A stretch of DNA of 64,000 nucleotides, from contig NC_088300.1 of assembly GCF_032854445.1 (NCBI RefSeq), positions 74,825,005 through 74,889,004 of the forward strand, written 5' to 3'. Shown piece by piece: positions 1 through 64,000 of the stretch (positions are counted from its first letter, which is position 1; each line of letters starts with the position of its first letter). Under the pieces are notes generated by a model that saw only the letters and a list, made by a program, of their open reading frames with translations, did not search any database and was not told where the DNA came from. A program made the position numbers and the translations under genes. The DNA is from Liolophura sinensis (lineage: Eukaryota > Mollusca > Polyplacophora > Chitonida > Chitonidae).

Positions 1-182
1 TCTATCACACCTTTTATCCATACACTTGCTTTACGATATGCTATCGTGATGTACATTCTATCACACCCATTATCCGCACAGGTACCTTGCTGTACAGCAT
101 GCTATCGTGATGTACATTCTATCACACCTATTATCCGTACACTTGCTGTACGGCATGCTCTCGTGATATACGTTCTATCAAT
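1..182. repeat. Tandem repeat of 57-61 bp, about 3 copies, cut by the left edge
   Basis: Three successive copies begin at 1, 57 and 118, each opening with tctatcacacc and ending around atgctatcgtgatgtacat. The units differ by point changes and a small insertion in the second. The array probably continues left of the window. No coding potential is visible. Confidence 0.85.
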
Positions 183-1009
183 GGAATGGCTTAATTAAGC
201 TGATTAGAATAAGGTTATTTGTTAAAGACTTATCGCCATGATTTTAAGTGTTCTGCGTTGAACACATCAGCTACCCCTGTCATGATGGAAATGGTTTGTC
301 TTTGATACCTCAGTAAAAAAAATACAAATCTTTTGTCACTTGTTTTCCCTACTATTACCAATGCCTGACAATATCTTCTGCCCAACGCTCGCCATGAAAT
401 GTCATACCATATTTGTTTTTGACTGCTTTCAACGTCTGACAGTATCGTCTGCTCACTCAGCCCGAAATGTCGCACCATCACAGCATACAATGCCATGCAA
501 TGTACCTAGGTAATACTACCTTGTTCAGCTCAGCATTGAGGATCACAGCGCATGTTAACTGCCTTTTCATCCCAACGCTTTTGACCTTTATGGTCATTTT
601 CAGTTCTAGATTGCCCAATTCATAAATGATCATCTATAACCTTCAGTTTAGCTTGAGATATAATCAGTTGCACAACTGTTATACCGTCCTACACATTGCT
701 TAACAATGCCTGAAGCTAAATCTCTACGGAATTACAATTTCAAGAGAGAAAGAGAGTTATCACTCCGTCTAAAATCCTAATAACCCCTCACATTCCACTC
801 GACACAGACATGTTCTCAACCTGCTGCTTTTACAGTTTTTATTTAACTATATATGTGTAAGTCTTATGACTGTATATTACGTAATTGTCATATGACCAAA
901 TAGCTACATGTATCATAAAGTTACACCCTTTTACCAAGATGGGATCTTCTTTATGTTATCGGAAATCATGATACTACATAGGAAACTTTCTGCCTGGGGC
1001 ACCTCTATT

Positions 1010-1250
1010 TAAGCCTATTTATTTATTTTTTGACATAAGGGTTTCACGCTGTACTCGTGATTTTTCACCCATATGATGGTTGTCAGGCTAGTGGATGAAG
1101 AAAACCTGACAGAGAATGGGGAAAACCGCCACCTTCGCTCTGTACTTGACAAACCTCTTCACTTCAGGTGGCGCCTACACCAACTGGAACTGCATTGCTT
1201 CACTGGCCTAGAGATGGGCAAACATCCGACAGAAGCTATTACAGACCGGT
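1010..1250. mobile_element. SINE-like fragment
   Basis: The stretch runs from a TTTA-rich end through 'gtttcacgctgtactcgtgat', a decayed form of the end found on minus-oriented SINEs elsewhere in the window. It continues into a segment containing 'gaactgcattgcttcactgg' and 'gagatgggca' that looks SINE-derived. Divergence suggests an old insertion. Orientation and outer limits are uncertain. Confidence 0.45.
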
Positions 1251-2003
1251 AAAGGTTCTAAAGCAGTCTGATCTGAACTGTCCATACCGTTCCTATAGAA
1301 TGCAGCATTTCCCGTTTTCTGATATTTTAATGCAGTTTCGACGATGGACAACGTATCTGGCTCGATTTTTCATCAAATCTGAATGAAATGTTGAGGACAA
1401 TGCAAATTCTCCATGTCCGGACAGGAAACCCCATCTGTCCATCTGGATGGCCAGTCCGGGCGGAAGCGATTCTCTTGTAGGAAGCACGCAGAGCCTGGGA
1501 TCGCCTATCCACAGGAAGATTCGAGTTCAAAGCAGAAAGAGGACAGTCAAACATGGCGGACAAAAAGAAACTGTAGAGCATATTGATGGAATCATGCTGG
1601 CACATAAATTTATTAATGAAATCAATTGAAATAGGGTGAGTTTATTTTCTTTGTCAGAGGAGCTTGTTTTCGTTAGGAGGAATTAGTATTGCCATAGTCT
1701 GTGTATCTACCCTCACAGGTCAGTAAAATGTGGTGGTTTACAGTGAACCACTCATTTATAACATGAACATTTTTTTTCATGTAACATGTTACCCACTGAT
1801 ATCTTACTTATATCACTGTTATAGACTATTTAGGAAAACACGTTTGATACTTGTGAGGTGAGAAATTAGCTTTAACATGGTGGGGATGCACAATATGTGT
1901 TATTATACGGTCTACAAGTAATATTTAGGATATTTCTAGTAAATATTTAGAATCTATACACAACACTTCAACACTTTACTACTATTGTAGTTTTGATAGT
2001 TCC

Positions 2004-2232
2004 TGGATGAGCGCAGCGTAATGACCGAGAAGCCCCTCACCAATGCGGTCGCTGTGAGTTCAAGTCCAGCTCATGCTGGCTTCCTCTCCGGCCATACGTG
2101 GGAAGGTCTGCCAGTAACCTGCGGATGGCCGTGGGTTTCCCCCGGTCTCTGCCCGGTTTCCTCCCACCATAATGCTGGCCGCCGTCGTATAAGTGAAATA
2201 TTCTTGAGAACGGCGTAAAACACAAGCAAAGA
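2004..2232 (+). mobile_element. tRNA-derived SINE, family A, plus orientation
   Basis: A nearly complete family A copy: a head with gcgcagcgtaatgacc and caccaatgcggtcgctgtgag, then gttcaagtccagctcatgctgg (the tRNA-like B-box region), a central part with cctcccaccataatgctgg, and the tail motif gtgaaatattcttgagaacgg. The short ORFs on both strands here are SINE sequence and not genes. Confidence 0.85.
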
Positions 2233-2865
2233 AAGCAGAGAAATCCTGGATGAGCATTTTGATTCTTCAAATCATGCGGAACAAACTGAACATTTATATA
2301 CCTAAAAGAACCATGATGGATGAGTTTAAAACCTGCATCTCGTGCCGGGAATTGCCCGAGAAGCTAAACGACGTTTATTCATATAAATGTTGTCATGTTA
2401 TCCAGCTGAATCGTTCTTACTACATTGATCCAGTCCTATAAGTCCTAGTATGCTAATGTCCTTTATCGCAGCTTGGCCGAATGTCACTAAGTGACCTTTA
2501 TGTGTTAGAAAGAATCATGGAATCATTCTGTCCATGATGTAACAGATACAGGACCCTGGTACGCCTTAGCGAATTATCGCAGCGATTGATGCTCACAATA
2601 ACTGCCTAAACTTAAAGCGAATTAGACCTGGATGCACATAGACAATGAGCAAAACTTTGTACATTTAGTGCAAGTGTCCGTGAGCAAATGGAATCATAAT
2701 ATTTAAAATTTTACCCACCATTAGCTTATTTTGGAGCCTGAATAAATATGATATTACATTGTTTCCTGAGAATTAGGATCAAAAATGTGCGTGAGAGAGT
2801 CTCTCAGAAACGCTTGCGTATTGTCATCACATTACAAATTAAACATGTCTTAGTATACCCCGCAG

Positions 2866-3339
2866 ACTATGGCTTTGGTTTTCCCCTAAGACATGACCAC
2901 AAGAATGGATCATGCTGTAATACAGTAAGTATTTTCTGTTTCTCGCGAGCAAACTGAATTGTTGAATTGGTGTCTGGAGTGGAAATCCATTGCTTTCGTT
3001 CCAACTACTTGGACTGATTAAACAACTGGCCCGTTGTCTACCAACAGCCGATTCATCTAGGCTTGGTTACAAGAAAGGTCCAATTTTGGATGAATACAAA
3101 CTTCCTTAAACTACAATCAAGCCATGGGATTTGTCCGGTAACAGGAAGTTATTGATGAATCTGTTGATTATGCTGTTCCTGTGCTCTCTAAAGCGGCTGG
3201 TCATTATGCCGTGCCTCTTCAGATCGATGCACTTAAATCACAGAAGGAATCCCCATCGGAGTCATCTGTATTGGGCAACCGTTCTGTCTCCATTAATGAA
3301 GAAACGCCTACTCTCAGAAGATTGTTTATGAATTGTTGA
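2866..3339 (+). CDS. Candidate 3' end (last two exons) of an unrecognised gene
   Basis: Two exon-like segments join in frame. The first (2866-2924) follows an acceptor in ccccgcag and ends at gtaagt; it reads YGFGFPLRHDHKNGSCCNT. The second (3145-3339) follows cag, has a stop codon immediately upstream in the same frame, and reads 64 codons to TGA, beginning EVIDESVDYAVPVLSKAAGH and ending TLRRLFMNC. The phases agree (the first exon ends in phase 0 and the second starts in phase 0), and the second exon has balanced, non-repetitive composition. Its Ser/Glu-rich end could be a cytoplasmic tail. I do not recognise a family and found no upstream exon in matching phase, so this is a hypothesis only. 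Confidence 0.35.
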
Positions 3340-3643
3340 AGTAAATTTTCCATTTCCCATGCCAAAATCCCCTCACAAGAGCGATTTATTCAACTCATCA
3401 GTAGCGTTTGTCTCTGGATTAACAGTCTGACGCAAACAGAGAACTATTTTAGCTCATTTTATTCCTCTTTGGCCGTAAAAAGATAATTTATTCAACGAAG
3501 GTCATTTAATCTATTCAGGTTACATGTATTTCGAAGGGAAAATATTTTTTGTTACAAAGATAATGTTATTCTTAAGCCTCATTGTCGATAAACAAAATCA
3601 TTTTAGCCTATATATACGAAATGAATGTGAGTGATCACTGTCA
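3340..3643. other. Non-coding stretch
   Basis: It would be the 3' flank of the candidate gene ending at 3339. No clear AATAAA signal, repeat or exon is visible. Confidence 0.4.
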
Positions 3644-6147
3644 TCAAAATTTCCTGTAAGTGGTATGTGCATACTGACGATACTGTGTTGTTGTATAAGG
3701 ACTGTAGGCGGTGTTGATTCGTATATAGCGCACGGTGAAGTATGTGCCTGGTACCAAACAATACAGGGAATGTGCCCATTAATACCATAAAGTAAAATCA
3801 GAGACGGTTTATTTGTTTTATTTTGTTTCACACCCTTGCTGATAGGTAGTGTTGAAAATACTGCTCGTGATAACTGGCTATATCCCTGCATTAAATAGCA
3901 TTGTGTTCTAACATAATTCATGACATACAATACAGAAAACAATGTTAGATGTGAACGCAATTGGGGTTTAAATTTGACCATCATTATATGAGAAACCGTG
4001 GAATCAAATGACTGTAAACTAGAGAAGTAACTCCACAATAAGCCCCATTATAACTTCACATAAATCCGTAAACCATTGATTTATTTGTGTATTTGATTGG
4101 TGTTTTACGCTGTACGACTATTAACGCGACACAAAGGAACACGCCATGACAAATCGACGAATAATCTGGACTACTTTTGCAAAACTTCATAAAGTTTATT
4201 TCTGCTGCCGGAAATGACATTCTCAGTGTTATAACGTCATACAGGGCAACGATACTGACGACGATACTGACGAGAAAAGTTATCCAAAAGTGGACGATAG
4301 GCGTTTCATAGACTTGGTGAAAACTGGGACTAATATAACATATATAATATATTAGGTCCCGGTGGAAATGAAAATTGGAGGGAGTAGTAGAGGTTTGGGA
4401 TATATGATGGTGGGTTAAGAGGTGCTACACTCTCCACAGAAAGGTTGGTTCTTCAAGGTACCCGACTAAGTCCTTTGGCATGTACACAGGTGGAACCAAA
4501 GTTAGGGCAAAGAACCAAATGTAAATCTGTTTTCGCTGCACCGAGTTCTTCGAACTGCAGCTACGCGCAAACACAGTCTCTACCACTAAAGCGGATCGTC
4601 ACTGGCCTGCACTGTACTTTCTGCACTCTTGATTCTTCTCAACCCACACCACCAGAGCGCCGTTAAGGTTGAACCAGAGCTCATTAACGAGGGCGAGAGT
4701 ACCTATAGCCAACACTAACGGTTAGATTTTACACCCTTTCCAGAGAAATTTAGGTTATTACTTACCTACGCAGTAGCAATGAAATATTTATTTTGGATTA
4801 TATTACATATATAACAACAGGTTCCATACAGAACCAATTATGAGAGTAAAGAACCATGAAGAACCAAGACTTCTGAGAGTGTAAACGGCATAAGAAACCG
4901 CTGAATAAATCCGTTTGCTTTACAATGCTTGACTAAATCTGCAAGCATTCAAGAACAATTGGTTGATTTTCTTTTTAGTTATAACTATTTTATTGTTTTC
5001 CAAAAATGTGCCCATAACAGAACGTAAACGACCAAAATTTTGTTGAAAGTGGACAATACAGTCCGAAACACGAAGCGGATCTGTAACTTGTCCACAAAAG
5101 GCAGGAATACTATTTCGTGGCAAATTGACGAACAGGAGTATTGATGGATTAATAGAGGAGGTCTATACATACTCTGCTTGGATTCTTGTTGGCCACTAAT
5201 AAATGTCAAGATCATTTGACTAACCACACGAAAACATCAAATAGACTATGACATTTACCGCCTGTTTATACCTTGTGGTCTGATTTCCCGCCCACCTTCC
5301 CGTGACACAAGCCTTCAGCAGATGTGTGCAGGCAATACATGTATGTCTTCAATCCGAGAAATTTCGCTTCAGTTTCAAGAATCTAACAACAAGCGGTCTT
5401 CTAAAAGCATTATAGAAAGAAATCTTACTACAGTTTATGGTAAAACTTCAACATTTGATGCAGATGCCAGCTTTTCTCAATAAACTCGTCTAAATATGTC
5501 AATATGTAAATTTTGTTACCGTGGCGTGTCTGACATCGCGCACTTGGCGATCTAGTTTCAGCTGATCGTATGATGAACACACCAGGGGAAATTCAGAAAC
5601 TAACATATTCTGATTTTTGAGAGTTGGGAAAAACTTTAAAAATAAGAACTGATCCTTAATCATATATTTGGACGAGGAGTTTAATGGAAACTGAAATTGT
5701 CCTTGTAGCTGCTATATTTGTCAGGATGCCGACAGGAACTCCAAGTATATTAGTACTTTCAGGAGTGATAAACAAACGATTTGGAAATGTTGTACTTGTG
5801 TAATGGAATAAGAATTGTTCCGGAAACTCCTTGAAAAATTCAACACCTAATTACTCCCGTTTGTAGGAAATCTTATGTCTGTTTATGGAAATATGACGGG
5901 AATTAAACAGCTGATTTGCAGCTGTGGCTTGTTTGTAGTTTTATATTCCCTACATGGTTAATTAACTATTTCACGCAGAGTAATTATAGGCTGCTCGCTG
6001 GATGTTAATACCAAAACAAGGTTAAGAGCCTCGGCCAATACATTTCCTATATCACTACTTACGTGGATGTGACATATTGGTGGATATGATTGCCACGAGG
6101 ACAATCGTCATCACACAGACAAACTTCTCAGCAGACATCCCGCGCAT
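3644..6147 (-). CDS. Candidate small secreted, tyrosine-rich protein (two exons)
   Basis: On the minus strand a putative exon (6173-6063) follows the acceptor ttgtttcag, holds an ATG at 6147 and codes MRGMSAEKF followed by a hydrophobic stretch (VCVMTIVLVAIIS). It ends at the strong donor C|GTAAGT in phase 1. That N-terminus looks like a signal peptide. A phase-compatible exon lies at 3747-3644 after taccag; it codes about 33 residues with seven tyrosines (motifs TYFTVRYI, AYSPY, QYRQYAHTTY) and ends in TGA. Joined, the product would be about 62 residues. The intron of about 2.3 kb contains a MITE-like element. No family is recognised, the second acceptor has a poor pyrimidine tract, and other exons may exist, so support is weak. 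Confidence 0.22.
4072..4130 (-). mobile_element. SINE family A tail fragment, minus orientation
   Basis: The sequence tttatttgtgtatttgattgg followed by tgttttacgctgtac matches the reverse complement of the family A tail. Only the end is recognisable. Confidence 0.55.
4424..4884. mobile_element. MITE-like element with terminal inverted repeats
   Basis: The left end (ctacactctccacagaaagg then ttggttcttcaaggt) is mirrored at 4848-4884 by accatgaagaaccaa then gacttctgagagtgtaaac. These are imperfect inverted repeats of roughly 33-37 bp around about 390 bp of non-coding DNA. No transposase ORF is present, as expected for a non-autonomous DNA transposon. I could not define a target-site duplication or superfamily. 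Confidence 0.5.
4885..6062. other. Non-coding stretch
   Basis: The two overlapping minus-strand ORFs near 4,920-5,230 show no domain, lack convincing splice context and have AT-driven composition. No repeat family was recognised. Confidence 0.45.
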
Positions 6148-7004
6148 TAGGCAGATAAACTGTATACTGAAACCTGAAACAATAATTAACGATGAACATG
6201 GTGTGTAAAACTCACAAGAAACTCAGTTAAAGGATTTATTATCTACCGTAAATTTGCAAAATTTATGTACAGACCAAGGTGGTTTTCGAACTTGATCTGA
6301 GGTTACACGAACTAAGTCTCCACACAATATGTGAAGCCATTGCTGATCACAAACAAACGACCATTCAATGAAATAGTTAAATTAACAAAACTTATATATT
6401 TAATTCTTTGTCAGGGGCTGCAAAAAAATCATTCAACACATTTTTATCTAAATCGGACACAGTTACTGGACGGAAACCAACGCCCAATCAGAATCAAGTA
6501 ATTCCTCAGAAGGAAAACCATGCACTGCGCGGACTGGTTTTCGAACTGAATTTGAAGTTATACAAGTGAACCTGCGCGCAACGTTTCATCAAAATATGAC
6601 ATTATTTTGAGAGACCATTGCTGGGAAACTTAAGGATAAAAGACGGGTAGGCTGAAAGACGGGCCGACAAACTCAAATAAATACCTCTCCATTTGCGAAA
6701 GCGTGCTATAAAACTATGATGAGACTTGCTAAATAATATGTAAGCACGGGGGGATTGCTACTATTATATTTATGCATTTACATGAACAGTTAGACTAAAC
6801 CATGGCTGAAGTAAACTGACAAGATGCCTTATTTCATTGGTTACTTGTGACTATTTGCCTGCTTTCACACTGTCGTCGCTGCTCTGGTTTTACTCTCTAT
6901 GCTCAAAATCTTTAATTATATATGAATCTGTGACAATAATAACACAAATACAAAACGAGAAAACTTAGAGCTTATAGCATGACAATTACTTATCGATAAA
7001 ACAA

Positions 7005-7115
7005 AACATAGCCAACTAACGCCTAAAACATTGAACATAGCTAACTGACGCTAAAACATAAACCTAGCTAAAGTACCGCTAAACCATTGAACATAGCTGA
7101 CAAATGCTAAACACT
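7005..7115. repeat. Degenerate tandem repeat, about 34 bp, 3-4 copies
   Basis: The phrase 'cgctaaaacattgaacatag' with variants recurs three to four times (gcctaaaacattgaacatagc, gctaaaacataaacctagc, gctaaaccattgaacatagc, atgctaaacac). Copies are diverged, so the array is old or short-lived. Confidence 0.6.
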
Positions 7116-8847
7116 AGATTACGTACATGTTATATAACGTCGTCACAAACTCAATGATTGGCATCAAACATGGATCACGGTAAGGTGTAATAGTTCTGGA
7201 GACATTTATTTAGGCTTTGTCTGTGAAATACTTTCATGTGTTTAAATTAAACATCGCTTAAGAAACGCATAGTAGTTAATAAAAGACGTTAATAGTTTAC
7301 AGTAGAAAGGTTTAGACATACCTCAAAATACTGTCAATAGTGTTTCAGACGCGGAGTTCCGGGAAACAGTGTGTTCGATGATATCCCTTCGACGGCTCTA
7401 CTACCTTCTACGCCTGTCCTTCGACCGAAGCCTAGGCTTGCTTTCGATGCTAGAACTGACACACGATTTGTCTGCACCCTTTTGATGTTCTTTCACGCCC
7501 TATATCTCGACACTTAGTTTGGATATAGCCTGAAGAAAAGGTCAAATCTCGAATTGGCACGGAAACTGTCGATGTTTGCATGATGCCTGATCCCGCCAGT
7601 GGTCTTTCTGTACGCGGCGAAAGGAGGTTATCTTGGTCTGAATTGCCAATTTGACAAATCAATTATCTCCTATGACTTCTCCCAAATGGGCCCAAAGTCT
7701 CTACCACAGGGTATGCACTGGCCAGGTTAAAGACTAACAAGATCCAAGATCATTTCTTACGATTGAAATGGACTTTCGCCATTCACAAAGCAAGGCTGAG
7801 TACACACGGCTTTCGAGCGTGATTCCCACCATTTGTGACTTGGCTTTGTTATACTATTGTGTGTCAAATATCACCTATTTGATATGGGTGGTTTTCCGGC
7901 CTTAACTCGGTGTGAGTGGTTGTAAACGGACGGTTTTCAGGTGGTACATGTTCCACTAAATGATGGTGACATAAATGGAAGGCCAGCATTCAAGCCAAAC
8001 AGTTACCAAACGCAAAGCGTTGGAAAGCAGGTATCCCGTCACTGATTTCTTATTCACACAACGATGTAGCAAAGACCTAAAGACAACGACACTATTGACG
8101 AAGGGTAGTATAAAGCTGTATTACAAATCCTCAGGACCACGAAATATTTTACAATTTTTTTGAAGAAACTGTTATGAATAGGCTTCTTGCAATTTAAGTA
8201 CAGACACAGTGGGATTCAGGCGTTAAGTAAAGCCAGTCGCCACGTGGACTTTTATAACTAAAGAGTAAGATAAAGTGTAGTTCCATTGTGAGAGAACATT
8301 CAGTCTATTCAAGGACAGAACCAACATCTCGTTGTCCTGAGCCAGTGGAACACAGTCATCTTAACCACTGGGACAACCGCACTAATTGAATCTGGGAAAT
8401 TCTTAAGTAGACTTTCACCATACATTTTACTCAAAGTCAAATCAAAACGACCTACAGATTTGTTCGTTGTTCGCTCACTTAGGATTGTATACAAAGGCCC
8501 CATTTGAGATATTGGAATTTTTTTTTTGATCTTCAGGATTGGCTTTTACCTCTGTGTGCTTGCTTAGTTCATATCTATAAAACGATTCGTTTGTATGCGT
8601 GCGATGCCTGCCAAAAATATTTATAAGGTGAACACGATATTCAAGCCACATCTCTGAAAAGACAGCTTTTATAATGTTATCGCATTATTAAAGAAGTCAT
8701 CCGAGAATACATACGAGAGAGAAAGATTAGATTTATTGTGGAAGGTTATATCATCGCAGGCTCAGTTTATTGTACGGTAATGGTATAGATACACAAGAGA
8801 CGCACAGCAGTCTCAAGATTCCAAGTCCAGCACTGCTTATGTCTGCT

Positions 8848-8935
8848 GTAATTTGATTGATGTTCTACGCTGCCCTCAGCAATTTTTCACTGACGTGAAG
8901 ATGGCTGTGATGTCCGTGTCGCTAACATCGGATGT
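8848..8935 (-). mobile_element. SINE fragment, minus orientation
   Basis: The segment ttgattgatgttctacgctg followed by a cactgacgtgaagatggctg-like stretch resembles a decayed family A tail in reverse orientation. It has drifted far from the fresher copies. Confidence 0.4.
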
Positions 8936-9821
8936 GAAACCACTGGTTGTTTTTTCGGATTTCAGTGCAGTGAGGGACGACATTTTGAGTCCCTAGCTGT
9001 GTTCACATTTAATCTAGAAATGTCAGCGTGAATAGATAAACGTGCTATACGTTTTATCACAATGAATATTATATTCAAGTCATCATAAGATGAAATTATA
9101 GGATGATCATGTCATATTGGAACATATTGAATGTCTGGAGAAGACGACTCTTAATTCAATAGTTATTTTCCATTGTTTTAGGGTTAACCATATGCAAAGT
9201 CAAAGCCAATCAATAATTTACTGTTACTGTTTCATTCTTTCTTCGAGTGATCTGCTCTTTTTGCCATTAAATGTGGAAAATGGTCACCTGACGACCCTGA
9301 ACACATTTTTTCTCATCGTGTATATTCTGTACGATATTTGTTATCTACCTGCTTACATAAGGACCTATATAAGACAGTATATATACTCATTTGACTTTTC
9401 AGAGTAGTCGATATTAATAAAGTAATAATAAGATAGCATTCATAAATCATGTTTTCATAACGGAGGAAATAAAAGACTAACCAGAGCCGTATATTTGTAG
9501 TTATTCATTACAGCAACTTCTTCATACACAAATGCTTTTCTACTTGATTTATTTGAGTAAACTCCATGTAATTTCGTTCAAAACAGACGCACAACTTAAC
9601 ACCCACTTTTAATCTGGTACTTTCCAGATTGTTCCGCCGTCAGCCAGTCCTAGAAAAACGGCCATCATCATTTAGTTTAGATTATGGTCAATTTCCCAAC
9701 ACTTACAGTGTCATTTTATGGGATAACCGTCATACATGAAGCCGTCCATGCTGCAAGTCACGCAGCAGAATTGGTAGTCACGTGACCATCACTCCCTCAG
9801 GTAACACTTTCCTAAACCACC

Positions 9822-9850
9822 ACTTAACCCTAATTTTCTGGGGTTAAGTG
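9822..9850. repeat. Short inverted repeat (hairpin)
   Basis: The arm cacttaaccc pairs with gggttaagtg across a short AT-rich loop, giving a perfect 10-bp stem. No adjacent gene gives it an obvious role. It may be a remnant of a transposon end. Confidence 0.5.
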
Positions 9851-10134
9851 AGAGATTTGGTAGCGTAGGACCCCTGTATATTATTGCTTTACTACTGATA
9901 TGTGATCAATTCCCGACCAAGCTCTACCGCTGTCTGGTTATGAGTTCGCATAGGGTCTCAGACATGGGCAAATCGCAAATCTGTCAGCCACAGATGGTGT
10001 GACACTTCACGTTAGCTTCTCCAGACAGTGAAGGGTGTACAAAGAAACCAGTGATATACTGCGAGAGGAACTGAACCTGTAAATGGCCTTACGAGTCCAC
10101 CATTAGCCCTTCGTCTGGTCGCTTGAACGTGTGG

Positions 10135-10990
10135 GCGGTGGATGTTAATTGATGGCTGGGTGGGTGGATGGATATGTTGATTGAAGGTGGGACAAGTGGA
10201 TGGATATGTTGATTGATGGTTGGACAGGTGGGTGGACATGTTGATTGATGGTTGGACAGGTGGGTGGACATGTCGATTGATGAAGAGACGGATGGATAGA
10301 CATGCTGAATGATGAGTGAACAGACGGATGAATGTGTTGGTTGATGGTTGCATCGATGGATATATTGATTGATGCTTGAATGATGAATGGACATGTTGAT
10401 TGATGCTAGAACGGATGGATGGATATGTCGATTGACGGCTGAATGCGCGCATTTATATGATGATTGACAGGTGCAGACGTGGATGGATATGTTGAGTGAT
10501 GATTGAGCGAAAGGATATTTAGATTTATGGCTGGACCAGTGAATGGGCATGTTGATAGATAGACATGTTGATTGATGGTTAGACGGGTGGATGGATATCG
10601 ATTGATGGTTGGACGGATGGATGAATATGTTGATTGATGATTGGACAAATGGATGATATGTTGATTGATAATTGTACGAGAGATGGACATGTTAATTGAT
10701 GGCTGGACCTGTGGATGGATATGTCGATTGATAGTTGGACGGATGGATGGATATGTTGATTCATGGGTAGACGTGTGAATGGATATGCTGATTGATGGTT
10801 AAAAGCGTGGAAGGAGATGTTGATAGGTGGTTAGACGAGTGGATGAATATGTTGATTTGTGGTTAGATGGATGGATGGATATGTTGATTAATGGTGGGAC
10901 GGTTGAATAGATATGTTGATTGATGGTTGGACGGTTAGGTGGATATGTTGATTAATTGATTGGTGGAGTGATTTATTGATTGATTGATTG
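10135..10990. repeat. Minisatellite, 32-bp unit, about 26 copies
   Basis: The unit contains gattgatggttggacaggtg and ggtggacatgtt in tandem and becomes more degenerate towards the right, ending in short gattgattgatt runs. Because 32 is not a multiple of three, long open frames appear in all three minus-strand frames as the repeat rotates through them. Their Asn-Gln-His-Ile-His-Pro-Ser-like products are artefacts of the repeat. Confidence 0.95.
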
Positions 10991-13900
10991 TCATTTGAAG
11001 TAATATTCTGTGGTTGAATTTCTAAATGTTGAACTTCTAAAATTTAACCTACAAATATGAGTATAAATTTTTCCATATGCAAGAATTCAAACCTGTCCAC
11101 AGAAGACCGTACTGTAGTCATTTGTTTGCTAATCTTCTATCTCATGCAGAAAGTTGGGCATCCACAACAGTTACATTATTGCAGGCCTTCCTCGTTGACA
11201 TTATACGGGCCTGATATAACCGAAATTGAAACTTAACGTATTCTTTGTGACATGTTTAGTGAGCTTAAGTTCACGGTCTTTGCAGCACATTACAAATACG
11301 GTTATCAAATAGCCATGTTACACATTCAGGGGACAATCATAATATCATTGTGCATCTGTGCCACGGTATTATGCTTTTCTGACTAGTACACTGTACGCAA
11401 GTCACAGATCACTTCATGTTGACCACGATCGCTGGCCTCATTCTAATGCGTTTTTTTTTTCTTTCTTCTATATTGGCTTTTTGGAGATGATGTTGTTTAC
11501 GTTGTTACAGAAAAAGTTACTTCGAATTGTTTTTAAATTTACAATAATATAGGTTCTCAGGGCGAATACCCTGTATTTAAACTGTATATATTTAACTGCC
11601 ATATCTAATTAAAACACATACAGTACATTTTATTACATTCTACAGCATATATTATGTTGTTTGGTACAAAATTAAAAACGGTTCAAATAGTAAACTTTTA
11701 GTGAATTTTTAACGAACATTATTGGCACATATGGTGTGCAGGTTCATAAACACCCAAGCCTATGTAACAACCAACCCTATGCATGTTTGTCTCAACACTG
11801 AGTCGAGATCCAACAAAATAGCGCTTGCAATGAAGCAAAAATAAGTCACAACAATTAACACACAGCTCACAGTTAATGCTAAACCAATTACATTTCTTTG
11901 CAGCGAGGTGTCTACAAAGTCGTGCAACAAATTTCTTAAAGCAAACCTTTTAACAATGATCAAAACTCCAATCCGCCCCACCTACTTCCCGCCTCCTAAA
12001 CTATTTAAAATCTCCATAGATGCGAGGAATTTTCTGTTCATCTGAAGACGACAGGCGATTCGGTTTTCGATAGTCTACATAATCAGAGCGTAGTGGTTAT
12101 TTTTTGCAGCACACTGCATTGGATCATAATATATGGCTGGATTTCTCTGCATGGTTCACTCATTCTCACACCTCAGGTCAGATCTTTCACCTCATGGTAT
12201 GCTACAAGAGTTGTGCTACGGAAAGGTGGTTCTGTTACACTTACGACAGTGTCCTATAAAGAGACGTTCAGTTCAAACCTTGGCACACAATTCGTGTCTG
12301 AATCATCCCCAGAAACAGTCCCAGCTTCTTTATAAAGCCTCTGTATATCATCCTCATTCTGGTCTGCTGAAAATCAGATCAGAACCCTGTTATAAACCCA
12401 CAACTAAACCAGTACCACTTTAAGGACTTAGGTTTGTGATTTACATGTCAACTCTCCATTATATTACATTCATTAAAACGGGCCAGTGAACAAACTCTCC
12501 ACCTATGTCACGGTTGGTTGTCATGGATGGTTGTCACGTTTGGTAACACAAGCGTGAACTGATACTGCGGTTCCTCTTTCAGCTGTGAGCAAGGTTCTAT
12601 GCACGGCAAGCCTTAAGAAATAAACAACAAACATGCATATGAACCTGTGTTGTCCTTCGTTCAAGTTTGCCGTGTATACCAAGTTTAAAAGAAAAGACAA
12701 CAAATATTATAACCTTAGCTATCCGTAGCCAGAAGGAAGAGATGGGAAAATACACCTAATGGTCCACATTCATTCTTCCTGACGTGCTTTGCACTTCTAT
12801 AAAACAGATTTTAGCTTGCAATTCTTTTGATACGCCATATTACATCAACCGATAATGTGCCACTATACTATTCCCACGCACAAATGGCTAGAACAGGCAA
12901 AAAAGGGATCGCATCAGCAGAAACAACTGCCTTCTGCATGGAGTTATACAAACAGCAAGTGCCTGAATGGCACGATGGCACTTTCAATTTCCCCCACTGT
13001 TTTCGAATTTTGTTGATCTTCCACTGCGATAAGCATTTTAACCGTCATGTGGGATACTTTATTAATGGATATGTACATTTGGTCTAATAATATTTAAGGG
13101 ATAATATTTCTTCGAATGGATCTCTTTTTCTGCCTATGGAAACGTCGTCCTTGAACATATCTGTCGAACATACTAGCTGTGACATATTACACCTATATGT
13201 CACAGGAATGGTACTCTGCAATGTTAATTTGTCACGATGAGACAACCAGTGCTTCTCTGCACCAGTGCTTCGCTCCTCACAGTTAATACTCGATGCGTTG
13301 TAGGCCTATCTAATCAACACAGTACAGCATCGCTTTAAACTGCACACCCAAACTGAATCACACTTCCTGTGTGAATGCACTATAACAGAGATTGTTCAAT
13401 GCACAAACACGTAAGAGATGTGTTGCAGAAAGCTGGGCAAATTTCCCATTAATTCGTCACTGGAACATGGTAATGATAGTGTTAGGTGTCCCTCGTTAAT
13501 GTAGCTATTTGTTCAGAATTCTCATTATGGTCATTGTTTGATTTGTAGCTCATGTAATCCGATTCCATGCCCAACCCCCATCACTGAGTTTCTGGAATTT
13601 TCAGCTGCAATTTTCCACATCCTCCATCCCTAAACCTTGACTTTCCAGTCAGATCCTTTATTCCATTTTCTCCATTTTTCTGTATTTACTGTGGCTCGCA
13701 CAGACACACAAATGATCGATCGAGAGAACTGGGACATATTCTCTGTGAATAGTGACGATCAATATATATCCTATGATACGGGCATAGATCTGTGCCGTGG
13801 ATGAAGTCACTGGGCAAGGTATGCCAAGGGAGACTACTTTTGTAACTATTGACTGAAAGTAACATTATCTAAAATTACGTTGTTTGGATACGACGTCTAA

Positions 13901-14148
13901 ATATTGTTCTCATTGTGATGACTAACATTTACACACTAACAAAAAAAAATATTCGATTTTTCAATCAGTCTGAAATAAACAGCTTCCGAACTCGAGCCAT
14001 GTGCAGGTAGGCATACGTACTTGGCTGCTACTAGGGAGCCTATATATGTAAACAACTTGTCACAAGTTGTTTTTCACGAAACTGTTCCTACGAGCATGAC
14101 CAGAACAATTTAATCGCAAAAAAGTTGTAAAGTGTATGAACTCTTCGC

Positions 14149-14188
<40 letters not shown>

Positions 14189-16145
14189 GCCAAAGGCGAC
14201 TAACAGGAGGGAAGAGTGAATATGATGTGGAAACCATGGAGTGATTTTACAGTATTTTTCTTAACCAACTTGAACAGCTTATCTGGTATAGGCCTTACCT
14301 TACCTTACTAGGCTACATTGTGGCTCATACACATGACATCTATATAACAGGCATACCCGGTACATTTCAGTTCTGCATCTGTCATTATCTAATACATGAT
14401 GATTGTTGTAAGAATTGTAGTTCATGGCTTTGAAACCACAATTCTGTCCATCGCTTGAATTGGGTGCTTCATTTTAGTAATTACACATGTGGGGTGCAGG
14501 TATAATATATATGCGTCCATACTAATATTTACTCTTATATTTCATACTGTATTTTCATCATGTTTCAGATTTCTTCTGGACCTAAAACAATAGTCAAATT
14601 ACTGGACATGTTTCACTTGTTTTGTATTTAAAAATGTGAAGGAGTTGTGAACAAAGTCTTTCTTTGTTTAATCAATACTTCTGTGTAGATAGGCTGTGAG
14701 TTAGAAAACGCCCGGTTGTCTCCCGCCAATCATTCTTGTTACACTGATGGCTCATGCATATTCATCATAAAAAGCGCCCCCTGGTTTACAGAAAACTCAT
14801 TGTCTGCCGTACAAAATGATTAGGAAGAGAGGATAAATTTAAAAGCTTCGTGAACTCAAGAAGGATTGAGACATCACAGTACGGAATTTTATGCCCGTTG
14901 GTTTATAAAATAGTATCATTTTTGTTTCAAGCATATTGTTCTACGGCAGAGAAGAGATTCGTGGAAACGTCTCAAGGGGGGGTAACTCTGAACGCACTTT
15001 ATCCAGCCGAGGGGAAAACTGCTGGCTTCCAGCGGGGAGTTCGTCGCTCTTTACTTCAGGTTATAAGCTATAATATTTAGTTTCTGCGAAGGTTTTTCGA
15101 AACATTACATTTTTGTGGTGAGTCGTAGATACCTCACCTTAATCCATTTCGAGTTATAATGATACTAGGCGCAGATCTTTGAGTCATCAGTGAGCAGTGT
15201 GGGGAAAACTCCTTGCTGCATGGACGTCGTATGTTTACATTTTGTCTCTGGCCGGGAATTTCTAGGAAATGTAGCATATTGACACTGTTTTATTAGTAAA
15301 CACAGTTAGCGTCTTTGTGCGTAGATTAAAGGTGACCTTAACATATGGGATTGTGATTACGTTTGCAGTTTGATCTTGCATCTGTCTGTTCATTTATTTA
15401 GCTCTACAGGCTACCAGTATGACTGGTCGGTTGGCTTCATGGATCGAGTTACTGTGAGCCTGTTTGCAGTCTATATAGTAGTGGTAGCTGTATAGAGCTA
15501 CACGTGGGTGTTCGTTCGTGTTTGTGCTTACTTTCGTCTAGAAGCAACCAGGAGACAATCTAAATATGTGATCACCTTGTTTTATGATTGCTCTGAGCAA
15601 CGGCCTACATCTATGTGCATGATCTATATTCATGGGTTGTGTTGTAGAATAGAATAAGAAATTAGGAAATTTTGATGTGCTGTGGTGCTAAATAGATATG
15701 GGTATGACAGTATTTATGATTGTCTTGCCAGTCTAATACACTGGAACAGACTGGGTTCCAGATAGAATACCATCTACTTAGCTGCAGATTTGAATCAACA
15801 TGAAATGCTTGTTTGACCCCATAAAGTTCGTATCATAGTAAAAAAAATAATGCCAAAAGGGATGTTAAACTACAAGCAAAAAATGTAAAATGAAATTCAT
15901 TACACCACAGTACGTTACTGGTCGCCACAGTGTCTACTTGATCTGTTCTATGTGCTCTAAAATTTGTCATGGTAGGTCAATTTTATGAGAATCAACCCAG
16001 TGATAAAATAACAAATTTTATATCTAATACATGACTTTGTTAGTTGCCAGAAAGGTGTAATGTGAGATGAAGCCATATCTTGACAGGGCAGCTAGCCTAA
16101 GCTTAGATGTGGCGACATGTCATATTGTCTTGCTGAACTATGTTA
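10991..16145. other. Gene-poor stretch upstream of the zinc-finger gene
   Basis: No exon is supported. A possible terminal-exon-like ORF (12,175-12,335, after ctcag) is noted among the rejected items. Part of 14.8-15.2 kb could hold a 5' untranslated exon of the zinc-finger gene, since a donor-like gtgagtcg lies near 15,118, but nothing decides this. A TTA microsatellite lies near 14,150. Confidence 0.4.
14151..14188. repeat. (TTA)n microsatellite
   Basis: About 12 perfect trinucleotide repeats read as ttattattatt on the plus strand. Length variation between individuals is likely. Confidence 0.95.
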
Positions 16146-16157
16146 GTTTGTATTTTG

Positions 16158-16412
16158 ATTTGTTTATTTATTTGTTTGGTGTTTTACGTCGTACTCAAGA
16201 ATATTTCACTAATATGACGGCGACCAGCATTATGGTGGGAGGAAACCGGGTAGAGCCCGGGGGAAACCCACAACCATCTGCAGGTTGCTGGCAGAACTTA
16301 CCACGCAGAGGAAGCCAGCATGAGCTGGACTTAAACTCACAGCGACCGCATTGTTGAGAGGCCCTCGGGTCATTACGCTGCGCTAGTGCGCTAGTCCACT
16401 GAGCAATAGTTT
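16158..16412 (-). mobile_element. SINE family A, nearly full length, minus orientation
   Basis: Starting from a tttatttatttgtttgg tail, it reads through tgttttacgtcgtactcaag, gtgggaggaaaccggg and aactcacagcgaccgcattg to a head near gcgctagtgcgctagtccac. All family A parts are present in reverse complement. The short ORFs on both strands here are SINE sequence. Confidence 0.9.
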
Positions 16413-16965
16413 GTTTAACAGTACGGTATCCATGCATGTGATGTTATCATGATTAAAACTATAACATATGGCCTGTTAAGTTCTGAAAAGCCAAATTAAT
16501 GTAAGCCTACTTCATATTTGTTTAATGACAATGTAGTTCACAGGAACCTGTCAACTACATTAACCACATGTTTTAGTCTACATCAGTTTTTTTTTTTTTT
16601 TGTCTAATGCGTCTTTCTCACCACAGCCTGTCAGCCCCTAATCTAGACTCATATCTAGCTTCCGATGGTTCCGTCTCAACCTAAACTTGGGAGACTGATT
16701 AGGCGCCTGGTGGAGGGCGCTTGATTTTCCTCCATCCGTAAACCAGGCAAAATATTTGATTATATGTGTCAACTATTAAATAAATACATAAATAAATTTA
16801 TTTTTCAATACATTTGTAAATACTTACATTCATTAACAACATGCACATTTGTGAATGACAGACTGCCATGTTAGCCAATACAATGTTGAGTACCACATTT
16901 TTAGTATTAAAGAGATATCATATGCATCATATGTTACACAGCAATGTGTGTCTTCCTATAGTGCA

Positions 16966-17085
16966 AGTGACAGGTGCTGATAGGCCTTTGACCAATGAGG
17001 TTTGTCAAGTACCTGGTGAAGGGTGGTGGTTTACAGTGGCCACTGCAGTTTCCTCTACCCGTAAATCTGACTGCCATCATCTTAT
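16966..17085 (+). mobile_element. Second SINE-like family (family C) fragment
   Basis: The segment with acctggtgaagggtggtgg, tttcctctacccgtaaatc and tgactgccatcat recurs in related form near 16,690, 27,100, 34,800 and 36,545 in this window. That recurrence is the evidence for a dispersed family. It accounts for the 84-codon ORF at this position. Confidence 0.5.
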
Positions 17086-17446
17086 TGAAAACTTTTTGAC
17101 CTTAACATTATTTAAACACTAGTCGGTCAGTTTTATAGTAAAGGGGCACTTTAGGATATTTCTTACTCACAACTACACTTACTAACTGACTTGACTCATT
17201 ATTATGATGTTATTTACAGTGTAGCCTTTTTCTCTTTCACAGTCATGTCATACATATATATGAGTGGTGCCTGGACTTCAGCATCAAGATAAAGTACAAC
17301 ATGAATGATAGTTGAGATATACATTGGCCAAAAGGTAACTGAATTCACAATATATACTTCTAAAGATTAACCTCTGTGTGTAAATGTATGTAAATGAACT
17401 TAGATGTACGTTGTAAACAGCCAGTGCTTTTAAAGTGCTTGTGCAG

Positions 17447-17652
17447 TACAATGACCAAGGAGACTCTCAACAATGTGATTACTGTGAGTTCAAGTCCAGC
17501 TCTTGCTGGCTTCCTCTTCGGTCATTCGTGGGATGCTCGACAGTTTCCCTTGAGCTCTGCCCACTTTCCACCCACCATAATCTGCCTGCCGTTGTATAAG
17601 TGAAATATTCTTGAGTACAATGTATAACTCCAATCATATAAATAAGTAAATA
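17447..17652 (+). mobile_element. SINE family A, plus orientation
   Basis: It begins with tacaatgaccaaggag, continues with gtgagttcaagtccagctct and ends with gtgaaatattcttgagtac and a taagtaaataag tail. A deletion in the middle shortens it relative to the copy at 26 kb. Confidence 0.85.
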
Positions 17653-19409
17653 AGAAGTACTTTCAACTGTCAATATCATCTCTGGGAAAGTTTTTTTTTC
17701 ACATTACATTATTTTTGTAACTGCATATAGAATGCATAAGTGTGTGGCTGACATGTTTTATCTTTTGTCAAATCTGGCAGCTGAACTTGCTGGCATATTG
17801 GTTGTCTCACTGCGACCCAACAACTGTGACCTGTGAGGCTCAGGATCAAACCCAGCTCTGGTATGATTGTGGTTTAATGTTGGAAGCTACCAAACCAGCA
17901 TGATCTAGAGTTTATCATTGGACAAGACTCTGTGGTCAGAACTGAGACAGTTTTAGACCACTTGTCCAGCATAATTAACATACATTGCCAATATTGAATT
18001 GTGTCACAGTTTGTTGTGATTTATTTTTAATCTGTTTTTTTTTCTTTCTCAGTTCAGTAATTGTCAGGAACTTTCTAGGTGTGACTTGTTTCCTGCAGGT
18101 ACTATAATACTTTCCACATTCATTAAGTTAAGTGTAACCCTTTGCTATTAATCAGTGGAAATAGTAGGTCACGTGTTTCTTTATTTCAATATTTGATTTG
18201 TTTGTTCATGTTATTGTCCTAATGCTAAATATATATATATGTTTTTTGATTGTATACATGATATCTAAGAACCTTAACTATATACATTATGAAGTACATT
18301 TATTCAACAATTTTATTAGAAAAAGTTAACTCATTGAGCTGCTCCTGTTCTTACACTAAAGTACATACATGATACACATGTACTGTGTTGTACTATACAC
18401 AAGATGCTCTACACTCAGCATGCATTTTCTTTTCTGAAACATGTACAATACCAGTTTTAATGCCAACGTATTCACATCTTTACCTGATTCTATGAACAAA
18501 TGTACTATATTGCTGTAAGCACTCATGATCAGATTTCCTTATAAAGATATATCTTTTCATAGAGTTGTAGCATCTCATAAAACACATTTACAGTTGGGTG
18601 ACATTTTTTGTCTCCCATTCAGCTGTATATGCATCATAATTTATTCATCTTGCTGATCTTGGCCCCAACACTGACAGAACAGTACAGAGGAGACCTAGGT
18701 TTAGCCCAGTGTGTGGAACTTGAACACAATGAGCACCTAGGCACTGGGTCAAATAGTAGTCAGAGCCAAAGACAGTTTATTAATTTGTGCAAAGCTGTTG
18801 TAGGATAATTAAGAAAATTAGACATTAAGATAAAGAAACCTTAACTTAATGTACATGTAGTGTCAGAAGTACTTATAAATCTTTGTACAGTCAGTTTACT
18901 TTGATATTTGAAATTTTTAAAAACGTTTGTCATGATGTGTCGTGAAATCCTATGCAAACAAGCATACAAGCTTTTACTTTTTGGAGAACAAATATCAGTC
19001 TGCATTTAGCTTGAAATCGAAAGAGGCAGAAAAGGTACACTCCTGTAAGAAGTGGCAAGATGACAATTTCCACTGCCTGTCCATTAACAGACAGCATCAC
19101 ACATGTGATATCCTAGTTAGGGTTATACACTACAATCTGGGATAAAAGCATTAGGATTGTCATTTCATGACACCTGTGAATATAAAACAGCATTTCATAT
19201 CTCTCTATCCATAGGACAAAGCGGTTGTTGTGCATTCCAGATTTCCCCCAAACCAGGCTGAATAACTGCCAGTGTACATTGATACCAAAGCATTCACTCA
19301 TTTATTATTTAATAATATCCAGCTGCCCATTTTTTGCACATCAGTTAATAACCAAACCATTATAATTTCTGTGCCTTGTCATTGTTGCTTGAAAACATAC
19401 GCTTACAAA
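17653..19409. other. AT-rich non-coding flank of the zinc-finger gene
   Basis: No supported exon or repeat family. It is likely intron, because a 3' splice site lies just before the zinc-finger start codon, but the upstream exon was not located. Confidence 0.4.
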
Positions 19410-19429
19410 AAAATGCATTTATTTTTCAG
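19410..19429 (+). promoter_or_regulatory. Probable 3' splice site in the 5' UTR of the zinc-finger gene
   Basis: The stretch tgcatttatttttcag has a pyrimidine tract and AG, 23 bp before the ATG at 19453. This suggests that the coding exon begins with a short untranslated leader and that at least one non-coding exon lies upstream. Confidence 0.55.
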
Positions 19430-19452
19430 TTTAAGGAGCTGTAACCACGAAG

Positions 19453-22400
19453 ATGGCATTTCGACTGAGATCCGACTCCCTTCATCCTTGTCACCACCTC
19501 AGTGAACCCCTGAGGAACATTTTCTGGTGTCGGCATTGCATGAAGATTTTCACCCACCCAATAGATCGATGGCGGCACAGTAAGACATGTCGTGATGGTG
19601 CTGAAAACAGTGAAGAAGGTGGTGTGTCCAAGCAAGTCTCCCTGAAGGAGGGAACCCTGTTCAGGTTTGGTGTTTGGGATACTGACCCTGTTATATCACG
19701 GCCAAAATCCAAGTCCGCATCTCAGTATGGAATACGACTGCCTGGAACTGGGAAAGTGGCCAGTCATCGAGGAACTGTTAATCCACAAAACTTTGACCTC
19801 CAGTGTTTCATTTGCAGACAGCCTTTTCAGAGTATAGATGAAATGAGAATTCATGTGAAAACACCGTGCAGCAAACCTCCAGATGTTCAAAATGTGAATC
19901 GATTTCCTCCTGAAATTACAAATGTCATACCTTCTAAACCACCTCTGCTTCAGAAGGAGACATGTGTATCAGGTGAAAGTATTTCCAGTACAAAGAATAA
20001 AACAAGGCTTATATCGCAGTCGCCTAGTAAAGAGAAATTTGACCTCTTTGCAAGTTCTCCTCAAACTTCAATCTGGAATCAGGATCTTGTAATGGTGGAG
20101 AGGTATGATGAAACAGATGGATTGCCCTTACTTGATGTGTTTCCTTTAGATGACAGTCATAAGCCCGAAGAGGTTTCTTTGCCAGAGGTAGGTGCTACAG
20201 AAGTGCCACAGAAGGGTAATACAGAAGTACCACAGATGGGTAATACTGAAGTGCCAGAGGTAGGTGATACAGAAGTGCCAGAGGTAGGTGATACAGAAGT
20301 GCCACAGATGGGAAATGCAAAAGTGACAGAGATGGCTAATACAGAAGTGTTAGAGATGAGTGATACAGAAGTACCAGAGATGGGTAATACAGAAATGGCG
20401 CTGGATGATAGAGCTGCCAAGAACACAGTCAGCTGTGCAAGTGATGTGCATGCAGGTCTTGTGAAACTGGATGGGAAAATTCCAACGTTGCAGCTATCTC
20501 CAGTGAATGTACCTAGCCTCAGAGAGGTTACATTAAACAACACTCCAGAGACAACTGAAACTCACACATTATCCCCAGAGAAGAGTTTAAAACGAAAGTC
20601 ATCAGGTGACGTTTGTCCTGTTCCACTTAAATCAATGAAAGAAGAGGAAAAGCAAATTACAACTGAGACAGCCAAAGCCATACCAATCAAGAAAAGCAAA
20701 CGCAAGAGAGTTTTCAAGAAAGCGAAGAAAAAAAAAGCTGTTAACAAAAATGTTTCAGTTACACCGGGCAATGAGGAACGGTGTGAGTCGTTGGTTAAAA
20801 GTGACAGCGGAAAAATGGCGCCAAACACGATTTTAAGTGAATTAGATAAACCAGCTGAGTCAGCAGAAATCTCTACAATTGAAGAGGCAGAGAACAGGTC
20901 TGATAAAGATGTACTGGCACAAACTGTTAAAATTTTGTGTTCGAGTGTTAAAAAACTGACACCAAGAAAGCCACCAAGACCACGAAAGTGTAAAATTTGT
21001 GGGCGATTCTATAAATCTCTAGAACAACTGCAACGGCATAACCGTTTGCCATGCAGAGTTAAACTTACCAGAAATGTTTGTGCTAAGGTTCTCCGATCTA
21101 ACAGTCAGACTTCTGAGAATGGTATGATATTACAGCGAAGGAATAGTGCCAGATCAAAACCGATTCCTCCAAAGATCATTCCTAAACGACGGCAAAAGAA
21201 ACGTGTTAAAAAGCGTCCACCACCATTTCGTGGTAATCCAATGCTACCTCAGTACAGACTGGTTTTTAATGACCTTTCAGAGAAAGAACAGTTCTTCTTT
21301 GTGTTAAACATGGTACCTAGAGAAGCCTTAAATATCCCTGTTGATAGTGCAATAGTTAAGACTGACTTAAAAGATGATAGTGCACCTCCTCTAGATGAGG
21401 AGGTAGAAGACTTGTCTCCAATAGAAGTTGGGGATCTTTTTCTTAGTGACGAGCATGTGCCTCCTCCCCAACTAGAAAAGATCGATAGTGTAATAACTCT
21501 AGCCATTGATGATGCTATTGAAGACTTGGAGCCACCAAAACTTGAGATGATCAGCCCATCAAACAACCGGCACTTTATGGACATGGTGTCACCCTCAGCG
21601 GAAAAGTGTCTCAAGTCGGTCTTTAGTCGGACGCCTACAGGGCATAAAAGAAAACCCAAACGAGGACACGTGACATCAAGAGCCCGAAAGGATCGGTACT
21701 CCATACTGCACCCCATTGCCGTGGCTGCTGAGAAGCAAAACAAGATTAAGAAAGGTAATAAAACAGCGCAACCCGGCCACAGGGCTTCACAGCGGTTAAA
21801 GGAGAAGGCGTTGCTGAAGGTATCTCAGGATAAACTTAGAGATGAAGATATGTCGTCGGAAGGCCTTAGAGACGCAAAAGAGGATGAAGGACATATAAAA
21901 CGAAGAAAGTGTCAACAACATGTACACCATAACGAAAGACTAAAAGGAGGACATATTGAAAACATAGCATCTAGTCAACAGAAAGCGGTGTGCAGTTGTC
22001 AGCTTTCACGTGATAGCTGTAGATGTGGTAGTAAGACGGGGTCACCAGTCTCAAGTCCTAGGAAAAGCTTATTTGAATCTCTCTCTGATATCTCTCAATA
22101 CCCTGGTGTCGCCATCAGTGACTCTAATTGCTCACCTTCAATTGAAAATCAAAACAAACTGCTAGAAAACTTTTCAGCTGCGAAGTCTCGACTTGGGAAA
22201 ATTCTTTCTCCAGTCAAGTCAAAGAAGGTAGAGAATCCCACTGTAAACGTGAAGGCAGGCGCAACTACTCCTTTAGATACAGTCTCAGCAGTGAAATTTC
22301 AACCCGCAAAGTCAAAAACCCGAAAGAGGAAACATAAGCCGACTTTAGGAGAAAGCACTGCACCATGTAAATCAGTGAGTGAAAATGGTGTTTCAGACAT

Positions 22401-23298
22401 AGGTTTGGGGAAATCATCCATTGAGAAGCAAAACTCAAAACAAACTGAACAAACTAGATCACTGCCAGCAAATCGGTTAAAATTGGCTCGAAGAAACAGG
22501 TTTCCACATTCTGAACATGAAACCATGCTCGAAAACTCAAAGCCCCCAATTCTTTGTACAAATGGTGAGGAGAAGAAACCAGTGAAGCAGATTCGTTTTC
22601 CGTTGTTGGCAAGCCGAGGTGTCCCTCGACAAATGGGACAGTCACCACCAAAGTCAGTCTCTCGTGAGAAACCTTTCTTCATGAAAAAGGTTAAAGAAGA
22701 CCTCTTTGACAGAGAAGTCGGTGAAACCGGCATGTTTTGTCTAGTTCCTAAACAAGGTGCCAATCAGACCGCGGTCAAGCAGATTCCGTCTGGCGTATCG
22801 CTCTCAATGGTTACTGGTTTTGTTGACATACCATGCCATTCTACCTCTAGTCATATAGGCACCACTGTGAGCAGAAAAGCACTGGCACGAGCTCAACTTT
22901 CACCAACAAATCTCTGCACATCAGGTGCTTTGCTACCCTCAAGTACAAGTTGTTCCCTAGGAAACTATGTGCAAGATGCTTTGCCGATAGAATCCTCCAA
23001 AGTGGAGCTGTCCGATATGTCCTCGACAGCCGCGGAAGAAGTAAATGGCTGTTCCCTTCAGAGCACTGAGAAAGTAACCGTAGAGTATATAGACCAAGTG
23101 ACATCCTTGATAAACCTTCCGGAAGTTAATATCATAGGAAATGAAAGTCTAGAGAGTTTAATTCAACCAGAAGGAGTTGGTGACCTTGGCTACCTCCCTG
23201 TACTGGATGAAACACACCAAAGTGACACTTCAGACATGGACACAACCACTGGTATTCACACTATTGAACCCCAGTTTCAAACCATTCAGTTTTCCTGA
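19453..23298 (+). CDS. Large protein with three C2HC zinc fingers, function unknown
   Basis: A single open frame of 1281 codons. Three separated zinc-finger motifs share the spacing C-x2-C-x12-H-x3/4-C: C26/C29/H42/C46, C118/C121/H134/C139 and C513/C516/H529/C534. They are C2H2-like with the last ligand Cys. Lysine-rich clusters near residues 412-432 (KKSKRKR, KKAKKKK) and 577-592 (KRRQKKRVKKR) look like nuclear localisation signals. Residues about 246-316 are an acidic eight-residue repeat (NTEVPQMG-like). The rest is Ser/Lys/Glu-rich and probably disordered, with a short Cys cluster near residues 851-865 (CSCQLSRDSCRC). I infer a nuclear DNA- or RNA-associated protein. I cannot name a family member. 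The start is the first ATG after the acceptor; TGA ends the frame. That such a length stays open without repeats strongly supports a real gene. Confidence 0.9.
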   Translation: MAFRLRSDSLHPCHHLSEPLRNIFWCRHCMKIFTHPIDRWRHSKTCRDGAENSEEGGVSKQVSLKEGTLFRFGVWDTDPVISRPKSKSASQYGIRLPGTGKVASHRGTVNPQNFDLQCFICRQPFQSIDEMRIHVKTPCSKPPDVQNVNRFPPEITNVIPSKPPLLQKETCVSGESISSTKNKTRLISQSPSKEKFDLFASSPQTSIWNQDLVMVERYDETDGLPLLDVFPLDDSHKPEEVSLPEVGATEVPQKGNTEVPQMGNTEVPEVGDTEVPEVGDTEVPQMGNAKVTEMANTEVLEMSDTEVPEMGNTEMALDDRAAKNTVSCASDVHAGLVKLDGKIPTLQLSPVNVPSLREVTLNNTPETTETHTLSPEKSLKRKSSGDVCPVPLKSMKEEEKQITTETAKAIPIKKSKRKRVFKKAKKKKAVNKNVSVTPGNEERCESLVKSDSGKMAPNTILSELDKPAESAEISTIEEAENRSDKDVLAQTVKILCSSVKKLTPRKPPRPRKCKICGRFYKSLEQLQRHNRLPCRVKLTRNVCAKVLRSNSQTSENGMILQRRNSARSKPIPPKIIPKRRQKKRVKKRPPPFRGNPMLPQYRLVFNDLSEKEQFFFVLNMVPREALNIPVDSAIVKTDLKDDSAPPLDEEVEDLSPIEVGDLFLSDEHVPPPQLEKIDSVITLAIDDAIEDLEPPKLEMISPSNNRHFMDMVSPSAEKCLKSVFSRTPTGHKRKPKRGHVTSRARKDRYSILHPIAVAAEKQNKIKKGNKTAQPGHRASQRLKEKALLKVSQDKLRDEDMSSEGLRDAKEDEGHIKRRKCQQHVHHNERLKGGHIENIASSQQKAVCSCQLSRDSCRCGSKTGSPVSSPRKSLFESLSDISQYPGVAISDSNCSPSIENQNKLLENFSAAKSRLGKILSPVKSKKVENPTVNVKAGATTPLDTVSAVKFQPAKSKTRKRKHKPTLGESTAPCKSVSENGVSDIGLGKSSIEKQNSKQTEQTRSLPANRLKLARRNRFPHSEHETMLENSKPPILCTNGEEKKPVKQIRFPLLASRGVPRQMGQSPPKSVSREKPFFMKKVKEDLFDREVGETGMFCLVPKQGANQTAVKQIPSGVSLSMVTGFVDIPCHSTSSHIGTTVSRKALARAQLSPTNLCTSGALLPSSTSCSLGNYVQDALPIESSKVELSDMSSTAAEEVNGCSLQSTEKVTVEYIDQVTSLINLPEVNIIGNESLESLIQPEGVGDLGYLPVLDETHQSDTSDMDTTTGIHTIEPQFQTIQFS
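20187..20400 (+). repeat. In-frame 24-bp tandem repeat inside the zinc-finger ORF
   Basis: About nine copies of a 24-bp unit such as ggtaatacagaagtaccaca encode eight residues each (TEVPQMGN, TEVPEVGD and variants). The length is a multiple of three and the frame is kept. The variants change Gln/Glu and Asn/Asp, so the segment is strongly acidic. Copy number may vary between individuals without breaking the protein. Confidence 0.9.
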
Positions 23299-26026
23299 GT
23301 GCATGCGGTCTCTGTTTCCCAGTGTCCTGCCACTGGGTTTATGAGAGAACATTCATTTGGAGATTTTACTGCCACTAACTAATAGTTTGTAATATCGTAT
23401 TTTTCTGTATATGTATGTCTTTCTGATGCATTCTATGTCTTTCATCTGTAAATGTTCACACGACAACAGCGCCTTATCAAATACTATTTACTCCTGGAGA
23501 TGCTGGAGACCCATCCATGGTGTATTCAAAAATGCAGTTCGTGAAAGAGTTATATGACATTTTACTAGAAGTTCTTAAGCATGGAGTGGAGTGAGCACAG
23601 GTAGCTTAATAGTTGCTTTCTCAATCTGTAGCGGAAATTTAATATGGGAAATGAATCCTTCTATTTTCGTGTCATGATAGATTACAGAATCTCGCTTTGA
23701 TACACATTTGATATTATGGCTTACTGAAACAGTTGGTGCTTTACGTGCATAAACGTGTTATAAATGCTATAAATTAGCTGTCTTCTGAACGCATGTTGAT
23801 AGAGGTCTAAGTTTGAAATCTCGTCTAACATAGGCAGGAATCGTTCTTCATACCTGTATATCATGGAGTGTGTAGTGCAATTATAATGTTTTACCATTCA
23901 TTAAGTATCTCTTATTGTGTTAAAATGTATTGTCTGTATTGAGCTTGTTGATTAAGTACGTCTTTACATTTAAGCACACCAAACTGCAGTAGTTATACAA
24001 TTGTTCCCTTAAACGCGTTTTGTATAGTCCTTGCATGACATTGGTAAAACGTAGCTTCTAATGTCTTTTTCTGGACATGGTTGGCTTCTAAGTGATATGT
24101 AGTATCATAAAGTCTGTAGAAAACCAGCTTTACACTGTGACCTTGGTAACTTCTTCTGTCTGTTTGCAGAAGTGGCTCATCTCGTACATAAATATATGAT
24201 CTATGCGGTCATGTACTATAGTATAGCATCGTCCCCGCCGTGTATATTTTAACATAAATATTGTTTTGTGGATGTTTTATATATGTTTTTTTTTTTTAGA
24301 ATAGAAAATATACCCATTTCCTTTCATATATATATACGAGTTGGTGTTTGTACATGGTCAGTTAAATATATATGCCAGTATTAATACAATCTTCAGCTGT
24401 CTGTTGAAATCCATCTTTCCCTGGGATTCCTTCAGGTGTTTATACATGTCAGACACGTGATTTACCACGCGTGTACTATTCACTCGCTATTTCATGAGAA
24501 AGAAATGAGATTGTGCTGATTTGATCACTGTTTTACTAAATTATCTCTGGAGAAAGACACTTTGGACACCTTGATCTCTGTTCGAGTAAACCTCTATGTA
24601 GTCCAGTAACAGAAGGCAGTTTTAGGCACCGTTGAATCTGATTCGCCCCTGACCTAAGTTGTACAGTAAACACTTAGGGAATACGTGGTAAAATACCGGT
24701 TTTAAATTTGCTAATTTTTTGGTGTGTGTAAAACATTTTTATCGTTTACTTTACTTATTTGAGCTTGATAATGAAGGACATCGGTAGTGTGATGTTCCAA
24801 TGAGCCTTCATCAATTAAGGAAAACTACAGACTCTCCAGATGGTGCATCTTATATGGACGTATAAAAACCACAACGTTTTCCCGTCACGCTGAATTTACG
24901 GCAAGGGGGATATTGTGAACTATTCTTGCTTGGACAACAATATACTGAAGGATCCTGCATACGACGTGTACATATTTCTCCTTGTAGCGTTTGTTTTTCG
25001 TGTGTTGTGTGACGATTTCAATCAACGTCGCATGTTATTACAGATAAAAACTAGTGTATCAAGACTATCCCATGAAACGATTTCACTCTAAATTTCTCAT
25101 ATTTTACAGCGAGTACAAGTTCTCATGTAAGTAAATATGGACGAAGTGTCCAGAATCTGTGGCTCTCTGCTTAATTCCGCGCAATCCGTGGCTAGAGGAT
25201 GTGTATTCATCGTGTTGAATGACACAATATCCACGTTGGATATATGAACTGTTGCAGTCAAAGCGCAACATGGATACATGATCTTATTATCGACAACTAG
25301 CATGGTACTATTTAATTCATTCACCTAGAAAATTCTTTTCGTTTATAAGTTCCATCATCACATAAAACTGATGAATCTTTCTCTTGCAGGAAGCTGTCCT
25401 AATTGCTAATTAGCCGTCCTATTTATACACTTTCTTAGTTCTTTATTGGTTTGTGGTGACCGAAATATATTGCGATTATTGACCCGGAACTGTCCAGTTT
25501 GGTTGACAGCTGGTATACGAATGTCGGTATTGACGCCTAGATAGGGAACGTGTTTGTCAAAGTTCACAACGGGTCGTCATGCATGATAGGTACTGTATCA
25601 GACTGACCTGTTGAGCCACCAAGAAGAACGTTGTTGATGCTAGATATGTTCATGCGGAACGATGCGAGTATAAAACTAGTCGACCCAAACCGCGTACTCT
25701 TGGGTTGTTTCTTTTATTACGTCGCTGTTTCTGTAAGCCTCATGTGCTCGTAAAGCAAAACGGTCGTTCATAAGCATAAATTGAAACCGACATGCTTCGG
25801 CGCAAAATGCTCCAAAGAAAGTATTAAGAATTTGGACATCTGCATGCAAAGGTTTTAGCAAGACAAAGGAGATATATGGGGTGCGTTTTCCCACACGATG
25901 GCGACTAGGTTCGAAGCCAGATTGATTATCGTTCTTTAGTAGTACACCAATAATGTGTAAACGTGTGACCCCAAGACGAGAATGAACAGTAGGCCTATAG
26001 CTTTGGCCCGAATTACCTTGGGCGGG

Positions 26027-26310
26027 ATTTTATTTATTTATTTATTTGATTGCTGTTTTACGCCGTACTCAAGAATATTTCACTCATACGACGGCGGTCA
26101 GCATTATGGTGGGAGGAAACCCGGCACAGCTCGGGGGAAACCCACGACCATCCGCAGGTTGTTGACAGACCTTCCCACCTACGCCCGGAGAGGCAGTCAT
26201 CATGAGCTGGACTTAAACTAACAGCGACCGCATTGGTGAGAGGCTCCTGTGTTAGACTGCGCTAACGCGCTATCGCGCTATCCAGCTGAGCCAAGGAGGC
26301 CCCTCTTGGG
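26027..26310 (-). mobile_element. SINE family A, full length, minus orientation
   Basis: It is one of the best-preserved copies: a tttatttatttatttgattg tail, then gttttacgccgtactcaag, gtgggaggaaacccgg, cagcgaccgcattggtgag and the tRNA-like head ending gctgagccaaggaggccc. It makes a useful reference for the family in this window. Confidence 0.95.
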
Positions 26311-27094
26311 TGGGAATAGTTTTCCATTGGCAGATTGGACAACACAAATAACAATCAAAGCCAAGACTCAGTATTCGTGGATAAATGCAAATAAAGCACT
26401 AACGTGAAGTATATGTCAATTGAAACCCATTAAAACTGTGCACAAAAATGGTTGGATATATTTTTTATTTTCAACTCAGTGATATTCATTTGGAACTTTG
26501 CATTTTTGCGGTGACCTTTTCTGATCATATTGAGGCCAGTGACGTCACATCAGGTTTTCGCCACTTAGCACACACTGCTAGTTTTAATTTTTTTTCATTA
26601 TAAATGCATGTACATGTATCTATGAGTACATTCGCCAAATGGACCTTGAAACGAACTGTTTCAAAGAAAAAAAATATTGATGTGATCACTTATACCCTTT
26701 TGGTCACTACAGACCGCCGTATAATCTCCTGTTCTAAACCCATTTCATTCGCTTGGCAAAATTATAAAACAATAAATCGAATTTTTCTGGACAGTATTTA
26801 ATGGTCTTTCATCAGATATATACCGGTATTTCATTTGAGTGTTTTCTTTGCCTTTTGGTGCATGCATGGACACAGCTTTATTTTTGCCCCTGAAAAACAC
26901 AATTAAAAAAAAAACTTTCTGCTAACGCATTGAAAATATCCCCCCCCTTCACCCCGGCAAAGCAATGAAAATGCAGATATATGAAATAATAATAATTTCT
27001 CATTGGCTACGAAGCATCGAAATATAATTTCTTCATTTTTTGTTCTTTATTTTTTTATTTTTTTCTGGTAAAAGAAGAAATTTTCAACAAATTC

Positions 27095-27200
27095 ACTTGG
27101 GATTTGTCGGTAGGGCTATGGTTTACTCTGGGTGTTTTTTTTTATCTACTTGCGTAAATCTGACTACAGTCATTAGAGTAAAATATTCTCGAGTATTATA
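27095..27200 (+). mobile_element. Family C SINE-like fragment
   Basis: gatttgtcggtagggctatg followed by a gtaaatctgactacagtcat-like stretch and aatattctcgagta resembles the family C segment at 17.0 kb with a family A-like tail. Strongly diverged. Confidence 0.4.
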
Positions 27201-28820
27201 TATTTGTATAATCTTAACATGCGAGGTATGAGCTTATGCGTGTACGTTACACAAACTCTCGGTTAATGTAAAGGTGAACCACCCAACAGCATCTACGGCT
27301 TGTTAAACTTTATTGGACCAACTCTTAACACATCAGAATATTTCAGCTTTTACTGTTGAATTGTGGGTACCTCAAACACATATTTTGAATGCTCTAATTT
27401 AACAACCCCATTTAGTTGTTGATTGTTGATACAACATAACGTTAACTTTTCCAAATTTTTACTTCTGCCATAAATAGTTCTGTAATATCTGCCCATGTGG
27501 ATATTTGTCAGTTGTCATAAAAGGGCATGATTGAATCGGTCGGATTTAATAAGGGGTACTGAGGTAAAGAGATCAGATAGACTTTATTTATATTCCTTGG
27601 CATGCAATAACTGGCATCATAGCCATCATGTAAGTACCGGCCACGATACAGCGTAAGCATACAGTATATCATCCCAAGGTAAACCTTGAAGCCTCTATGG
27701 ACACAGTATTTGGGGTTGGAAGGCTGCTCAAACTGACCAACTGCTTCCTTAATATCGAAAGCATAATTCAGGGGAAATTAAGGTTAAATAGGAGAAAGTC
27801 AATTTTCTTGATTTTTTTTTCAAGTCACAATATCTAATTTCAAAGTATGTTCAGTTTATTTACTTATGCTAATACAGACAGCAAAGCCCATTTACAGAGA
27901 CGATAACAAAATGAATGGCAACAGATATGAATGACTAGAAATAAAAATGACAGTATACAGACGCATAACAACAGATACTGAAACTGTATAGAAAAATAAT
28001 CAAATTTGTGAGTGCCAAAAGACACAAAAAACTGAATAAAGACATGTTAATAGAGCAAGTCTCAAAGTATGTCTTTAGTTAGGTCATTCCTATTGGTAAT
28101 ACCGGAAAATTCAGCTCATACTTCCTAGCAGCATTTGTTTTGTTATGAACATTTTGTTTGGATTCAAAATTTTTGCATTTCTCATATTGCGCACATGTTT
28201 TTGACCCACATGCGACGCAATCAAAAGTTCGAGAGTGATCTCCCTTGCTGAGAAATCGCTTGGATCCAGGGACAAAGTGGTTTGTTTACAAATGGCTGCT
28301 GTGTGTAGATCAAGGTAATGCTACGTTGACTTAGCTGTTTGTGACAACAATTCGACCTCAGAAAAGTGTTTTCGATTATGGTTAGGAATTTGAATGATTT
28401 GCGTTGAATATGTAAGCAAAGAATTACATGCCTCTATGGCAAATACACGCTAGATTTTGAACTTTTTGCGCATGTTAGTCGGATACGAAACAAGAACAAG
28501 AAATTAGTGGTCGAAGATAGTACCGTGATTTGCTCAGTGGATTTCAGATAGAAAATGACAGCATCTCTCCTCTTAAGTGTCGGCATCAAAGGTATCATTT
28601 TAAGGCTTCTATGTGGTTTTGAAAGTGCATTTGTAGTGGTCAATCTTTAAGTGAAATGCAGTACCAATATTCCAAATACATGCCTTTTTGATTCAGCTCG
28701 TGAGAGGATGGAAATCTTTCAGCTGTAGGAGCAGAATTGTAAATATAGTTGGCACGTTAGAGGATGTTAAGTGCGTTGAACCTGCTGTTCTAGGAGGAAA
28801 GATCAAAGCCGACATCAGTC

Positions 28821-31800
28821 ATGTCTTTGAGAACGAGAATCCGTGGCTTCACAGCCTGGGTAAACATGAGGTTGCTTCCATACAGTCAGCTACTGAATAA
28901 TGTGCTGATGGACATACTGACTGGGACAAACATGAAGGTGCTGATAGAGAGCATTACTGGACGAGAGTTACAACACCTGCAGAGCTTTGATGGGTAAAAT
29001 AATCTTGCTAGAAATACTGTCGTATAAGTGCATTTCCTTTTTATTAATGAGAATTATGCTTTTAACTTTATTTATTTTGTTGTTTTTTTTTTGTCTAAAT
29101 GTCAAGTCCAGTTACTTTTAAACATGCCTATTGACAGATTCATATTATGATTTAACAGTTTTGTGAAAGCATTGTTATTTGGTTGAATTTGTTTGCTGAG
29201 GTCAACATGTGGATAATGAAGTCAATACGATGTTATTTGGTGAGGAGTATAGGTGAAATACTCTGGTATGTTTATTTTGTATAAAGAGAAAATCTACCCC
29301 AGGCCGTCTGCTTAATGCTATTCTGTGTTTGCAGGTTGACAAAACAGCAGAGACTAACCAGGTTTGACTGGATTGTAGATGAGCTGAAGAAATGTAAAGT
29401 GATCCCTAAAGATGTGAATGTGGACAGCAGGCTGTGCGCTAATAGAAACGCTGACCAGGTGAGAAAAACTGTGGCTATGATTGCTTTACTCTGGCTTCAC
29501 TGTACAATTCTATTATGTAAGCTTTTGTTGACCCATGTTCTGAAAACCATTATACATGTATTTTCATAATCAACACATCCCACTGATTTCATACCTGTCA
29601 ACCCTTGTGTTTTTTAATTAAAAATCATATTCTCACAGTCAGAGTATTAAAATTTTTTTTTTTTTTTTTTGGCACGAAAATGTTTCATAATGTTATATGG
29701 TGATCTCAGCTCCCATAGTGATGAATGATGGTATGTATACTTGCCAGCAGAAACTTACGAAGTACAGTTAAAAATACATGAAACCATTTTTTCCCTAGAC
29801 CCATCACCAGAAATTGGCCATGGACCCTGGTTGTTTGTGTTTCTCACTTCTTTAGTCCTGTCTGAGTTGACAGCTCTGTGATTTTATTAGATGTAGAAAA
29901 GAAGAGAAATTTCCATTCCTTTTCCTACTGCTTTCTGAATGAAGAATTAGACATGTAAAGTACATCCATGAGTACACTGATATGTCTTGGTACTGAATCC
30001 TACATGTTTCCAAGCAGTACCTCAGCTATTTTCTTCAACAAATACTTCAGGCAGCGGTTGTGTGGGTATAATTACACAGTTGCTTTATCAGCATGGAGCC
30101 TTTACACTAAGCTTAATAATAATAATAACAAGGCAACATATTTTTTAATTTCTGTGTTGGGGCACTAGTGTGAAGTACGATCATAGTAACATTAAACAGC
30201 TGATCATAGTGCAACATGTACATTGTCACAGTGTATCAGTTTGTACAGTAACATTGTGCTATCTTTTATATGATGAGTTAGGAAAAAAGATGTTAGACAT
30301 CAATAAAATGATGTTATAGCCCTGCTGGTTGTTTTCCGGGTCCCCTTTCACTAAAGGTATCCCTATATAATAGTGGCTGTAATGAATGAATGCTTGGTGT
30401 TTAACATGGTAATAATGACTATGAGGCCTTTAATCTCACATGATGTATACTTTACACAGGTCTTCCACTTGCTATGGCGGCTCATCTGTTATGATATCTG
30501 GTTTGTGTGGGAGAGGTTGGAATACTTACAGCACAATGATGATGAGATCCTCACACAGGTCATCTTTAAGGTCAGTTTTTTCACCAGGTACTTGTAGATT
30601 TAGTGGAACTAATATCCATGTTATATCGCTACATAGTAGATGTTTAGTGCTGCATATTCACAGTTTATAGAATCCTAAGAAATAATTGCATTTCATTAAG
30701 TTTTTAAAGAGACTTATGTGCTTATTGCGGATGGCAAAAAAATTATGCTGCTAGATGTATTTTAAATTTCATCTGCGTAAGATAAGACTTCCTGATGTCC
30801 ACTGACATGTATCTGACTTTGAGTAGACAATCATGGCTGAAGACCTTTTTTGAAAAGGTTACCTCCCCTTGAAGTGTAGATGATGGGACATGTTTAGTGA
30901 GCTTCAAATAGCAGACATAATATTGAGTTGTTATTTTGCAGCCTACCATGCAACTTCAGCTGTGCCATACAGATCATTGGGAATTACAAATACTTTATAA
31001 CACATGGTGGATAGAAAGAAAGATCATATTTAATTTGGATTAGTAGACTTATAATTCAATATCAATCTGGCATATTGTTTACATGCACATGTGCAGTCCA
31101 CAAGCAAACGTTGCATTGTTTGAATCTCTGTCTGCCTCATTTGTTTGTTAATTATCTTGTTAGAGGACATTTTATTTCTCTTAACTGAGAGATCGTGGAA
31201 AATACATGTTTAGGCCTAGGACAATTAATTAAGAATCAAATGCAATTGAAATTTATATTTAGATGAACCATCTCAAAAATTTTGAATTTCTTTCAGCAAT
31301 ATGGCCCTTTTTTTTGATGTAAGGTGAAACAGCACAAATATTAAAATATGACACCAATGAAAAAGGTATATACTAGTGTATATATGAGATAAAGAGGTTT
31401 TTTGAATACTTTCAGGCTTATAGACTATAGGACTGAAGGGATTGCTGTTGATTTGGCTGTTAGTTTCCTGGTTGATAGGATTTTTGTTCTCTGTGTTTCA
31501 GTGGACTCCAGATCCCCCTCCAGTCAAAAAGAAGAAAGCCAAAGCTAAAACCTCCTTACTGGCAGGCTTTGGCTCATCAGCCATGGTGGAAGAAGAACCA
31601 GTGAAGGTAGGCACAGTATGTAGAGAGCTAGGTGTTTAACAGACACACCAGGCTACGAATAGACAGTCTGTTGTCGGTTCACCTAACAGTCGGCTGAACC
31701 TTACTTATCTGTCAGTCTTCCTCAGTCACACTTGTAGTCTGTGATTCTTTTTTTGGTAAAGATATTTCTTTACACTATTAGACATTTCTTTCACAATTTG

Positions 31801-34800
31801 TAAATGCCTTATCTATAATAAGAAAGAGACCAAAGTTCAGTTTCCTTTTAGCAAAATAATATATGTTCATGTTTTCATGTTTCATGTTTCATGCAGCAGT
31901 TTCACTCACACTTTGTGTAGTTATAACTACATGTACATGTCACATTTATGCTGTGTTTTGGACTTCTGAATACTTAACATATATAACTGCACGTCAAGGG
32001 CTGTATTACAAGCCTAGTGAAGGACACCACTGAGCTAACAGTTGGCTCATGGCTTCTTATTGTTGATTTCATTTCAAAAGTTTATGTTGCATCGAATCAT
32101 TGTATCAGTTTTTGAAAATGAAATAATAATATGTATACAATAATACATTTTGGTACCTCATCGCTGTACCAAATTATATTTGGTATTGGAATGTACCTAA
32201 GGACCAGATAGGTGTGTACTTGTTTTACAGCTTCAATACTTCCGGAATGCTTATAATTGTTTGAAAAAATCGCATGATTTTATTAGGGGCGTAAACCATT
32301 TAACTCAGAGATATTACTTCTATGCTTGTGAAACTAGATATAAGGAAGTGCCGATATTATCAAGACATTAATGCTCGAACTTTAATACAGAGACAGAAAT
32401 TTTGTGTTCAGGTAAATTCTGGCTGATTTACGGTAGTTTAATAAGTGGTAGATGCCCGACTTGTTATTAAGACATCAATTCTTATGATCTCTAGGTGGAA
32501 ATTGGATTTGCTGATCAGTGGGATAAATTCCCAGGAGAAGACTTTGTGAAGAAGTTCAAGACAAAATTCCGTGAAATTGACTCCATGCCAACTCCAGAAG
32601 AATGTATCATTGAGTTTGTTAAAACACAGCTCAAGGTACGTTCATATAAAATGTTTGTTGATCATACATGTACACATAAAATAATATTCCCACATGTTGA
32701 AAGGGATTATGCATGTCCTTGTTAACAGGGTCTTGTCTTGACATATCAGTCTGACTATCTGTATAGTGTCCCTTGTCTTAAATGAAGGAATGGTAGTGGT
32801 TTATCATTATTGTTTTAAAATGAGAGTCCAGACTGATGGAATTAAATCATTTTCATCTGTTTACATCCTCAGAAAACAAAAGAAGGAAAAAGATTGAGTG
32901 TTGAGGTAAGTTGTATCTGTATTTATAGAAAATATTCATTTTAAAACCCATAATATTAAACATATAATGGTGTGTGTAAATTTTTAAATTAAATTTGAGA
33001 AATGTTTTTTATCCATAATAACAGTAATAATAATACCTATTCACTGAATAGATAGATTGATTTCAACCAATTGTGAATTCAGAATAAAACATATCATCAT
33101 TAATGAGTCAAATGTTTTTCGTATTTGTAGTCTATTGATGACTTGGCTGACAGCAGGGTGTTATGTGGCCTTATTAATTCATTTGTCCCAAACACTTTCA
33201 ACACTGAGATGTTACTCAATGACAGGTAAATTCTATTTTATGCATCGTTTCTATTAAATTGAATTTTATTTAATTGACAGTCTGCATCAGCTATAAGGCT
33301 GGTAAAAAAAATGTGCAGGTGAGTTACTTGTCTTAAATGCACATAGTCTACATCAGATCACAGTTATATATACTGATGCAACTTTATTATGACGATATAC
33401 TAGTATTCAATATTTCTTTGATGTTATTGCTTTCATATTGCTTTCAGCAAGAACAGAATCATTAGCAACATTGTCATGAGACAGTCAACAGAAAACTTAT
33501 TGACATGTGATATAATAAGTGTTTTAGGTTCCACTTATGGGGATCTGCATAGTTCTTTTCCAATCACCTTTCATATAGCAAAACAATTGAAGTCTTTAAA
33601 CCAACTGAAATTTCTCTGAATAGTGATAATATATGCACCTTTATAATATGAGGGGCCTCTGTGGCTGAGGGGGTTAGCACGTCAGCACGGTGCAATGACC
33701 CAGGTGCCTCTCACCAATGTAGTCGCTGTGAGATCAAGTCCAGCTCATGTTGGCTTCATCTCAGGCTGTAAGTGGGAAGGTCTGCCAGCAACCTGTGGAT
33801 AGTCATGGGTTTCTCTGGGCTTTGCTCACTTTCCTCCCACCATAATGATGGCAGCCGTCGTGTGAGTGAAATATCCTTGAGTATGGCAATCAAATAAATC
33901 AAATAAATTATAATATGAAATAGCACATGGATGGTCATGGGATTCCTCCGGGCTATGCCCAGTTTCCTGCTACCACAATGCTGGCCGGGGTCATATAAGT
34001 GAAATATTCCTGAGTACAGCATTAACCACCAATCAAATAAATAAATAAATGGAATGGCACAAGATATATAAAATTCAAGATATATCTGTCAAATTATCTG
34101 TTACAAAATATTCCAGTAACAGAATACCTATGTACATCTTTTGAACAGGTGGACAATAAACCTGGTATTAAGGACTGTAGACAAGATGTTTCACCAAGAG
34201 TCTCCTTTTGATTCTGAAGATCTGGTTGAGGTAGGTGTTGGTAGGTAGGTCATAAAAAGGGAGACAAGTCATGTAGTCATAAAAGAAAATAAAACATACA
34301 GTGTATATTAATTATAAAGCATAATATGTGTAGTTTCTTTGGGCTGTTTTTACGGTATTGAGAAGGTATTGAGAAAGAAAAATGATTAATTAACCATTCA
34401 GTTAATCTTTTCGCTGATATTAATTTTGTCTTTCAGTGTAAGGTTTCCTACTTGTGTCAGGTACAAAGGCATTGGAAATGAAAAGTTATTAATTGGTTGC
34501 TTGATCTCTAAATAATACAATTTCATATACTTCTGTTTCATTATTAGTGGGTGATATACATTTTCACTTTTGTGTCTTGATTAACTTTTCAGGCAGACCC
34601 AATGTCAGTGTGTTCTTATTTCTGCTACTTCTTCATGGTTGCATTCAAGTTCCGACAGTGTAGTGCTGTAGTGAGGAGGATAGTGAGTGGCTTACTGTCT
34701 TCACTGACATGTTTTCTTCAGGTTTTAACTGCTTAGATACTTATGTCAATTACAAGTTTTCTATAAGCAGAATTATTTCTGTGACTGCATGTCATGGGAA

Positions 34801-37800
34801 TTGTCAGGCATCTGATAAAGGGTGGCAATTGCCCTCAATAGCTTCACCAATAAACCTGCCCTTGTACCAGAGAAATATTCTTAAAACCCAAATCAAATGA
34901 ATAAATAAATACAATTTATAGTGTATGTATTCATGAATGACTAAGGATATAAGTAGATGTTAAACATTTCATCCTGAATAGATTCATGTAAAGGTCTTTT
35001 GTAATGAATGTAACCAAATCAAGTATCAATATTGTGGAAACAAATGTTGGATATGAAATCTGTAGGTTTTATCTAACTTTTATACGATGAGAAGACTAAG
35101 TCTGAGTGCTATGTTATATACATGCACATGTATATGGATGCTGTGTGATGTTTACTGAGGTGAGTTACGTTAGCCGTGTTCTGTTTTGTCAGGACTGGTT
35201 GTATCGCTTGGTGAGAGAGTCCACTCATAACCTGGATCAGTTACCAGCTGTGGTGTCCACCAGAGAGGATATGGAGGCCAGACAAAGGCTCAAGCTGAAC
35301 ATTGACACGCACAGAGAAAGTAGGTTTTATGCTGATACAGTCTGTGTAGTTTTCTTTCCATTATCCCACTTCTGGGCTCATACATGTACACGTATATGAG
35401 AAGTAGGTCATCATCAAATATACAGGTGGTAAAGCTGTCTCCTTTATAGAAAAAGTTTGTCAAATACTTGATTAGATGCAGTCAAGTTAAAAATTAAATT
35501 ATAGATTCTTTTTTTGAAATCATATAGTGTCCAGTTGTATATTTTCACATGCATATGTACATGTACATAGTTAATTGTTTGTTTGACAGCTATATCAAAG
35601 CTGGAGAATCGATTTGACATTGACTTCTGCAGAGAATGGATAACTTGGGTAGAACAGGTTCAGAAACAGGTATGATGCTGGAACAGTGTCAGGTTAATAT
35701 GAAGACCCTTGGAGCTGTAGATAAATCAGAAATGGTATAAAACCTATAGAAGACAAACTTGTTAACTTTTTTTGAAGAATGTGGATATCTGGAAAATTTA
35801 TCAAGCACATCTAGGAAAAAAAATTTATAAGCCTTTAATGTGAGAGAGTGTAATATAAATAATGAAAGTTATAAAATGACCATACATGTACCATCCTTGT
35901 CATGGCGGTTTCATTTTCTTTCCATTAAAAGAAAGTAAAAAACAATTACAAGAAAAAAAAAACATGTTTAGGATTAATAAGGCTGAATACTGGATTTTTT
36001 GAAACCTCCCACTTATTCAGATAAAAAACTTTGACAGTATTAGAATGTACATATACATGCATGTAATATGCTTTTCTCACGGTCATTAATTGAAAGCTGA
36101 TCAAGATATTCATTGACCTTTGGTCTTCAGGTCCGTATTCAGATACAGGAGAAGATAAAGAAGAAGTTTGAGACAGTGGCAGTTCCACGTAATATGACCA
36201 TCACAGACATCTGTCTGTCTATGCTCATCAACCTGGTAAGAGGAGGTCATCGGTTAATGGTTTGTGGATTGTTGGGGGATGGCCTGTGCAGGTCGGGAAA
36301 GGTTGATCCTATTATAGTTGTGTATGGTGATTGGTTGATTGATTGGTGTTATATGATGTACTCATGAATATGTCACTTATACGATGAGGACAAGCATAAT
36401 CGCGTGAGAAAACAGGGCAGGGGCAGGGAGATGCCCATGGCCATCGTCAGGTTGGTGGCAGACCTTTACAGGTACTGTTGGAGAGCTGTGTGTGGTGAAG
36501 TTTGTGTTTAAGACCTAAGGAATGTTAGCAGATAACACTGTCGGGTATTTGTACTGATGAAGGTTGGTGGTTCACTCTGGCTTCCTGTAACCATCAACCA
36601 GTAATACTGCCATCATAGAACTGAAAAACACTTGTGAGTTCAAGTCGAGCTCATATTGGCTTCCTCGTCAGTCGTATGCACTCATGTAGGATAGCCTGCC
36701 AGCAGCCGGCAGATCATGGTGGGTTTCCCCTGGTTTTCTCCCACCATTATATGGCTGCCATCATGTAAGTGATATATTCTTGGGTATTGTGTAAAGCACC
36801 AATCAAATAAATGAAAACATTCTCGAGCATGGTATACATATAACCACCAGTCAGTCTATTAAAAACTGTTAGTGCTTTTAGTGGATTGCCTAATTTTGCT
36901 GCCTGACTAAAGCTTAGCTACCACGCTGGATCACACTGGATACAGTTTGAGTGAAAATGATTTTTGTCATTACTGAAAGTGAACTTTTACATACACATGG
37001 ATGATGTTCTGACTGTAAGGTTTTCTCTGTAGCACTTGACAAACGGCTCGCCCTTCATCCAGTCCGATGGATCCAAGGAGACGATGACAGATGGGAAGAG
37101 GCTGGTACTGCTGGAGCGGGCCACGGGGGAGTTTAAAGAAGACTTCACCACCAAGTCTAAAGGTCAGTGGTGTTAAGCTATAATCGGTCAGTCATTCCAG
37201 AGCTGTAAGAGGAGTACTTTCACTAGTACACCACATTCATATTACCTGGATTGTGTAGAGCTGCTGTACTTGTAGGGTATGTGATATTCAGCGCCACTGT
37301 GTTTTATTTTGAATAGCACACTGTCCCTGGGCATGTATATACATGATAAATATATGGCTGAATGGAATATGCAGTGTATGTACACGGAGAATAATACAGG
37401 TTTTCTGAATGGTAGGAAAGTCATTTTTCTGAATTTGCATAAAGGAGATTTTCAACCTTTACAAATAATTAAGGTGAGCCAAGCTGATGTTATGAAAGCT
37501 ACAAAAAGTTGACTTCATATTTCTCAGGGATATTTCTAATCACCCTTGACCCTCTAGTTGAAAGGTTTATCTATATTGCCAAAATACAAAAGAAAACGAT
37601 AATCAAGGCAAGCACAATATGCCACCTACGGTATTTCATCCAAAATGCCCCAGCGCACAGTCCAAAATGACTGTCAGGTCATTTGGACTTGGACACCGCA
37701 TTCACATGACACCGCTTTGTGATTTATTGCTTATCTGCTTAATGTTGAAAAACTTTGCCTTTTTGTGCATCAATTAGAATGTTTACCTTCAGTTTATTTT

Positions 37801-40800
37801 TCTCTTGTTTTTCTGAAGTTTCTATCAAGAAAGTATTACGCCTACCAGAAAGTGGTTTTTGTGAAATCATCCCTGAAAAGTATCCTCAGTATGAGGTAAG
37901 TTCTTGATGGTAATGAACGTGTGTAAAGGCTAGTCAGCAAAATACAATCATATGTTAACTCTACAGGTTATGGACAGTGGATTTGTGTACTTTTTATTTA
38001 TTTTTACTTGAGCTTTTGTTCAAAATCTGACAGCTTTTTCTTTGATGGGTAAATCAAGACCAAATATATCCACAACATAATTTACATGTAAGTTTTCGGG
38101 TGTACCGTGTGTGTCATACCTCAAGTGTTGTAAATGATAAATTTATTTTCAGTTTTACTTTGAATGCCCAAGTCGTAACAGACAAGTAAAGGCCGGGACG
38201 TTGATTCTTTATCAAGTCTTCCCAGGGAACACTCTCACCTGGCAGAGAATGTTCCTAAGAGCTGCTAAAGAGAATGACTTTGACATGATAGAGAAGATGG
38301 TAACTTTCTTTAAGGACCAGAAAAGGTTTATCAACTGCCGTGAGCCCAAGACTCTGTTCACTGCTTTACACTGGGCCTGTCGCCATGGTAACAAGGTAGG
38401 TTTCAATGCTAAATGTACATGTACATATTGGGTAATTCTCCCTAACTTCACAGTTGCATAAATTCTGGTTTACAGTCAGTGAGATTTTTAGGAATTTTTC
38501 GTGTTGAGACCAAACATGATAGCTAGAAGTGCTGATGTTGTGACTTAGGGTGGCAAGTCAATGGATGATGATGATAGTCTTGTGATGGGCTGGCTTGGCC
38601 AGCACGACTGTACTCTCTTAACAGTAATTGTGTGAAGTACATGTACAGATATTCTCAACATGAATGGGTAGTGTTTTTCCTGAAAGACCTTAGTAGCCTG
38701 TACCTCAGTAGTTGTACATCATGTTAAGTCAGAGTGTTGCCTTTTGTACTGGACATGGACTCAGCAGTGTGACTGTGATCTTGTGCAACATTCTCCACTA
38801 TTGCTTATTCACTTCTGCTGATGAATGGAAGCCTTAATCAAAAAAAGAAAACAGTGTTTCATATGTTTTTTCAGCATTAGGTCTGAGCATTTTAGTGAGA
38901 TGCACAGCCAAAACTCCCCAAACTTTCATCTCAGCAAGGCTAGAGAAAATAATTAAGGGTATTAATAAATTAGAAAGTACTAGCTGTGATTTACATGTAA
39001 ACGCTGAATGATCAGTTTGAAGTATCACAATATATGTGCCAAAATATGTGGGTAAGTACACTTGGGGCGTATTCCTCTGTTCCACCGGGCCTGTGCATCA
39101 TTTCATCAGAATATCTGAGTAAGCATAGTTGAGGAGTAATTCTTTGTTCCAGCCCACCTGTGCATCATTTCACCAGCCTGTTTTAAGTCATAAATGTTAA
39201 ATCATAAGCCTTGAGTCAGAAGTTGTAATTGTTGGTACGTAATAAGGCTGGTGTATTAAACGGGGACTCTTACTTGATTTTATAGGATGTAGCTGCTTAC
39301 CTTCTGGAGAATGGGGCAGATATGGAGGCCAGGAATGCCTTCAAGTGTACACCAATATTCAGTGCTGTAGAGGGACTTCACAGAGACATCTGTCATGTAA
39401 GTGTCTGCATTCACATGTCATAATGCACTGTAATGCAATGTTTCACTGCTGTGTAGGTTATTATGTCCACACTACTGATAGACCAGCTATGCTACATGTA
39501 TGTTTTCATTCTATACCAAACCATGTCAGTGGTGTCAACAATGTGTCATTTGTCAGCTGAGCTGGCCAGACATTAACAGTATTGTTAAGGTACATGTATG
39601 TGTGTATGTATGCTTGAGGTTTAATGTTGCATATTGTTAATAAAGTAACTGAAACTAAAATAGCCTGGTTACCTCATTTTCTTTCTTCATAGCAGCTTAA
39701 CAGGGTAATCATGTGGATTAATAAAAATGTACACTAAATATACAGAGAATAATTGTTATGTTTCTGCTGTCAGTTGTTGGTGGAATGGGGCTGTGACATG
39801 CATGTGACGAATATCAAAGGCCAGACGCCCGTGGAAACTGTGAAGAATGATGAGTTCAGAGTGTTCTTAGTGGGTGAGCAACTTTGTGATGGCTGCATTG
39901 AGTGTATAAAATAAATATACAAGTGTATGTTTCCAGAGTAATTATGCATCATCTTAGTTTATCAAAGTTACATTTATAGTAATCAATCTTGTATATGTCC
40001 TACAGTCTGAACAAGCATACATGTATGTATATCTATTGTGCACATGTATAGTGACTTCATTATTCTGAGAAAGGTCTTTTGTGATTGTACCAGTATACAA
40101 TTCATGTCTGCCATTGCCTTTTGACAGCTTGAACAGTGTAATTATGTATAATTTGCATATTTAATCAGTGGAATTTATTACAAGCGGAGGTTAATCCATT
40201 ACAGGTGTGCTCCCTCTCTCAGTATGGATATCAGATATGTGTATTGTGTAATGTCCTACTTTCAGAGCTGTACAACCATTACACTCTGTCTGTTCCTAAA
40301 ATCATGGAGGGTAATGTTGGCCTGCTGGAGGATCTGGTCACTGCTCATAAGACAGGACTGCTGGGATTTGCCAGCCTCAACAGCAGGTAATCGATCAGAC
40401 TGGGTTCAGTGAAGTCAGTGGCTGCAATCTTGCTCTCACTGGTCTGGTTGTAGCTTTAAGTGAAGATGATTACAAGATATCTGGCCCACAAACCTGAGTT
40501 TAGCCAAAATGAGTAAGATTCTGTCTCTTTGGGATGCTGACTCAATGCAGCTTCTATTTTCCCTTTTCGTCAGGTATCAGGTGGTTAATTCTGACTCACT
40601 CTCCATTATGTTTATTTTACACTTTTTACTTGGAATGATCGAAATAATTTTAGGATATGGCAGACTTAATGCATACTTTTTGCTTAAAGTAATTTTAAGA
40701 TCCATATTAAAGGTTCAGACTAGGAGGAAAAGATACATGCTGGTAATCTTAATTGGAGAAGATATGTGCTATTTTACATCTGTTTGGCAATCACATTATT

Positions 40801-43800
40801 AAATATTGTTATAATTTCCAAATGTTTCTGTTTTTGTATGCTACATGTCTTTGTATGTTGAATTATACCCTATAACGGTGTCTGTTCTGTTTCAGATGTA
40901 TCAATGGCAGTACCCTGCTTCACACAGCAGCCTATTTTGGTCAGGAGAACGTGGTGAAGGATCTACTGCAGCTGAGGGTGGATCCCAACCTGCTGGACTA
41001 TAAGCAGTCTACTCCTGTACACAGAGCCAGAGATCCCCACACCTTGAAGGTACGTGCTTACAGGTGAGACTAGAGATCCCCACACCTTGAAGGTACGTGC
41101 TTACAGGTGAGACTAGAGATCCCCACACCTTGAAGGTACGTGCTTACAGGTGAGACTAGAGATCCCCACACCTTGAAGGTACGTGCTTACAGGTGAGGCT
41201 AGCGACCCCCACGCTCTGAAGGTACGTGCTTACAGGTGAGACTAGAGATCCCCACGCTCTGAAGGTACGTGCTCACAAGTGAGACTAGAGATCCCCACAC
41301 CCTTAAGGTACGTGCTCACAGGTGAGGCTAGAGATCCCCACACCCTGAAGTCACATGCTTACAAGGGTTTCCAGAAATCCGTACAGCCAAGGATCCCCAC
41401 ACCCACAAGGTACATGATATCAGGGAGGCCAGAGATCCCCACACTCTGAAGGTATGTGCTCAGAGGTAAGGTTAAGGCTCCCCACACCCTGAGGGTACAG
41501 GCTCACAGGTGAGGCTAGCGACCCCCACACCCTGAAGGTACGTGCTCACAGGTGAGACTAGAGACCCCCACACCCTGAAGTCACATGCTTACAGGGGTTT
41601 CCAGAAATCCGTACAGCCAAGGATCCCCACACCCACAAGGTACATGATATCAGGGAGGCCAGAGATCCCCACACCCTCCAGGTATGTGGTTACAGAGAAT
41701 GTCAGAGATCTCCACACTCTAAAGGTACATGATTACAACTGATGTCAGAGAACCACACAGCCTGAAGGTACCAGGTTACTGGGGATGTCAGAGATCTCTA
41801 CACTCTGAAGGTATGTAGTTACTGGGGATGCCAGAGATCCACTCACCCTGAAGGTATCTGGTTACTGGGGATGTCAGAGATCTCCACACCCTGAAGGTAC
41901 TGGATTACAGGGGTTTCCCCGAGATCTGTACAGCCTGAAGATACATCACATTATACCTACATTTACAGAACACGTACCTAATGAAAACTGTGGTTTACTG
42001 TGCAGGTGTATTTGCTAATAAATTGCACAGGATCTACCTAATTGGATTTTTATGGTCACTTTGACCTAACCACTTTCATGTATAAGTGTGTGTATTAAAA
42101 GCAACTTGTTTTGTGTAAAGCAGCAAGCATCAGCCTGTATATAAACCATTCATATATGAGATTCACTACAACAGTATTGTGATAACTTCATCATGCTTTG
42201 TGAATTGATGATAATGATATGTGCTGGAAGGAAGTAACAGTTTAATTGTAGACAAAATGTTGAGCAAACCAAAATACAATAAAATGTTTTTAATTTAATC
42301 ATGCATATAAAAATTACCTGGAAGAGGCCTGGGTATTGTTGACTGTGAAGTTGTAGGGATGCCTATGTATGGATGACTGTTGTTGTTGTAGGCATTGCTG
42401 GACAGCGGAGGTCGTGTTGACACTGAGGACTCTGAGGGTAATACCCCGCTTCACGTGAAGTGTTATGGGGAGACTGGAGAGGACACAGCGGTGGAATGTA
42501 TAGAACTGCTGCTCGACCGTGGGGCTTCCCTCACCCACAGGAACAAACGGGTCAGTTGACAAGTCAAAATGTCAAGTCCAACTGATTTTGTCTAATAATT
42601 TTTAGCACTGATCTTATCAAATACAGAAGGGATTTTTAAGCTGAAGTATTTTGAGGCTATTTGAAAGAGGATGTGAAAGATATAATGTCTCTTCTGTTTG
42701 ATTTCTGTTGTGTTGTATTTCATTGAAAAGTTAATACATGCTGGCTTCCTCTGTTGGCAGATGTACATGGGAAGGTTGGCAGCAACTTGCAGATGGTCAT
42801 GGGTTTCCCCCAGGCTCTGCTCTGTTTCCCTCTGCCATAATACTGGCTGCCGTCATATAAGTGAAATATTCTTGAGTATGGCATAAAGCACCAATCAAAT
42901 AAATAAATAAATTACATTTTGTAATAAAAATATTAGACTTTAAAATATCATTACTTTTAAAATTATTATTATCATCAAGACTAAGACTTCTAGGAGGCTT
43001 GTTAAGTGCTGTTTATAGTTTATTAATTAGCTTGATCCCAGTGTCAATATGCCTTTACACAAGATGTGGGTTTGTGTTATTACCTTTGGGTAGAATGTTG
43101 TCTGCTGTGCTGATTGTATGCTGTGTGTTGTCCGCTGTGCTGATTGTGAACTGCGTGTTGTCCGCTGTGCTGATTGTGAACTGCGTGTTGTCTGCTGTGC
43201 TGATTGTGTGCTGCATGTTGTCTGCTGTGCTGATTGTGTGCTGCGTGTTGTCTGCTGTGCTGATTGTGAACTGCATGTTGTCTGCTGTGCTGATTGTGTG
43301 CTGCATGTTGTCTGCTGTGCTGATTGTGTGCTGCGTGTTGTCTGCTGTGCTGATTGTGAACTGTGTGTTGTCTGCTGTGCTGATGGTGAACTGCGTGTTG
43401 TCTGCTATGCTGATTGTGAACTGCGTGTTGGCTGCTGTGCTGATTGTGTGCTGCGTGTTGTCTGCTGTGCTGATGGTGAACTGCGTGTTGTCTGCTATGC
43501 TGATTGTGAACTGCGTGTTGGCTGCTGTGCTGATTGTGTGCTGTGTGTTGTCTGCTGTGCTGATTGTGAACTGCGTGTTGTCTGCTGTGCTGATTGTTAA
43601 CTGCGTGTTGTTTGCTGTGCTGATTGTGTGCTGCGTGTTGTCTGCTGTGCTGATTGTGAACTGTATGTTGTTTGCTGTGCTGATTGTGTGCTGCGTGTTG
43701 TCTGCTGTGCTGATTGTGTGCTGCGTGTTGTCTGCTGTGCTGATTGTGAACTTTATGTTGTCTGCTGTGCTGATTGTGAACTGCATGTTGTCCGCTGTGC

Positions 43801-46800
43801 TGATTGTGAACTGCATGTTGTCTGCTGTGCTGATTGTGTGCTGATTGTGTGCTGCGTGTTGTCTGCTGTGCTAATTGTGAACTGCATGTTGTCCGCTGTG
43901 CTGATTGTGAACTGCGTGTTGTCTGCTGTGCTGATTGTGTGCTGCGTGTTGTCTGCTGTGCTGATTGTGAACTGCGTGTTTGCTGTGCTGATTGTGAACT
44001 GCGTGTTGTCTGCTGTGGTGATTGTGAAATGCGTGTTGTTTGCTGTGCTGATTGTGTGCTGCGTGTTGTCTGCTGTACTGATTGTGAACTGCATGTTGTC
44101 TGCTGTGCTGATTGTGAACTGCGTGCTGTCTGCTATGCTGATTGTGAACTGCATGTTGGCTGCTGTGCTGATTGTGTGCTGCGTGTTGTCTGCTGTGCTG
44201 ATTGTGTGCTGGGTGTTGTCTGCTGTGGTGATTGTGAACTGCGTGTTGTCTGCTGTGGTGATTGTGTGCTGCGTGTTGTCCGCTGTGCTGATTGCGAGCT
44301 GCGTGTTGTCTGCTGTGGTGATTGTTAACTGCGTGTTGTCTGCTGTGCTGATTGTGTGCTGCGTGTTGTCTGCTGTGCTGATTGTGTGCTGTATGTTGTT
44401 CGCTGTGCTGATTGTGAAATGCGTGTTGTCTGCTGTGCTGATTGTGAACTGCGTGTTGTCTGCTGTGCTGATTGTGTGCTGCATGTTGTCTACTATGCTG
44501 ATTGTGTGCTGCGTGTTGTCTGCTGTGCTGATTGTGAAATGCGTGTTGTCTGCTGTGCTGATTGTGAAATGTGTGTTGTCTGCTGTGCTGATTGTGAAAT
44601 GCGTGTTGTCTGCTGTGCTGATTGTGAACTGCATGTTGTCTGCTGTGCTGATTGTGTGCTGTATGTTGTCTGCTGTGCTGATTGTGTGCTGTGTCTTGTC
44701 TGCTGTGCTGATTGTGTGCTGCATGTTGTCCGCTGTGCTGATTGTGTGCTGCGTGTTGTCTGCTGTGGTGATTGTGTGCTGTGTGTTGTCTGCTATGCTG
44801 ATTGTGCGCTGCATGTTGTCCGCTGTGGTGATTGTGAACTGTGTGCTGTCTGCTGTGCTGATTGTGTGCTGCGTGTTGTCTGCTATGCTGATTGCGAGCT
44901 GCGTGTTGTCTGCTGTGCTGATGGTGAACTTCGTGTTGTCTGCTGTGCTGATTGTGAACTTCGTGTTATCTGCTGTGCTGATTGTGTGCTGCGTGTTGTC
45001 TGCTGTGCTGATTGTGAACTGCTCTGCTGATTGTGGGCTGTATGTTTTCTGCTGTGCTGATTGTGTGCTGAATGTTATCTGCTGTGCTGATTATGTACTG
45101 TATGTTTTTTGCTGTGCTGACTGTGCACTGCCTGTTGCCAGGGCCTGATGGCGATCCACTGCTGTGCTATGCAAGGCCGTGTGGACGGTATACAGCTCCT
45201 GCTGCAGTATGATGACTGCAATGAGATCATCCACTCTCTGAACACGGAGGACAACAAACAGCCCCCCAGCGTCCTCCACCTCGCCCTGGCAAATGACTAC
45301 ACCATCTGTGCTCAGTGGTAAATGACAGAGCTGTCTGCCCACATTGTAAATAGAAAACTACAAATCAGAACTTCAGATTTATACTTTACATGTGCAAATG
45401 TATGCCACAGAGTATTAAACTGCAAAGTTTTAAACCAGGTTTATTTGGGAACAATATGGATTTAATAATCAGTATTAATCATACCCAAGAAGGCAAAGAA
45501 TGTGGATGTAGTTTTGGGTCTATGGTACCAAATGTGTACTTATAATGAATTTTAATCAATTTTTCACATCTTTAATCTGAAGACATTTTTATTCAGGATG
45601 ATGTTAGCAGATCCAGTGGAGTTACATGTGGTGTTATTTGCTGCTGACATCTGTTGTTTGTTCCAGGTTGATAGACAGTGGCTTCTGTTTTAAGGAAGGG
45701 GAACCAGATCACCTGCTGAGGAGGATTCTCACAGAACAGATTACAGTGTGAGTACCTGCATGGATACATATGTACAGCCTGATAGGTGTAATAATGAGCT
45801 TCCAACAGTAGCTCCCAGGAGGTCATTAGATCAAAGATAGTCAAGGACCAATGAGGTGGGGTGTTCAAATCCATCTCTTGATGACCTGATGGGAGTTTCA
45901 TCAGTTATTTGTTGTTATGAGAAAATTCAGTGGTGTCCTAGCTTCAGCCCGGATAAATCTTGATGCCTGTGGTTGTGAAAGTGCAAGACTCTCAAGAATA
46001 TTACACCATGTAATTAAATCATTTGTTTAATATATACACACTTAATTTACAGAATGGATCGAGAACAATTATTGATGCTTGTTTTAAATCATACATTTAA
46101 TAATTCACACATGAAATTTTGAATATGTTTTAAAGGAAACACTGCCACCTATCCTTATATCTTTTATTTTCCTCTCACAAAATATTATGGTTTTATAATA
46201 GTATTTTCAGGTTATATAGATAGTACTTGTCTTGGGTTTTACTTTATGAAATTTGACATTGACCAGTTGTACCTGTATGGGTGGCATGATTTTGTCATTG
46301 TGATTTTCCTACCTGTTCATTCCAGCTCTCACAGAGTAGATGTCATTAACTTTCTGTTGACGAATGGAGCTGATCCAAACCCACGCTACCCTGGAGGCAA
46401 CACGTACACTTATTTTCAAATATTTAAACTACTTGTATTATACTGCAAGGTTTCTGTGATTTTCACATTTTGTTACACTAATGGCAGTTCAAGTGACAGT
46501 TTCCATTTAATGCCCACATGTGTTTGTAAATGTGTTTTATGATTTACATCCAAAAATGATTAAGTTGTTTTTGTTACTGCCTGCCTTAGCAATGCAGAAT
46601 GAAAAGATACCGTATTATATATTATCAATAATTTCAATATGACATGACCAATATTAAAGATATCAGTTAATTTTCATTGTTAATTGGAACTTTGTAAGTT
46701 AATCATATATTAAGTGAATGAAAAATACATACATTACAAATGCACCATACATCTGCCTGGTTAAGGGGGTGGAGGTGGGGGTGGGGTGGGGGCACCATAT

Positions 46801-48731
46801 GACTGCCTGGTTAAGGGGAGGGGGTTGCACCATACGACTGCCTGGTTAAGGGGGGAGGGTTGCACCATTCGACTGCCTGGTTAAGGGGAGTGGGTTGCAC
46901 CGTACGGCTGCCTGGTTAAGGGGAGGGGGTTGCACCATACGACTGCCTGGTTAAGGGGAGGGGATTGCACCATATGACTGCCTGGTTAAGGGGGTGGGGT
47001 GCACCATACGACTTCCTGGTTAAGGGGGTGGGGTGCACCATACGACTGCCTGGTTAAGGGGAGGTGGTTGCACCATACAACTGCCTGGTTAAGGGGAGGG
47101 GGTTGCACCGTACGACTGCCTGGTTAAGGGGAAGGGGTTTGCACCATACGACTGCCTGGTTAAGGGGAGGGGATTGCACCATATGACTGCCTGGTTAAGG
47201 GGAGGAGGTTGCACCATACGACTGCCTGGTATAGGAGTAGGGGTTGCACCATACGACTGCCTGGTTAAGGGGAGGGGGTTGCACCATATGACTGCCTGGT
47301 TAAGGGGAGCGGGTTGCACCATACGACTGCCTGGTTAAGGGGAGGGGGTTGCACCATATGACTGCCTGGTTAAGGGGAGCGGGTTGCACCATACGACTGC
47401 CTGGTTATGGGGAGGGGGGTGTCAAAAAAATACAAAACAGTGTCATGTTACATGAAATTCTGTTGACTGTTTCAGTTGTTTACATTATGCATCCAGTATG
47501 AGTGGGGGGACAGAGATCCTGGAGTTATTGCTATCTTATGGAGCAGAGATTGACACCCCCAATAACGAAGGCTGCACCCCTTTGTTCTTTGCCACTAAGT
47601 CCAACAATCAGTTAGCTGCATGCATATTACTGGCTCATGGGGCAAACATGAAGTTCAAAAATGGCAGTGGTAAGCCTTAATTCATGTCTAATCCTACAGT
47701 TTCATTAAGAATGATCCAGAATTATATTGTTTACCTGGGTATCGTCTTACAGAAAATTAAATCATTTGTTACTACATGTACACGTGTTATTTTCCGTGTA
47801 ATATTACACAGACCACTGTGTAGTAATGCAACAGTTCTGTATAAGCTAGAGTACGGTAATGTAATTTCTAATGTCACATATTGACTGTGTATATGTCACA
47901 GATTTAGCAAAAAATGATTTTAGATTACATATGCTTTCTGCTATACTATATGTAACATGCTTTGTGTTTTACCTGTGAAGGTGTCACAGCATTTGATCAC
48001 ATCGCAGACTTTGAAGAGTGGGTGGACTCTGGGTACTTCACTGATGAGGTCAAGGCTAGACTCAAAGGTAACACAGAGTTATCTCCAAAGGACGTCTACA
48101 AATAGGTCACTGTTTATTATCAGGCCAGTGTGGACATACAGCATAAACCCATCTTATTTTAAACATTTCCACTTAAAGCAATAGACTCACATGTTGCCAT
48201 GAGTATAAATGTGGATTGAGCAGGTTTTCATTGGAATTCTGAAAATTGTTCACATGAAAATGTTGTTCAGAAATTCAGCTGTTTCTGTGCTCTGATCTTG
48301 GCATCTTTTGGCTATGGGTTGTCAAAATAAGAATAAGCCTTTATCGTTCCATAAATAGTATTGTACTACTTATACATGTATATGTTTTGTATTATGTTTG
48401 CGATTGTTTGACCGTTCCCTGATGCTTAACCAAATGCTTTCTGCCTTTACTACATGTAGCTTACAGCCTGAAGCATGCTCGGGATCTCATCCGTGCTATA
48501 ACAAAGAAAGTGAAGGGCAGTGAGCGACGTGGACAGAGGAACACTGTGTGGGATAAAGCAAGCACTTCTAGTTCAGCGGGAAGCTCCCAGCAGGCCATAG
48601 GTTGGCACAGAGACCTGGGTCCCAAAACCACAGCACTCCCTCTCCCATCCTCAACAAAAAGCGCCATCTGGTCTCTGCCTGCAGCACCTGGAACACACCT
48701 ACCTCCCCTGAAGTGTATAGGTGAGGGGTAA
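28821..48731 (+). CDS. Tandem calponin-homology and ankyrin-repeat protein, 26 exons
   Basis: Exons: 28821-28993, 29335-29458, 30460-30570, 31502-31606, 32495-32635, 32873-32905, 33131-33225, 34149-34230, 34593-34682, 35193-35319, 35590-35669, 36131-36235, 37033-37162, 37819-37895, 38153-38395, 39286-39396, 39774-39873, 40266-40386, 40896-41049, 42392-42550, 45142-45317, 45667-45747, 46326-46403, 47476-47669, 47981-48067, 48460-48731. All use GT-AG sites with matching phases and sum to 3249 nt (1082 residues plus stop). Residues about 8-125 resemble a calponin-homology domain (RIRGFTAWVN, VFHLLWRLICYDIWF); about 203-312 a second one (LADSRVLCGLINSFVP, DPMSVCSYFCYFFMVAFKF). A Lys-rich linker lies near 142-152. 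Residues about 515-966 form roughly nine ankyrin repeats (TALHWACRHGN, GNTPLHVKCYG, NTCLHYASS). The tail is Ser-rich. A cytoskeletal scaffold is inferred. An in-frame stop at 28791 supports the ATG. The 3' end is uncertain because a donor-like site (ATAG|GTGAGG) precedes the stop. Confidence 0.88.
33281..33318 (+). other. Possible frame-breaking cassette exon
   Basis: A 38-nt segment is framed by a good acceptor (tttaattgacag) and a good donor (gtgagt) in intron 7 of the calponin-homology/ankyrin gene. If included after exon 7 (phase 2) it gives an immediate TAA, so it is not in the main model, which skips it and keeps the second calponin-homology domain intact. Confidence 0.35.
33648..34052 (+). 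mobile_element. Two SINE family A copies in a row (one near full length, one partial)
   Basis: The first (33648-33912) starts with aggggcctctgtggctgagg and ends gtgaaatatccttgagtatgg plus an aaataaatc tail. The second (33925-34052) starts within the element at gatggtcatggg and ends in ataaataaat. Both lie in intron 7, about 100 bp before the acceptor of exon 8. Confidence 0.85.
34795..34915 (+). mobile_element. Family C/A SINE fragment
   Basis: ggcatctgataaagggtggc, then accaataaacctgcccttg and agaaatattcttaaaaccc with an aaatgaataaataaa tail. It lies in intron 9 of the calponin-homology/ankyrin gene. Confidence 0.55.
36340..36480 (-). mobile_element. SINE family A fragment, minus orientation
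   Basis: ttgattgattggtgttatatg, then tgtactcatgaatatgtcac and a degraded gaaaacaggg segment. Together with the plus-oriented copy at 36,633-36,812 it forms an inverted SINE pair within one intron. Confidence 0.6.
36535..36812 (+). mobile_element. Family C fragment followed by a SINE family A copy
   Basis: 36535-36625 carries gatgaaggttggtggttcac (family C). From 36633 the family A body follows: gtgagttcaagtcgagctc, tcccaccattatatggctgc, gtgatatattcttgggtat and an aatcaaataaatg tail. It lies in intron 12. Confidence 0.75.
41029..41945 (+). repeat. Exon-derived minisatellite, 43-bp unit, about 20 copies
   Basis: The first unit overlaps the last 21 nt of exon 19 (agagatccccacaccttgaag) and its donor gtacgtg. 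The following units repeat this 21-nt exon piece plus about 22 nt of intron (gtacgtgcttacaggtgag). The first seven or eight copies are nearly identical; later ones diverge, and a segment of about 110 bp (41,334-41,444) recurs near 41,574-41,684 as a higher-order repeat. Each copy keeps a donor-like AAG|GTACGT or related site and often an acceptor-like cttacag. Reading through any copy meets TGA soon after the true donor. Confidence 0.95.
42735..42915 (+). mobile_element. SINE family A, 5'-truncated, plus orientation
   Basis: It begins at catgctggcttcctctg, continues through tcatgggtttcccccagg and ends gtgaaatattcttgagtatgg with a caaataaataaataaa tail. It lies in intron 20 just before the 30-bp array. 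Confidence 0.85.
43095..45141 (+). repeat. Minisatellite, 30-bp unit, about 68 copies, abutting exon 21
   Basis: The unit alternates between versions containing ctgctgtgctgattgtgaac and ctgctgtgctgattgtgtgc, each followed by tgcgtgttgt. It fills the second half of intron 20. The last unit is modified to end ctgcctgttgccag, which is the acceptor of exon 21, so the array supplies that splice site. Since 30 is a multiple of three, several frames on both strands stay open for hundreds of codons: VLSAVLIVNC-like or CCADCELRVV-like on plus, TQFTISTADN-like on minus. These are not genes. Confidence 0.97.
46748..47420. repeat. Minisatellite, 35-bp unit, about 19 copies
   Basis: The unit reads gcaccatacgactgcctgg followed by ttaaggggagggggtt. 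It fills the right part of intron 23 and stops about 55 bp before the exon 24 acceptor. The minus-strand ORF inside it (MVQPAPLNQAVIWCNP-like) is a repeat product. Confidence 0.95.
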
Positions 48732-50206
48732 AGAAAACTGAAATACAATGTGAGTCAGTCTGGTAACAAATTAATTTGAGCCTGGTCTGAATGTTAGCCA
48801 TTAACATATGGAAATGTGTGTCTGCCAAAATCCACCTCATGTACATGACCCACAGAGGCTTCCAGCTGAGGAATGGAGGACAGATATAACCATCACTGCA
48901 CCCAAGAAAGAAGTGTACCATTACCAGTAAAACACATGCAGTAACATGGACAACAGTAACAAGCTTGACGCCTACAAGTACAGTTTAGGTGAGATTGCAG
49001 CAGTGCAATCCATGCTTCACAATGATGGGGTTTTAGAGGGCATTAAACATTATACTTGTAGTTATGCTGCTTAGAAACATTGCTGAGTGTGAACCACTGA
49101 GTATACACCACTTCTGCTTGATTGTCCTCTCAGTATTGTGATATTTACTGATATCATGAGGTACTCCCAGTATTTTGAACTGGTGAATTGTGATCAATTT
49201 CTATGTATGATTGCTGCATTTGAGCGTGTGGATTGTTCATTGCTTACATGTATATGTATATATCCCACAACCTACCAGTTAAATGTGTGCTTTTAGTATT
49301 CCACGCTTATATGTACATGTGCATTAGGAAGTGTCGACCATGTGTTGGGGTACAGTAGATTCTGTCTTGCTCTCTGGGTCAGTCAAGGTCAGGTATAAAC
49401 CTGACTGGATTTGCGCAGGTGGAAGTCATATAATCTCTAGAACAGCATACAATGGTGTTAGTTACACATCAGGGTAAATGTATGTATTTTTTGTGATACA
49501 TTTTATAGTATGTTTTTTTATGAACATATGGATACCATGCAAACTGCTGATGAACTCTTATGTTTTTAAAAGATTAAAGCATGCTTGTGCAGATATGTCC
49601 CAAATATTTTATCACAGAAGGCACAGAATGATGAATTTTATATGGAATATAAATATTATGTTATTATATACTGTTTGATTGTTTGTTATGGACGCTTTAA
49701 GTTATGTATTTAAGCTGATGTGTTGATTTCTGCCAAAATATTCAACTCATTGCTCTATCCATGTTTACATTTCCTGTCAAAATGATGTAAAATTTACAGC
49801 TGAGCTAAATGTATAATGTATGAAGTGTCTTATTACTTACAAATGCTGCTGTGTAATATAAAAATAATGTGTTTGATAATTGTGAAAATACAAAAAATGG
49901 TAATGGTTCAATTATGTTCCAATTTGTCAAAACCACTGTAGTCAAAACAAATGTTTGCAATGTTTCTTATCCTGCAATATGATCTACCTGATGTGCTAGA
50001 TTGTTGTTGTCTCTTAATATCACTGATCGTCCACATTAGCACATGTATATCATAAAAATCTGTGATATTTTATTTATGTATACATACTGTTTGTAGGTAT
50101 GTGAAAGTATTTATATTTACACCAAATATTAGGATGTTTTTTCAAATATTATTATTATTACTATGATGTGTAATAATTATAACTAATTTGGCTGTATTTA
50201 AATAAA
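48732..50206 (+). other. Probable 3' UTR of the calponin-homology/ankyrin gene
   Basis: AT-rich sequence without coding signal runs from the stop to a clear AATAAA at 50201. An alternative is that the donor-like site at 48,720 splices onward into this region. One acceptor candidate near 48,857 would add only a few residues before TGA. Confidence 0.5.
50201..50206 (+). terminator. Polyadenylation signal AATAAA
   Basis: First good canonical hexamer I see downstream of the calponin-homology/ankyrin gene. It lies only about 70 bp from the end of the opposite-strand heparanase remnant. Confidence 0.5.
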
Positions 50207-50276
50207 ACAATAACAAAGTATTGGGATGAACATATTGCTTTTAAAATAATTTAAGTTTTATAACTTTGACAGCCTG

Positions 50277-51290
50277 TTACACAGACAAGTCTCTCGTACA
50301 GGCTGCTACCTCTGAGTCAGGGACGAAGATAAACACAAAGGAGAGCGGAGGAAGAATGACTTCTGGGGCGGGTTGGATAGCCTGGGACAAGGGAGGTAAC
50401 TCGCCGGAGGTCATCTCCGCTAATGTGCCATACAGATTTACTTTCCAGAAACATACCAGTTCATTCAGCACTAAGGAAACACCATTTTTGGAGGTAATCA
50501 AGGTTACATAGCTTCTTTCCCACCAGTGTTTAAGGCTTTTATTCAAATTTGCCATTGCCAGGAGAAGATACAATGAAGTACCGACATACGCCCCTAAAGC
50601 AGCCCATAAAAGATTGATGGCAACTTTGTAGACCAGAAACAGGCACTGATAAGCTGAAAATATGCGCTGTCAAGACATGAAGTGTTAAACTGATCCTGCA
50701 CTGCAACTGAACTGTCGATAGCTGTAAACGAACGTGTGGCGATGGGAGAACCACCTAAACAAAGTCACTGGTCTTTCCCAACCTGAGCATTCTTGCTTAA
50801 ACATCAGTGAAACTCAAAACAATGGGTTAATATTAATTGTTACAAAAGTGGCAATGTTTAGTCACCTTACCTTACCTTTCTTTGCCCGATTCGATAAATA
50901 TACATAACGTCCTTCTGGGGCTTACTGAGAACAGCTTACCTAATGCAGGTAGACCCTGAGTTTCTCCTATATTTGTCCTATACTCAGAACAACTCACTTA
51001 CGGCTGGTACAGTGACTGTAGACCCTGAGTTTCTCCTGTGATGTCCTGTACTCAGAACAACTCACCTACTGCTGGTACAGTGACTGTAAACGCTGAATTT
51101 CTCTTGTGATGTCATGTACTCAGAACAACTCGCCTACTGCTGGTACAGTGACTGTAGACCCTAAGTTTGTCCTATGTTTGTCCTGCACCCAGAACAACTC
51201 ACCTGCTATTGGTACTGTGACTTCAAACGCTGAGTTTCTCCTGTGTTTGCCCTACAATAACTGCAAAGTAAGCCACTTTATTTCTTCAGC
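50277..51290 (-). pseudogene. Decayed heparanase copy (terminal exon plus exon-8-type array)
   Basis: The minus-strand frame ending at TAA (50277) reads KVNLYGTLAEMTSGELPPLS and later LPPLSFVFIFVPDSEVAACT, clearly the heparanase C-terminal exon seen in the two neighbouring copies (VNLNGK-LELISG-LPPLP...AFIVVP...AAAC). Where those copies have the acceptor CAG, this one has CTG (tttctgg instead of tttcagg). No penultimate exon (SGYG-ITFY type) is recognisable upstream. Only an array of about five diverged 68-69-bp units derived from exon 8 remains at 50,945-51,290. No AATAAA follows the stop on this strand. I infer a tandem duplicate that lost function; an alternative last exon of the neighbouring gene is possible but would need another acceptor. 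Confidence 0.7.
50945..51265 (-). repeat. Exon-8-derived minisatellite in the heparanase remnant, about 5 units
   Basis: Units of 68-69 bp contain (plus strand) agaacaactcacctactgc and tggtacagtgactgtagacc, the same unit as the array next to exon 8 of the intact gene at 54.9-55.5 kb but more diverged. Its presence in both copies suggests that the array existed before the duplication or was copied with it. Confidence 0.85.
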
Positions 51291-51847
51291 TTAAAGGTTA
51301 AAACACGTGTGGATACACAGGTGCATACATGACTGATACCTTTTACAGTTCTGGCCACACCTGGTGCAGTCACATCAACTGCAACAACAGGGCCACATAA
51401 GTAAAATCAGTATTCAAACCGTTTACCATGCTAGTATATAGGCTGTCAATAATAATATATTTATCTCATTTGCGTTTTGGTTGCAAGCGTTCATATATCC
51501 AATGTGGCGGTCTACGGCGTTCAACGTATGTTTTTGGTGAAGACGTCAGCTTTGCCAAAGGCTTAAGTGTTATATGTCCTGCATGGTGAATGGAATTTTG
51601 CTAATAAACTCAAAATAACAGACCATTATATGGTTTAAGAGACAAATCTGTTTTTTTTTTCATAAAAAAGTAGAAAAAAAATGTTAAAGGTAACATACAA
51701 TACCCTGTCATTTGAAATTTCACACCTGTACGTATTTAATTTTTGTCTTTATCACCCGGTTGATACCCAGACTTAGTCAGTATGATAAGGAACAGATTTG
51801 CCTCAAGTCTGCAACATTGGATCCTGCTCTTTACTGTAATTTACTTC
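51291..51847. other. Non-coding stretch
   Basis: No exon or recognised repeat. AT-rich with poly-T runs. Confidence 0.4.
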
Positions 51848-51857
51848 TTCATCTATT

Positions 51858-52215
51858 ACCGGCCCGGTTAGCACAGTTGGTAGAGCGTCCGCTTCGGGAC
51901 CGGTAGATCCAGGATCAATCCTTGATCGAGTCACACCTAAGACTTTAAAAGAGGAAGTTGTAACTTCCTCGCTTGGCGTTCAGCATGAAGGGGATAGTGC
52001 AACGACTGGTTGACCCGTATCAGTATAATGGCTGGGGCGGCTTGCTTGACTTCGGTAAGTCGTCTCAGTGAGGCAGCACTAAATAAAAGAGCGGTGGAAA
52101 TCCGTCCTGCAACAAGGAGGCACATTACACGTACATGCACCCTAATGATTCCTTCGTCGTCATATGACTGAAAAATTGTTGAGAACGACGTTAAACCCCA
52201 AGCACTCACTCACTC
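51858..52215 (+). mobile_element. SINE family B, full length, with target-site duplication
   Basis: The tRNA-like head (ccggcccggttagcacagtt, with an A-box-like tagcacagttgg and a B-box-like region around ggatcaatcc) is followed by a body with gaggaagttgtaacttcctc and a tail cgacgttaaaccccaagc plus cactcactcac. The 10-bp sequence ttcatctatt flanks both sides (51848-51857 and 52216-52225), a target-site duplication. It is a retroposed tRNA relative, not a functional tRNA gene. Confidence 0.9.
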
Positions 52216-52231
52216 TTCATCTATTTAAAGC

Positions 52232-52812
52232 CATACTCGGGGGTCCTCGGAGGCCAAGAAGCCTCTCATCAATGCTGTCGCTGTGAGTATAATTCCAGTT
52301 CATGCTGGCTTCCTATCCGGCCTTGGGGTTTTAACGTCGTGCTAAACAATTTTTCAGTCACATGACGGCCAAGGAATCTTTACGGTGTACGTAATGTACC
52401 TCCTTGTTGTTGGGCGGATTCCCACCGCTTTTTTATCTAGTGCTGCTTCACTAAGACGACTTACGAAGGCAAGTAAGCTGCCCCGCCCGAGCCATTACAG
52501 CGTTGCACTATCCCATTCATGCTGAACACCAAGCGAGGAAGTTACAACTTCCTCTTTTGAATCTTAGGTGTGACTCGACCCAGGATTGATCCTGGATCTA
52601 CCGCTCCCGAAGCGGATGCTCTACAAACTGTGCTATCCGGGCCGGTTCCGTAAGTGGGAATTAGGTCTGTCAACAACCCACGGATGGTCGTGGGTTTCCC
52701 CCGGGCTCTGCCCGGTTTCCTCCCACCATAATGCGGGCGCCGTCGTATAAGTGAAATATTCTCGAGTACGGTGTAAAACATCAACCAAATACATAAATAG
52801 ATAAATAAAGCC
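52232..52812 (+). mobile_element. SINE family A interrupted by a SINE family B insertion
   Basis: The head (ctcggaggccaagaagcctc to tgctggcttcctatccggcc) stops at 52318. The remaining body (gtaagtgggaattaggtctg, tgggtttcccccgggctctg, gtgaaatattctcgagtacgg and an aaatagataaataaa tail) resumes at about 52647. The gap is exactly a reverse-oriented family B element, so family B was active after this family A copy inserted. Confidence 0.88.
52319..52646 (-). mobile_element. SINE family B, minus orientation, nested
   Basis: It reads ttggggttttaacgtcgtgc, then gttacaacttcctcttttg, then the tRNA-like head in reverse (gctatccgggccgg). It is an inverted partner of the copy at 51,858-52,215, about 100 bp away, so the two could form a long hairpin. 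Confidence 0.9.
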
Positions 52813-52912
52813 AGGCTCAAGAATTTTCCATCTAAACGATGGTAATCAGTTTTTATGGGTGGACGAAATCTCATGCCTACATAGCCTACATGCCCGGGGT
52901 AAACCACCCACT

Positions 52913-52995
52913 TTGTTATTTATTTCATTGGAGTTTTACACCGTTCTCAAGACGACCTATACGACGATGGCCGACCTTTCGTAAGGTAATTTCCC
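52913..52995 (-). mobile_element. SINE family A tail fragment, minus orientation
   Basis: gttatttatttcattggag, then gttttacaccgttctcaaga and cctatacgacgatggccg match the tail of family A in reverse. Truncated. Confidence 0.65.
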
Positions 52996-53342
52996 ACGTG
53001 TAACTTAGATATACGCCAACTGTCTTCATTCGCAAACGAACCCACGAATGTCGCCGACCGCTTGTTGTCACCAAAGTCCCACGGGTGGTCAAGAAGCTGC
53101 GAGATATATCAATTCCCTGTGTGAGGCCGGGCCATCTTCCGGCACTTCACGTGTCCTGTTTGTATTCCAAGACTGTAAAATACGCTCTAACACTTTCATA
53201 TGCCTACCGCCCATATGTTAATTCACCCTACAAGATACCGCAAATTTTCTACTTGCGAGTAATTGCTCAGTAACACTCTAGTTTGATGGGAGCGTGTGAA
53301 GAAATAAAAAAAAATGTATACGTTATCCAGAACATAATGTGC

Positions 53343-53348
53343 TTTATT
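53343..53348 (-). terminator. Polyadenylation signal AATAAA for the intact heparanase gene
   Basis: The plus-strand tttatt is AATAAA on the minus strand, about 80 nt past the TGA. The neighbouring copy has one at a comparable distance. Confidence 0.6.
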
Positions 53349-53426
53349 TTAAATGCATTGTTGTATCTCTTTTTTTTTATACCTCAAAACAAAGCAATCA
53401 TGAATGACATACACGTGAATGTTACA

Positions 53427-56400
53427 TCACTTCTCCATACATGCAGCTGCTCCAGCATCTGGGACGATCAAAAACGCTAAGGAGAATGGTGGAAGAGTGA
53501 CAAGTGTGGAGGTAAGAATAGCCGGCGGCATGGGAGGTAACTCTCCCGAGATCAGCTCCAGCAGTTTACCGTTCAGATTTACCATTCTGGAACATAACAA
53601 AACCAATGTCAGAGCCATTTGGCCAAATAGGCCTACACTTTCGTACTTTCCCGAAGTGATGGACCAGTATTTGTCCATCTGACCACAGTGTCTTATCCGT
53701 GGTTTCAAACTGGCGCTGCTATTGAACGAGATATTTCGCTTCAATGATTTAAGAGCTAAGCCACAACCTGAAAGAATCAATTCAGATGAACTAACAAAGA
53801 CAGTTAACGTCTTTAAATTGAACTACTAACCTTGTCACTAGTGTCGAATTATCACCGGAGGTGAGTACATACACATGAAAGTCAATACCCGTGAACTGAG
53901 AGAAGGATAATCCCACTGAGTTGTTGTACAGGTTCATCATGTAGAAGGTGATTGATCCCGGACCGTATCCAGACCTGCAATAACCAGAAAAAAAATACCA
54001 GGTTTGTGTATGGTGGACAATTCGTATGTTACCAATATATACAGATCGGACTTCGTTGTCTACGGTCATCTAATCGGTCATGTATTCCGACTTCGTTTTC
54101 CACGGTCATCAAGAGGCCTCCGTGACCGAGGTGATTAGCCCGCCAGAGTGATCTATCCACGGTCACCTATTCGGACTTCGTTATCCACAGTCGTCTATTC
54201 CAGTTTTGTTGTCCACGGTCATGTAGGCCTATTCGGAGGTCGTTGTCCACGGTCATCTATTCGGAGGTCGTTAACCACGGCCATCTATTCGAAGGTCTTT
54301 GTTCACGGTCATCTATTCGGAGGTCGTTAACCACGGCCATCTATTCGAAGGTCTTTGTTCACGGCCATCTATTCGGACTTCGTTATCCACGGTCATCAAG
54401 GGGCCACGGTGTCCACGGTGGTTAGCGCGCCAGCGAGGCGCAATGACTCAGGAGCCTCTCACTAATGCGGTCGCTGTGAGTTCAAGTCGAGCTGGCTTCC
54501 TCTCCGGTCGAACATGGAAGGTCTGCAAGCGACCTCCAGATGATCGTGAGTTTCCTCCCATCATCTCTTCGGACTTCCTTATCTACGGTCATCTCTTCGG
54601 ACTTCGTTGTCCACATTCATCCTTATGGGTTTCCTTATCCACTGTCATCTTTTCAGACTGATTTGTCCACGGTCCTCGTTCAAGGCCATGTAACACAAGC
54701 CGTAAGGATGTCTTCTCCAGGGTATGGGAACGTCGTTTACTAAACCTGTCTATCGGAATGTCGTTCTTAACGGCTATCTATTCAGATATCATTGTCTACG
54801 TCTATCTGACATTAGGTCGTCATCCATGTCTCCAAGTATCAGGTCGTGGTTGTCTACGACTATCTAAGGGGGTGTCATTGTCGGAGCAACTCACCTACTA
54901 CTGGTACAGTGAGTGTAGACCTTGAGTTTCTCTTCCGTTTGCCCTGTATTCAGAACAACTCACCTACTACTGGTACAGTGAGTGTAGACCCTGGGTTTCT
55001 CCTCCGTTTGCCCTGTACTTAGAACAACTCACCTACTACTGGTACAGTGACTGTAGACCGTGAGTTTCTCCTCCGTTTGCCCTGTACTCAGAACAACTCA
55101 CCTACTACTGGTACAGTGACTGTAGACCCTGGGTTTCTCCTCCATTTGCCCTGTACTCAGAACAACTCACCTACTACTGGTACAGTGACTGTAGACCCTG
55201 AGTTTCTCCTCCGTTTGCTCTGTACTCAGAACAACTCACCTACTACTGGTACAGTGACTGTAGACCGTGAGTTTCTCCTCCGTTTGCCCTGTACTCAGAA
55301 CAACTCACCTACTACTGGTACAGTGACTGTAGACCGTGAGTTTCTCCTCCGTTTGCCCTGTACTCAGAACAACTCACCTACTAATGGTACAGTGACTGTA
55401 GACCCTGAGTTTCTCCTGTGTTCGTTCTGTACTCAGAACAACTTACCTAATACTGGTGCAGTGACAGTAGACCCTGAGCTTCTCCTGTGTTTGTCCAGTA
55501 CTCAAAACAGTCTCCCCCACCAGGTTCTTGTACAGAACTGTCAACCAGTAATCCTGCGGGGTAAATGTAGAGATTAGCCACTTCTGACAAATGTGATGCT
55601 AGTATTTATTGGATAAATCTTTCCTGCCTTCAATATCCCAGTGTTGCGAGGAACGCAAGGCGGTTTTTTCTGTGGCGGCCTTTTCTGTGGAGTTACTAAA
55701 AGCAAAAATAAAAAAAGAAAGATCGCAAAAAATAACGAACTAAAAATATGTTGAAACACAAACGCTGACTTTAAGTTGATAGATAACAAGTGAGATAGGA
55801 AATGGACACTTTAGCTATATGGCATTATATTGAGAGCCTACAAATAACCTCCTCTTGCTATAAATGATGGATGGTCGTGGGTTTTCTCCGGCTCTGCCTG
55901 GCTTCCTCTCAACATAATGCTCGCCGCTATCGTATAACTGAAGTATTTCTGAGTACGGGGTAAACTCTGAAAACTTAAATAAATATAAATGATGCACTGG
56001 CTTTGGGTACATTTAATGCTGTAACATTTGTCGTGTATTCATCAAGGCACAGTAAATTTCCGTTGAGGTTTGTACTTTGATTTAAGTACTTTGTGACACA
56101 TTTCAGAAAGTTTCAGCTTTCATTTGACTGACACTGCAGCATATAAATAATCCCGATGAAGTTGAATATTGACACTTTTAATGCGACAATGACCTGTTTC
56201 CACATCTACATGTACATCGAGAATACCTCCAAAGGTAACGTACTGGGTTAGGACTGTAGACGCCATCAGAGTAATCCACCAGGCCGTAATTTCCACCCAC
56301 AAACTCCTGCCGCATCACTACCTCAGCCCCGTAATACGCCGCCAATCCGAGTTTGTCCAACCACCTATCATGTTAAAGCAATTTTTTTACAGGTAAACCA

Positions 56401-59400
56401 CAAATATGGGATGTTAGAATGTAGCATACTTGATTCAAACTTCGTGTTTTACCATACCGAATAATTCTTCAGAAACATTTAAAGTATTTATAACAAAATG
56501 AACAACGGCAAAAATGTGGCCTTTAAAGGGGAAAACTATGTAGCTACGCCGTTAGATAAATTCAGAGGACATATAAGGTGTCAGCACTAACAGCGACGGA
56601 TTCATTATGATATCAGTGCCTAGGAAGAAAAGTAACGGGTACAGTAACGATGGATTCGTTATGATATCAGGTCTTAAGAAGAAAAGGAATAGGCGGGGAG
56701 GTCTGTGTGCATTGGGCGGGGGGGGGGGATAGGGGGTAGCGATGGGTACATTATGATATCAGATTCTAGGAAGAAAATTAATGAAGGTGGAAGGGCGATA
56801 ATTACATTATGATATCAGCTCCTGGGAAAAAAGTAATGGGGAGAGGAACGATGGCTGCATTATGATATTAGTTCATAAGAAGAAAAGTTATGTGGTATAA
56901 GCGATGGCTGTATGATGATATCAATTCCTAGGAAGAAAAGTAATGGAGGAGCAGCCATGGCTACATTCTGATATCAGTTCCTAGGAGGAAAAGTAATGGG
57001 ATGGGGAGCAACAATGGCTACATCATGTCAGATTCTGCAAAGAAAATTTAATCCCTTACATGAATCCTGCGACGAACGTGTTTGAGATTCCAGGTGCACC
57101 CCCGCCGTAAGCCGTGCTGGTCTCCCCTACCCAGAAACTTTGAGTGCCGTGAGAGACATTGCGTAGGATTTTCTGAGCTGACACCATATCGTAGATAAAA
57201 CTGTCCAACTTGGCAGGATCCACAAAGTCCTGCGGTTGGGCAGTGTGACCGTTCATGTAATAGCTGGAATGGAATACTACAGATAGAGAGGCAACTGAAT
57301 GAAGCTAAATCTTTGCCAAACCCAATATATTGGGAAATGGCCATTTGTACGAAGCCTTCTTGTTACCTGTAAGTAACTTCCACCTTCTTGAATATATCGT
57401 TCGACCGCCTGTTTGTACGTTTGTGTCCTTTTCAGTCAAAAGATCCTCGAATTTGAATAAATTTAACATAGTGGACCAATTATTAAGATTTCTGGCGCAT
57501 GCAGAATCATTTAGTGTGCCATATTTGAAAGTATGTATACCTAAGCAAAAAAACTTTCTAAATACCTTTAGTCACTAGTAACTCTCCAAACGTCTGTGAC
57601 TTACTGTCAGCACCCCACTAAAACGGACAGCCATCGTAAAAGTGAAAAACTCTTATGTATACCATTAAACAGCAATTAAATAAATAAAAATAATATTAAT
57701 AAAACCTCTACGTACATTCAATGAAGCGTACTAGATTTTTTATTCGTGATTAATGTGGTATATAATATATACCATTAACTTTGTATAACGAATGCAAAAT
57801 ATACATGTACATGTATAATTATCTTGAAGCTTTCTATAGATTCTTGGCCACCTGAACGTCTGAACTGACTGATTCTGATTGTACTCAACGTTGTAACACA
57901 GACAAAGGAGGTACAAATAATAACTGCCACAGAACCTTGGTTACTTACTGGTGGAAAGTCATGGCATTGATATGCTCCGCTCCAGTTTTCATGAAGCTGA
58001 AAACAAAAATAGAGCATAAAATATTAATACCACTGAAGAAGTGACGTTTGAAAACTGGAAACTTATTACTTGTCACCATTTTCCCTTTCCTACATCCCAG
58101 GAATTCTGGTCCAAGCTGTACAGTATTGTGATAGTTCAGCTTTGTAGGTCAGGTGAAATATTAAATAAATGTTCTCCACTGGGTAGCCCCACAACATAGA
58201 CGGAAATATGCTCCCTGTGGTCAGTTGGCCGATGGATAAAGGTATATGTAATCTGTGTAGCCTTTATCCAAAGATGCATGATATCAACTGTCACACATGT
58301 GTCCAGTAGATTTTACGTAGCAATGCTGCAGGTGGGTCTTACCTTAGTCCTATACTTCAGTGCATGAAAAAAGGCAAGTTATTCAACTGAGGAATTTATT
58401 TCAAAACTGTTTTTTTTTCTTTTTCAAAAGAGGTTTTCATTCCAAAGCTGAATGGTTCTTAAATACAACATATATGACTTTAATCGGCCTTACTTCTGCA
58501 GGTATGACTGAGTGAAGGAGTTGCTGTCGCCGGTAGTGTCAGGTCCGACCAGACGTCGTGATCTGAAGGCCGGCATGGAGTCCATCAGTTGGCGGAGAGT
58601 GCCGAAATCCCGACCCAGCTGTTGGGGATCCACTTTCCGATTGTACTGACTCGAGTATATATCGGGCTCTGTTGCAGACATTGGCAACATATAAGTTATT
58701 CTGAATGACATGCGAATCATTAACTGAACTGTAATTACCGGACTGTGTTACATCTCCAAAAAATAAAACATCATGATAGTGTACTCTGACAAGAATACCA
58801 AGAAGTAGAAAGAATCATCTTACGACAATAACAAGGTTATTACTAGAAGTCGGATAAGGAAGAGATTTAGAGTGATGTAATAGTAAGAGCAGAAAATTAT
58901 GGAAAATTAGTGTATGGTGAGAGGTAAGATGAAGAGCAAGGAGAGCTAGTGTTCTCGGAGGAGAGAGTAAGGAGAATTAGTGTAGCGTCGAGAAGTAGGG
59001 AGAATTGGTGTACTCCAAGGAGAGGGTTAATAAGTCAGGAAAATTAGTACAGCTGCGTGAAGAAGGTAGAGGAAAAAGAATTAGTTACTGCTTCTGAATT
59101 TACTGTTAAAAAGAAGATCGAGGAGTGGGAGAATTAGTGTAGAGCAGATGGGCGAAAGGTGGGGAGAATTGGCGTGGTTTGATAAGTACTGTAAGGAGCT
59201 AGCAGAATTAGTGTAGAGGTAGAAGGGAGAATTAGTGTAGTTTGAGAAGGAGGATAAGGAGCAAACAGAATTAATGTATTCTGTTATGAGGTTTAGGAGT
59301 AAGGAGAATTAGCGTACTCAGAGAAGAATGTGATGAATAAGGAGAATTAGCGTACTCAGAGAAGAATGTGATGAATAAGGAGAATTAGCGTACTCAGAGA

Positions 59401-62284
59401 AGAATGTGATGAATAAGGAGAATTAGCATATTCAGGAAAGAAAGTGATGAATAACGAGAATTAGCGTACTCAGAGAAGAATGTGATGAATAAGGAGAATT
59501 AGCATATTCAGGAAAGAAAGTGATGAAAAACGAGAATTAGCGTACTCAGAGAAGAATGTGATGAATAAGGAGAATTAGCATATTCAGGGAAGAATGTGAT
59601 GAATAAGGAGAATTAGCATATTCAGGAAAGAAAGTGATGAATAACGAGAATTAGCGTACTCAGAGAAGAATGTGATGAATAAGGAGAATTAGCATATTCA
59701 GAGAAGAATGTGATGAATAAGGAGAATTAGCATACTCAGAGAAGAATGTGATGAATAAGGAGAATTAGCATATTCAGAGAAGAATGTGATGAATAAGGAG
59801 AATTAGCATATTCAGGGAAGAATGTGATGAATAAGGAGAATTAGCATACTCAGAGAAGAATGTGATGAATAAGGAGAATTAGCATACTCAGAGAAGAATG
59901 TGATGAATAAGGAGAATTAGCATATTCAGGGAAGAATGTGATGAATAAGGAGAATTAGCGTACTCAGAGAAGAATGTGATGAATAAGGAGAATTAGCATA
60001 TTCAGGAAAGAAAGTGATGAATAACGAGAATTAGCGTACTCAGAGAAGAATGTGATGAATAAGGAGAATTAGCATATTCAGAGAAGAATGTGATGAATAA
60101 GGAGAATTAGCATACTCAGAGAAGAATGTGATGAATAAGGAGAATTAGCATATTCAGAGAAGAATGTGATGAATAAGGAGAATTAGCATATTCAGGGAAG
60201 ATTGTGATGAATAAGGAGAATTAGCATACTCAGAGAAGAATGTGATGAATAAGGAGAATTAGCATACTCAGAGAAGAATGTGATGAATAAGGAGAATTAG
60301 CATACTCAGAGAAGAATGTGATGAATAAGGAGAATTAGCATATTCAGGGAAGAAGGTTGATGAGTAGGGAAAATTAACGTACTCATCCAAGAAGGCTGGT
60401 GAGTAAGCAGAACTAACCCAGTCGGAGAAGGTCAAGACAGAAAACCAAACAGATGGCATGTACAATGAGCAAAAGAGAGTACTGAATTCTATGGAATAGG
60501 TGTGAGGTGAGATGTAGCGAAAAGTTACCATTGCCTAACTCGAGATCCATACGGTACCCTCTGTCAGCTGAGTATTTCATCAGTTCAATAGCATTTGCCG
60601 GATCCCAGGCTGTGCCAGGACGATATAGGCTGTTCAGACCAAATATAAAGCTCAGGTTGGCCTCTTTGACAAATAGATTCAGCTCATCCCAATCTGCAGC
60701 TATAACCACAAAAGGAGCCGCATATGTCATTTCCCTATCATACATGTATTTCCCCACGTTACACTGCCAGCAGATGATTCCAAATATGATAATGGTCTAC
60801 TGCCTCAATAACAACATCATAGAGAATAGGACATGAACATAATGTGGGCAAGTATCAATGTTATTCAGCTTAGGCACTTTTTAATACTGAAATACGTATG
60901 TGGATTTTAAATTTAAAGAAATCAGTCATCACACAGTATGATTTCTGAAACATTCTGTTTCACGCGTACAAATACATGCATATTTTAGACATAGGAAGCG
61001 CAAACAGTATATTTATGACACAGTTTGATGTATGACGTAGGCCCTAGATACAGTAAACTTATGACACAGTATAATGTACTTGTATATCACCCTATTATGC
61101 ATATATAAGCTATATTTTATGACATTGTGGTATATCACGAATATATAGACAGCATATTTTATGACAAAACGATGTATATCACGAATATATATACAGTATA
61201 TTTCATGACACACTGTGATGTATTATGTATGCAGAGGTAGCCGTTACACAGAGTTGTACGATGAATGACAAATAGGCTCAGGCTGATGTATATGTATACG
61301 TGACCACTGAAAAAACCACGATATAATTACTCCAGCTAAGGACAAAGTTTAAAATACAGCGAGTAAGATCGACAATCTCGGTCACATGAGTAAAATGTAG
61401 GCTAAAACTCACATGTTATTGTAGAATTTGCAATGGCTGTCGTGGAATTCCCCACCTGATATATGAGGGAGTCGGCCGTAGTACCTCCCACCCTCAGGTA
61501 GGCTGGGTACAGAGCCTTAGCCAGGGTGACAGCCACAGGAGACCTGGGAATAAGACCAGGAGCCATATATAATTTGCGTTAATCAAACACATGTGCTAGC
61601 CTCATTGCACGTGCTGACTGAATGACTGAATGGTTATGGATTAACGCTACTTTGGCACTACTGCAGCCATATCGATGTATACTGAGATTCCATGCCAAAT
61701 TTGTAAACATACTAGCTAAGGGGAAACTGAATGTGAAACCGGTATATTGTCTACATTTGACCGGAGAAGCATAAATGGTTTAAATTATAAAGCTAAGTTA
61801 CGTTCAGGATTGTAACTACCACAAGCCTTAAGATGTGAATACCCTAGTAGTTACAATCAACTTAGCCAACGATTACTTTGTGGAACAGAGCATTTAATGC
61901 AAACATATGGATTGCAAGCTCAAGTAAAATAGCTCCACGATTTCTTCCCTACAAATTTCATCTTTCATGTTGGATTTGCCAAAGTTAAAATTTCTATCAA
62001 TTAATTTTCTGTTAATGAATGTCCACATGTGCACGTGTAAAGTTAAGCGTTGCTTTTACTCTTCCCTAATTTCAGTACACGCACTGTTGGTATTACCTGG
62101 GGTTGAACGCCTCCCATTTGCCTATGATGATCCCAGTATCCAAGGTAACGCTTACAAACTTATCACTGGTCACAGACACGACACGGTCTGGCTGGACGGT
62201 CACTTCCAAAACGGCCGGCCACACGGACTGCTGAGTCAGCAGAAATGAGAGAAGAACCAACAACCACATAGCTGGTGACACCAT
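53427..62284 (-). CDS. HPSE: Heparanase (endo-beta-glucuronidase, GH79), 10 exons
   Basis: Family role: cleavage of heparan sulfate chains outside the cell or in lysosomes. Exons in order of transcription: 62284-62097, 61543-61413, 60699-60529, 58668-58494, 57996-57949, 57263-57060, 56364-56244, 55553-55447, 53974-53831, 53586-53427. Phases match throughout and give 482 residues plus stop. A signal peptide ([14 protein letters not shown]) opens the protein. GH79 hallmarks: [32 protein letters not shown], the acid/base Glu164 in ELGNEPD, TFHHYYMNG, the nucleophile Glu285 in [15 protein letters not shown], then [20 protein letters not shown] and the C-terminal beta-domain. The human enzyme is 543 residues, with a linker that is cut out; here exons 2 and 3 join directly and the linker is essentially absent, suggesting a single-chain enzyme. 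Exon 3 could instead start at 60693 (also in frame). The ATG has a strong context (gccatgg). Confidence 0.93.
54040..54700. repeat. Degenerate 28-bp tandem repeat split by a SINE
   Basis: Copies of acggtcatctattcgg plus acttcgttgtcc or aggtcgttaacc recur from 54040 to 54395 and again from 54565 to 54690. A family A SINE (54398-54565) separates the blocks. Located in intron 8 of the heparanase gene. ORFs here are repeat products. Confidence 0.8.
54398..54565 (+). mobile_element. SINE family A, 3'-truncated, inside the 28-bp repeat
   Basis: gtggttagcgcgccagcg, then caatgactcaggagcctctc, then tgtgagttcaagtcgagctgg and ttcctctccggtcg. It stops near tttcctcccatcat, where the 28-bp repeat resumes. 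A smaller head fragment lies at 54108-54150. Confidence 0.8.
54890..55446 (-). repeat. Exon-derived minisatellite, 69-bp unit, 8 copies beyond exon 8
   Basis: On the minus strand each unit is about 60 nt copied from the 3' end of heparanase exon 8 (ggagaaactcagggtctac, gtcactgtaccagtagtag) plus the first 9 nt of the intron (gtgagttgt). The genuine exon end at 55447 is the first copy. The eight decoy copies downstream nearly all keep AG|GTGAGT. Using a later donor would add an in-frame TGA. The unit is a multiple of three, hence the long plus-strand ORF here, which is spurious. Confidence 0.95.
55862..55990 (+). mobile_element. SINE family A 3' fragment
   Basis: gatggatggtcgtgggtttt, then cctctcaacataatgctcg, ctgaagtatttctgagtacgg and an aaataaatataaat tail. 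Located in intron 7 of the heparanase gene. Confidence 0.75.
56570..57045. repeat. Degenerate tandem repeat, about 60-bp unit, about 8 copies
   Basis: The phrase cattatgatatcagttcctag with aagaaaagtaatggg recurs every 55-65 bp, with substitutions and small indels. It fills most of intron 6 of the heparanase gene and begins close to the donor of exon 6. Confidence 0.85.
57608..57692 (+). mobile_element. SINE tail fragment
   Basis: ggacagccatcgtaaaagtg, then aaaaactcttatgtatacc and a caattaaataaataaaa tail. Located in intron 5 of the heparanase gene; old and truncated. Confidence 0.5.
58895..60380. repeat. Minisatellite, 38-bp unit, about 28 regular plus older degenerate copies
   Basis: From about 59290 the unit gagaagaatgtgatgaataa plus ggagaattagcatactca repeats very regularly, with two common sub-types (gcatattcagg and gcgtactcaga). 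From 58895 to 59290 there are degenerate, irregularly spaced relatives sharing gagaattagtgta. Located in intron 3 of the heparanase gene; ends about 150 bp from the exon 3 donor. Confidence 0.95.
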
Positions 62285-62336
62285 GGCTTACCTAACAGGA
62301 CTCAACACTGACACAGCCCTAGATCCTCGGTATGCC

Positions 62337-62342
62337 TTTATA
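62337..62342 (-). promoter_or_regulatory. TATA box of the intact heparanase gene
   Basis: On the minus strand gaatataaaggc lies about 55 bp upstream of the start codon. The distance fits a transcription start near 62,310 and a short leader. No other promoter element was identified. Confidence 0.5.
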
Positions 62343-62349
62343 TTCATGT

Positions 62350-62985
62350 CAAGTTCGATCTATTTGTTTGTGAGATATCACGAGGTGTGAATAGGCCTAC
62401 TGTACGGCTTATCTGCAGTACATTGTCTCAGTTCTATATACATATATGTACAGTTGTCTTCACTCAGGGTTGAGACCTATAAGTTTGCATGGCTATGGAT
62501 GATAGTAACTTACACATGGCTTGGCCCAGTTGCACGATAATGTCCATAAAACAAGTTTTATGTATAAATCATAATATTGCAAAGAAACAAACAAAAAAAA
62601 ACTACTCCGCTCAAAGTGTAATGTTTTTGAGGGTTCCTACAAAGGTAACATTTTATGAAGATTAAACTGGAGCAACTGGTTCTGGTTATTTAAAGCCGTA
62701 CCGGTACTGTAGAATGTTTCACTTTTATTACAATCGTCAGATTTATAGCTGAAGGAAATCTCGACTTAAAGCCACAGCAAAATTTCCAGAGCTGGATTCG
62801 AACACACAACCGCATTGGTCAAGAATCTGTTAGTTGTAGCGAGTCAGGGCTTTAAAGTAAAAAAGGTTAACCAATAGTATACATATAAGTCTGGATCGAA
62901 AATATTCATGCATGAAATAGGGATAGTGTTTGTTACTCCAAAAGAACGAACATCACAAAACGGGTTTTAAGGGTGTGAAGATATT
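62350..62985. other. Intergenic spacer between two heparanase genes
   Basis: About 0.6 kb between the TATA box of one gene and the polyadenylation signal of the next copy. A possible SINE remnant (gctggattcgaacacac, aaccgcattgg) lies near 62,780. The spacer must contain the upstream control region of the intact gene. Confidence 0.5.
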
Positions 62986-62991
62986 TTTATT
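62986..62991 (-). terminator. Polyadenylation signal AATAAA for the partial heparanase copy
   Basis: The plus-strand tttatt reads AATAAA on the minus strand, about 50 nt past the TAA stop of the copy at the right edge. Confidence 0.55.
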
Positions 62992-63037
62992 TCGTATCTA
63001 AAATATGGCATAACTGAATGCTGAAGCGCACATAACA

Positions 63038-63576
63038 TTAGGTTCCCATACACGCGGCGGCCCCAGAATTAGGGACAACGATAAATGCAAACGAGAATGG
63101 CGGGAGAGGGACTTCAGATGAGACAATTTTCGGTGGCAAGGGAGGTAACTGTCCAGATATCAGCTCCAGCGGTTTACCATTCAGATTCACCTTCCTGAAA
63201 CACAGCACAAGTCGACAAGTCGAAAAAACATCCACGGAATTGATCTTGCTTTTATCAGGTCAGCCGAAGTTTTAGTGTTGAAGTGTTTATGATGTTGCAT
63301 AAGGCTAGACAAGAAAGTTGGAGCGATAATATAACATTATACATTTACAATAATTTAATTATACCTTTGAGACACACTGTTTACTTAGTGTTAAACATGA
63401 AGACCTTCATCTTGGCTGTCCACAGGTCTTACCTGCTCACCAAGGTTGTATCGTCACCAGACGTCAGCTCGTAAACATGCAGGTCAATACCTCTAAACTG
63501 GGGGAAGGACATATTCATGGATGTGTTGTATAGATTCATCGCGTAGAATGTGATTGCCCCGAGGCCATAACCAGAC
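63038..63576 (-). CDS. HPSE: Heparanase paralogue, last two exons only (cut by window edge)
   Basis: The penultimate exon (63576-63433, 144 nt, the same length and phases as exon 9 of the intact gene) reads SGYGLGAITFYAMNLYNTS and on to LTSGDDTTLVSR. The last exon (63194-63038) reads KVNLNGKPLELISGQLPPLP and ends AFIVVPNSGAAACMGT plus TAA. Both keep GT-AG sites (tttcag and cag|gtaaga), and the frame is open, so nothing suggests decay. The protein differs from the intact neighbour at many positions, so the duplication is not very recent. The upstream exons should lie just right of the window; no exon-8-like segment is seen in 63,577-64,000. Confidence 0.88.
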
Positions 63577-64000
63577 CTGGGAATAAATGAAACACTTACA
63601 GTATTGAACAAAATATTCCGTGGTGAAATATACAACATACATATGTAAAAATACATCCTCTGCTTAAGCATTGGTGGTAGGGGTGTTACTACTATCCAAT
63701 CATTTACAGGAACAGTTGGAATAAAACCGTAACTGAGGTCTACTAACAAGGGTTTTACGTTATGTGTGACTTTGCCAGCTATCACACTGTTTTTAATACA
63801 TGTACTACATACCGTACATCATTAAAAAATATTTCAAACTATATAGAAAACCAGTCAAGCATATGAAACCGTCTACCCTGTTTTCCTCAGAAAATATCGC
63901 AGTGTTCCAGTTTGAAAGTATCTATAAAATGAACATACATCAGTACTGGTATTAAGCCATCACCATTCACTGAGAAGCAGTTTTGTGGTCAGCTGATGTA

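What the first reader, a model, noticed from the sequence alone, without database searches (positions are those of the whole stretch)
54890..55553. A second, independent exon-plus-donor minisatellite in heparanase exon 8
The 69-bp unit equals about 60 nt of exon 8 plus 9 nt of intron, including AG|GTGAGT, repeated eight times beyond the real donor. It has the same architecture as the array in the ankyrin gene but an unrelated sequence. Two cases in one 64-kb window suggest a shared mechanism, such as replication slippage or unequal exchange seeded at GT-rich donor sites, and not one accident.
Basis: partly seen in the sequence, partly recalled or inferred. Interest (0 to 1): 0.78.

Follow-up and report, generated by a model that had tools for sequence, protein, structure and literature searches.

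The report
Repeated exon ends beside splice sites
In a chiton, the last 60 bases of a heparanase exon, with the splice signal that follows, are copied many times into the next intron, and similar copies sit beside splice donors of several other genes sampled, so the genome offers natural tests of how cells pick the right splice site.

Summary
On the minus strand, a heparanase exon (55447-55553) ends at a GTAAGT donor, followed by eight 69-bp units (9 nt of intron plus 60 nt of exon end), each ending at another AG|GTGAGT.

It is not a lone accident. The same array, with the same junction, sits in six tandem heparanase copies (about 5 to 57 units). TRF finds no array at this donor in three distant heparanases.

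The genome is the chiton Liolophura sinensis. In 19 genes chosen without regard to repeats, 8 of 39 arrays span a splice donor (1.8 expected, P about 3e-4; two weaker cases removed, 6 of 37, P 0.006) and none an acceptor. In a test without a repeat finder, 8 of 157 donors and 0-1 of 155 acceptors have a neighbouring copy.

Copied donors diverge about like the rest of the unit, so decoys look neutral. In half of the arrays tested, copies match the exon better the nearer they lie to it. I read these as 'mirages', known from amphioxus: tandem duplications tolerated because the first donor is used and (less certain) renewed from the exon. Seeding at the GT itself is not supported. Splicing was not observable.

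The parts
55447..55553 (-). Heparanase exon ('exon 8' of the finding), founder of the array; its last 60 nt are the exonic part of the unit
   Evidence: acceptor CCCCGCAG|GATTAC, donor ATTAG|GTAAGTTG
54887..55446 (-). Array of eight 69-bp units (9 nt intron + 60 nt exon end) starting at the real donor and ending in one more donor-like GTGAGTTG
55441..55448 (-). Real splice donor AG|GTAAGT of the exon
50943..51261 (-). Same array family in a neighbouring, decayed heparanase copy (paralog A): about five diverged units, front part of the exon lost
53831..53974 (-). Next heparanase exon ('exon 9') of the same gene; the far end (53831) is approximate
53427..53586 (-). Last heparanase exon ('exon 10') with stop codon
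41029..41911 (+). Array with the same architecture in an ankyrin gene: 43-bp unit, 21 nt exon end + 22 nt intron, donor AAG|GTACGT

Best explanation
The feature is a 'mirage': a minisatellite whose unit spans an exon-intron boundary. A tandem duplication copied the last 60 nt of a heparanase exon together with the first 9 nt of its intron in an ancestor of a local heparanase gene cluster (inferred from the shared junction). The array then came to differ in length among the gene copies (shown). It is most likely tolerated because the spliceosome uses the first donor, so the copies are intron; a transcript spliced at a later donor would meet a stop codon at once (the frame is shown, the splicing is inferred). 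The copied donors look like neutral passengers (divergence close to that of the rest of the unit in the large arrays). In this chiton such donor-spanning arrays are a recurrent outcome, seen at about 5% of sampled donors and more often than random array placement predicts (shown in a sample). The likeliest reason, which is inferred, is that selection keeps the exon copy intact, so the array has a permanent clean template at one end and is renewed from it, whereas intronic arrays decay. Acceptor-spanning arrays are rarer, perhaps because an upstream acceptor copy would disturb splicing.
For: Unit anatomy and exon homology. All 115 genome matches of the unit reported (a lower bound) lie on C6 74.876-74.931 Mb, in six arrays with A 5, B 9, C 31, D 6, E 29, F 58 profile matches, the first of which is the exon itself in B, C, D and F. 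Those four directly follow an intact copy of the exon; A and E have lost its front part. All six array consensuses begin GTGAGTTGTTCTGAG, the same junction. TRF finds no array at this donor in three distant heparanases L010, L011, L012. Donor positions diverge like the rest in the large arrays: C 0.168 v 0.174, E 0.186 v 0.182, F 0.056 v 0.061. Read-through of the real donor meets a stop in every unit of B. Unselected sample: 8 of 39 arrays span a donor, 0 an acceptor, 1.82 expected for each, P about 3e-4. TRF-free: 8 of 157 donors v 0 or 1 of 155 acceptors, Fisher 0.007 or 0.036; shuffled donor probes 1 of 3140. Polarity: identity to the exon falls with distance at P<0.05 in 5 of the 10 arrays tested and rises so in none; order correlation averages -0.33 in 9 donor arrays against +0.05 in 18 other arrays, P 0.04. 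Exon F is closer to its own units (mean 0.94) than to any other exon (at most 0.92).
Against: The enrichment depends on how array edges are drawn: with raw TRF edges it was 5 of 34, P 0.043, against 7 of 34, P 7e-4, after edge extension. By gene set it is clear only for CCT (4 of 17, P 0.006); ALDH 3 of 17, P 0.055; the three further genes 1 of 5, P 0.16. Two of the eight are in one gene. One exon (T8) was annotated by hand after its array had been seen, without it 7 of 38, P 0.0015; one ALDH exon (D4) rests on a weak match (E 0.28), without both 6 of 37, P 0.006. Polarity is absent or reversed in some arrays (C: +0.40, P 0.03). In the small arrays donor positions diverge more than the rest (A 0.200 v 0.137, B 0.074 v 0.052, D 0.130 v 0.054). 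In paralogs B, C and D the exon is not specially close to its own units. Absence of acceptor arrays is not significant by itself (P 0.15). No RNA evidence was available.
Confidence: 0.7

Rival explanations
1. Chance overlap: the genome is so full of minisatellites that some will cover an exon end, with no special tie to donors.
For: Arrays are dense: 39 in the gene bodies of 19 genes, 42 partly overlapping TRF rows in the window. Arrays that do not span a boundary show no significant pull toward the donor end of introns (29 of 31 could be placed; 16 nearer the donor; P 0.22). With raw TRF edges the excess is weak (P 0.043).
Against: 8 of 39 observed v 1.82 expected, P about 3e-4; 6 of 37 without the two weaker cases, P 0.006; 8 of 157 donors v 0-1 of 155 acceptors in a test that uses no repeat finder.
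Confidence: 0.15
2. Mutational seeding at donors: the exon-intron junction itself (GT-rich motif, transcription-linked breaks or bound U1) starts tandem duplications more often than other sites.
For: Donor excess and lack of acceptor cases; a two-copy donor duplication in an ALDH gene (D8) and a 3-copy one in glycogen phosphorylase (R2) suggest that new ones still arise.
Against: Breakpoints are not at the GT: in heparanase they lie about 60 nt into the exon and 9 nt into the intron, in others at varied distances. Non-spanning arrays are not significantly drawn to the donor end.
Confidence: 0.2
3. The repeated donors are kept for a function, such as tuning splicing, or holding U1 on the intron to block early poly(A) sites.
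For: In array F 45 of 57 downstream copies score at least as high as the real donor, and 50 of 58 rows keep GTRAGT. Donor positions are slightly better conserved than the rest in C and F.
Against: Those differences are tiny (0.168 v 0.174; 0.056 v 0.061), and donor positions diverge more than the rest in A, B, D and E. Decoys are decayed in CCT6 (T8; median score 3.5 v 7.9 real) and weaker in D1 (8.5 v 11.3), and the only copy in D8 has lost its GT.
Confidence: 0.05
4. An assembly artefact inflated or invented the arrays.
For: Tandem repeats are a classic assembly problem; the longest array is nearly 4 kb.
Against: The published assembly is from HiFi reads averaging 8,347 bp (passages of PMC11068029); copies differ from each other, and six gene copies share the junction but differ in unit number and sequence. 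Raw reads were not checked.
Confidence: 0.03

Closest known systems
Amphioxus 'mirages' (minisatellites across exon-intron boundaries in Adh3, globins BflGb6 and BflGb9, PGBD5, troponin C)
   Same: Tandem units hold exon end plus intron, many with AG/GT signals; unit lengths of the same order (Adh3 10-72 bp); unequal unit numbers; reported not to disturb splicing (PMC3087553 section 16; PMC3902484 one passage).
   Different: Here a mollusc (chiton), not a cephalochordate; present in six tandem paralogs with one junction; sampled rate about 5% of donors; bias to donors, while both boundaries are reported in amphioxus; in half of the arrays tested the copies nearest the exon match it best. Splicing is untested here.
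Variable internal tandem repeats at exon-intron boundaries of human segmental duplications
   Same: Minisatellites at exon-intron boundaries of recently duplicated genes, changing in copy number between paralogs (PMC2812944 passages).
   Different: There some repeats lead to new introns or altered transcripts; here every unit of the window array carries an immediate stop codon if read through and no transcript was examined.
Intron gain by tandem genomic duplication of AGGT-containing exon sequence
   Same: Tandem duplication that copies a splice-site-like AG|GT (PMC4974935 and PMC3443670, search listings with the start of the abstract only).
   Different: As I recall that model, the duplication lies inside an exon and creates an intron; here a real donor is copied into an existing intron.

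Membership tests
Mirage (boundary-spanning minisatellite, as described in PMC3087553) | Tandem repeat unit spans an exon-intron boundary | tested here: met
   60 nt exon end + 9 nt intron per unit, eight units after the real donor
Mirage (boundary-spanning minisatellite, as described in PMC3087553) | Units carry AG/GT splice signals | tested here: met
   AG|GTGAGT in 8 of 8 decoys of the window array; GT kept in 110 of 137 aligned rows over six arrays, a few of which are edge rows holding the exon itself
Mirage (boundary-spanning minisatellite, as described in PMC3087553) | Concerted evolution within the array, edge units escaping | tested here: inconclusive
   Within-array identity exceeds between-array identity for B, D, F (0.89-0.90 v at most 0.86) but not for A, C, E (0.73 v 0.73-0.78)
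Mirage (boundary-spanning minisatellite, as described in PMC3087553) | Length instability between haplotypes or in somatic cells | not testable with these tools
   One haploid assembly, no reads; only differences between paralogs, about 5 to 57 units
Mirage (boundary-spanning minisatellite, as described in PMC3087553) | Normal splicing despite decoy sites | not testable with these tools
   No RNA data; read-through meets stops in every unit of the window array
Intron gain by tandem duplication | A new intron at a position absent from relatives | tested here: not met
   Three distant heparanases of the same genome, without an array there, also have the two exons apart, by about 350-630 bp; exact splice positions were not compared
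Heparanase (GH79) | Sequence similarity over the C-terminal exons and GH79 N-terminal domain | tested here: met
   PDB heparanase E 3e-19; PF03662 above cut-off in two upstream exon frames (30.5 and 24.0 bits v 23.1); Pfam finds nothing in the C-terminal piece alone

The most novel reading that the evidence does not exclude
Exons act as protected seeds for minisatellites. Because selection keeps the exon copy intact, an array that includes an exon end always has a clean template and is rebuilt from the exon side, so donor-spanning arrays outlive intronic ones and build up to about one in twenty donors of the chiton genome, giving thousands of natural tests of donor choice among near-identical sites and a standing supply of copied splice sites for exon-end shifts.
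Probability: 0.3. Interest if true: 0.75.

Novelty: new member of a known kind. Interest (0 to 1): 0.55.

Why it matters
Mirages were discussed as possibly general in cephalochordates. Finding them at about 5% of sampled donors in a chiton would make them a wider animal phenomenon and a measurable one. Gene copy F has 45 of 57 downstream copies whose donor scores at least as high as the real one, so it asks directly how the spliceosome takes the first of many near-identical sites. The donor bias and the best-match-near-the-exon order give a testable account of how such arrays persist.

Tried and rejected
Independent origin in each heparanase copy: rejected, since all six arrays share one junction. 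Functional maintenance of the decoys: rejected as the main account because donor positions are not clearly better conserved than the rest (slightly lower divergence in C and F, higher in A, B, D, E). A general pull of arrays to the 5' end of introns: tested, not significant (29 of 31 non-spanning arrays, P 0.22). An array in glycine decarboxylase (R1) looked purely intronic to TRF but proved to be derived from the exon end and donor when read and in the TRF-free test; it is counted in the second test and not in the first, and it stands among the 18 control arrays (rho +0.70). An array ending at an acceptor in CCT3 (T5 1-449) has at most a few exon bases and was not counted; an array starting at the second intron base in CCT6 (T8 2289) has no exon part and was not counted.

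Sampling: from the PF00118 search (50 matches) I took nine intron-bearing loci and left out the two long single-frame loci (C5:5566404, C6:7942446; the first was fetched as L025 only to serve as a query). The HSP60 locus was dropped from the CCT set and used later with E. coli GroEL. All eight loci among the 14 ALDH matches (a capped list: 13 of 97 candidates scored) were used; one (D5) showed a single exon and gave no boundary. Exon ends come partly from splice-site scoring and partly from match ends, and can be off by a few bases. One exon (T8 3140-3245) was added by hand after its array had been seen, and the D4 exon at 2642 was kept on a weak match (E 0.28). The exon-distance test covered ten arrays; D4, D8, R1, R2 and heparanase A and E were not in it. 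The order test could use 9 of 13 donor arrays and 18 of 31 others. Gene labels CCT1, 3, 5, 6, 8 are from recall.

Papers: PMC3087553 passages and section 16; PMC3902484 one passage; PMC2812944 passages; PMC11068029 passages and tables; PMC12441733 whole text; PMC4974935 and PMC3443670 listing only. Canestro et al. 2002 on Adh was not held and is known only through those papers. That such arrays are not in print for molluscs rests on searches of one open library only.

Full report
WHAT IS THERE. TRF reports a 69-bp array at 54887-55509 (93% matches, score 1043). On the minus strand the sequence reads as an exon that ends ...CACCAGTATTAG|GTAAGTTG at window 55447/55446, then eight complete 69-nt units, each 9 nt of intron start (GTAAGTTGT in the first, GTGAGTTGT in the others) followed by 60 nt that copy the exon's end, and finally one more GTGAGTTG. 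The exon and the next two give a peptide that aligns with heparanase 50 kDa subunit chains in the PDB (E 3e-19); upstream exon frames match PF03662.

ONE JUNCTION, SIX GENES. A genome search with the unit reports 115 matches, all within C6 74.876-74.931 Mb (such counts are lower bounds). They form six arrays, all on the strand of a local heparanase gene cluster: A 5, B 9 (this finding), C 31, D 6, E 29 and F 58 profile matches (in B, C, D and F the first match is the exon itself). Copies B, C, D and F have an intact exon directly before the array; A and E have lost the front of the exon. All six array consensuses begin GTGAGTTGTTCTGAG, the same junction, so one founding duplication before the gene duplications is the simplest reading; spread by gene conversion is not excluded. 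Paralog A lies in this same window (50943-51261). Three distant heparanase loci of the same genome (L010, L011, L012) have the three exons, and TRF finds no array at this donor; an array decayed beyond TRF's reach is not excluded.

THE ORGANISM. The assembly has 609,464,459 bases in 632 contigs. Lengths of C1, C3, C5, C7, C8, C11 and C12 equal scaffolds in the published table of a chiton genome (96,433,062; 27,489,247; 19,479,325; 60,359,117; 58,388,612; 32,819,725; 31,077,156); C6, C10 and the total differ from it by a few kb to 31 kb (82,489,547 v 82,493,220; 36,632,598 v 36,638,032; 609,464,459 v 609,495,693). It was published as Liolophura japonica and corrected to L. sinensis (PMC12441733, whole text). 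Eight matches in a row to mollusc haemocyanin (PF14830) on C8 agree.

IS IT MORE THAN CHANCE? Exons were found with a profile of archaeal thermosomes (29 proteins) and with E. coli proteins. Over 19 genes, 177 exons and 158 internal boundaries there are 39 arrays. Eight span a donor and none spans an acceptor; 1.82 of each are expected if founding units fell at random on collapsed introns and boundaries (P for 8 or more 3e-4). The donor cases: CCT5 (109 bp), CCT3 (60 bp, and 66/88 bp), CCT6 (36 bp), two ALDH genes with 64 and 39 bp (the second with only about 4 exon bases), a third ALDH with two copies of 37 bp, and glycogen phosphorylase with 3.3 copies of 28 bp.

CAVEATS OF THAT TEST. With raw TRF edges the first 16 genes gave 5 of 34 (P 0.043); extending edges by alignment gave 7 of 34 (P 7e-4). 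By set: CCT 4 of 17 (P 0.006), ALDH 3 of 17 (P 0.055), the last three genes 1 of 5 (P 0.16). One CCT6 exon was added by hand after its array had been seen; without it 7 of 38, P 0.0015. The ALDH exon of the 39-bp array rests on a weak match (E 0.28); without both, 6 of 37, P 0.006. Two cases share the CCT3 gene.

A TEST WITHOUT TRF. A 20-nt probe across each boundary (at most 4 mismatches) was sought within 400 nt: 8 of 157 donors have a downstream copy, 1 of 155 acceptors an upstream copy (24-nt probe with 5 mismatches: 8 of 157 and 0 of 155), and shuffled 20-nt donor probes matched in 1 of 3140 trials. Fisher P is 0.036 and 0.007; without the hand-added CCT6 exon 7 of 156 v 0 of 155, P 0.015. 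This test adds glycine decarboxylase, whose old array is read from the donor onward, and loses the ALDH case with few exon bases.

DO THE DECOYS MATTER? In the six heparanase arrays, divergence at the donor positions (-3 to +6) against the rest is A 0.200/0.137, B 0.074/0.052, C 0.168/0.174, D 0.130/0.054, E 0.186/0.182, F 0.056/0.061. The three large arrays look neutral; the three small ones lean toward faster change but have few units, and edge rows that hold the exon are included. Copies scoring at least as high as the real donor: F 45 of 57, C 14 of 30, D 4 of 5, ankyrin 10 of 20, CCT5 3 of 7, CCT3 1 of 6 and 10 of 11, CCT6 4 of 24, ALDH D1 0 of 12, B 0 of 8 (scoring matrix from memory). 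Reading through the donor in B meets a stop at once in every unit, so a transcript spliced at an inner donor would carry an early stop. Whether any is made is unknown.

WHY DONORS? Non-spanning arrays are not significantly concentrated at the donor end (29 of 31 placed, 16 nearer the donor, P 0.22), so a general 5' hot spot is not shown. Identity of each copy to the exon falls with distance at P<0.05 in five of ten arrays tested (B, F, ankyrin, CCT5, CCT6) and rises so in none. Against array consensus, the order correlation averages -0.33 in nine donor arrays and +0.05 in 18 other arrays with enough units (P 0.04); C goes the other way (+0.40), and the control set includes the glycine decarboxylase array (+0.70) that proved to be donor-derived. 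Exon F is nearer its own units (0.94) than any other exon (at most 0.92), while B, C and D show no such tie. I take this as moderate support for renewal from the exon side, with selection on the exon keeping the template clean. Junctions do not sit at the GT: about 60 nt upstream and 9 nt downstream in heparanase; the young glycogen phosphorylase array has TGTTA at both ends of the duplicated piece, and the two-copy ALDH duplication has no microhomology that I can see.

COMPARISON WITH WHAT IS KNOWN. [quoted passage not shown] PMC3902484). They were discussed as possibly general in cephalochordates and as a route to new introns. I therefore file this as a member of that kind, two of whose features (instability, splicing) I could not test. 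New here, as far as searches of one open library show, are the molluscan host, the sampled rate, the donor bias, the shared array in a gene cluster, and the best-match-near-the-exon order.

Noticed in passing
   Followed up: yes
L008 and L009 (C6:74927391-74931271): Heparanase copy F carries about 57 units (nearly 4 kb) after its donor; 45 of 57 downstream copies score at least as high as the real site.
   Followed up: partly
L005 and L007 (downstream flanks of C6:74889411 and C6:74916544): Heparanase copies C and E share almost the same sequence after the array, as do D and F more loosely, so the cluster probably grew by segmental duplication.
   Followed up: no
L069 position 8195-8268 (C12, 26506500-26516400): A two-copy, 37-bp duplication across an ALDH donor (91% match) whose second copy has lost its GT; looks like a newborn array.
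   Followed up: partly
L081 position 54-146 (C6:3255554-3255646): Glycogen phosphorylase has a 28-bp exon-plus-donor array of 3.3 copies with the sequence TGTTA at both ends of the duplicated piece.
   Followed up: partly
window 59300-60385, 43096-45137, 46792-47418, 10142-10953: Other large minisatellites in the window (units of 38, 30, 35 and 32 bp); not checked against exon ends.
   Followed up: no
window about 51860-52200 and 52330-52650: Two related elements in opposite orientation that begin like a tRNA gene (GGTTAGCACAGTTGGTAGAGCG...), perhaps a SINE pair; read by eye, no search made.
   Followed up: no
L025 (C5:5566200-5568300): A 621-codon uninterrupted reading frame with a chaperonin (PF00118) match, very divergent by eye; one scan of a prokaryote collection found no relative.
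   Followed up: no
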